Source: a virus
Strand: one strand, 5' to 3'
IMG/VR virus record: IMGVR_UViG_3300025141_014212
Location: 1 to 39,603 of that record
DNA: 39,603 nt
This document shows positions 1 to 39,603 of the stretch, one piece after another. Under the pieces are notes generated by a model that saw only the letters and a program-made list of their open reading frames with translations, searched no databases and was not told the DNA's origin. The position numbers and the translations under genes were made by a program. Within the stretch, counting starts at the first letter, position 1. Each line of letters opens with the position of its first letter.

Positions 1-3000
1 ACAGGGTGATCACCACCTCTTATCTGTTTCCAAGAAGGCCATTGGTATGGGCCGTTTCTGTGATGGAGCAGCGGATTAAGGACTAGTGCTGCGCCAATAT
101 GCTTATAATAATCCACTACTGTTGTGCAGGCATTATTAACTATATTGCCGATTCCAAAGCATGCCTCGTGATAACCTATATCTGTTAACGAATTCTTACC
201 CCCCTGTTTTATAACATCAATAACTGGAAATATTCCCAAAGGTGTCGATGAGATATACCCTAGGGTATTAACGGATGAGGTGATTGGTTCATATATAGTG
301 GTGTTTAACCCAACAAAATCTGTCTGAATCCATTCTAAACTGGTTTCATATGTTTCTGCAGAGTGATCATCAAAAAGCTGACTAGTGGAAGTATCACCCA
401 TTGGAGTTTCGTATGGACCTACATCTATAGCTTTTTCGCTTTCTTTTGGCATAAAGGAGAAAGAGTCCCATGCATACCAATTGTTTAGGTTAAAATCCTG
501 ACCTACGCCGGCGCCCGTGTCTATGCCATGGCGCACTCGGCCAATGCCGGAATCACTAGCAGTTAAAAACGAATAATCCAAACATCCGCTGACTTCTGCA
601 CTAGAGGTGATCCATGAATAACCCAGATCTTTTCTTGGTATATTGTGTTGTACCCACCAGTTGTCGTATACATCTTTACACTCTATAACGTAATAGTTGC
701 CAGGTAATCCAGCAACTAGTGGCAATCTCGCCCCAACAGGAAAAACATTCATTGTTCCGCCGGCTGCTACTTCATTTGAGATCGAAGTATATGAAGCTCC
801 GATTGATGGATTCGCTTCAGACTCACCCATTCTCCACCAAGAAACAAGATTGTCTTTTGCGCTGTGTGCGTTTAAATCGTGTGGGCCGACAAAATAACCA
901 TCCGAATAAATTTCTTTTATCCCTTTCTCATTTAACTCTTTATTCCATATACTAACTTCGTCAATATAGCCATCCGCCATATAAGCAGGGGCTTCATCAG
1001 TCTGACCCAAACCATTAGACCCACCTATTCGTATATTGTCGTGTGAGCCTATACCGGCAGAATTGTCCATGGCGATATAAGCAGGCTCAGTCTCCGGAGG
1101 ATCTCCAAATACAGATGTCGCAGTAGTAAAATCAGTAACTCTCTCTCCATTTACATATAGGTTTATTCCCTCATAAGCCTTTGTGCCGCCGATTCCATTG
1201 TAAGTTACTGCCAAGTGCACCCACGAACCTTCATGATCGGTGAGGGCAGTAGACATAGTTTTAGAAACAAAATTCCCATAATAATTAACACCGTCGTTAG
1301 ACACATCTCCCAATGTCATAGATAACTGATCGTTGCTAGTGACTCTCAGACCATATGTTAAAAAGATAGTTTCTATAACAGGAAAATTGGTTGCCTCGTC
1401 CATCTTCACCCACGCGCTTAAACTAAAGGACTTGTCAGTTGTACCATCTCCAAAATTCGTCAAAATAGAGTGGCTAACCTCCCCATACAGCAGGCCAGTA
1501 AAGTCTGCCGCATAAGTATTGAAATTGGTGGTGTCTTGCGCTTCCAACCTCTTTATGGGATTTCTGTTAACTTTGTGATACGATGCAGAAACAACCTCAT
1601 AAGGATTATTATACACTCCTGGATCAGCATACCAACTCACAAGATGATCTCTAAAGGTTGAAAACCCAAATGGACCACAATGCTGAGTCAACTTACTGTA
1701 TAGTGTCCCCTCTCCTCCGTAAGCCCGAATAGGATTACGAAACGGTAGGGCGTTATAAGCAGAATATTCACCAGATTCTATATCCAAAAATCCAGCAGAT
1801 GTTTCAGGGCCACCCGGGGCAGAAAACCTTTCTGTTATGACATATTTATTTGACCCACTGACTGTGCGATCTGGCATTGTATAATCCAATACACCAGATA
1901 TGTGCGTTGAAACAGAAGCTTCCGGAGAATAACCTTCGTTTTTAACCAACGACCTGTTATTTGTTTTTCTACCAACAGTGTTAATTAATTCATAATCGTG
2001 TGTATAATTACCGATAATTGTTGAGCCGGTTTGCTGTCGAATATTTTTAATATTAAGCGGTCTCTTAGCAACCTCATCTCTGTAATAAATTGCATAAGGA
2101 TAATGCAGATTGCTTCGCGCTGCACCACCAGCATTATTGCCTGCAAATTCTGGCCCATACAATCTTGCACACTGTACCATACCAGATGATCCCGTATAGC
2201 CAATTGCTAATTTCCAGCCCTCCGGTCTATCTAATGCAGTGTCCAAAGTTTCCTTGGAAGAAGACACATTCAAAGCAACATGTCTATGCTGTTTACCTCC
2301 AACATATTTTTCTGTAAACGGCCCTTGTAATGGTGTTTCTTTTGCACCAGCATATGCATCGGTATGTATACCCGAAAATTCCACCGCCCTACCCAATCCT
2401 TGAGGGATTGGCGCCATGTGTCCAGAAGAAACAGAGGAGCTATAAATTGTAAACGGGAAAGGAATACCGGCCTTCATATCCGTATATGTATTTAATTCCG
2501 GAACGGTTGCTTTGAAAGCATATTTCTTTTTTGTATCTAGGTCATTATAGTCGACACAATCACTGTTGTCACCCAAATCCACTGAACTTCCAGGTATTTC
2601 GATATAACCCTTCAAAGGATCCAACAAGTATTTAAACCTTGTTATTGGCTTGTAAAAATCAATTTTCTTATTTAAATAAAAGTTTGTTCCATGATAAGCG
2701 GTATTAACTACGTCCATAGAAAACTTATATGGCTTCGGAAAGCGTTTTAAAGCGTATGTAGACCCAGAAATAGCATCTTTTGTGTAAGCTTCTAGAATAG
2801 ATTCTTTATCAGAGTTAACACCAGCGTCACTAGAAGAAAGAGGATGTTCGGATCTCTCTGCACGTTCTTTCCACCAAAAACAGTTTGTGTTCTCCGCATG
2901 CCCCGTACCGCCGGCGAAAGCGCCTTCAAGGATTAGATCACCTGCAAACCCATTTGTGGCCGCAAGTACATTTGCATGTCCGTTTCCGGTGATTCCAACA

Positions 3001-6000
3001 GAATCGAAGGTCAGATCAATAGTTCCGTCGCCGGCGCTAGCGTCTGCCGTGATTTTGAGGTCAACAGAATTAACAGAAGTTACGTTGCCGTCGCTAAAGG
3101 CGGCATATTCGCTTGTAACTCCGTTGATAGCACTAGCCAAAGCGGTAGCGCGTTGGGCGGTGGTCAGCGGATTGGTGCCGCCGGCGTCAGAGTGGCGAGA
3201 AATGTAGTAGACATTTCCTGACGCGCCAGCATTAACTTCATTAAGCCCATGCACAAATTTAAATGTATAGGTGACACCATTCCCCCCCATCACTACGGGA
3301 GATGTTAGCGTAAATGTATGATCGTTGGCTACGCCGGTGACGTCAATGGCGTTAGCTAACGTTGCGCTGGTACCGATGGGCGCGTGACCATATTTCCAAT
3401 TGTACGCTAATTCGTTGATACCGAATAGCGGAGCTTCTGGATCACTCAATTTACCTTCTAGCGTTGGAAACTTATTCCAATATTTATTTCTCTCAAGAAC
3501 ATGACTTTCCACTAAAGTTCTTAAATTCTCTGAGAAATTTGCAGAAGCTGGAATAAGTTCTTGTAACATCACCGTTAATGAATTATCAACCCATTTGTAA
3601 AAATCTACATACCTATCTAAATCTGGTGTGTTACCAATCTTTTCAAAAAACAACGACCTGAGTTTACCCATGTCCTTATAATCTTGTCTATATCGATTAA
3701 CCGGTTCACCAATCAAGTTGTTAAAATCTTTAATAGTAGAGAACACCTTTATAATTTCATCCGAGATGACATTGTACATGCTCTTTTCTACAGCAAAGTA
3801 AAAATGGTTTGGTTCTGTGTCTCTCGTAAAGACATCATCATCGTCAGTCAATATGTTAATCATATCCTGACTAGAAGCCACTTCTGGTAACCTCTTTTTG
3901 GCACTGTAAACATACTCGCGATCAATCGACTGTGCGCTACTAGCCGGGAAAAATCTACCATAACCAGGATATTGCCTACCCACTGTATCGCTCAACCATC
4001 CATATCTTGTTAACATCTTTGTATCAGAAGAACCAGAAGATGCATCCTCGACCACAAACCCACCATTAGCATCGGATGTATCAGTTGTTTCGAAATTCCA
4101 ATTCAAAATTAGAGTGTCTTTCTTCGGCACGTGCGTTCCAAACATGCCAGTTTGCATCAAATATGTGCTACGATATGGACTATCAACACCAAAATTGTTA
4201 GCATCACTACCATGTGCCCTTACTTCTTCATTATCTATGTTGCTGTACCACGCTCGGAGTGATGATACTTTCATATCCGATCTTGTCACAACCGAACCAG
4301 TGAAGTTAGTCCTGTGTGCACCAACATACATACGATTAGAACCAGAGTGAACTAGTTCCGCATTAGTTTTTGTAAGAGTGGCTGTGCCGGAAACATGGAA
4401 TTCATTCTGTGGATAATCCAATACCATATTGACACCATAAAAGTCAATATCATATTCTACCGGGGGATCAACGGTGCCACTAATACCCGGAACCATGGGA
4501 TATTGGCTAGGCTTGAATCTTACTGCAAAATTCCATTTTTGGTTATCATAAACACCCCTAAACATGCTACTCGTTAAGGTCGGAAAAATTGAATGAACTG
4601 AATCGTGAGTAGTTCCTGACAGCATAAAATAGCAATCTTTAGACTCATAATGGTTCTTTATTGCATAAACTTGAAAATTGAACAAGTCAACTGTTGCCCA
4701 TGTATAGTCGTCACTATCCATTGACGAAGAGTGCATACCAAATATAGACGACGACACGTATGGATACGCTTGATATATTAGACTATCGACATCATGTTTC
4801 TTAGGAAAAATAGCTTCAGCCTCGAAAGTCACTGGTATTCCGGCACTATCAGTCATAGGTGTGCCTGGAATATATGACAAACTATTAGCATTGCTACTTT
4901 GGGTAGCCTGATATACGGTTGCCTCAAATCTATCTGTATGATTAAAGTCTGCGTATCTTTTTATAGTGTCAGTTGAATAATAGTTATCTTTTAAAGTATA
5001 AGTGGCGCCATCGGTGTACATGTTCAAACGAACTAACTCGTCATCAACCCCAAAACACCTTATGAGATTTCGAAAGGACTTTTCGGTTCCTTTCATTTTA
5101 TAGATATCTACTAAATTATTATAAATGTTTCTGTATATAAGATTCTTTACATCTTCCAATTTATCTGAATATTGCAGTTGTTCTCCGCGAGACAATAACT
5201 TTTCCAGTACAGTACTATCGGTGAAGATTTCTGGCGATACAAAGCCGCTAGAATCAAGCAATGATTCCATAAACGGAAGAGGTTTAAAACTACCACTCTC
5301 ATAAATAATATTCTTTAAATCTGGAAGATTTTTTATCTGCATGTGCAAATTATCAAAATAACTCCCCATTATTTGGAGTAATTTTTTGAGTGTGTTCCTG
5401 TCTTTTGTCTCGTCCTCCTCTATTATCCACGAAGGAACAGAGAAATATAATGCGGAATTATTTCTATAATCGTATTCCTTCCCTTTTGCAATAGAGCTAG
5501 TCAACAATGCATTAACATCTGCATGTGCAGAATAGATGATAGGATCTTTGAATTCTGTTATAGACCCATGTTTAAATTTACCGGAGCTAGACATGTATGT
5601 TTCCATAGCAGACCCAGTGTTCCTAGCATTAGAGGTATACCCAGTCCAAACACCATTAGAGATCCTCCCAGAATAATCTAAAACAGCAGAATCGGTGGCA
5701 CTAACTCCAACTTTCCCTTCATTAAATTTATAATACACCCCCAAATGTGTATTGGCTGTATCACTGTTGGTGCCTCCACCAACTTGTGTAAACCAATATC
5801 TACCAATTTCTTCAGGGGTACGTTTTACTTTCCAATATCTAAACTCATCTATAGATCCGGATAACTTACCGTAACCCCTGTATATATTAGGAGTTGAAGT
5901 TACGGTGCCAGAGGGGGCTGTGTTCAAAGCGCCGATTGTTGCCACCAAGGCACCACTTACATAGTCAATTGTACCAGAATCTGGCGTGATTGTGTGATTA

Positions 6001-6905
6001 TGAGCGCCATCAACATATAAAGAGGTTTTAACAATGTTGCTACCAGAGTTAATAAAACTTATGGCATAATGGTGCCAAGCATCATCTGCCACGGCAGCCT
6101 TGGTCATATTCTGACCAATCGAAGCAGTTTCAAAGCCGGCTGTTCCCGACATATAGGTCACCAAGAAAACTGGATCATTTGTTGTAATAGTTCCAGTTAA
6201 CTCTACTCTCAGACGCCCATAGCCCCTACTAGAAGACATGCTTGAAGTGGTATATACATCAACGATTACTTCTCTTTGTGTTCTATCGACGTCATCTTCC
6301 GTGGTTAGCCATTGGCCCTTTTTTAACCAAAATTCCACGGTGTTTCCGTCATTACCACCAATCTTAAGATTAGATTCTCTATTCTCAGAAAGATCCCATA
6401 TGTTTGCTTTATTATTATCTTTCGCCCAACTTCCGGTGAAAATGGAATCAGCTGCGTTTGGACCACCTTTGACTGTGATATATTCTAGAGTAGACGGTTT
6501 GCCATAAAACGTTTCATTGGTGGTTACTCTAAACGAAGCTGCTCTGGTACCCCAACCATCTGGAGAAAATACTGCGTAACCAGTTCTTCTAGGATATTCA
6601 TTCTCAAATATATATTTATCCAAAAACGAAGAACTGTTTTCCCACTCTATCTTTTCTTTTAATGATCCATCGTATGGGTATGTTTGATAAACTCTTTTAA
6701 TCGAATCTTCGTAATAAGACTCTGCCAGCCCGTAATGCGCAAAATTCTCTGGCTTACTGTAGTCGATGTGGGGTATAAATCTACCCCTCTCTTCCACTAC
6801 CGCATCCACTAATTCTGGAGATTCGACTGAACCTCCCAAATCATCAAGGCTTTTATTCTTCAATACCTTTATGTTCTTTCCATAAAAATATTCTTTTGAT
6901 CCCAT
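1..6905 (-). CDS. Giant LamG-domain tail/baseplate protein, 3' end beyond window
   Basis: The frame starting with ATG at 6905 stays open to the left edge: 2,301 full codons and no stop, so the true C-terminus lies outside. ATG directly follows the TAG of the upstream gene, with AGGGTGG six bases before it. Seen in translation: a LamG/concanavalin-like domain at about residues 190-395 (WHHYAISF, then LYVDGA and SIDEFRYW), a helical segment at about 505-630 (NIYNNLVDIYKMKGTEKS, NLIRCFGVDDE) that recalls tail proteins docking on the baseplate, an inserted GC-rich beta module at about 1175-1335, and a second LamG domain at about 1822-2030 (WVHLAVTYNG, YIDEVSIWNKEL, VSWWRMGE). LamG folds usually bind glycans, so I infer a receptor-binding or peripheral baseplate role, analogous in position to T4 gp7-gp10 downstream of gp6. 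The ORF itself is certain; the function is inference. Confidence 0.88.
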   Translation of the reverse strand, partial: MGSKEYFYGKNIKVLKNKSLDDLGGSVESPELVDAVVEERGRFIPHIDYSKPENFAHYGLAESYYEDSIKRVYQTYPYDGSLKEKIEWENSSSFLDKYIFENEYPRRTGYAVFSPDGWGTRAASFRVTTNETFYGKPSTLEYITVKGGPNAADSIFTGSWAKDNNKANIWDLSENRESNLKIGGNDGNTVEFWLKKGQWLTTEDDVDRTQREVIVDVYTTSSMSSSRGYGRLRVELTGTITTNDPVFLVTYMSGTAGFETASIGQNMTKAAVADDAWHHYAISFINSGSNIVKTSLYVDGAHNHTITPDSGTIDYVSGALVATIGALNTAPSGTVTSTPNIYRGYGKLSGSIDEFRYWKVKRTPEEIGRYWFTQVGGGTNSDTANTHLGVYYKFNEGKVGVSATDSAVLDYSGRISNGVWTGYTSNARNTGSAMETYMSSSGKFKHGSITEFKDPIIYSAHADVNALLTSSIAKGKEYDYRNNSALYFSVPSWIIEEDETKDRNTLKKLLQIMGSYFDNLHMQIKNLPDLKNIIYESGSFKPLPFMESLLDSSGFVSPEIFTDSTVLEKLLSRGEQLQYSDKLEDVKNLIYRNIYNNLVDIYKMKGTEKSFRNLIRCFGVDDELVRLNMYTDGATYTLKDNYYSTDTIKRYADFNHTDRFEATVYQATQSSNANSLSYIPGTPMTDSAGIPVTFEAEAIFPKKHDVDSLIYQAYPYVSSSIFGMHSSSMDSDDYTWATVDLFNFQVYAIKNHYESKDCYFMLSGTTHDSVHSIFPTLTSSMFRGVYDNQKWNFAVRFKPSQYPMVPGISGTVDPPVEYDIDFYGVNMVLDYPQNEFHVSGTATLTKTNAELVHSGSNRMYVGAHRTNFTGSVVTRSDMKVSSLRAWYSNIDNEEVRAHGSDANNFGVDSPYRSTYLMQTGMFGTHVPKKDTLILNWNFETTDTSDANGGFVVEDASSGSSDTKMLTRYGWLSDTVGRQYPGYGRFFPASSAQSIDREYVYSAKKRLPEVASSQDMINILTDDDDVFTRDTEPNHFYFAVEKSMYNVISDEIIKVFSTIKDFNNLIGEPVNRYRQDYKDMGKLRSLFFEKIGNTPDLDRYVDFYKWVDNSLTVMLQELIPASANFSENLRTLVESHVLERNKYWNKFPTLEGKLSDPEAPLFGINELAYNWKYGHAPIGTSATLANAIDVTGVANDHTFTLTSPVVMGGNGVTYTFKFVHGLNEVNAGASGNVYYISRHSDAGGTNPLTTAQRATALASAINGVTSEYAAFSDGNVTSVNSVDLKITADASAGDGTIDLTFDSVGITGNGHANVLAATNGFAGDLILEGAFAGGTGHAENTNCFWWKERAERSEHPLSSSDAGVNSDKESILEAYTKDAISGSTYALKRFPKPYKFSMDVVNTAYHGTNFYLNKKIDFYKPITRFKYLLDPLKGYIEIPGSSVDLGDNSDCVDYNDLDTKKKYAFKATVPELNTYTDMKAGIPFPFTIYSSSVSSGHMAPIPQGLGRAVEFSGIHTDAYAGAKETPLQGPFTEKYVGGKQHRHVALNVSSSKETLDTALDRPEGWKLAIGYTGSSGMVQCARLYGPEFAGNNAGGAARSNLHYPYAIYYRDEVAKRPLNIKNIRQQTGSTIIGNYTHDYELINTVGRKTNNRSLVKNEGYSPEASVSTHISGVLDYTMPDRTVSGSNKYVITERFSAPGGPETSAGFLDIESGEYSAYNALPFRNPIRAYGGEGTLYSKLTQHCGPFGFSTFRDHLVSWYADPGVYNNPYEVVSASYHKVNRNPIKRLEAQDTTNFNTYAADFTGLLYGEVSHSILTNFGDGTTDKSFSLSAWVKMDEATNFPVIETIFLTYGLRVTSNDQLSMTLGDVSNDGVNYYGNFVSKTMSTALTDHEGSWVHLAVTYNGIGGTKAYEGINLYVNGERVTDFTTATSVFGDPPETEPAYIAMDNSAGIGSHDNIRIGGSNGLGQTDEAPAYMADGYIDEVSIWNKELNEKGIKEIYSDGYFVGPHDLNAHSAKDNLVSWWRMGESEANPSIGASYTSISNEVAAGGTMNVFPVGARLPLVAGLPGNYYVIECKDVYDNWWVQHNIPRKDLGYSWITSSAEVSGCLDYSFLTASDSGIGRVRHGIDTGAGVGQDFNLNNWYAWDSFSFMPKESEKAIDVGPYETPMGDTSTSQLFDDHSAETYETSLEWIQTDFVGLNTTIYEPITSSVNTLGYISSTPLGIFPVIDVIKQGGKNSLTDIGYHEACFGIGNIVNNACTTVVDYYKHIGAALVLNPLLHHRNGPYQWPSWKQIRGGDHP
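2895..3385 (-). repeat. GC-rich beta module inserted in the giant LamG protein
   Basis: This segment encodes about 160 residues (roughly 1175-1335) rich in Gly, Ala, Thr, Asn and Val, opening with a DHTFTLTSP-like strand and ending near LEGAFAGGTGH. Flanking protein text reads as if it should join directly (YNWKYGHAPI on one side, NTNCFWWKERAER on the other). Hand-counted GC is 55% (3001-3060) and 63% (3121-3180), against 40% (4081-4140) and 32% (5341-5400) outside. Its style matches the modules in the adjacent 969-residue protein. Boundaries are approximate. Confidence 0.6.
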
Positions 6906-9815
6906 CTATTCCACCCTAAATTTGAAAACTTCTTCTTGTTCTTTCCAATTTTGATTGTCGTAATACGCCAGTTGGATCCCATACATATATCCGGATTCCA
7001 ACATCGTCATGTCTAAATCAAAATAACTTCCGGATGCATCGTAAGAAAGTTGCGTATGCAACGTGCTTCCGGTGCCAAATGAAATGGCTTCCAAACCGTC
7101 TACCGCCCTAAAGATTCTAAAAGATGCACTCTCTATTGTCTGTATTTCAGGATCTCTTGAGGCGACAGTGTAAATTGTCGGATTCCAATCTTTTTGTCTC
7201 GTGGTTACTCTAAACCTCACCGTTTCGTTTCTGGAGTAAGCAGCCTTCATGTTTTTAATGTTGTTGACATATCCCGGACTTGTGTTGTGAGAACCAGCTG
7301 AAAATCTCTTTAATGTGTCGATACTGCCGGTGTGATATTGTGTAGCACCCAAATACCACACATCGAATAATCGATCTAGATCCGGATCGCTGCCATCTTG
7401 AAAAGAATATGTAGTATAATCCGATAAGTGTGTCACACCAGATAAATCAATGCTCCTATTTCCATCATAGCCGTACTTGTCTTGGTCCAACCACAAAAGC
7501 ATTTGTGAATCAACCCCTCCCGAAAAAGTGGTACTATCTACAAGATCATTTGGCCCTGATTGCCCACCTGTAGTATTTGCAAGAATCACACTATTGCCGC
7601 CAGCACCAGCTGCAGCTGTGAGGTTACATGTTTTATTATCTGAACCTGCGGCGCCCTCGTTTGTACCGGCAATTGCAGCAGTTATTCCAGCAATACCGTT
7701 TGTTGTGTCACCAGCACTTGAACCGTATCGTACTTTTGAAGTATCCGATTGTCCGTTAAAAGCGGAAACGAGCAAAGTTGTGGCATTTGCATAATCATTG
7801 CCAGTGCTAACATGTATTGTATCTGAGCTTGGATCTCCGATTCCGTCCTGAAATGTGACTGTAATAGTTTCCCCAGTGCCGCCGATGCTAGTTGGTACAT
7901 TAATTGTAAAACTATCGCCATTTGCAACAGGATCTGTGTTGATAGCACTAGTACAAGTGGCAGATGTAGAGTTGCCCACATCTGTAATAGTGCGCGCAGT
8001 TATTCCTAGAGCACTGACATTGTTGATGGCAGATTTAATTGAATTCATAATATCACTTGTATTCGAATCACTAAGCATACCAATCGAACCAGCAGCCATG
8101 TCACCCAGGTCATCGGTCACACTATCGTTAGAAACATTAAACGTAAACGTTTGACTATTTCCATCCGAGTCTGTAAGATCGAAACTTTGACCCGACATCG
8201 TAGCCTTATTGGCTGCCCCTTCCAAAGAAAATTGTGCCCACGCAAATCCCGCTCCTGGTGGTCCAGAAGTTGAAGTAGCTGGTGCGTTAATGGCAAAACT
8301 AGCGCTATATATGCCAGTCGACACCTTCCCCCCTTTAATCACTTGTCTAGCTGCATCTGAAACATGTACTTCATCCTTAACCAACTTTAAAGGAAATGTT
8401 TGATATGGCCCCGTATTGGCGGCGCTGCCCGAATGTATATTAACATAAATGGCGCTTGTGACATCCGGGATATCTCTCAAATGCCCCCCAACATAATTAT
8501 AAAGATAAATAGTGTTTAAATTTTCAGGACCAGTCATCAAAGAACTGCTGAAATGTAAGTTAGATCTGTCGTCCTTAATCGCAGAATTCCAACGAGCCTC
8601 AATTAATGGTCGTTTAAAGAAAAATTCTGTCCCCCTTCCGGAAAACTTCTTTGTATAATAAGATCTTTTAGCACCCTCTAAATTGTGAAGAGTGGTGCTA
8701 GTGTGTAGGCCACTAGAGTTGGAATTGTAAGATTCATAACTAGCTGATAAAAACACACCCAAGCCGTAGTTTTTAGTGGCGTCCTCATCTGAAGCCATCC
8801 ACTCTTCAACTAGACTAGTTATATCAAGCTCTAAATCCTCATATCCCTTTTCAAAATATGTTTTATAGTGTGGCAAGTTTGTTGTAGAGGCATAAGTTCC
8901 AGTATGGAAATCGCCGCCAATGACATCCCATGGTGTTTTATCTTTGCCTCCGCTAAAAGTAGCGTTATCCACCAAACTTCCCTGTGAGCCATTAGCTAGT
9001 GTAACATCATTTCCGTCTAAGCCGGCTGAAGCCGTGAGGTGCAATGTTCTATTATCAAAGCCGGTATCACCACCATGTGGGCCGGCAATAGTGGCAGTCA
9101 TGCCGGCTAGCCCATCAGACGTCGTACCAGCAGTTGACCCATAACGCACCAAATCAGTATCGGCCTGACCATTAAATGCGGATACAAGTAGTGTGGTTGC
9201 ATTCGCAACGTCATTACCCACATGTATATGAATGGTATTATCATCGCTAGGTGTGCTTATGGTGCTTTCAAATTTAATCGTAACCGTATTGCCAGATCCG
9301 CCGATATCAGCTGGCACATTAATTGTAAAATTATCCCCATCATTTCTAGGGTCTGTGTTAATCGCACTAGTGCATATAGCAGTAACTCCATCGTCGTTTC
9401 GGTTAATCCAGTTAGCCTCGTCCTTATCGGCATATTTCTCCATATCCGTACCGATACCTTCGTCCCATGTATTAGTGACGCCGGCGACAGTCAGGTGATA
9501 TTTTCTAGGCAACGTAAACGGATGTTTTACGTTAAACATTCTTAAATAAAAGTCTACAGAACCGCTAACCGGTATCGTACCAGCAGATCTGTCATCGATA
9601 ACCTTCGCCACAGAACTTGAAAAATTCAATAAAATACGAGAAAGTTCCTGTGAATATCCAGCACTAGAGGTTGTCTGGCCATAGATCGAAAATACTTCTA
9701 AACTGTCAGCTTCTCCCATATTCGAGCCGGTGGCTCTTTGAGTGTCTGCTAGGCTACTCTTGTAAGCATTGGTAATTGTTGTATCTGCGCTAGCTGTATA
9801 TCGTAATATTGACAT
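6906..9815 (-). CDS. Modular virion (adhesin/baseplate-associated) protein, 969 aa
   Basis: The start ATG at 9815 shares one base with the gp6 stop (TAATG), and its stop touches the start of the giant LamG gene, so the three form one tail-tip operon. No catalytic motif is visible; composition is Ser/Thr/Gly/Asn-rich and beta-like throughout, typical of fibres and adhesins. The first 140 residues and the stretch after 290 (WDVIGGDF, then DLELDITSLVEEWM) look like one DNRLRE-like beta-sandwich broken by an inserted module. A second, tandem insertion spans about residues 535-765. The C-terminal 110 residues (RFRVTTRQKDWNPTIYTVAS onward) look like another beta domain. It sits where T4 has gp7/gp8, but I see no clear homology to them. 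Structural protein is likely; the exact role is unknown. Confidence 0.8.
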   Translation of the reverse strand: MSILRYTASADTTITNAYKSSLADTQRATGSNMGEADSLEVFSIYGQTTSSAGYSQELSRILLNFSSSVAKVIDDRSAGTIPVSGSVDFYLRMFNVKHPFTLPRKYHLTVAGVTNTWDEGIGTDMEKYADKDEANWINRNDDGVTAICTSAINTDPRNDGDNFTINVPADIGGSGNTVTIKFESTISTPSDDNTIHIHVGNDVANATTLLVSAFNGQADTDLVRYGSTAGTTSDGLAGMTATIAGPHGGDTGFDNRTLHLTASAGLDGNDVTLANGSQGSLVDNATFSGGKDKTPWDVIGGDFHTGTYASTTNLPHYKTYFEKGYEDLELDITSLVEEWMASDEDATKNYGLGVFLSASYESYNSNSSGLHTSTTLHNLEGAKRSYYTKKFSGRGTEFFFKRPLIEARWNSAIKDDRSNLHFSSSLMTGPENLNTIYLYNYVGGHLRDIPDVTSAIYVNIHSGSAANTGPYQTFPLKLVKDEVHVSDAARQVIKGGKVSTGIYSASFAINAPATSTSGPPGAGFAWAQFSLEGAANKATMSGQSFDLTDSDGNSQTFTFNVSNDSVTDDLGDMAAGSIGMLSDSNTSDIMNSIKSAINNVSALGITARTITDVGNSTSATCTSAINTDPVANGDSFTINVPTSIGGTGETITVTFQDGIGDPSSDTIHVSTGNDYANATTLLVSAFNGQSDTSKVRYGSSAGDTTNGIAGITAAIAGTNEGAAGSDNKTCNLTAAAGAGGNSVILANTTGGQSGPNDLVDSTTFSGGVDSQMLLWLDQDKYGYDGNRSIDLSGVTHLSDYTTYSFQDGSDPDLDRLFDVWYLGATQYHTGSIDTLKRFSAGSHNTSPGYVNNIKNMKAAYSRNETVRFRVTTRQKDWNPTIYTVASRDPEIQTIESASFRIFRAVDGLEAISFGTGSTLHTQLSYDASGSYFDLDMTMLESGYMYGIQLAYYDNQNWKEQEEVFKFRVE
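7525..8215 (-). repeat. Tandem inserted beta modules, copy 2 in the 969-aa protein
   Basis: Two sub-modules lie in tandem. The first (about residues 535-620, 7960-8215) runs from ATMSGQSFDLTDSDG through SIKSAINNVSALGITA. The second (about 618-765, 7525-7960) is the clear homologue of the module at 8945-9400, sharing CTSAINTDP, FTINVP, ANATTLLVSAFNGQ, VRYGS and TFSGG. The first sub-module resembles the module in the giant LamG protein in layout (TFT strand, a helix with SAIN, then a variable strand pair). Boundaries are judged by eye. Confidence 0.7.
8945..9400 (-). repeat. Inserted beta module, copy 1 in the 969-aa protein
   Basis: It encodes about residues 139-290, from CTSAINTDP to TFSGGKD. 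It matches copy 2 (7525-7960) along its length: CTSAINTDP, a DxFTINVP strand, IGGxG, ANATTLLVSAFNGQ, VRYGS, AGxT, then TFSGG. Protein similarity is obvious while the DNA has diverged, so the duplication is not recent. It interrupts NWINRND and TPWDVIGGDF, which look like neighbouring parts of one domain. Confidence 0.75.
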
Positions 9816-11617
9816 TATTTAATTGTCCCTTTAATATCTAAATTAGGATATTTGATCTCATATATAACATTTTCTGGCATTTCTATCATACGTCCATCTG
9901 GAGAGGTGTATAAATCAACGTTGTATGCTACGCCAGAATAAACACCGCCGGTCTTGTTAACGACTGTAACATCCGTAGTATCAACAACACCCGGTGTTGT
10001 ATTAATTATCTTGTATACATCTGTTATGTGAAATGGTTCTCCAATTTCAGGATTGAAGTTTAAAAAGTTTTTAATCCTCGCAAGAATTGCAGCGAACACG
10101 TCCACCTTGTTTGCATTAACATTAGCTATAGCAACAAAATCAATACCCAAGTTAACCACTTTTGCATCAAGTATATCAACAGTGTCATTGATCATTCTAT
10201 ACTGATTTAGCCAAGTTTTTAAATTTTGTTTAATCGTATTATTGGCTGTCGTCATATATCCAGCTTCGTCCTCCGCTACAACATACAAATTCAGATTTCT
10301 TTTAAAAGAATCACTATCCTGCAGCACATTACATTTTCTAATAGCACCAAATTGTCTAGGCATACGATAAGCCAAGCTTATGTAGTCTTTCTTTGTTACT
10401 GCTCGATTTTGAGTTGCAAAGTTATGAGATATCCTTTGTTTTAATTCATGGGGAGTTGGAATGGTTATATCACCAGTAATGGATTCTATATTTGTTGTCT
10501 CTAAACTATTTCTGACAGTATTGAGTTTGTTGCCATTCGTTGCCCCTGTCGAAGGAAACACAAAGTTAGCTTCCAAAATCTCCGTTATAGAACCAGCAGA
10601 AGCATTAACATTAGATCTTTCATTGGCCCTGTAAATAACTGATAATGACGTGTTCGCAGGAACAACACCAAACTTATCAGTCTCATTTAATACAGCCGGG
10701 TCAAATGTAGCTTGCGTAATATAATCCTTTGCATGTTGTTTTAAAACAACATTCTCTGGCTGATATAGAGGAGTCGTTTTAAGTTCGCTGTCTGAGCCGT
10801 ATCCAAACTGCAAGAACGTTGTACTCTGAGTTGTTTCAATTGAAAATCGTCTAGGTACAGAAACCGCCCTCAATATAGAAGGCACCAATGTCCGATCACC
10901 AGACCGGTTGGCAACGTTAATATAGACCGTGTTCTGTGACAAATGATCAACCTGATAATATTCATGGCCTTCGGAATCAACGATGGAAACCACCTCTGCG
11001 ATAGATTCGCTAGCAAGTGGAATTTTTAAAAACTTTTGATATGTACCAATTGAGATTGTCTCTTTAAAATATCTTCCAGAAAGCACTTTACCACTAGCTT
11101 TAACAGCAAATGTCACTGCATTTCCCGTCTCATCATCAGCTTGCGCGACGACGATCTCATTTGTTGTCTTCGAAAAATCAACATCCTCTGTCAAAATAAA
11201 CGAATTACCACCATCCGAACCAAAACGTGAACCACGCGCAAGAATAGGGTAATAATCTTCATCTGGCGCCGTGCCGTTAGAATCGGCTGGAATTAGGGTA
11301 AAAAACGTCAAAACGCCATGAGAAGACGGCTGATAATCATATTTATAACCCATCTGGCGCCCATGTTTGAGCACATTAGAATATTCGTTAGAAGTTGCCA
11401 GAAAGCTTTCGTTAGCTTGATAGTCCAAATAGAAAGACAAAATGTCGCCAACATATGCAACCGTGTCAAGCATCAAAGAACCAAAGGATGCAATATTAAA
11501 GTCTTTGTATGTATCGGGATAATATCTTTTGGCGTAGTCTACCAGATCAGCTTTGATGGTAGTAAAATCTCTGCTACTATAATCAATGGCCTTTGGAACT
11601 CTCTTATCTATCGGCAT
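9815..11617 (-). CDS. gp6: Baseplate wedge protein, gp6-like (baseplate J family)
   Basis: This 600-residue protein is close to T4 gp6 in length (660) and has the expected layout: an N-terminal part beginning with KAIDYSSRDFTTIKADLVDY, the segment FGSLMLDTVAYVGDILSFYL typical of gp6/baseplate J proteins, a central beta region, and the conserved NRAVTKKDYISLAYRMP motif at roughly residue 405. In T4 relatives gp6 dimers form the wedge ring joining the baseplate centre to the periphery. It lies immediately after the gp25-like gene, as in other contractile-tail phages, and overlaps the next gene by one base. The start ATG at 11617 has only a distant GGAG (11 bases upstream). Identification is firm at family level. 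Confidence 0.93.
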   Translation of the reverse strand: MPIDKRVPKAIDYSSRDFTTIKADLVDYAKRYYPDTYKDFNIASFGSLMLDTVAYVGDILSFYLDYQANESFLATSNEYSNVLKHGRQMGYKYDYQPSSHGVLTFFTLIPADSNGTAPDEDYYPILARGSRFGSDGGNSFILTEDVDFSKTTNEIVVAQADDETGNAVTFAVKASGKVLSGRYFKETISIGTYQKFLKIPLASESIAEVVSIVDSEGHEYYQVDHLSQNTVYINVANRSGDRTLVPSILRAVSVPRRFSIETTQSTTFLQFGYGSDSELKTTPLYQPENVVLKQHAKDYITQATFDPAVLNETDKFGVVPANTSLSVIYRANERSNVNASAGSITEILEANFVFPSTGATNGNKLNTVRNSLETTNIESITGDITIPTPHELKQRISHNFATQNRAVTKKDYISLAYRMPRQFGAIRKCNVLQDSDSFKRNLNLYVVAEDEAGYMTTANNTIKQNLKTWLNQYRMINDTVDILDAKVVNLGIDFVAIANVNANKVDVFAAILARIKNFLNFNPEIGEPFHITDVYKIINTTPGVVDTTDVTVVNKTGGVYSGVAYNVDLYTSPDGRMIEMPENVIYEIKYPNLDIKGTIK

Positions 11618-11656
11618 TACTAGTGGTACTCCATTCTACTATACTTCTCTGAATAA

Positions 11657-12034
11657 TTAGTCTATAGATATGTTTATGTCTATCCGATCCTTTAGCGAAA
11701 GTGCGGGTACTACGTAGTTTATGATCACAACTAACAAGTGAGGATCTTCCGGTATGTCTCTAAAATCCACAGAAGGGATTTCAACATAGGGCATATATTG
11801 CTTTACCTGCTGGTAAATTAATCCCCTAATATCAGTCTCAATACCTTCAGATTTCATCTTAAACAATTGATGCCTGAGACCTACTCCAAATTGAGGATCC
11901 ATAACCCTCTCGCCCGGTGATGTTAGTAAGAGCATTTTCAAGTTTTGTGTAACCATATCTTTAACCGTTTCGTTCATGGCATACCCGTAAACCGGATCTC
12001 TATCCATCGGTAATTTAGCTGAAAATGCAGGCAT
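11657..12034 (-). CDS. gp25: Baseplate wedge protein, gp25-like (GPW/gp25 family)
   Basis: This 125-residue protein carries the hallmark gp25 EPR core motif as GERVMDPQFGVGLR near residues 56-69, preceded by the helix VKDMVTQNLKMLLLTSP. In T4 and in type VI secretion (TssE) this motif nucleates sheath assembly and binds the gp6 wedge. Length matches the family (T4 gp25 is 132). The ATG at 12034 is preceded by GAGGG seven bases upstream. The gene lies 39 bases from gp6 and 64 bases after the giant ORF. Identification is firm. Confidence 0.95.
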   Translation of the reverse strand: MPAFSAKLPMDRDPVYGYAMNETVKDMVTQNLKMLLLTSPGERVMDPQFGVGLRHQLFKMKSEGIETDIRGLIYQQVKQYMPYVEIPSVDFRDIPEDPHLLVVIINYVVPALSLKDRIDINISID

Positions 12035-12047
12035 TGCTGGTCCCTCT

Positions 12048-12077
12048 TGTTTATAACAATAATTAGTTATATTACAA
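12048..12077 (-). promoter_or_regulatory. Possible promoter before gp25
   Basis: In the 64-base gap before gp25 the minus strand reads TTGTAA (12077-12072), 16 bases, then TATAAA (12055-12050), extended as TATAAACA. This could be a weak sigma70 promoter or a T4-type late promoter (consensus TATAAATA). As a late promoter it would place the transcript start almost on the ribosome binding site, which argues against that reading. The call rests on motif match only. Confidence 0.35.
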
Positions 12078-12098
12078 TTTTATCGATTCTATTGTGCT

Positions 12099-15000
12099 TT
12101 AAGTTAACTTACTTAAGTAACTTGGTTGATAAGGGTCATGGCCGGGTTGGTCTGGTTTTGGCCAAGCATTATATTTATCACCTTCTAATATCCAGAAGTA
12201 CCCATTTTCATCAGGGCCGAAAACATTTTCGTCGTATTCCTCACCCGCTTGCTTGAAATTATGGCTATCAATACTCTTTTCGTAATCTGCAGCTTTTCCG
12301 TCATCGTAGAGAGAATTTGTTAATATCCAATTAGTGCTTGGATCAATACCTACGCGGAAGCCCGTATCAGGATTTCTATCTTTTTCATCTAGAGCTTCAA
12401 GTCCTGCTATGGTCGCAATTCTCTTGTCTGCGCGCTCACCTGTTTCCGGGTTTTCAAAATATTTCTTAAAGAAATTGCTTTCTTCGTCCATACACATTAT
12501 CGGCGTCGACGTCTTATAAGCTTCTCGGTGTTCTGCCAGTGACATACCCATGACGTTAGACGTCTTTCCCATCCACATCGGACCATATGGGCCATAACCT
12601 AGATGCGACATCATCATCTCAACTTTCCACAAGTTTTCAATCAACCGACGTAACAAATCAGTATGCACCGTTACAGATGTCGTTTTGTACGCCTTGCCGG
12701 TTTCTGCCAAATCAAAATCTGATTTGCCTTCCCAATAAGCTTCATTGTTTGCATTAATCCATTTTTTCCTTGTAGACTTGCTAGTCCATTCTTCGTCTAT
12801 ACCTGTTACAACGTTCGAGAAACCATCTATGTACCAGTCCAATCCATCTCCAGTGTGGCTAATATGGCCAGAACTATTACCATGGCCATCATCTCTGTAC
12901 AAACCAGTTCTCATCCAATAATGGCGGTTTTTGTGTTTAAATATTTTGTCATCGCCGCCTGTAGGATAATTCTTAGTGCCATAATCCATCATTCCAGAAC
13001 CCCATTGGCCACGGGTGTTCATGTACATATAGTCTGCTTCGCCAGCTTCCACTTCTGCTAGAGTTTCCATCGGAGTTTTTTTCGCGGATGCACCAAAAAT
13101 AACTTCCCTAGTCGCTTCCCCCTTCTCCCAATCGACCATGCCTTCACCGGTAATCGCGTATTTGAGTCCAGATGCCAACTTCTCTTCATCCATTCCCGAC
13201 TTATTTGGCAAATCCATAAGATCTTCCATACTTGATAAGCCATCACCAGCCTCTTCTACAAAAACAAATTCAGTCCACTCAATTCTTCTATCCGCCAATA
13301 TTCTCAACACATTGTTAATGCCAGCTTGACTTCCAGAGCTACCCAAATTATGTGTGTCTTCTTTCCAAAATGTTTGCAAGGCAGATTTTCTAGAAGTTCC
13401 ATCGGAGGGCCAATGCTCGATATAATCAGGACTTAATAACTCTTGTGTTCCATCCAAAATAGTTGAAACATGTACGCTATCGGTGACATCAATTGTTTCT
13501 TCTTCACCCTCGTAATTAACAATTGTATAATTCTCTATTGTCTTCCTTGTTTTGCTTCGTGCAACCGCAAACCCTCTACCCCGCATAAGTCCGTGTAAAT
13601 CGTTATCGCCAATAATTGCCTTTAAGGCTGCATTATACCACTTCCACAATGCGAATAAGTGAATCGGATCTTCTGGTGGCCACTTCATCAGAAGCTCTAT
13701 ATCGGGAAACTGGTCAGGGTTAGCCTTAATAAATTCCATTAACTCACTGTAATCTATATCGTAGTCTTTAACCTGCTTTGTTGTTGTCTTCGGTCCTCCT
13801 ATCCCATGTACGGTGGTAGTTTCGGTATCCCAGCCATATGTTATTTTTTCGCCCCCCTCCTTTATTAACTCAAAATTATCAATGGATCCCGGCTTAAAAG
13901 AAACACCCTCTAAAGAAGCGTATCCCATGGAAACCATATTCATGTATATATAAAATAAGTTATTGCAGATATCATCATTTTGCAAAGTGGCACTAGTGCA
14001 AGGTGGAGTATACCATTCTTCCGCAAAATTGGCTGCAGCTATTTGTAACTGTATGGACGATTTACCTATGCTACCTGCGCCAAATGCGGCCAGGTGTTCA
14101 GGAAAGTCTGTCACGTTTTTAAGGCCGCTCGGTAAAATATATTTTTTATAAAAGTCTATAGCCTTAGCTTTAAAATAATCTATAATCTGATCAATTGTTA
14201 AGCTCTTGTAGAACATCCCTATACCGCCACCCAATCTAGATTGCAGCCAAACGTCCGGAGATTCCGTACAATCAAAGCACCCGTCTTCTGGGCCGGTCAT
14301 GTCCATAACTTCCATAAGTCGATTAATCATGCCAATGGCAAATTGTTGACCATCTGAATCTGTGTAGTCTATATCTTCTATAACAGCTTCGTAGTATCTC
14401 TTGAGAAGATATAGTTGATGACAAACCGACAAATCCTGTACAGCTTCAACGCTCTGCATAACCGGTACCATGGAGGTCTGTGAGGGCCAAAGTCCAATAT
14501 CTTCAACTTGCGAAGTTTTAGTCAATGATTTGTCTTCAGCAGCTGCTTTAAACTCTGACGGCACTGCCAACACTTGATCAACCTCCCAAGGTTCAGGCGC
14601 CCACCCGTCTCCTATGGATTTGGCCAACCTAGGTGGCCACTCAGATGGGCCATAACCCTGATCAGGACATTCACCCGTTGCAACAAGAAAAGGTATATTA
14701 GGTTCTATTGATGTTGAATCCGGATCGGGCGCGCCCTGACGCGGACCTAAACTCATACACGGAGTGACACCAAACTCCATTGGCGCCATTTTCGGATCAA
14801 GAGAGTCGATATATTGACCCAAAGTTATAACAATCTCTGTATCATACACAGCTTCAAGCTCTTCCGGATCAGGTGGAGCCGGCGGTAATGGGCAAGGTTT
14901 CTTCTTTCTGAACGCATCTTCCAAGTCATCCCACCACCGGAAATCAACAAACGCTAGCAACCAACCCCAAGGTGTCCATGGGAAAGAGAATGCAGTACTG

Positions 15001-18000
15001 CCATTCATTGGTCCAAAAATATTCCAATCAAAATCATATGCATCTTTATCGCTACTGCCACTATCCCACTTATACCATTCCATTTCAGTGACATAATCCA
15101 TCGTCTTACCAAATTCTCCCAACAAGTGCTCTTCTGGTGGAGGTTCTGGCGGCTCGAAAACCTCAGTTGGTCCGGTGGGAGCTTTAAGGGCGGCAGATTT
15201 GTATCTCATGTATCCCGGATCTAGTAGCTCTGCAATACCCCTGATTATCTGAAATGGCGTCATAGCAATAATTGGAAGAAGGTTAACAGGAAACCCTCCA
15301 AGCGCAAAAGAGGGGCCACCACCATCTGCTTTTGAATCCCCGGACTTATCATCAGTAGAATCACTACGATAGTCATGTTTCATAAGTGTTACAAATAACG
15401 TCTTCAAGCTAGCCTTTGTATTGCTAAACAAAGATCTCATATGCTGATTATTTTTGAAAGCAAATACCGAGTACAACCCAACCATCGAAGAGAATCTAGA
15501 TACATTTATAGACTGCGTTACCAATTTTCTATATGCAGGGTGCGCAGCCATTTTGTTAAAAAGAGCATCTTCATGTTGCCAATATGTCGACACCATCTTC
15601 TCTATTCCAGTTGTGAATGGTATTTCCTCCTCAACTTCCACCAAAGGATGAATATAAACTTTTGCTTCCGCCTTAAGAGCAGTCTGCGTATAAAAACTAG
15701 TATCTTGACCCAAGCCCACATTAGTATATACCGGATTACCATTTTCGTCATAAGCATCGACGGGGTAGGATGTTGGGATTGTCGCTTCATCCGGATCTAA
15801 TTGTAATTTTTCAGCTATCTCTGCAGCTATGGGTATATGCAAGGTCTTTGATTGTTTTGCTTCCACAAACGCATTCATATCCACTTCTTGTATTTCTATA
15901 AACTCGCTAACCCTAAACGCTTTGCTAGATGCATCGCTAAATTTTGTGGCACTCTCTTGTGTCGACGCGCCTATAAGACCATCGTAAAATTCATTGCCGC
16001 CCTCAACATCATTAAAGGGAGAAACGTAACTTAATCTAAGTCCGTATTTCCATGGCGACTTTGCACCTGTCGCCAAGTTATATGGCATATCGACTAATGT
16101 CGGATCGCGATTCCATGTCTGAGTCATGAGCCAGTTAACCCATTCGGTAATGTTCAGAGGTGTTTGTCTTTTTAGACCCTTCTTTAGATTGTAAAGCCCT
16201 TGAGTGCCTTTGTCTGGGAATTTAAGCCATTTTAAATCATGTTTTATGTACCTTTCTAAAATAAAGCCACCAGAAAAGACATCTGCCCCCAATTCAGTTG
16301 TAGCATCAATCCACTTAACATTTTCTTGACCCACAAACAATGGAACAGAAGCTTCCGGGTTTTTCATTTGTCCATTATCAATATCAATTCCAGTTAATTG
16401 AGATTCCTTAATCACACCCTGCTGCTTTAATGCTTCCAAATTTGTGGCAAGGATTTTATCTGTGTTTAAGCCAGAATCGTTCGTTATGGGGCCATGCACA
16501 TTAATTTTTTGTATTGTGCGTTTAAAAAAGCGTTTTTCCGAAGACTTTGGCATAATATCTTCAAAATCTGTAGCCACAGGTATTGGCCTATAATTTGCCC
16601 CACGAGGCTTTTTATTAACGGTGATATTTCCAAAAGGAGTTATTTGTTCTTCCGGTGCACCATATCTCAACATATTCAAAAATTGTTGAGCCGGCTCCAT
16701 ACCCCAACCCTCTTGTCCAGAGAATATCTCCCCTATAAGCGTATCCAGTTGATCCGAAACAACTTTAATCTGTTCCAACGCCATAAACCCAATTGCGTCT
16801 TGCACGGTCTCAAGCTTGAAAAACTCTGGTCCTATTCCTGTTTCCTCATCCACTTCTTGTGGCCCAAAGGGATTTATAAAGGGGTCATTTAAAGCCTTTC
16901 TATCATCAAAGATATCTTTTACCACACGAGTGAAATGCACTGAATATGGATACCCAAACATTTCTTTAACCATTTGCATGGTTTCGCGAGCAATATATTT
17001 TAAGAAAAAGTTGTTTTTAAATATCTCTCCCATCTTAAATTTGGCAAAAACAAATATTCCCCTCAGTGACAATTCAATAACCACCAATCTTATGGCTAAC
17101 CGAACCACACCCTCAAGAGCAGCTTTTTTAAGAGGTGGGTTGTCTTTATCTTCTAGTGAACCTTCAACACAAGCTAGTCGAGCCATTTTCTCATTTATTT
17201 TTCGTAACGCTTCTGGGATATCCAATAAACTAGTTTTTACATCAGGCTCATCATCGGCGCATGGCACACTCAATATTAACGCAGAGGCAAATTCTTGAAA
17301 TTCTTCCTTACTAAACAACTCAGAAGTTGCGATACGATCTGCGATTTTTCTCAGTATATACTGATTAGCCAAATTGTACTCCGTAGCAAAAGCTATAGCC
17401 ATCTGAGAATGTGTTTTGGCATCTTGATCCGCGATCAAAGCTTCTTGATCTTCTGACGTCGATGACGAATTTGGCACAGTTTGTTTTGTCATGCCATTTG
17501 ATTCCCACCCTTCGTACATGACTTCTGAAAACGCTGTAGATTGTGGTGACGTCAAACCTATCAAACTAGCGGCCATTTCTTGATCATCACCACCCGATGC
17601 CAAATAGGCCAGCAGTTTCCCAACCGACTCCCCAGCACTTTCTTCTTTAGAAGTTTCAAGTATTTTTTGTACCGATTCAAGAGGATCCTCAAAGGGATCG
17701 ATGTTTGACAATATAACATCATCATCCAACAAAGTACCACCCTTAATAGAGACATCCATTGTTCTTTCTGTAAATAAGCTTGTGTTACCATCACCGGCAT
17801 CAGCAAAAAGCAGATTGCCGTTTACATCAGTTATGAATATAATATAAGGGTCTTTCTTATCGCCAGCCAAACCGACACGAGGATAAACACAATACAATTG
17901 TATCCCTCGATTAAATATACTCTCTGTACTGTTGAAACCGGGCATTTCATATCTCTTCACTGAAGCCATTTTATACACGTTTCCAACAGGCACATCATCC

Positions 18001-20744
18001 AGCATTGGCAAACCAAAGCCGCCCAAATTCTTAAATTCAGTCGACGGTTGCCACACAAAATTACTTCTATTCTGCAAAGATTGTCTAAGAGAGGGGGCCA
18101 CACCCTTACCAGCACCCTTCAACAACTCAGCGACTGCAGCCGCTTCCAGCTTATTGACCGAGCCTTGATCTTCTAAATCCAAATTGTTTACTTTGCTATG
18201 CATTCCAGGCCCCATGCCGGTTTTGCCGGATTCGCTCCCATGGCCACTCTCTGTATCGAAGAATGTAACTGCCGGCATGAAATTGGAAAGATCTGAATTA
18301 AAAGCTTTTCTGGGGGCTATAAACATCGCACCCAAAACTTCTCCAACCATATATTGCATTGGTGCAAACTCATAAGGGTTGACCAAGTTAGCATAATTAA
18401 TTTTTTCGGCGCCGGGTGGGGGCGTAGCACCACACAAGGGTAGGGGCATTTCTATCGGACTATCTGGATCGCGGTCCATTAATTTAGCTAACTCAGCCAA
18501 TTTATTAACCCGATCCGTTTTCATATTTTCAAGCTGCTCATTACACAATTCCGGATCTATATCTCCGCACTCCAAAGCAGCTTTGAATTTTGGTGGGCAT
18601 GCTCCATCATAAGTACCGCCGGCTGTCTCTCGAATTCTTTCCTCTTGAGCAACCAAACCTATGCACAAGTCTGTGTCTATGAATCCTCCCAAAATTTTAA
18701 ACAGATCTTCTGTTCTCTCCTTGTCCAAACAGCCTGTCAATGTTTGATATCTCTTTTCTATAAGGTTGTAAACCACATCTATAGTGCCAGGATAGGCAGT
18801 ACCGTCCAACAATGCGCAAAGTTCAGCAGTCGTCAAAACCAAAGATAAGTCTTCAAACAGATCGAACATAGCAGCTATCATATCCGCTTCACTCAAATCT
18901 CCACAATGCTTTTCATCAAAGAAATCCATCGCCTTTGCCATCATATCTGGTTGAATTAATTCTGCCAATTCCTCTTTACCACAACCAACATCTTCTATCG
19001 GAAGCTCTACAACCTGTCGTATACAAAGACACAAATCCAATATTTCTTCCAACACTTTTTTAATAAGCTCAACCAATATCTTTGCAATCGTTTTCAATAA
19101 TGCCATCTTTAAAGCGGCTTTAATGGATGCAATCAAATCGCCAACCATCAATCTAGGGAATTTAAAAGATAGCTCGTCTGGCATGCCATCAAATACTTTT
19201 TCCCAGTCTGTATCCATCAACTTGTCTATAAATTTAATTGCGCCGGCCAGTTTTCCTATAATGTCACGACACACATAATCTGGCAAATTCGATATAACAT
19301 TAACAAGAATATCCTTATATTCTGCGACTTTAAGACCAGCATCGGCCAAAGGAGCCGTGCCAAAGAATTGAGCACCCATTTTAATATTGGCTTCTTCTAA
19401 AGCGTCTTCGTAGTTAATCTCTTGTTGGCAGAGAATTTTTAAGTTCTCTGGTGATGGGTATGATTTGTATGTGTCACGAGATGAGTCTAGTGCTGTTTGC
19501 GCTGCCGAATATTTATTTTTGGCCTTTTTGGCTTCTTGTGAAAGCGCCTCATTTGCAGCCGCAGCGTGACCAGCGGATTTAGCCATAGTGTTTACAGCTT
19601 CTTGCATAGCAGCTGCCCATGGGGAGTTTAATAATATCTCTTTTAACGCATCGTAATCAAGTTCGTCCATGGCCTTGCGGCACAACATTTCTAAAATCTC
19701 GTTCAACGTCATATTCAACATCAAACAATGAGCAATCTTTGCCGCTAATGTACCGACGCCGGCGTTGTTAATAACCTCTTTATATACAAAATCGATCTCT
19801 TGAGCGTACTCACTCTTTGCGTATAAGCCCGGTGCTTTGTTTGTAAAAGCGTCGTAAATATAAGATGAAGCTCGGAAATTTCCTACCTTCTCCATTGTTG
19901 CAAGTACACTTTCTAGCTTCTTTCTTCTCCTAGGATCGTCAAGTTTCTTATTCTCAAATTCTGCTTCTTCTTTAGTTCGCAGATGGGGCGCCAATTCGTT
20001 AAACACAGTAGCGCCTTCTGGCCCTCCCCATTCTTCAGCACCAACTTTCTTTGATTGAGAGATATGTCCAAAACCTTGTGTTTCTCCCTCCGTAAAGGCT
20101 TTATCTTCTCTTTTCCTTGTAATTAACGGCACTGGGTATGTGAAAGCTGTGACAAAATCAGTCCAATTTCCACTCTTTAACACCTGTGCGCCGTTCTTTC
20201 CAGTCATATTGTGATGGTAATAGAAATATGCTATGGTCCTAGTACTATACTTTTCTAGAAGGCAATTCAAGCCCTTGGTCAGAGGGGTGGCACCCTTATA
20301 ATCCCCCATTGTTGTGGCTTTTTCTGATTTATCGGATGGCAAGGATATTTTAGATTTATCTGCGACAACCACAAATTTTATCTGATATTCATCATCCAAG
20401 CCAATTTCTATCAGGTATTCTATACCTTCCTGCTCGGTACCAGCCTCATCAAAAATATTAGTAGGCATATCGTTACTTTGAAGAAGACCCCTCAAACCCA
20501 AATTAACGAAATTCTCCAACCTTTCAGCTTCTTTTATTAAATCGACATAAGGCTCGGAAACATGAGTCGTAGAGAGCTTAGATGAAGTCCCCTTCGATCT
20601 CATTATTTTTGTAGCCTGTTCTATATCACCCAGCAATGTTTTTGCTTCAAAAGTTATGCTTCTAGTAAACCCACACTTATCATAATCAAAGGTATCAACC
20701 TTGTCAGGCATAGCTTCCAAATATGAAGCAGGAACTCTGACCAA
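12099..20744 (-). CDS. Giant virion protein ORF, 2,881 aa, probably the 3' part of a larger split gene
   Basis: One uninterrupted frame of 2,882 codons, among the longest ORFs in the window. I do not recognise its family. Visible features: strongly hydrophobic or amphipathic helices at about residues 535-578 (KAALKMALLKTIAKILVEL) and 1210-1252 (LAIRLVVIELSLRGIFVF), Pro-rich linkers near 1860 (EPPEPPPEE) and 1949 (CPLPPAPPDP), a Trp-rich patch near 1925, and a Tyr/Trp/Gly-rich C-terminal third. The listed start is a TTG at 20744 with no good ribosome binding site, and the frame stays open upstream to 20915 with natural-looking protein text (WRSWHFKPGAQN, then GAEFSVLVRVPASYLE). This suggests it is normally joined to the upstream 447-codon ORF. 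Position beside gp25/gp6 implies a tail or baseplate structural role; a tape-measure-like role is possible but unproven. Confidence 0.85.
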   Translation of the reverse strand: MVRVPASYLEAMPDKVDTFDYDKCGFTRSITFEAKTLLGDIEQATKIMRSKGTSSKLSTTHVSEPYVDLIKEAERLENFVNLGLRGLLQSNDMPTNIFDEAGTEQEGIEYLIEIGLDDEYQIKFVVVADKSKISLPSDKSEKATTMGDYKGATPLTKGLNCLLEKYSTRTIAYFYYHHNMTGKNGAQVLKSGNWTDFVTAFTYPVPLITRKREDKAFTEGETQGFGHISQSKKVGAEEWGGPEGATVFNELAPHLRTKEEAEFENKKLDDPRRRKKLESVLATMEKVGNFRASSYIYDAFTNKAPGLYAKSEYAQEIDFVYKEVINNAGVGTLAAKIAHCLMLNMTLNEILEMLCRKAMDELDYDALKEILLNSPWAAAMQEAVNTMAKSAGHAAAANEALSQEAKKAKNKYSAAQTALDSSRDTYKSYPSPENLKILCQQEINYEDALEEANIKMGAQFFGTAPLADAGLKVAEYKDILVNVISNLPDYVCRDIIGKLAGAIKFIDKLMDTDWEKVFDGMPDELSFKFPRLMVGDLIASIKAALKMALLKTIAKILVELIKKVLEEILDLCLCIRQVVELPIEDVGCGKEELAELIQPDMMAKAMDFFDEKHCGDLSEADMIAAMFDLFEDLSLVLTTAELCALLDGTAYPGTIDVVYNLIEKRYQTLTGCLDKERTEDLFKILGGFIDTDLCIGLVAQEERIRETAGGTYDGACPPKFKAALECGDIDPELCNEQLENMKTDRVNKLAELAKLMDRDPDSPIEMPLPLCGATPPPGAEKINYANLVNPYEFAPMQYMVGEVLGAMFIAPRKAFNSDLSNFMPAVTFFDTESGHGSESGKTGMGPGMHSKVNNLDLEDQGSVNKLEAAAVAELLKGAGKGVAPSLRQSLQNRSNFVWQPSTEFKNLGGFGLPMLDDVPVGNVYKMASVKRYEMPGFNSTESIFNRGIQLYCVYPRVGLAGDKKDPYIIFITDVNGNLLFADAGDGNTSLFTERTMDVSIKGGTLLDDDVILSNIDPFEDPLESVQKILETSKEESAGESVGKLLAYLASGGDDQEMAASLIGLTSPQSTAFSEVMYEGWESNGMTKQTVPNSSSTSEDQEALIADQDAKTHSQMAIAFATEYNLANQYILRKIADRIATSELFSKEEFQEFASALILSVPCADDEPDVKTSLLDIPEALRKINEKMARLACVEGSLEDKDNPPLKKAALEGVVRLAIRLVVIELSLRGIFVFAKFKMGEIFKNNFFLKYIARETMQMVKEMFGYPYSVHFTRVVKDIFDDRKALNDPFINPFGPQEVDEETGIGPEFFKLETVQDAIGFMALEQIKVVSDQLDTLIGEIFSGQEGWGMEPAQQFLNMLRYGAPEEQITPFGNITVNKKPRGANYRPIPVATDFEDIMPKSSEKRFFKRTIQKINVHGPITNDSGLNTDKILATNLEALKQQGVIKESQLTGIDIDNGQMKNPEASVPLFVGQENVKWIDATTELGADVFSGGFILERYIKHDLKWLKFPDKGTQGLYNLKKGLKRQTPLNITEWVNWLMTQTWNRDPTLVDMPYNLATGAKSPWKYGLRLSYVSPFNDVEGGNEFYDGLIGASTQESATKFSDASSKAFRVSEFIEIQEVDMNAFVEAKQSKTLHIPIAAEIAEKLQLDPDEATIPTSYPVDAYDENGNPVYTNVGLGQDTSFYTQTALKAEAKVYIHPLVEVEEEIPFTTGIEKMVSTYWQHEDALFNKMAAHPAYRKLVTQSINVSRFSSMVGLYSVFAFKNNQHMRSLFSNTKASLKTLFVTLMKHDYRSDSTDDKSGDSKADGGGPSFALGGFPVNLLPIIAMTPFQIIRGIAELLDPGYMRYKSAALKAPTGPTEVFEPPEPPPEEHLLGEFGKTMDYVTEMEWYKWDSGSSDKDAYDFDWNIFGPMNGSTAFSFPWTPWGWLLAFVDFRWWDDLEDAFRKKKPCPLPPAPPDPEELEAVYDTEIVITLGQYIDSLDPKMAPMEFGVTPCMSLGPRQGAPDPDSTSIEPNIPFLVATGECPDQGYGPSEWPPRLAKSIGDGWAPEPWEVDQVLAVPSEFKAAAEDKSLTKTSQVEDIGLWPSQTSMVPVMQSVEAVQDLSVCHQLYLLKRYYEAVIEDIDYTDSDGQQFAIGMINRLMEVMDMTGPEDGCFDCTESPDVWLQSRLGGGIGMFYKSLTIDQIIDYFKAKAIDFYKKYILPSGLKNVTDFPEHLAAFGAGSIGKSSIQLQIAAANFAEEWYTPPCTSATLQNDDICNNLFYIYMNMVSMGYASLEGVSFKPGSIDNFELIKEGGEKITYGWDTETTTVHGIGGPKTTTKQVKDYDIDYSELMEFIKANPDQFPDIELLMKWPPEDPIHLFALWKWYNAALKAIIGDNDLHGLMRGRGFAVARSKTRKTIENYTIVNYEGEEETIDVTDSVHVSTILDGTQELLSPDYIEHWPSDGTSRKSALQTFWKEDTHNLGSSGSQAGINNVLRILADRRIEWTEFVFVEEAGDGLSSMEDLMDLPNKSGMDEEKLASGLKYAITGEGMVDWEKGEATREVIFGASAKKTPMETLAEVEAGEADYMYMNTRGQWGSGMMDYGTKNYPTGGDDKIFKHKNRHYWMRTGLYRDDGHGNSSGHISHTGDGLDWYIDGFSNVVTGIDEEWTSKSTRKKWINANNEAYWEGKSDFDLAETGKAYKTTSVTVHTDLLRRLIENLWKVEMMMSHLGYGPYGPMWMGKTSNVMGMSLAEHREAYKTSTPIMCMDEESNFFKKYFENPETGERADKRIATIAGLEALDEKDRNPDTGFRVGIDPSTNWILTNSLYDDGKAADYEKSIDSHNFKQAGEEYDENVFGPDENGYFWILEGDKYNAWPKPDQPGHDPYQPSYLSKLT

Positions 20745-20755
20745 TACCGAAAATT

Positions 20756-20815
20756 CAGCACCTATTGACTCACCCTTGCTGTTTTGTGCGCCGGGTTTAA
20801 AATGCCACGATCTCC
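20756..20815 (-). promoter_or_regulatory. Candidate programmed -1 frameshift signal
   Basis: Within the end of the 447-codon ORF, codons ATT TTA AAC form the heptamer T_TTA_AAC at 20801-20795, the canonical X_XXY_YYZ slippery type, in the right frame. A GGAG lies at 20815-20812, exactly 10 bases upstream, the spacing of the stimulatory Shine-Dalgarno-like element in dnaX. A weak 5-bp hairpin (CAGCA at 20781-20777 with TGCTG at 20760-20756) follows 13 bases downstream, further than usual. A -1 slip here enters the frame of the 2,881-residue ORF and would give a product of about 3,335 residues. A lost base near 20915 is the competing explanation. Confidence 0.45.
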
Positions 20816-22105
20816 ATGATAATCCTTGACTAGTTTTATCAGCAGATAACGTTTCCCATACTGCAGTTTTACCATATACATTAGGCCACCTAGCGAACCC
20901 AGCCTTATAGGCGTCTCAACCATGTTGGGCTGATTTTCTGGTATTGTGCTTGAACTAGGATCCCACCATATCTTATTATAAAAGTCTAAAAGTTTTTCTA
21001 CACCCTCTATAGAGGCTTCGCGGAGTCGATCAGGCATCTCACCAATTGACGCGTCCTCATAATCAGTTTTAACAGTTATCCAGTATTCAGCGCCATATGG
21101 CAGCGACTCATTCTTGAATGGTTGACATGAATCACGTTTTCGCCAATCAGGGAACATGATTGATGGGTCACCAGGAAGCGAATCAACAATAAGAATTCTT
21201 TTGTCTAATTCAGTTATAGGTGTTAAATCACACTGTGCAGCAACAATCTTTAACCCGTCATTTGGGCCGCCGTATACTACAGCTGTGCACAACCCCAAAG
21301 CTGGAGAGCCTAAAGATTTTTCTCCAATTATAAATTGTGTCCCACCCCCTATTTTGGCACCCACCAATTGGCCATCGTAGTTTGCAGACTTTGAAGCATC
21401 TGATGGATCTAAATCAGAATAAGTAAGTATATTAGTTTCTACATCAGTTTGTGCTTTTTCCCTTTCTTTCGAAAGCACATCATCAGAAAAAATACCATAA
21501 GAAGCTGCATCGGGAAAAAGCTGGGCGCGATCAGACATCAAGGATAAAATAAGATTTTCACCCTGGTAATTCCAGGCTTTCATTAATACTGGTTTGTCAT
21601 CATTGTAGGGTGCAACATATATGTGTGTTGCTATTGTTGCCGGCTCTTCTACCTTTTGTTCGTCTTCAGCATCAGTAGCCAAAGGTAACTCGTCACAATC
21701 TGCAGGTACGAAGTGTATGTCGCCGTTTTTTTCTTTATATGGATTGACTGGAAGCAAACACTTTTTAAACCAACTTTCTGCATTAGCCGGCCATTTACCA
21801 CCAGTAAATTCAAATCCATACACGCCGGCGGAGCTATCATAAGCTTGCTTTACATAAGTTGCAGCACTTTTTAATAAAGACTTGGCGGGATATTTATACT
21901 GCATCTCTTTTGTAGCTTGCAGCCCCAATATCTTGTAAGATTGGTTTTGTGTCTTAGAAAAAACCTTATTGCCAGGGAATGGGCCTTTGTCAATTAGATT
22001 TTGACCATCTTTGCTATAAATCGTAACAGATAGGCTAGAAGCGCCTTCCATGGTATCATAAGATAGGTTGATCTTAAATTTAATTTTGGGCAACGATGCT
22101 GTCAT
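20762..22105 (-). CDS. Unknown virion protein ORF, 447 codons, probable 5' part of the split giant gene
   Basis: ATG at 22105 has AGGA seven bases upstream, a good start. I do not recognise the family and see no catalytic motif or membrane segment; the sequence is mixed alpha/beta with scattered cysteines (AAQCDLTPI, KRDSCQPF). Up to ENQPNMV (about residue 395) it reads like ordinary protein of this phage. The last 50 residues are unusually Lys/Leu/Tyr-rich and look less natural than the overlapping -1 frame, which joins the following ORF without interruption. The ORF stops only 17 bases before the TTG proposed for that ORF. I therefore suspect that this is the N-terminal part of one very large virion protein. 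Function unknown. Confidence 0.75.
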   Translation of the reverse strand: MTASLPKIKFKINLSYDTMEGASSLSVTIYSKDGQNLIDKGPFPGNKVFSKTQNQSYKILGLQATKEMQYKYPAKSLLKSAATYVKQAYDSSAGVYGFEFTGGKWPANAESWFKKCLLPVNPYKEKNGDIHFVPADCDELPLATDAEDEQKVEEPATIATHIYVAPYNDDKPVLMKAWNYQGENLILSLMSDRAQLFPDAASYGIFSDDVLSKEREKAQTDVETNILTYSDLDPSDASKSANYDGQLVGAKIGGGTQFIIGEKSLGSPALGLCTAVVYGGPNDGLKIVAAQCDLTPITELDKRILIVDSLPGDPSIMFPDWRKRDSCQPFKNESLPYGAEYWITVKTDYEDASIGEMPDRLREASIEGVEKLLDFYNKIWWDPSSSTIPENQPNMVETPIRLGSLGGLMYMVKLQYGKRYLLIKLVKDYHGDRGILNPAHKTARVSQ

Positions 22106-22118
22106 TCACATATCCTAA

Positions 22119-23090
22119 CTAATTTAAATGATGATATCTGCTACAAATATAACCCTTACCAAACGGAAACAAAAACTCAAAATCATCTAACTGCTGATTA
22201 ATCTTATTAAATATAAGATCCAAAGTTTCTGAAACATGCTCCACAATGCGTTTCATGCCACCTTTAAAACACCCAACAGAAAGCGTTGTTGGTATGCCAA
22301 AAAATGGAGAGTGATGAAAGTGATTCATCAATATAATATTGTATTGCATTTGCGCTTGCATAATTTTATGAACGATCCCATTCAACTGTGATATTTCCTG
22401 TTGAAGGTATTTCAAAGCCACCAGTAAATTATCACCCTTTACCATTGGTTGTAATTTGCTACCATCATTTCCCGCTATCAAATCTACGCCGAAAGTTGCA
22501 CTATTAACCTCGCCTTTAGAATTATAACGCTTTCTCTTGGTTACTAATTTAATACCTTCATCCCCACAGATCCTAATACCATCTGCAGACATTCCAATAG
22601 CAGAGTGTCTAGCCGGTTGACCCATAGAGCCTGCCGCTAATGGCTTCCACTTGCCATCCCACCATGCACCCTTTCCATATCCAAGATCCGAATCTATGTT
22701 GGCCATTTCACTAATTTTTATAAAGGCAGCATCGGTCTTTGGGTTTATGTGAGTAGCCACCTCCATACCACCTAGCTTTGCAGAAGGGTGTGTTTCTTTT
22801 TCACCCCTCCCTATTCCAGCAACTAAATATAATTCCCCACAATGATCTTTTCCGAGACCACCAAAGCCAGAATCCAATTGATCCACTCTGTTTTTACCAG
22901 CAATTATGCCGGCATTCGAATTGCCAAAACCAAAAACGAGGTCGTCATCCCTCAATATTGGAGCAGGGTAATCAGTTCTATAACCACCACCCCCTCTTCT
23001 TCTGCTAGGATGGTGTAACGACCTTTCAGACACCCTCTTGCTTCTTTTGGGTTTATTTCTGTATTTCTGATTCTTTGGATCTATTCCCAT
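22119..23090 (-). CDS. Putative baseplate/tail-tip protein, 323 aa
   Basis: Not assigned to a named family. The first 35 residues are very basic (KRSKRVSERSLHHPSRRRGG), which is odd for a virion protein and could contact DNA or be disordered. The middle is Gly-rich, and at about 168-185 it has ADGIRICGDEGIKLVT, a strand pattern like those in VgrG/gp5-type spike stalks. The C-terminal third is helical and probably coiled coil (LLVALKYLQQEISQLNGIVH), ending with His-rich NHFHHSPFF. ATG at 23090 is preceded by AGGT seven bases upstream. It lies 13 bases from the upstream gene and 13 bases from the next, in the virion block just after the hub-like protein. A structural role is inferred from context. 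Confidence 0.72.
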   Translation of the reverse strand: MGIDPKNQKYRNKPKRSKRVSERSLHHPSRRRGGGGYRTDYPAPILRDDDLVFGFGNSNAGIIAGKNRVDQLDSGFGGLGKDHCGELYLVAGIGRGEKETHPSAKLGGMEVATHINPKTDAAFIKISEMANIDSDLGYGKGAWWDGKWKPLAAGSMGQPARHSAIGMSADGIRICGDEGIKLVTKRKRYNSKGEVNSATFGVDLIAGNDGSKLQPMVKGDNLLVALKYLQQEISQLNGIVHKIMQAQMQYNIILMNHFHHSPFFGIPTTLSVGCFKGGMKRIVEHVSETLDLIFNKINQQLDDFEFLFPFGKGYICSRYHHLN

Positions 23091-23103
23091 ATCTTTTACC
23101 TAT

Positions 23104-24051
23104 TTAAAAGCCAAATTTCTTCTTGTGTTTTTCTGCTAGCTTTTTCTGTTTCTCTGCTGTCCAAGGTTCACCTTCCTCTACGCATTTGCCCATCATTGGC
23201 TTAGTACCCGGAGGACAATTGTTAGAAGATGGTGATTGCCAATTAGGATCAGCTGGTGATGAGGGCCAGCTAGCTTTTTCTGCACTTGTTAAACCCAAAC
23301 CGCCGCCGCTTATCTGCACCCCCGACAAAGCTGCATATGCTATCGAAACATCTGGGATCCAATCCCAGTCAATCCTGCTAGACTGTCCTCGCAATTGATC
23401 TATTTTTTGCGTAAGATGTTTTGGCAAAATACCAGAACTCACCCAGTCACCAATAGAAGAAACATTTTTTCTTGCCGCAGACTTATACCAATGGCTGTTG
23501 ATATCTGAAAACTCTTCCTCTTCTGCCATCACGTTATGCACTGCTTCTGATTTAATCATATTTTTCCCGTACCATCTAGACTCTTTATAACTAGTTAAAA
23601 GCCATTTTTTCTTATTTGGTCCTATGGGTAGTGTATAAGTTGGGTTATGCGAAGCAGCCGCTAAGGGTTGGCCGGTAGTCATGGAATTAGCTTTAGTACG
23701 TAATTGATAATAACCCAAGCCACCATCTCTTATTTTACCCTTTTGCATAAGTATACAAAGAGCAGCATAAACCGTGTCTGGGTGCAACTGCTTTCTTTCG
23801 TCTTGTGCTTTGGAATTATTAAGATCTATCGTTCCAGCTGATACCCAATTACCGTTTACTTCATCCGCACTATACAAATTTCCAGGTGTGATGGTAACAG
23901 ACAAGTCTATAGCCCTTTCTGCGTATATACCTTCTTTAGCTATAACTCCAGAAACTTTAATATTCTTTTTCTTCTCTTTGACTAATTCTTGAAAGTATGC
24001 ATGCACAACCTCAACAACCGCCATCAACTCTTTTACAGTACCCTCAGACAT
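23104..24051 (-). CDS. Virion-associated protein with C-terminal two-Cys tag, 315 aa
   Basis: Family not recognised. The N-terminal 40 residues form a helix (ELMAVVEVVHAYFQELVKEK), followed by a mixed domain with YYQLRTKANSMTTGQP and a segment DWDWIPDVSIAYAALSGV near 230-247. A Pro/Ser-rich linker leads into a 38-residue tail with CPPG...MMGKC...GE.W...KQ that is homologous to the tail of the upstream 842-residue protein. This pairing suggests that both proteins dock on the same partner or share a sorting signal. Alternatively the tag may bind glycan or peptidoglycan, since small CPxG..GKC modules occur in secreted binding domains. The gene lies between the hub-like gene and other virion genes. 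The start ATG at 24051 has only a distant AAGG upstream. Confidence 0.75.
   Translation of the reverse strand: MSEGTVKELMAVVEVVHAYFQELVKEKKKNIKVSGVIAKEGIYAERAIDLSVTITPGNLYSADEVNGNWVSAGTIDLNNSKAQDERKQLHPDTVYAALCILMQKGKIRDGGLGYYQLRTKANSMTTGQPLAAASHNPTYTLPIGPNKKKWLLTSYKESRWYGKNMIKSEAVHNVMAEEEEFSDINSHWYKSAARKNVSSIGDWVSSGILPKHLTQKIDQLRGQSSRIDWDWIPDVSIAYAALSGVQISGGGLGLTSAEKASWPSSPADPNWQSPSSNNCPPGTKPMMGKCVEEGEPWTAEKQKKLAEKHKKKFGF
23107..23220 (-). repeat. C-terminal two-Cys tag (315-aa protein copy)
   Basis: The last 38 residues align with the last 41 of the 842-residue protein: 17 of 34 positions identical (N-C-P-x-G, M-G-K-C, G-E-x-W, K-Q-x-x-L, and Lys at the end). The tag ends at the stop codon in both proteins. 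Both copies follow a low-complexity Pro/Ser/Gly linker. Confidence 0.8.
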
Positions 24052-24087
24052 GTAATAATTATACCTTTTTGATATATTTCTTATCGT

Positions 24088-26616
24088 TTATTGGAACCAT
24101 TCTGGATGCTCTTTCTTCATTTTTTTCACCAACTCTTCCTGTTTTTTCGAATTCCAGTGCTCCCCTTGAGGTCTGCATTTGCCCATCAACCAAGTGTAAC
24201 CCTCTGGACAATTTCCAGGGCCGCCGGTACCAACGCTAGCGGCAGCACTATTATCAACACTCTGTGGTCCCGGACTATTTCCAGGGGCTGGGGCGGCGCC
24301 CTCTGGAATCAACAAGTTGCCCTCTCCCGTAAAGTTCGCGGCAGTATATTTTACAGGTGTCCACAAGACTTTGTTAATACCACCCTTCTTCTTGCCAATC
24401 ATCTCAGATCCGCCAACAGTTCCAATAACATTAGCATCAGGACAACCCGGAGTTGGGTTTTTCAAACTAGAACCCGGCTTCTCTTTGGGTTCATGTGGTT
24501 TTAACAATTCATCCAGCTGTTTATCGACATCCACCAGTTTGTCTTTTAGCGGCTTTATCGCAGCTGTAAATTTGTTGGCATTGGCATAGTCACCCGACTT
24601 AAAACTATTCTTATATTTACCTTCAAGTATTTTAATCTCTTTTATAGAAGCGTTTTTAAGTTTATTTAAATTATCAAATTTAGCCCTGTCTTCTGAAGAA
24701 AGAGCATCCTCTGGTTTTGGAGGAGTCGATGGTCTGTCCGGTATATTAGCAGCTTGACCTAGGGTTGCTGGAACTTCTGGTTTTTTCGTCGCTGCTGGAA
24801 TAGCTTCTGGGTTGTCACTACCATTCTTTTCGAAGTATTTGTGTATATGGGGAAATTTTCCGTCGTTTGTCCACGATATAGCATTTTTCACTAACGTATC
24901 ATAACCGCTAAAAGCGATCATAGATTTGCCGTTATTATAACTAAACCCGGCGTCACCTAAAGTATTCGGAGTCTTGAGCTTTTTACCTAAAAAATAGTTT
25001 GTGCTGTGAAGAGTGAGGGGGGCAGCGGATATCCCATCTGTCATAACTACAATTGTTTTCCCCGTCTTACCTTCAATATGTTCTGTGACCAACTCTCCCA
25101 CATTGTTATAAATAAGATGGTCTGCGTGTGCCATGACAATATGTTCTGGAGCTTCTCCAAGCTGCTGCACGGCATTCTTCAAAGCTAGACCACCCGAACC
25201 AACAGCAATAAATGTAACTCTAGAAGAGGGATCCTCTAAAGACCCCTGTATCTCTTCTTTCGCCCACTTAGTAATATAGCCGTTAATGATCTTCATGACG
25301 TTTTTCTGGTATATAGGCCAATTGCCCGGGTCATGACGATATTCCTTTGCAGTGCCGCCGGTAGCTTCGGCTGCCTTTTCTGCAGCTGCCACAACACTAT
25401 CGCTATCACCTGATCCCTTATTACCAAAAAAAGCGTCCCAATTGCTTTTATAAAAGACGGAGTGAGGATTCTCCGCCCTCTTTCTCCTTCTAAATGCGTT
25501 AATCCCGCGTGACCACGGCAACTCTGTTACAACAAAAATATAATTTCTTTTATTCTTGTTTAACTCCGCCAATCCCGCAGCTATCCTATCAAAATCATCA
25601 TCATGAAAACCACCCTTATCATGAAAAAAGAACATTATTTCTGGCTTAAGTTTTACATAATTCCTACTAACATTTGGAAAAAATATTATAGTTTCTCTGC
25701 CTGTGGAGTCTCTGTCCACAGCCTCCATTATACCATTTCCTACAAGCTTTTCGTAATGTGTAAAACTTGAAACATTCTCACCGACCAAGCCGTGCTTTTC
25801 CATCTTACTATACCATTTGCGATGAGTGCCTCTACACGGTGCTTTGTTGCCAAATGCAAAACTTTTTGCAATACTTGAAACTGGAAATTTGGGCAAATCA
25901 TGACCGATGCTGCCGGCGGCCATATTATCTTTTTTAATTGTAGCGCCGGATCCCAGCACAGGCCCCAACCCAGCACATTTCTTTTCCAATGCAGCTTTTG
26001 GTTTATCTAATGTATCTATGCTAACTAAGCCAGGTACGTCTGTTAATAATTTTACATACTGACCACCCATCTCCAAATGATCCGGGTTGTGAAATCTCAC
26101 TTGTACTAATTGTCCCACATTGGGTACAGGTATGTTTTTATCCAAAGAGTAGAACGTGGGTAACCTATCTATGTCATATTGATGTTTCCCCACCTCTATA
26201 TCTGCCATCTTTTCCGGAACTTTTCCAAACCACAATTCCGGAATCCACACCTGTATTTGCGTAATTATTCCCGGAAGCTGTAAAGGATCTGCTGGTTGGT
26301 TGAAGGTTTTGTCGACCCAACTATGTATCTTAACTCTTCTGCCAGATTTCTGACCGCCTTGATCAACACGAAAACACACACCTGTCCAGACCATTGTCGT
26401 TAAATGCGACATGTCATATTGCATAGCGTTTTCTAAATAAAATCGTTTGATTAATGCTAGGGGGTTGTCCCTATTGACTATGCCGCCAACACCTTTAAAC
26501 TTGTGAGTGGCATTTTGAAATTCCGGAATCATAAACGAATTTAAAGTCCCGGGTGGGAAAGTGGCTATAGCACTTTGGGATGATACATGCCTATGATCTT
26601 TTCCGGCGCCTGCCAT
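24088..26616 (-). CDS. Hub/spike-like protein with OB-type N-terminus and a possible hydrolase domain, 842 aa
   Basis: Domains by eye: residues 70-190 have the strand pattern of gp5/VgrG-type OB domains (WTGVCFRVDQ, PNVGQLVQVRFHNPDH, then GGQYVKLL). About 325-600 resembles an alpha/beta hydrolase or esterase: a strand running into FFFHDKGG (possible oxyanion loop, about 330), a nucleophile-elbow-like FIAVGSGGLAL (Ser near 473), VVMTDG (Asp near 525) and FPHIHKYF (His near 590). About 635-705 is a charged coiled coil, then a Pro/Gly/Ala linker, then a C-terminal two-Cys tag. T4 gp5 also carries an enzyme (lysozyme) in its hub, so an enzymatic tail tip is reasonable, but the catalytic assignment is inference: the elbow is VGSGG rather than GxSxG. 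ATG at 26616 lies one base after the previous stop. Confidence 0.75.
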   Translation of the reverse strand: MAGAGKDHRHVSSQSAIATFPPGTLNSFMIPEFQNATHKFKGVGGIVNRDNPLALIKRFYLENAMQYDMSHLTTMVWTGVCFRVDQGGQKSGRRVKIHSWVDKTFNQPADPLQLPGIITQIQVWIPELWFGKVPEKMADIEVGKHQYDIDRLPTFYSLDKNIPVPNVGQLVQVRFHNPDHLEMGGQYVKLLTDVPGLVSIDTLDKPKAALEKKCAGLGPVLGSGATIKKDNMAAGSIGHDLPKFPVSSIAKSFAFGNKAPCRGTHRKWYSKMEKHGLVGENVSSFTHYEKLVGNGIMEAVDRDSTGRETIIFFPNVSRNYVKLKPEIMFFFHDKGGFHDDDFDRIAAGLAELNKNKRNYIFVVTELPWSRGINAFRRRKRAENPHSVFYKSNWDAFFGNKGSGDSDSVVAAAEKAAEATGGTAKEYRHDPGNWPIYQKNVMKIINGYITKWAKEEIQGSLEDPSSRVTFIAVGSGGLALKNAVQQLGEAPEHIVMAHADHLIYNNVGELVTEHIEGKTGKTIVVMTDGISAAPLTLHSTNYFLGKKLKTPNTLGDAGFSYNNGKSMIAFSGYDTLVKNAISWTNDGKFPHIHKYFEKNGSDNPEAIPAATKKPEVPATLGQAANIPDRPSTPPKPEDALSSEDRAKFDNLNKLKNASIKEIKILEGKYKNSFKSGDYANANKFTAAIKPLKDKLVDVDKQLDELLKPHEPKEKPGSSLKNPTPGCPDANVIGTVGGSEMIGKKKGGINKVLWTPVKYTAANFTGEGNLLIPEGAAPAPGNSPGPQSVDNSAAASVGTGGPGNCPEGYTWLMGKCRPQGEHWNSKKQEELVKKMKKEHPEWFQ
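24091..24213 (-). repeat. C-terminal two-Cys tag (hub-like protein copy)
   Basis: The last 41 residues carry CPEG...LMGKC...GE.W...KQ..L and a Lys-rich end. It is homologous to the tail of the neighbouring 315-residue protein (17 of 34 identical). The two cysteines, ten residues between them, may form a disulfide or a small metal or ligand site. Confidence 0.8.
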
Positions 26617-26617
26617 T

Positions 26618-26932
26618 TTATGCAGTTTCCTTTATCAGATCGAACAACTCATCTTTATCTGAATCTGATAAAGAACTTGAAGCCTTATCATTTTTGCTCA
26701 ACATAGCAGTTATCTTAACCAACTGTTCATTAGACCGTTGTAAAGTTTCAACATATTTCGCAGCAACCACACCAGAGTCTCTATGGTTCTCCTGGGACTG
26801 TTTCAAATATATAAGCAAATCTGTAAGAAGGCTTTTCGTTACTGCTCGATCATGCCGTATATTACTTAAAGCTTCGCCTATGATGTCTCCAACATCATTT
26901 TTCTTTTTTTTTATTTTATCTCTTCCGTCCAT
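26618..26932 (-). CDS. Small helical protein of unknown function, 104 aa
   Basis: The product is almost entirely charged helix (KSLLTDLLIYLKQSQENH, YVETLQRSNEQLVKITAML), probably coiled coil, with a Lys-rich start and an acidic end. The gene starts inside the end of the sigma factor gene (22-base overlap) and stops one base before the hub-like gene, so it is probably co-translated with the virion block. A run of nine A residues near codons 7-11 contains the heptamer A_AAA_AAG, but a slip there meets a stop almost at once. Similar short helical genes occur near baseplate genes in marine T4-like phages, where they may be chaperones or assembly factors; that is only a guess here. Confidence 0.78.
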   Translation of the reverse strand: MDGRDKIKKKKNDVGDIIGEALSNIRHDRAVTKSLLTDLLIYLKQSQENHRDSGVVAAKYVETLQRSNEQLVKITAMLSKNDKASSSLSDSDKDELFDLIKETA

Positions 26933-27615
26933 TTTTTCTTAAAATTCCTGTATTTTTCTCTCAACTTATTGAGATTATTAACAACCTGTTTGGTATTTAA
27001 GCCCGTTATTTCCCTTATATATAGGTAAATAGCTTTTTTGTTAAAAATTTCAATACTATCCGGATTAGAAAGCAGAATCTTAATTGCCTCTAGCACCTTT
27101 CGCTCGTTTGTCTTTAAGTTGATTTTGTCCCAAGTGTCAATCTCCTTCCACAAAGACTCCCAGAATTCCCTTTGAACTCTTTCTCTGTAATAATTGTTTT
27201 CTACAGATAAGTGCCTTTGCTCCAACTCTTTGGCCATCTCTTCATACTGCACTTCTCTTTTAATTTTTTGAGAATTCTTCTTCACCTTGTGTATAAACCA
27301 ATTTTTAGTTATAACACTAAAATAAGAAAAAGCTTTAGAACCTTTGTTGGCATCGTACTTGTTCAATACAGTTGTTAACCATATCTTACACTCGTCCCTT
27401 AAAGAATCTATGTTTGGCAGTGTTGTGAACTTATAGGTATAAGTGATTTTATCAACCATCTCTCCAAAAGCAGGTTGAATAAATTCAATATATAATTTTG
27501 ATCTCTCGGTAGTATCTTCGCTAGCAACATAACTTATAATCGCGTCTTCATGTACTTTAGTAAAGTAATAGTTTTTACGTCGCTTCTTCCTCTTCGTCTT
27601 CATGGTCGCTGTCAT
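26911..27615 (-). CDS. Late-transcription sigma factor, gp55-like
   Basis: Probable sigma factor directing host RNA polymerase to late (virion) genes. About residues 35-120 resemble sigma region 2 of the T4 gp55 group, notably YDANKGSKAFSYFSVITKNW followed by FIHKVKKNSQKIKRE. The C-terminal part (about 195-225, YIREITGLNTKQVVNNLNKL) looks like a helix-turn-helix, which T4 gp55 lacks, so it may recognise a second promoter element. I chose the ATG at 27615 because AAGGAG lies six bases before it; a longer frame from 27666 exists but runs further into the upstream gene. With this start, 41 bases overlap the membrane protein gene. The protein has 234 residues with a very basic N-terminus. Family-level confidence is moderate. 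Confidence 0.75.
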   Translation of the reverse strand: MTATMKTKRKKRRKNYYFTKVHEDAIISYVASEDTTERSKLYIEFIQPAFGEMVDKITYTYKFTTLPNIDSLRDECKIWLTTVLNKYDANKGSKAFSYFSVITKNWFIHKVKKNSQKIKREVQYEEMAKELEQRHLSVENNYYRERVQREFWESLWKEIDTWDKINLKTNERKVLEAIKILLSNPDSIEIFNKKAIYLYIREITGLNTKQVVNNLNKLREKYRNFKKKWTEEIK

Positions 27616-27910
27616 TGAACTCTCCTTCCTCATATTCTGTATCGGTAAGAGAATAAACGTGTTCAAATTCTTTTATCTCTTCATGAAACTCTTTAGTGTG
27701 ATCGATCAACGCTTTCAAAGTCTCATCCCCATAATACATTTCTAATTCATAAATCGATTGCACGTGATTTTTATATACATCCGCAGAATCAAACAGACCG
27801 CCAATGCTGTCGGACACAAAGAGCAGCTTCTCTAACACATTCCTCAAGTACCATATGAAAAATACATTTAAAACCAAAGATATCGCCATCACTATGCTGA
27901 TAGTTGTCAT
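27575..27910 (-). CDS. Small single-pass membrane protein, 111 aa
   Basis: One clear N-terminal transmembrane helix (residues about 4-24, ISIVMAISLVLNVFFIWYL) is followed by a helical region and a very acidic tail (many Glu/Asp in the last 30 residues). Most of the protein is expected on the cytoplasmic side. The function is unknown. It lies 11 bases after the zinc-ribbon gene and overlaps the sigma gene by 41 bases. Proteins of this layout are frequent in marine T4-like phages without a known role; an inner-membrane activity during infection is possible. Confidence 0.8.
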   Translation of the reverse strand: MTTISIVMAISLVLNVFFIWYLRNVLEKLLFVSDSIGGLFDSADVYKNHVQSIYELEMYYGDETLKALIDHTKEFHEEIKEFEHVYSLTDTEYEEGEFNDSDHEDEEEEAT

Positions 27911-27921
27911 GTTAACACCAT

Positions 27922-28170
27922 TTACCTATTTCTCTCAATTTCTCTTTTCTCGTCCTTCAACTCTTCTTTTGCCTGTTTTATGAAATCATTAACTATGTCA
28001 CCAGTCTTTCCAGCCCCCTCTTTCTTTGTAGAAAAAGCTATTGGAGTTTTAAAACTCTTTTTGATAGCTTCTGAGCCGCAATCAGGACAAGAATCAACAC
28101 CCTCATCCATGGAGTGGAATATCTGTATCACCTCTTTACAATAATCACATTCATATTCGTATCTAGGCAT
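27922..28170 (-). CDS. FmdB-type zinc ribbon protein, 82 aa
   Basis: The first 33 residues are a classic FmdB-family zinc ribbon: PRYEYECDYC with C8 and C11, then CPDCG with C28 and C31, so four cysteines bind one zinc. The rest is a charged helix (QAKEELKDEKREIERNR). Members are annotated as putative regulatory proteins, but a biochemical role is rarely known. It sits two bases after the preceding small gene, in the run of small genes leading to the sigma factor. The zinc-ribbon identification is firm; a role in regulation is only a family-level suggestion. Confidence 0.9.
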   Translation of the reverse strand: MPRYEYECDYCKEVIQIFHSMDEGVDSCPDCGSEAIKKSFKTPIAFSTKKEGAGKTGDIVNDFIKQAKEELKDEKREIERNR

Positions 28171-28172
28171 AA

Positions 28173-28376
28173 TTAATTTTTAGTTTTTTCAAGCTCTTCC
28201 AACAATTCGTTATCAAACGAAACTGCCGGCGGATTTGAAACAACTAGTTCACTTTGGTCCGGACCTTGCACATTAAAGTTGAATTCTTTCAATGTTGGCA
28301 CAATGTCGCTTTGCTCCAAAAGTGATTTTTGCAACGCCATCATAAGGGCGCCAACTGCTTGATCTGATAATTTCAT
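28173..28376 (-). CDS. Conserved small phage protein, 67 aa, unknown function
   Basis: The ATG overlaps the gmd stop (ATGA) and has AAGGAG six bases upstream, an excellent start. The protein begins [21 protein letters not shown], an amphipathic helix, followed by a short beta part with [17 protein letters not shown]. Proteins of this length and layout recur in cyanophage and other marine T4-like genomes. No function is known. Confidence 0.82.
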
Positions 28377-29350
28377 TTTAAACTCCTTCTTATTTCTTCA
28401 TAATCAGCGTCGTACATCATACGAGCTAACTCTATAAACGATACTTCCGGCTCCCATCCCAGCTCTTTTTTTGCCTTTCGAGCATCTCCCAAGAGATGTG
28501 GCACTTCATGAGGTCTAAAATACCTAGGGTCAACTTCTACATATTTCAAGGGATCACCTAAGCCGGCATAGTTAAATATAATATCCATATATCTCTTAAC
28601 CGAGTTTGCTTGGCCGGTTGCGATAACATAATCATCAGGTTGGCGCTGTTGCAACATCATCCACATGGCGCGTACATAATCACCTGCAAACCCCCAATCC
28701 CTTTTGGCATAGATATTGCCTAAAGTTATTTTATCCTGCAGGCCATGTGCAATTCTTGCAGCTGCCATCGAGATCTTCCTAGTAACAAATGTTTCTCCGC
28801 GCCTAGGCGACTCATGATTGAACAATATTCCACTAGATGCGTGTAGGCCATATGACTTTCTATAGTTTCTTACCAAGTTATGTGCAAACACTTTTGCACA
28901 AGCGTAAGGCGAAGCCGGCATCAACCTAGATTCTTCATTGAAGGGGGTCTCTGAATTATCACCAAACATTTCAGAAGAAGAAGCCTGATAAAACTTTGTT
29001 TCCGGAGAAACCTCTTTAATCACGTTTAACAATCGAAGAGTCCCCATGACTATGCCATCGACTGTATTTTCTGGTACATCGAAAGAAACTCTCACGTGAG
29101 ATTGTGCGGCCAGATTATAGACTTCATCCGGCTTATATTCCATAATCAAACGAAGCATACAACTAGAATCATTCAAATCAAAATACTCAAGTTTAAAATT
29201 AGGGTGCTTGAATATATGATCAATCCTATCAGTACATATGATGGAAGATCGCCTTTTCAACCCTACGACGTTGTACCCCTTATTTAACAAAAACTCAGCC
29301 AAATAAGAACCATCTTGTCCAGTAATCCCAGTTATCAATGCAGTTTTCAC
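28373..29350 (-). CDS. gmd: GDP-mannose 4,6-dehydratase
   Basis: Short-chain dehydrogenase fold converting GDP-mannose to GDP-4-keto-6-deoxymannose with bound NADP. Seen: the nucleotide-binding GITGQDG motif (residues 8-14), SSSEMFG (S125 and E127 match the catalytic Thr and Glu of E. coli Gmd), the YACAK pair Y149/K153, and [16 protein letters not shown], which is diagnostic for Gmd. At 325 residues it is somewhat shorter than bacterial enzymes (about 345-375). The start is GTG at 29350, overlapping the fcl stop (GTGA), with GAGGAG four bases upstream. With fcl it makes GDP-L-fucose; alone the product could also feed GDP-rhamnose or perosamine routes. No mannose activation gene is present here, so GDP-mannose must come from the host or from elsewhere in the genome. 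Confidence 0.96.
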
Positions 29351-30273
29351 TTTACTCCTCGCACACTTGGATAACTAATTGTAAACCATTCGCAAACATT
29401 TTTTAATGATTCTCTTATATTAGAATAATTTTCTTTTCTCCAACCCAGTTCAATTAGCTTAGAATTATCAGAAGGCTTTCTATACTGCCCTTTTGGCTTG
29501 CTAGTATCCCACACAATGTTGCCCTTAAACTGCAATATGTCTGCAATCATTTCAGCAATCTCTTTAATTGTATACTCTTCTGTGTTGCCAATATTAATAG
29601 GATCTTTTTCCTCATAGTGATCCAAAAGAAACAAAAGTATATCTGCCAAATCTCTAGAATAGGTAAATTCTCTCAAAGGGGAGCCGTCTCCCCACAAAAG
29701 AATATCAGAGTTAGTTTGTTTAGCTTCATACATCTTGTGAATTATAGCAGGAATAACATGACTATTTTGCAAATCAAAATTGTCACCTTCTCCAAACAGA
29801 TTGTTTGGTACTGCAGTTATAAAATTACAACCATACTGTTTACGGTAGGCTCTAGATTGCACGTCCAACATTCTTTTGGTATATGCATATGCAAAGTTTG
29901 ATTTATGTGGGCGCCCTGAATGAATCCGACCCTCCACCAAAGGATACTCTGTCTGATCCGGATACACACACGTGCTTAATAAAGACACCATCTTCTTCAC
30001 ACCACTCTTGTGTGCACAATTCAAAACATTGGTGTTAATTAATATGTTGTCATAATAAAAGTCTGCCATGTTATCCATATTAGCCTTTAAGCCGCCAACC
30101 TTTGCGGCCAAATGTATGACATAATCTGGTTTGTGATAATCAAACAACTTTTCAACCTGACACCTCATTCTCATATCACATTGTGACGATGACACATAGA
30201 ACGCTTCCGGCCTAATTCTCTTTAAAGCACTGCCAACCATGCCAGTGCCACCTGTCACCAAAACACTGCTCAT
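29347..30273 (-). CDS. fcl: GDP-L-fucose synthase (epimerase/reductase)
   Basis: Converts GDP-4-keto-6-deoxymannose to GDP-L-fucose using NADPH. Seen: GGTGMVG (residues 8-14), LLSTCVYPD with S100 and C102 matching the catalytic Ser and Cys of E. coli Fcl, the pair Y129/K133 (FAYAYTKRM) and H172 in [12 protein letters not shown], matching the catalytic His. Length 308 fits the family (about 315-321). ATG at 30273 overlaps the upstream stop (ATGA). All catalytic residues are intact, so the enzyme is probably active. It is the partner of gmd immediately downstream. Confidence 0.95.
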
Positions 30274-30893
30274 CGCCGCCTCTTGAATATTGTGATTCCA
30301 TTTCTTTCTTGCAAATCGTCATGTACCAACTCCCAGTGTGTATTTTCCAGCAATTCAGCTCTGACCTTTTTGTTTTTAAAAACTCTGGAATCATCCAACA
30401 CAATCACGCTTGTGCGATCCTTTAAAAGAGTGTATTCAGAATAACTCGTAAACTCTCCACCGTCCAACAACAACACGTCAATTTTATTCGGAAGAAGATA
30501 CAGCACGTTTTCACACTTATCGTAGTCCTGAATATCGTTTTCTCTCCATTTCAAAAATCGATCATCGTACCCTTCATATTCTTTAATGTGTTTGATTTCA
30601 CTAACCCCATCTGTATCAACTATTCTACCATAAATTAGCTTAAGCTTGGGTACCTTGTGAGCAACCATCAACGGAGTCCAATGTTGATATGCCATATCAT
30701 AGAACTTCTTATTTGACTCCATGGAGTACAAAATACTAGCATCATTTCTCTGAGTCAAGCCATCCATCAAACACTTGGTACTACCTTGTCCATTCCACGT
30801 ACCAATTTCTACATAATTGTTATACTCCCTGTTTAAGGCCAATTCATGAAGTATTTGTCCCAGGCTAGCATTTCTATTAATTTGTCCGGACAC
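30270..30893 (-). CDS. Class I methyltransferase-like protein, 207 aa
   Basis: Residues 27-38 (YVEIGTWNGQGST) have the glycine-rich SAM-binding loop, and VLLLDGGEFTSYSEYTLL near 140 resembles the second acidic motif with a catalytic-type Asp; the layout matches class I (Methyltransf_24-like) enzymes. The start is GTG at 30893 with a perfect AGGAGG five bases upstream, and it overlaps the upstream gene by 17 bases. Placement inside the glycan block suggests that it methylates a sugar or a glycan-linked group. It could also be a fold relative without methyl transfer; the substrate is unknown. Confidence 0.72.
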   Translation of the reverse strand: MSGQINRNASLGQILHELALNREYNNYVEIGTWNGQGSTKCLMDGLTQRNDASILYSMESNKKFYDMAYQHWTPLMVAHKVPKLKLIYGRIVDTDGVSEIKHIKEYEGYDDRFLKWRENDIQDYDKCENVLYLLPNKIDVLLLDGGEFTSYSEYTLLKDRTSVIVLDDSRVFKNKKVRAELLENTHWELVHDDLQERNGITIFKRRR

Positions 30894-31665
30894 TGTTTCC
30901 TCCTATAACCTCTTCCCACTTAACAAAATCTAAAATCTCTGTGGAATTCTTTTTAACCGCTTCGTACCTATCATTTAAAAAGTGTAAGTTATACAGCTGC
31001 GCCCAATCGTCCAAAAACACTATTGGCAACTCCTCAAAATACCTCATTGCCCTTTCTTTTTTTATGATAGGCACTCGACCCAAATACAGCGTTTCCCAAA
31101 CTCGATGACAATCTATTCCGTTTCCTCTAGGACACACGACCATCCTGTGGTCTAAAATGTCATCAACATAATCTTTATAAGACCTGTTATTTATCTCGGC
31201 ATGATCCAAAGATATCTTAGTGGTCGCAAAATCTAAAAGCTCACAAATCCCATGAACTGCTTTTCTAGAGTGATGAGTGTTTAAACTAAAATTAGCGTAA
31301 ACATCTTTAGTTGGTTCAACGGACGTAAAACTTGAAAGCACTTCTACTTTTTTCTTTGCAGATTCCCAACCTTTACCATGACCATCTAAAACACAATTTT
31401 CATGATTTTCTATTCCCATAGGGATCCCCACAACTAGCTGATTTCCTGTATCTGCATTTTGCGCAAACCATTTTTTGATACACTTCGGAGCACGACCAGC
31501 CATCTCGTCTGTAATTGGATAATCGCTATTTCCGGTAATTAGGATAGAGGGTTTGTGATGATCAGCTAGCCTATCAAACAAAGAAGACAAATAATCTGTT
31601 TTACAAAAGAATACATCCTCTCCATTGTGAAGCTTCGCAAATTTGTTGATTTGAATTAGTTCCAA
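30877..31665 (-). CDS. Putative glycosyltransferase (exostosin-like C-terminal motif), 262 aa
   Basis: The C-terminal half has CPRGNGIDCHRVWETLYLGR near 184-203, followed by VPIIKK, a pattern seen in exostosin/RXYLT1-like GT-B transferases (conserved Arg, Trp-Glu and Gly around the nucleotide-sugar site). The N-terminal half (PSILITGNSDYPIT) fits a Rossmann-like first domain. The start codon appears to be TTG at 31665, with GGTGA before it; no in-frame ATG occurs until about residue 55. It lies six bases after the previous gene and overlaps the next by 17. Sugar and acceptor are unknown. Confidence 0.68.
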   Translation of the reverse strand: MELIQINKFAKLHNGEDVFFCKTDYLSSLFDRLADHHKPSILITGNSDYPITDEMAGRAPKCIKKWFAQNADTGNQLVVGIPMGIENHENCVLDGHGKGWESAKKKVEVLSSFTSVEPTKDVYANFSLNTHHSRKAVHGICELLDFATTKISLDHAEINNRSYKDYVDDILDHRMVVCPRGNGIDCHRVWETLYLGRVPIIKKERAMRYFEELPIVFLDDWAQLYNLHFLNDRYEAVKKNSTEILDFVKWEEVIGGNSVRTN

Positions 31666-31671
31666 TATTAT

Positions 31672-32739
31672 TCACCGACTTAACCTTCCCAATATACCAT
31701 TCCACTCGTCATAAACCCTTTCTCGTCTTAAGACATTGTGTGTGGCCATATTAGCTGATATCTCTTTAGTATCTATTATATCAAGAAGTTGTGACAAATG
31801 TTCAAAAGAATTAAAATATTGTATATATGGCATATTTTCTTGGTCATAGAAATCTGATAATTTAGCCCAGTGCATCATCACTTCATTGTTTCTATAGTTG
31901 TTAGGATCTTTTACCCCCGCAAAAATAGAAGAGTTTGGTGGGTAGCCATGAACTTGATTCCAACTCAACTCAGACATAACCCCATGATCATGATATTTGG
32001 ACCTCAATTCTTGCAAAAACTGATAACTAGGGAAGAATAAAGGTATATTTGCTGTATATTGCTCAAATATGGACATTGTTGAGGCATTATAGGGTACATG
32101 CACTATACCACGATAATTGGCCAGATCTTGCCAAGAATAGCCGCTTTTAAGCACTTTTTCCCTTAAAGACAATCTCGGTATCGATAAACTAGGTTTAAAC
32201 TTAGAAGAATACAGAAATAAGTCTTCTTTACCAGTATACTTTGAATTTGTATATTCACATAAGCTGGGAATTACTTGCCATTTTCTTTGTGTGTATAACT
32301 CAGTATATCCTGAATCATATTTGTTGTTTGATACCGGTATAATTTGACCGCTATCAATGCCGCCTTGCAAGTACTTATTAAATTTAATCCACTCGACCAT
32401 ATTACCCGAGAAAGGATCTTCATACCTAGTACTAGCTACAACTATGATCGGTTTATTGAATTTTTTATATAAGAGAGAGAAGCATGGTGTGTGTGTTACT
32501 ATGAAACCATCATATTTAGACAACTCATCTTTATAATGATCATAGAATCTATCTGCTAAATCTTCATTTATATTTCTCCAAGTATTCTGGTTCACATGCT
32601 TTACTTGCTTTGTCTTCTTACCCATAAGCCATGCATGGCCAGAAATAGACCAATCGTCTATCTCGTGCCCCAATTCTTTAAATATATGTTTAATGTCAGC
32701 GATTACTGATATGTGTAGATCTAGATTAAAAAATTTCAC
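31672..32739 (-). CDS. Putative glycosyltransferase, GT-B-like, 355 aa
   Basis: No diagnostic motif, but the layout fits a GT-B enzyme: an N-terminal alpha/beta domain (DGFIVTHTPCF, KPIIVVASTRYED) and a C-terminal part with RGIVHVPYNASTMSIFEQYT and NIPLFFPSYQFLQELR, the region where such enzymes bind the donor. The start is GTG at 32739, overlapping the upstream stop (GTGA). Its position between two other putative transferases supports a glycan role. It could be a protein of another function with a similar fold; confidence in the gene is high and in the activity moderate. Confidence 0.68.
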   Translation of the reverse strand: MKFFNLDLHISVIADIKHIFKELGHEIDDWSISGHAWLMGKKTKQVKHVNQNTWRNINEDLADRFYDHYKDELSKYDGFIVTHTPCFSLLYKKFNKPIIVVASTRYEDPFSGNMVEWIKFNKYLQGGIDSGQIIPVSNNKYDSGYTELYTQRKWQVIPSLCEYTNSKYTGKEDLFLYSSKFKPSLSIPRLSLREKVLKSGYSWQDLANYRGIVHVPYNASTMSIFEQYTANIPLFFPSYQFLQELRSKYHDHGVMSELSWNQVHGYPPNSSIFAGVKDPNNYRNNEVMMHWAKLSDFYDQENMPYIQYFNSFEHLSQLLDIIDTKEISANMATHNVLRRERVYDEWNGILGRLSR

Positions 32740-33392
32740 TGCAGCGCTGCTTTGAGGGCTGATATATGTTCTTGTACGGTCTGTTCGTTTTCATCGAAAA
32801 CTTGGCCAACAAACTCATAATTTTCTCTTAATATTGGGAAAGAGTTTTTTTGATAAAATTCATCATGGATCATAACATCATCTTTTATAATCGGCATAAT
32901 AGTTTCTGCCAAGAATTCGTAATCTGTACCATAAGAATCTCTCTTATTTGATGTGTTAATAAGATTCTTGATATCCGGGATAACATCCTTTTTACAACCC
33001 CACATGCCGCCCAATATCGGATATCTATGCCACGGATGGTCTCTCATTATATGAAAACCTTTGTCGCTAGCTAGCCATTCATCAACTGCCGCCTTCTCTC
33101 TCTTATTAAGACGCGAGTCGGTATCTCTACTAATCATCACATCAACACCGTCTTCTGATGCCGGTTCAAATCTCCAATACATACCTGTCCAATCACCAAA
33201 CTCAGTCTTTTCAACCATTTCTACATTGTCAAATGATTTAAGCTCGTGAATATATCCATAGGGAACACTAGAAGCTACATAATAGCGACATGTCCAATCC
33301 GGATAAATCTCTTTAGCCAATTCAGCATTTCTAATTGCACCAACAAGATATTTTGAAGAAGTCCCCCAAAGGGAAAAGGTTATTAGTTTCAT
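32736..33392 (-). CDS. Putative GT-A-type glycosyltransferase, 218 aa
   Basis: Begins MKLITFSLWGTSSKY, a common opening in phage-encoded sugar-transferase-like proteins, and has RDTDSR (D90, D92), a DxD-type motif expected to bind metal and nucleotide sugar, then HIMRDHPWHRYPILGGMWG. I prefer the ATG at 33392, one base after the upstream stop, for its natural N-terminus. The ATG at 33410 has a closer AAGGA and adds six residues, so it remains possible. The substrate is unknown. Confidence 0.72.
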   Translation of the reverse strand: MKLITFSLWGTSSKYLVGAIRNAELAKEIYPDWTCRYYVASSVPYGYIHELKSFDNVEMVEKTEFGDWTGMYWRFEPASEDGVDVMISRDTDSRLNKREKAAVDEWLASDKGFHIMRDHPWHRYPILGGMWGCKKDVIPDIKNLINTSNKRDSYGTDYEFLAETIMPIIKDDVMIHDEFYQKNSFPILRENYEFVGQVFDENEQTVQEHISALKAALQ

Positions 33393-33393
33393 A

Positions 33394-34179
33394 TTAAATA
33401 TACAACTCATACTTTCCTTCATATTTTTTAAACAAATCATGAAGAAAATTAACACCATTTTCTGGAGTATATCTCAGAAGAGGACGCATGTCCTCGTTGT
33501 GACTGAAGTACCTCTCCCAGCCGGCGTATCGATAAAACCGATCATAGGCTTCTTTGGCTGTATATGTTTCAAGTCCCGGATTTTTATCTTTGTGCACAAG
33601 AAAAACATTATTGTAAGTTAAATTTATTAATTCGTAACCATATTCTTTTGCCAATTCACACATCTTAGATAAACTCATTCCATAAAAATGAGAACTATCC
33701 CACCAATAATCTGGATCATATTTCACAGTAAATTTTATGGGGGGCGGGATTTTTTCATTAATTTCTGCAACTATCAATGAAGGAGTGAATTTGTTTAACA
33801 GAGCTTTTAAAACAAAGTAATCATACCCATCAATGTCTATATCAATAAGCTTTGGAGTTATATTATCTGTTATACCCTCGATGAGATCTGTTGCATTTGT
33901 TGGAGTTATCTTGGTAGTTATTAAATTAAAATTATTTAAATTCCAATTATCATAATAAGAAGCTTTTAATAAATCACATTCAAAGAATATAGTCAAATCC
34001 GAATCTATTATAAAATCCATGGCTAGATTATGCTCATAACTGGATCCGATATCTATATAAAACTTGTTATCTGGATCAATTAATTCTATATATTTTTTTA
34101 ATGTAAGTTTGTCATTATTGCTATTGTTGTTTATTTTAGCAGCTTCGAATTCTACTTCTTTGAATTTAAAATGGGTCAC
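33394..34179 (-). CDS. FkbM-like methyltransferase, 261 aa
   Basis: Contains the SAM-loop motif FYIDIGSSYEH (residues 40-50), an acidic FFECD after the next strand, and KLIDIDIDGYDYFVLKALL (110-128) followed by PSLIVAEIN, the characteristic core of FkbM/Methyltransf_21 enzymes. Such enzymes often O-methylate sugars. The start is GTG at 34179, overlapping the upstream stop (GTGA), with AGGA six bases upstream. Its location among glycosyltransferases supports methyl capping or decoration of the glycan. The last 60 residues (AKEAYDRFYRYAGWERYF) are extra helical sequence of unknown role. Confidence 0.78.
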   Translation of the reverse strand: MTHFKFKEVEFEAAKINNNSNNDKLTLKKYIELIDPDNKFYIDIGSSYEHNLAMDFIIDSDLTIFFECDLLKASYYDNWNLNNFNLITTKITPTNATDLIEGITDNITPKLIDIDIDGYDYFVLKALLNKFTPSLIVAEINEKIPPPIKFTVKYDPDYWWDSSHFYGMSLSKMCELAKEYGYELINLTYNNVFLVHKDKNPGLETYTAKEAYDRFYRYAGWERYFSHNEDMRPLLRYTPENGVNFLHDLFKKYEGKYELYI

Positions 34180-36146
34180 TCAGTATCCTCGCCAACATCC
34201 ATGTTTGCATATTTCTCATATATACCCTTTTCCTCTTCCCTCTTCCAACCAAAGTTATCCGGATTTGTAGAAACGCCTGTGGGATTAAAATAATACAAAC
34301 CTACAACATCGTCCATTTTCTTGAACACACTCCCATTTGCAGCCGCCCTAAGCCACATCTCCCAATCACCAGCAGATCTATATTTTTCATCAAAAAGGCC
34401 ATTTTCTTCATGAATCGACTTTCTCCACATAGGGCTGGCATGTGGCATATTCACCATCTTCAGACTCTCAAAAGAAAAATGTGGGAATGTGTATTTCTTT
34501 CCGCCTGAAGAATTATTCTCAAATGTCTCGTTTGGATTGTCTGTAATAAGCATATCGCCATAAACCAGATCAACACTTGAATCTAAGTACAACTCTCTTG
34601 CATGCTTTTCTAGAGAATTGATGGCTTTCCTATCATCTAAATTAGCATTCGTGATATAGTCCCCAGTGGCCAAATTAAGACCATAATTCCAAGTACCATA
34701 AATCCCAGGATCTGTATCCAGTTTTTCATAAACAATGTTGTCATGCTTTTCCAGGTATTCTTTAATAACAGATTCCTCGTTTCCGGGAGAGTCTGCATTA
34801 ATAAGAATTAATTCACACTGATCAAATATAGATTGCCTTGTGATATCCTCCAAAAACGGACGGATGTATTCATCACCATCATAGACAGAAGTGATTATAG
34901 ATACTTTTGGAAGATCTTTTTTAGAAACCTTTTTAACAGATGTGCCGGCAGCAACTGAAGCGAAGTCCTCATAAAGATCTTCAGCAACAAAAGTTTGTCG
35001 GATCCACTTACTCAAAGTCTTTGCTTGGCGAGCAAACCTACCATGGTCTTTGTACACTTCACGAAGACGCGATTTGTAAGAACTCTCGTTAGCGTAACAC
35101 CACATTGAATCTGCTTGCAATACACCGTCCCAAACAGCTTCTGGTTGAACTGGTTGAAGAGTAAAATCAACTTTTGCAAAAAGCGGTTTTGTTCTCATTT
35201 TACCTTTTTTGTCTTTAACTGGGGCAAAAAGAAAATCACACTGGCCGCTCCACGCAGGAGCGATTACTGGAAGATTATTGTAAGCTGCCTCGAAAAGAGG
35301 AAGGCCAAAGCCCTCTCCGTGGGTCAAAGACACCAATGCTTTAATTTTCGGATGCTTATACAAACTAGTTAACTCACCCTCTTTCATATTACCATGTACA
35401 AGGTGGATTTTGCACTTCCTATCTTCAAAGTTACTCAAAAGATATCTAACGCGCTTTTCAGTATGCATCTTATCCAGAACAGAATTAGAAGCAATATTGG
35501 TCTTTACAACCAACCCCACCTCATCATTTTTAAACTCTTCAACAAACCATCGGATAGTGTTTTCAAGATTCTTCCTAGGCCCCCACTGTGCCATTGTCAA
35601 AAAATTAAAGTCATAACCCAAATCAATCTCGACAGGAATCGGCTCATGATCACGCACAGGATAATTCACAACAGTTATAGGCGTTTGGCAAAACAAGTCA
35701 ATTTCTTCATTTGTCTGAGTATTTTTACCGGTATAAGAAGTATTTGCAAAAACAGATTTAGCATGCTCCGACACAACAATGATACGGTCCATCATGTTTG
35801 CTTTCTCTAGCCACTGGTGTGCAACTCTTGTAGTTTCGATGCCGGCAGTATATCCAACATTAATTGGCGCTATTCTCTCCCATTCGTTTGGAATGGTAAC
35901 CTGCAGTGACATGTCGTAAGCCCCACCCTCCTGTTGATGCTGCACAGTCTTGAGAATAATGTCATCAAGCCACCTACGCTCTTCTGTATCCTCATAATGC
36001 CAGGAAGTGTTGCCCCAAGAAACAGGTACTAAATAAATATCAAACTCGTCTTCATATTCCCGAAGAGACCTAAGAGCAAATCTACACTGCTCTCCGTATC
36101 CGGATTGTGTTAAAGCCGGTCCTCTAACAATAACCTTTTTTTTCAT
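34176..36146 (-). CDS. Two-domain glycosyltransferase (GT-B plus GT-A), 656 aa
   Basis: The first 400 residues are a GT-B (GT4-type) transferase with the donor-site motif THGEGFGLPLFEAAYNNLPV near 275-295. From about 412 a GT2-type GT-A domain begins (KVSIITSVYDGDEYIRPFLE), with ATGDYITNANLDDR near 490-503 as its DxD-like motif and SAGDWEMWLRA further on. One protein therefore probably adds two sugars in sequence, or a sugar to two acceptors. I use the ATG at 36146: AGGAG lies five bases upstream and it overlaps the previous stop (ATGA). A longer start at 36167 is less likely. It is the longest enzyme in the glycan block. Confidence 0.9.
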   Translation of the reverse strand: MKKKVIVRGPALTQSGYGEQCRFALRSLREYEDEFDIYLVPVSWGNTSWHYEDTEERRWLDDIILKTVQHQQEGGAYDMSLQVTIPNEWERIAPINVGYTAGIETTRVAHQWLEKANMMDRIIVVSEHAKSVFANTSYTGKNTQTNEEIDLFCQTPITVVNYPVRDHEPIPVEIDLGYDFNFLTMAQWGPRKNLENTIRWFVEEFKNDEVGLVVKTNIASNSVLDKMHTEKRVRYLLSNFEDRKCKIHLVHGNMKEGELTSLYKHPKIKALVSLTHGEGFGLPLFEAAYNNLPVIAPAWSGQCDFLFAPVKDKKGKMRTKPLFAKVDFTLQPVQPEAVWDGVLQADSMWCYANESSYKSRLREVYKDHGRFARQAKTLSKWIRQTFVAEDLYEDFASVAAGTSVKKVSKKDLPKVSIITSVYDGDEYIRPFLEDITRQSIFDQCELILINADSPGNEESVIKEYLEKHDNIVYEKLDTDPGIYGTWNYGLNLATGDYITNANLDDRKAINSLEKHARELYLDSSVDLVYGDMLITDNPNETFENNSSGGKKYTFPHFSFESLKMVNMPHASPMWRKSIHEENGLFDEKYRSAGDWEMWLRAAANGSVFKKMDDVVGLYYFNPTGVSTNPDNFGWKREEEKGIYEKYANMDVGEDTE

Positions 36147-37408
36147 GATATCTCCTTGCAAGTCCATGAGTTATAATTTTTCCTAGTTCCCCATGAACCG
36201 TTCTCTTCAACTACTTCATCCATAAGGCTAACCCACTTCTCGTTGAAGGTTTCAAAATTATAATTTTCCATCACGTGATGACGACCTTTGGCGCCAATTT
36301 CTGCTCTCTCCTCTCTCGACATGTTATAGATTTTTCGCATAGCATCTAAAAAGTCTTCTTTTGAAACCCTATCCTCATAAATATATGGAATATCTTGAGA
36401 GCCAATAATACATTTAGAAGCCGGCTCTAAGCCAATTCCAAACCATTCTTCGCCGTCTGTAACCTGTTCCTGCAACCCTCCCGTCATAGTGACAATAATT
36501 GGTGTTTCACAAGCCATGGATTCAAAAGTTGCTAGCCCGAAACCTTCAGCATCAGAAATGTTAATTGTGCAATCAGCCATATTGTACATGGCTGCCATGG
36601 CCTCTGGTGGGATCTTTTCTTTTGAAAAGAGTACCTGTCCTTCGTTAACTCCCAAATTTTTAGCTATTTCTTGCAAGTTTTGACCATTAGGGTCATTTGG
36701 ATCTGTATGCATCAATAAGCATGCATTCTCGTGCCCAATTTCATCCAAAAATTCTTTGAACCAAAAAACAAGAGTACCACTCTGCTTCCTTCTAGCATTC
36801 CGGTTATTCCAGAAAAATATAGTTTTTTCTGCAACATCTTCATCGTCAAAATGCGCGGAACGAAGGCGAAGAATCTCGCTATCATCATACTTCTTAAAAA
36901 TATCTGTGTCGACCGCATGAGGCAAATATACACTCTTCACATCTGGTGACACTGTTTTAACGATATCGTCCGTGACCTTAGATATAGTAGCAACACAATC
37001 GTTCGAATCATAGCCGGGTTTGTTATAATCTGGATAAGGATAATTATCCCAGACATGATAGTAAACCATCGGTAAAAGTGGGCGAATCTCGTCTTCCATG
37101 CCCCACAACCAACCCCAAAATCTAGGATCAGTCATAAACCAAAGCGCATCCGGTTTCTCAGTCCTAATTGCTGATCGTATCATGTCCGGATTACCATACC
37201 CGTCAATAGGTATAATAACCCAATCATCACCATAACCATCGACTTTAATTGGATCATAATTGTGGTGTTTAATAGCACCCCCCAAACAAACAAATTTATA
37301 TCTACCAGTTTTAATCAATGCTTCAATAAAATATCTTGTTTGTGTGCCAACTCCGGATGGAGATAACGGATGATCACTTAATACTAATATCTTTTTTTTA
37401 TCACTCAC
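36143..37408 (-). CDS. Glycosyltransferase, GT4 family (GT-B), 421 aa
   Basis: An N-terminal Rossmann domain opens with KILVLSDHPLSPSGVGTQTR, where the Gly-rich loop binds the acceptor side; a C-terminal domain has ISDAEGFGLATFESMACETP followed by IIVT, the GT4 donor-site motif with its Glu. The likely start is GTG at 37408, which overlaps the nuclease stop (GTGA) and has AAGGGG seven bases upstream; an ATG at 37429 would add seven residues and lie inside the upstream gene. The donor sugar cannot be read from sequence; GDP-mannose or GDP-fucose would fit the neighbourhood. Confidence 0.9.
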   Translation of the reverse strand: MSDKKKILVLSDHPLSPSGVGTQTRYFIEALIKTGRYKFVCLGGAIKHHNYDPIKVDGYGDDWVIIPIDGYGNPDMIRSAIRTEKPDALWFMTDPRFWGWLWGMEDEIRPLLPMVYYHVWDNYPYPDYNKPGYDSNDCVATISKVTDDIVKTVSPDVKSVYLPHAVDTDIFKKYDDSEILRLRSAHFDDEDVAEKTIFFWNNRNARRKQSGTLVFWFKEFLDEIGHENACLLMHTDPNDPNGQNLQEIAKNLGVNEGQVLFSKEKIPPEAMAAMYNMADCTINISDAEGFGLATFESMACETPIIVTMTGGLQEQVTDGEEWFGIGLEPASKCIIGSQDIPYIYEDRVSKEDFLDAMRKIYNMSREERAEIGAKGRHHVMENYNFETFNEKWVSLMDEVVEENGSWGTRKNYNSWTCKEIS

Positions 37409-38202
37409 TCTGTAACCCCTTGTGGACAATGTTTGGATTTATTGCCATAAAACTCACAGCCACGACAAGCCGATCTGTTTTTTATGAAATTCTTACTTCT
37501 TATATTGTAAACCGCTTTATCCACTAAGTTAATAGCATTTTTCATTTTTATTTTCCCACTTGTTGTTTTCACAATTTCCACGTGGTTTTTCTTGGCAGTT
37601 CTCTTAAGGAGAGCAAAATATGTCTCCACTTTCTTTGGGTTAATGTTGTGTTTTTTGCAAAAGAAGTGTTTATACAGTGTCAACTGATAGGTTATCATTT
37701 TATCGTTCTTCTTTCTTGCGTCCCATCCCCACGAACAAGTTTTCCAATCAATGATATGATACTTCCCATCTTTAGTCTTAATGACCAAATCCACAAAACC
37801 TTTAAAATTATAATCATGGCCATCAATTGGCTCCAGCAGCTGTTCCTCTACAGAAACCAGTTCATAATCCTTGAAGTATGTGCCAAGCATAGGTATTGCT
37901 AGCGGAGCCAATTTGCGACCCTGCTCTTCCATACTTTTAATCATAGAATTATTAAGATCTTTTTTATCTAACCTCTCCACCTCTTCTTTAAAACACTTCA
38001 TGAAATAGGCAGATTCATCAATGTTGTGGAATTCATTTACCTTCTTTTCTACTATTACTTTTTCGCACGTGCTATGAATTGCTGTGCCGAAAGCCGTGTA
38101 TTCATTTCCGGTAAACGCTTTATGTCCATCTAGATGCACTAGTTTATGATAGAAAGGGCACTTAACCCAGTCTTTGAGTTGAGAATAGGATATATGTGGC
38201 AT
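37405..38202 (-). CDS. PD-(D/E)XK nuclease with probable 4Fe-4S cluster, 265 aa
   Basis: RecB/Cas4-type nuclease fold: SYSQLKDWVKCP at the start, H43 in AFGTAIHS, E119/E120, D138 in GFVDLV, D152 and K154 in IDWKT, and Q173 with TYQLTLY. These are the metal-binding and catalytic residues of the PD-(D/E)XK superfamily in the right order. Four cysteines (C15, C246, C249, C259) are spaced as in iron-sulfur members such as Cas4 and AddB: one before the core, CxxC and a final Cys after it. Such enzymes trim DNA ends in recombination, replication or degradation. ATG at 38202 has AAGGA five bases upstream. It is an odd companion for the glycosyltransferases and belongs functionally with DNA metabolism. 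It was identified without any CRISPR array nearby. Confidence 0.9.
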   Translation of the reverse strand: MPHISYSQLKDWVKCPFYHKLVHLDGHKAFTGNEYTAFGTAIHSTCEKVIVEKKVNEFHNIDESAYFMKCFKEEVERLDKKDLNNSMIKSMEEQGRKLAPLAIPMLGTYFKDYELVSVEEQLLEPIDGHDYNFKGFVDLVIKTKDGKYHIIDWKTCSWGWDARKKNDKMITYQLTLYKHFFCKKHNINPKKVETYFALLKRTAKKNHVEIVKTTSGKIKMKNAINLVDKAVYNIRSKNFIKNRSACRGCEFYGNKSKHCPQGVTE

Positions 38203-38210
38203 GTTGTTCC

Positions 38211-38906
38211 TTAGTATAAGTCTGTTAGTTCACTTAATATATTGTACAACACTGGACTAACATTTTGCAAGTACTTTCGGTCACCAATGAAAAATTCTTC
38301 GAAACCGTTAGCAAAGTACTCTCTCAAGGATGTTATTCCATATGGTGAAGAGAATAAACCCATCGTCATTGTGGTCAATACAGGATATCCGACAACTTCG
38401 TACAAATATTTATCAAACTCCAAAGAATATTCTGTTTTCATGAACATATCCGCAGAGGGTAGGAGATGTTCCTCATTATTTTTTAATATACTGTATAAGC
38501 GCCTTCTTTTGCCCAGAAACTCTTCTTCAAGCATGCCATTTCCATATATATACATAGAGAACGTGTTTTCAGAGGCATGAGCTATTTCATGGACGATATC
38601 ATCAATCATATCCTCCTTGTCGTCTTGATCATTAGATACATAAATTGCACCATCTTTATAAAAAGCATTTGTCTGCCTCTCTATAAAATCATCAAACTGA
38701 CCAACAAAAATCGACTCAACTTCATGAAGAAAGTGTGAGGGAATCTTATTTTCTACTACCCCCAACACGTCTCTGATATCTAGATGTTCTGGGAGCGGAT
38801 CTTTAATGAAAACAAAAACATCGTTGAATGAGTAAAACTCTCTTTGCTCATCTAGGGCTTTCTGGTTCGAACGTTTAATATACTCAGAGATATTAGTTCT
38901 TGTCAT
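38211..38906 (-). CDS. Zinc metallopeptidase, anthrax-lethal-factor-like, 231 aa
   Basis: The HEIAH motif (H106, E107, H110) inside DDIVHEIAHASENTF gives two zinc ligands and the catalytic Glu; REYFANGFEEFF (E196) supplies the probable third ligand. This arrangement, with the third ligand in an EYFA helix, is that of the anthrax toxin lethal factor (ATLF-like) group. No signal peptide is seen, so it probably acts in the host cytoplasm, perhaps cleaving a host or phage protein. The start overlaps the upstream gene by four bases (ATGA). The substrate is unknown. Confidence 0.82.
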   Translation of the reverse strand: MTRTNISEYIKRSNQKALDEQREFYSFNDVFVFIKDPLPEHLDIRDVLGVVENKIPSHFLHEVESIFVGQFDDFIERQTNAFYKDGAIYVSNDQDDKEDMIDDIVHEIAHASENTFSMYIYGNGMLEEEFLGKRRRLYSILKNNEEHLLPSADMFMKTEYSLEFDKYLYEVVGYPVLTTMTMGLFSSPYGITSLREYFANGFEEFFIGDRKYLQNVSPVLYNILSELTDLY

Positions 38907-39169
38907 TTTTTTACCCTATTTCGCATCTCTTCTAAAATAAACTTTTCCCCTTCTTCTACATCAGCTATGGCTTGTTTATACCCTCTAATCCAATTTTCCT
39001 CGGCAACCACTGCAAGAAATTCTGGGAATTCTTGCATCATCACTTCCACCACCATCTCTGTTACAACTTCCCCATTTTTAGGACTCTTTTTCTCTCCAAC
39101 GTACTCAACCAACCATTCCTTTAAAGGAGTGTCCGGTTGAACCTCTTGTGTCAATACGGGATTTTCCAT
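38903..39169 (-). CDS. Small protein of unknown function, 88 aa
   Basis: First gene after a strong promoter, with AGGTG five bases before the ATG at 39169 and a very short leader. The protein is acidic in the middle and helical (EFPEFLAVVAEENWIRGYKQ), with no motif that I recognise. It overlaps the metallopeptidase gene by four bases and may be translationally coupled to it. Its position suggests early expression. Function unknown. Confidence 0.8.
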   Translation of the reverse strand: MENPVLTQEVQPDTPLKEWLVEYVGEKKSPKNGEVVTEMVVEVMMQEFPEFLAVVAEENWIRGYKQAIADVEEGEKFILEEMRNRVKK

Positions 39170-39186
39170 TATGCACCTCTTAGGTT

Positions 39187-39215
39187 ATTATAACTAATAT
39201 TATATCATTTGTCAA
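39187..39215 (-). promoter_or_regulatory. Consensus sigma70 promoter
   Basis: On the minus strand TTGACA (39215-39210) and TATAAT (39192-39187) are separated by exactly 17 bases, a full match to the bacterial housekeeping consensus. It lies in the 52-base gap after phoH, about 18 bases before the first ATG, leaving a leader of roughly 10 bases. It should be read by unmodified host polymerase and could drive the metallopeptidase, nuclease and glycan genes. Confidence 0.9.
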
Positions 39216-39221
39216 CTAATT

Positions 39222-39603
39222 TTAAAGTATTCTAGCGGCCAAAGTAGCTACTTTGCTTCTCTCGCCCTTTTGCAAGGCAATATGACCAGCAATGTCATAT
39301 TCTTTTAATTTTTCCACAGCATGTGTTAACCCATTCGATGTTTCATCTATATAGACATTATCAATCTGTTCGATATCACCAGTCAAAATAATTTTAGTTC
39401 CCTCACCGACTCTTGTTATGATTGTTTTTAGCTCATGTATCGTTAAGTTCTGAGCTTCGTCGATAATAATAAATGCATTTGATATAGAACGACCTCGAAT
39501 ATAGGTCAAAGCCTCAATCTCTATAACACCACTTTGCACATAAGTCTGCAAACCTGTTTTGTCACCCATCAAAAATTCCAAATTATCCTGAATTGGCATA
39601 AGC
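39222..39603 (-). CDS. phoH: PhoH-like ATPase, C-terminal part (5' end beyond window)
   Basis: The frame is open to the right edge, so only the last 127 or so residues are present. Motifs: YIRGRSISNAFIIIDEAQNL contains the Walker B DEAQN of PhoH proteins, followed by ITRVGEGTKIILTGDIEQID (motif III-like), which is diagnostic for the family. The Walker A loop lies upstream outside the window. PhoH is an ATPase/RNA-helicase-like protein widespread in marine phages; its role is uncertain, with links to phosphate stress and RNA processing. The first methionine seen (39599) is internal. Confidence 0.95.
   Translation of the reverse strand, partial: LMPIQDNLEFLMGDKTGLQTYVQSGVIEIEALTYIRGRSISNAFIIIDEAQNLTIHELKTIITRVGEGTKIILTGDIEQIDNVYIDETSNGLTHAVEKLKEYDIAGHIALQKGERSKVATLAARIL

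Follow-up and report, generated by a model that had tools for sequence, protein, structure and literature searches.

A giant baseplate-region gene of an uncultured contractile-tailed phage is very probably one gene interrupted by the loss of a single base

Two long open reading frames of an uncultured phage overlap in different frames, which raises the question of whether they are joined by programmed frameshifting, are separate genes, or are a single gene broken by a lost base. The window, the whole stretch of DNA that we analysed, is a 39,603-base IMG/VR virus record. ORF1 (P0001; 22105-20762, minus strand) starts with ATG and encodes 447 aa, and ORF2 (20744-12099, minus strand), encoding 2881 aa, has only a TTG start. 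The initial annotation had described this TTG as having no ribosome binding site, and a check of the coordinates bore this out, with no Shine-Dalgarno-like sequence ahead of position 20744. As also described there, the ORF2 frame, which is -1 relative to ORF1, continues open upstream as far as a TGA at 20918-20916. The resulting open stretch (20915-12099) overlaps the end of ORF1 by 157 nt and holds no ATG, GTG or TTG from 20915 down to the TTG at 20744. The features of the locus are as follows.

22119..23090, minus strand: conserved ~320-aa gene (323 aa in the window), found ahead of the giant gene in relatives.
20919..22105, minus strand: 5' portion of the giant gene, the ~395 codons of ORF1 ahead of the break, from profile matches and BLAST to relatives.
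20890..20919, minus strand: where the frame break, a net loss of one base, most likely lies, from the codon-usage change-point; the upstream bound is the ORF2-frame TGA.
20762..20918, minus strand: out-of-frame tail of ORF1, ~51 codons, probably not normally translated, from the codon score.
20812..20815, minus strand: GGAG, ahead of the heptamer by 10 nt and probably matching by chance.
20795..20801, minus strand: T_TTA_AAC heptamer, probably a chance match.
12099..20915, minus strand: 3' portion of the giant gene (ORF2 frame, 2,938 codons), beginning with the remainder of the conserved domain.
11657..12034, minus strand: baseplate wedge gene, gp25-like, immediately following the giant gene.
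9815..11617, minus strand: gp6-like baseplate wedge gene.

Since the gp25-like and gp6-like wedge genes adjoin the giant gene, we assign it to the baseplate region of a phage with a contractile tail, and its position suggests a product that belongs to the virion. A second giant ORF (3-6905, at least 2,301 codons) lies downstream of these wedge genes and runs off the contig end; the ORFs of relatives at this place reach up to about 2,850 codons. Elsewhere in the window, two adjacent nucleotide-sugar epimerase genes of one family (phrog_540; 28373-30273) lie near glycosyltransferase genes (34176-37429), together a sugar-processing cluster in a phage.

PHROGs and Pfam gave no useful match for either ORF or for the relatives of the giant, and tblastn of the ORFs against 50,697 phage records gave none. 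A degenerate DNA pattern for DAYKAGFA likewise found nothing. Direct searches of IMG/VR and phage records with P0001, P0002 and the N-terminus of the ORF2 frame found no close relatives, and we therefore reached relatives by way of gp25, of gp6 and of the 323-aa gene, whose own predicted structure has a pLDDT of 38. Alignment of gp6 led to 80 IMG/VR loci and alignment of the 323-aa gene to 80 more, a few contigs being in both sets. The giant gene occurs in the relatives examined, where, as in the window, it lies between the ~320-aa gene and gp25, and its N-terminal domain is common to the window and these relatives.

Pairwise BLAST shows that single ORFs in relatives match both ORFs of the window. 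In one of them (L058, 3485-9559), residues 29-85 match residues 319-378 of P0001 and residues 109-300 match the ORF2 frame, so that a single homologous protein spans the junction. An iterative profile of this domain (~279 residues), built from 22 IMG/VR relatives with the window excluded, matched the window in the ORF1 frame over profile positions 1-57 (E 9.8e-10) and in the ORF2 frame over positions 44-272 (E 1.1e-28). With a profile of 55 relatives the ORF1-frame piece scored 43.6 bits and the ORF2-frame piece 113 bits. Residues ~310-381 of ORF1 are thus the first part of a conserved N-terminal domain, and residues ~1-310 form an extension for which no relatives were detected. The giant genes of relatives carry differing N-terminal extensions.

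The comparison with homologues that the initial annotation had proposed showed that in 76 of 89 loci a single ORF carries the domain from close to its start. At 12 more only its later part was detected, within one ORF, and a single locus (L070) divides it between two genes. The structure of the domain, predicted with AlphaFold from the L102 copy and 40 sequences (L102 and L058 are one contig), is one globular fold (pLDDT 93.6, pTM 0.86). Its least certain loop, a variable one at about residues 55-66 of the L102 model, coincides with the frame change of the window and sits between a helix (32-53) and two strands (77-83 and 95-101). Model residues 1-112 are one small alpha/beta unit, which two separate proteins would, on this model, cut apart. 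The best fold match in the PDB, to Lpp20 over model residues 1-112, is weak (Z 6.5), and we do not read such matches as homology. The N-terminal domain of the giant family is confidently predicted, belongs to no Pfam or PHROG family and has no confident solved relative. Together, a conserved domain that is cut by the break, lies in a single frame in relatives and is predicted as one fold strongly supports the proposal that the two ORFs belong to one gene.

Homologues with two ORFs, the second with its own start, would speak for two genes, and L070 is the only one of the 89 loci in which the domain is divided in this way. There (1238-9528) the N-terminal domain falls into two genes at the loop where the frame of the window changes, and the second gene has a GGAGG and an ATG (2125), so that two-piece versions may occur naturally. 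Both L070 proteins start with a related head of ~58 residues (44% identity, E 5e-8) that by eye resembles a coiled coil; it looks as though the head was duplicated when the gene was split. At another locus (L087, 3356-9572) the last ~500 residues are a separate ORF with an AGGA and an ATG (8070), so the giant family also tolerates a C-terminal split. Two separate genes in the window, the second starting independently at the TTG 20744 or further downstream, are nonetheless barely credible. The ORF2 frame lacks any start codon between 20915 and the TTG at 20744, this TTG has no Shine-Dalgarno sequence, a start at 20744 falls inside a conserved strand of the domain, and some 57 coding-like codons would stay untranslated. 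We rejected the arrangement of L070 for the window because the start signal is missing.

Codon usage puts the change of frame near 20915, some 100 nt ahead of the heptamer. In the ORF1 frame the 36 codons that lead up to the heptamer score -9.0 bits (-2.3 from amino-acid composition, -6.7 from synonymous choice), a value reached by just 0.017% of 11,605 true-coding windows. In the ORF2 frame the same stretch scores +3.5 bits, at the 31st percentile of true-coding windows. Were the ORF1 frame the true one, so large a difference between the frames would be without parallel: among 142 windows whose -1 frame is open, none reaches it. By a normal approximation, the ratio favouring the ORF2 frame is ~200. 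As the windows overlap, neither count represents independent trials. The preference holds with training on the giant gene only or on the other genes only and is present in all three 12-codon blocks. A change-point posterior is concentrated at 20914-20902 and amounts to 0.0001-0.0002 at the heptamer. By this measure the downstream frame reads as coding up to the break, and the upstream frame does not read as coding as far as the slip site.

Profile scoring was unable to place the break because the linker is variable: 51 composite readings, in which the switch was moved along each position, scored 157.9-158.9 bits throughout. Upstream of 20801 the ORF2 frame reads AGFAR and TAVWETLSADK, and the ORF1 frame reads LGSLGGLMYMVK. 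When the two readings of the linker were compared pairwise with 55 homologues, 18 favoured the ORF2 frame and 28 the ORF1 frame, with 9 ties, a slight lean to the ORF1 frame up to the heptamer.

This lean is a point in favour of the programmed event proposed initially, a -1 frameshift at T_TTA_AAC, stimulated by GGAG, that would yield both a short form of 447 aa and a giant fusion. The signals themselves are plainly there: an X_XXY_YYZ heptamer (20801-20795) stands within the overlap in the frame of ORF1, the upstream frame, and GGAG (20815-20812) precedes it with exactly 10 bases between, as in dnaX. A heptamer from the strong list together with any Shine-Dalgarno-like match is expected ~0.02 times in the 157-nt overlap, a figure counted after the fact. 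X_XXY_YYZ heptamers occur in frame at 2.6 per kb in the genes of the window, and TTTAAAC occurs in frame four times in its 34.2 kb of coding sequence. One of these (10064) lies inside the gp6-like gene with GAGG 11 nt upstream, which tells against the programmed frameshift; the signal is only mildly unusual.

The weak downstream hairpin of the initial annotation exists, but the RNA following the heptamer is no more stable than shuffled sequences (z = 0.07, 1.23 and -0.17 for 60, 80 and 100 nt). Neither the frame change nor the site is conserved in relatives; a frame change at the heptamer without a gene start was found in none of the 89 domain loci, L070 being a true gene split. The short form would, by the predicted fold, terminate within one globular domain. 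With codon usage ahead of the heptamer that resembles non-coding sequence, no notable structure and a break that is a singleton, we consider the programmed frameshift very unlikely. A lineage-specific -1 frameshift, whether it uses the heptamer or some unusual signal around 20915, that sets the ratio of the 447-aa form to a product of more than 3,300 residues is a shade more doubtful still. Were it true, the short form might perhaps be an assembly partner, as the two halves of L070 might be.

Codon usage and the singleton nature of the break thus point to the other possibility in the initial annotation, a base lost near 20915 in the phage or in the assembly, and the equal weight given there to this and to frameshifting shifts towards the lost base. 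Very probably the locus encodes one baseplate-region protein of ~3,334 residues, and its gene has lost net one base between ~20919 and 20890. The gene is flanked by the conserved ~320-aa gene on one side and by gp25 on the other, and from ~20915 on the ORF2 frame carries the codon usage of the genome. In an intact copy, ribosomes would read the whole frame without recoding and make a single baseplate-region protein.

Breaks of this kind were also found in relatives. Among 88 loci examined for breaks (456 kb of giant-gene sequence), two giant genes have -1 breaks, L130 (3550) and L150 (2635-2692), at positions that differ from that of the window. The second part in L130 has no start codon, L150 has none with a Shine-Dalgarno-like sequence at the break, and neither break has a slippery heptamer. 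Both, in metagenome contigs, are probably unprogrammed, and given two such breaks among 88 loci one unprogrammed break in the contig of the window is unsurprising.

By a published classification of frame transitions (PMC3711429), singletons that homologues bridge should mostly stem from sequencing errors. For the window, we judge a consensus or assembly error in the metagenomic contig to be roughly twice as likely as a natural mutation, because the giant gene, elsewhere uninterrupted through 2,938 codons, is present in relatives and set among baseplate genes, and is thus probably needed. As a special case of the lost base, a true mutation in the sampled population, leaving a defective or decaying gene, is a possibility that we hold only tentatively. 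Natural populations do contain indels (PMC3711429), and there is no homopolymer, where assembly slips are commonest, at the break. Against a true mutation, no second lesion occurs across ~3,330 codons, and loss of a gene that is present in the relatives examined should be harmful.

Read as recoding, the locus would be a striking giant fusion; read as a frame break, it calls for caution in annotation. The break is probably ordinary, and the contig is to be annotated as carrying one interrupted gene. At 2.6 per kb in frame, slippery heptamers are weak evidence by themselves. As a by-product, the analysis brings to light a widespread family of giant proteins, so far uncharacterised, whose genes stand immediately ahead of gp25 in IMG/VR contigs.

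Phage tails have a known case of programmed frame change in their G/GT chaperone genes (PMC5009743). The window shares with -1 frameshifting in dnaX and G/GT a slippery heptamer in frame (PMC5009743), and with dnaX a Shine-Dalgarno-like element 10 nt upstream of it. Unlike both (PMC5009743), it has no notable downstream structure and no conserved site, and codon usage places the change ~100 nt before the heptamer. The gene is, moreover, a giant one of the baseplate region, whereas G/GT is a small tail chaperone gene. The window resembles the singleton frame transitions of GeneTack (PMC3711429) in that homologues bridge the junction, relatives do not share the position and a conserved signal is absent; it does not differ from them in the features tested, which do not tell error from mutation. 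A further likeness is to the giant genes directly upstream of gp25 in IMG/VR contigs such as L058, L078, L088 and L130. The giant gene of the window differs from these in its N-terminal extension of ~310 residues without detected relatives and in its frame break, and it shares with them the order of ~320-aa gene, giant gene, gp25 and gp6-like wedge gene, the N-terminal domain, and weak but significant similarity further along.
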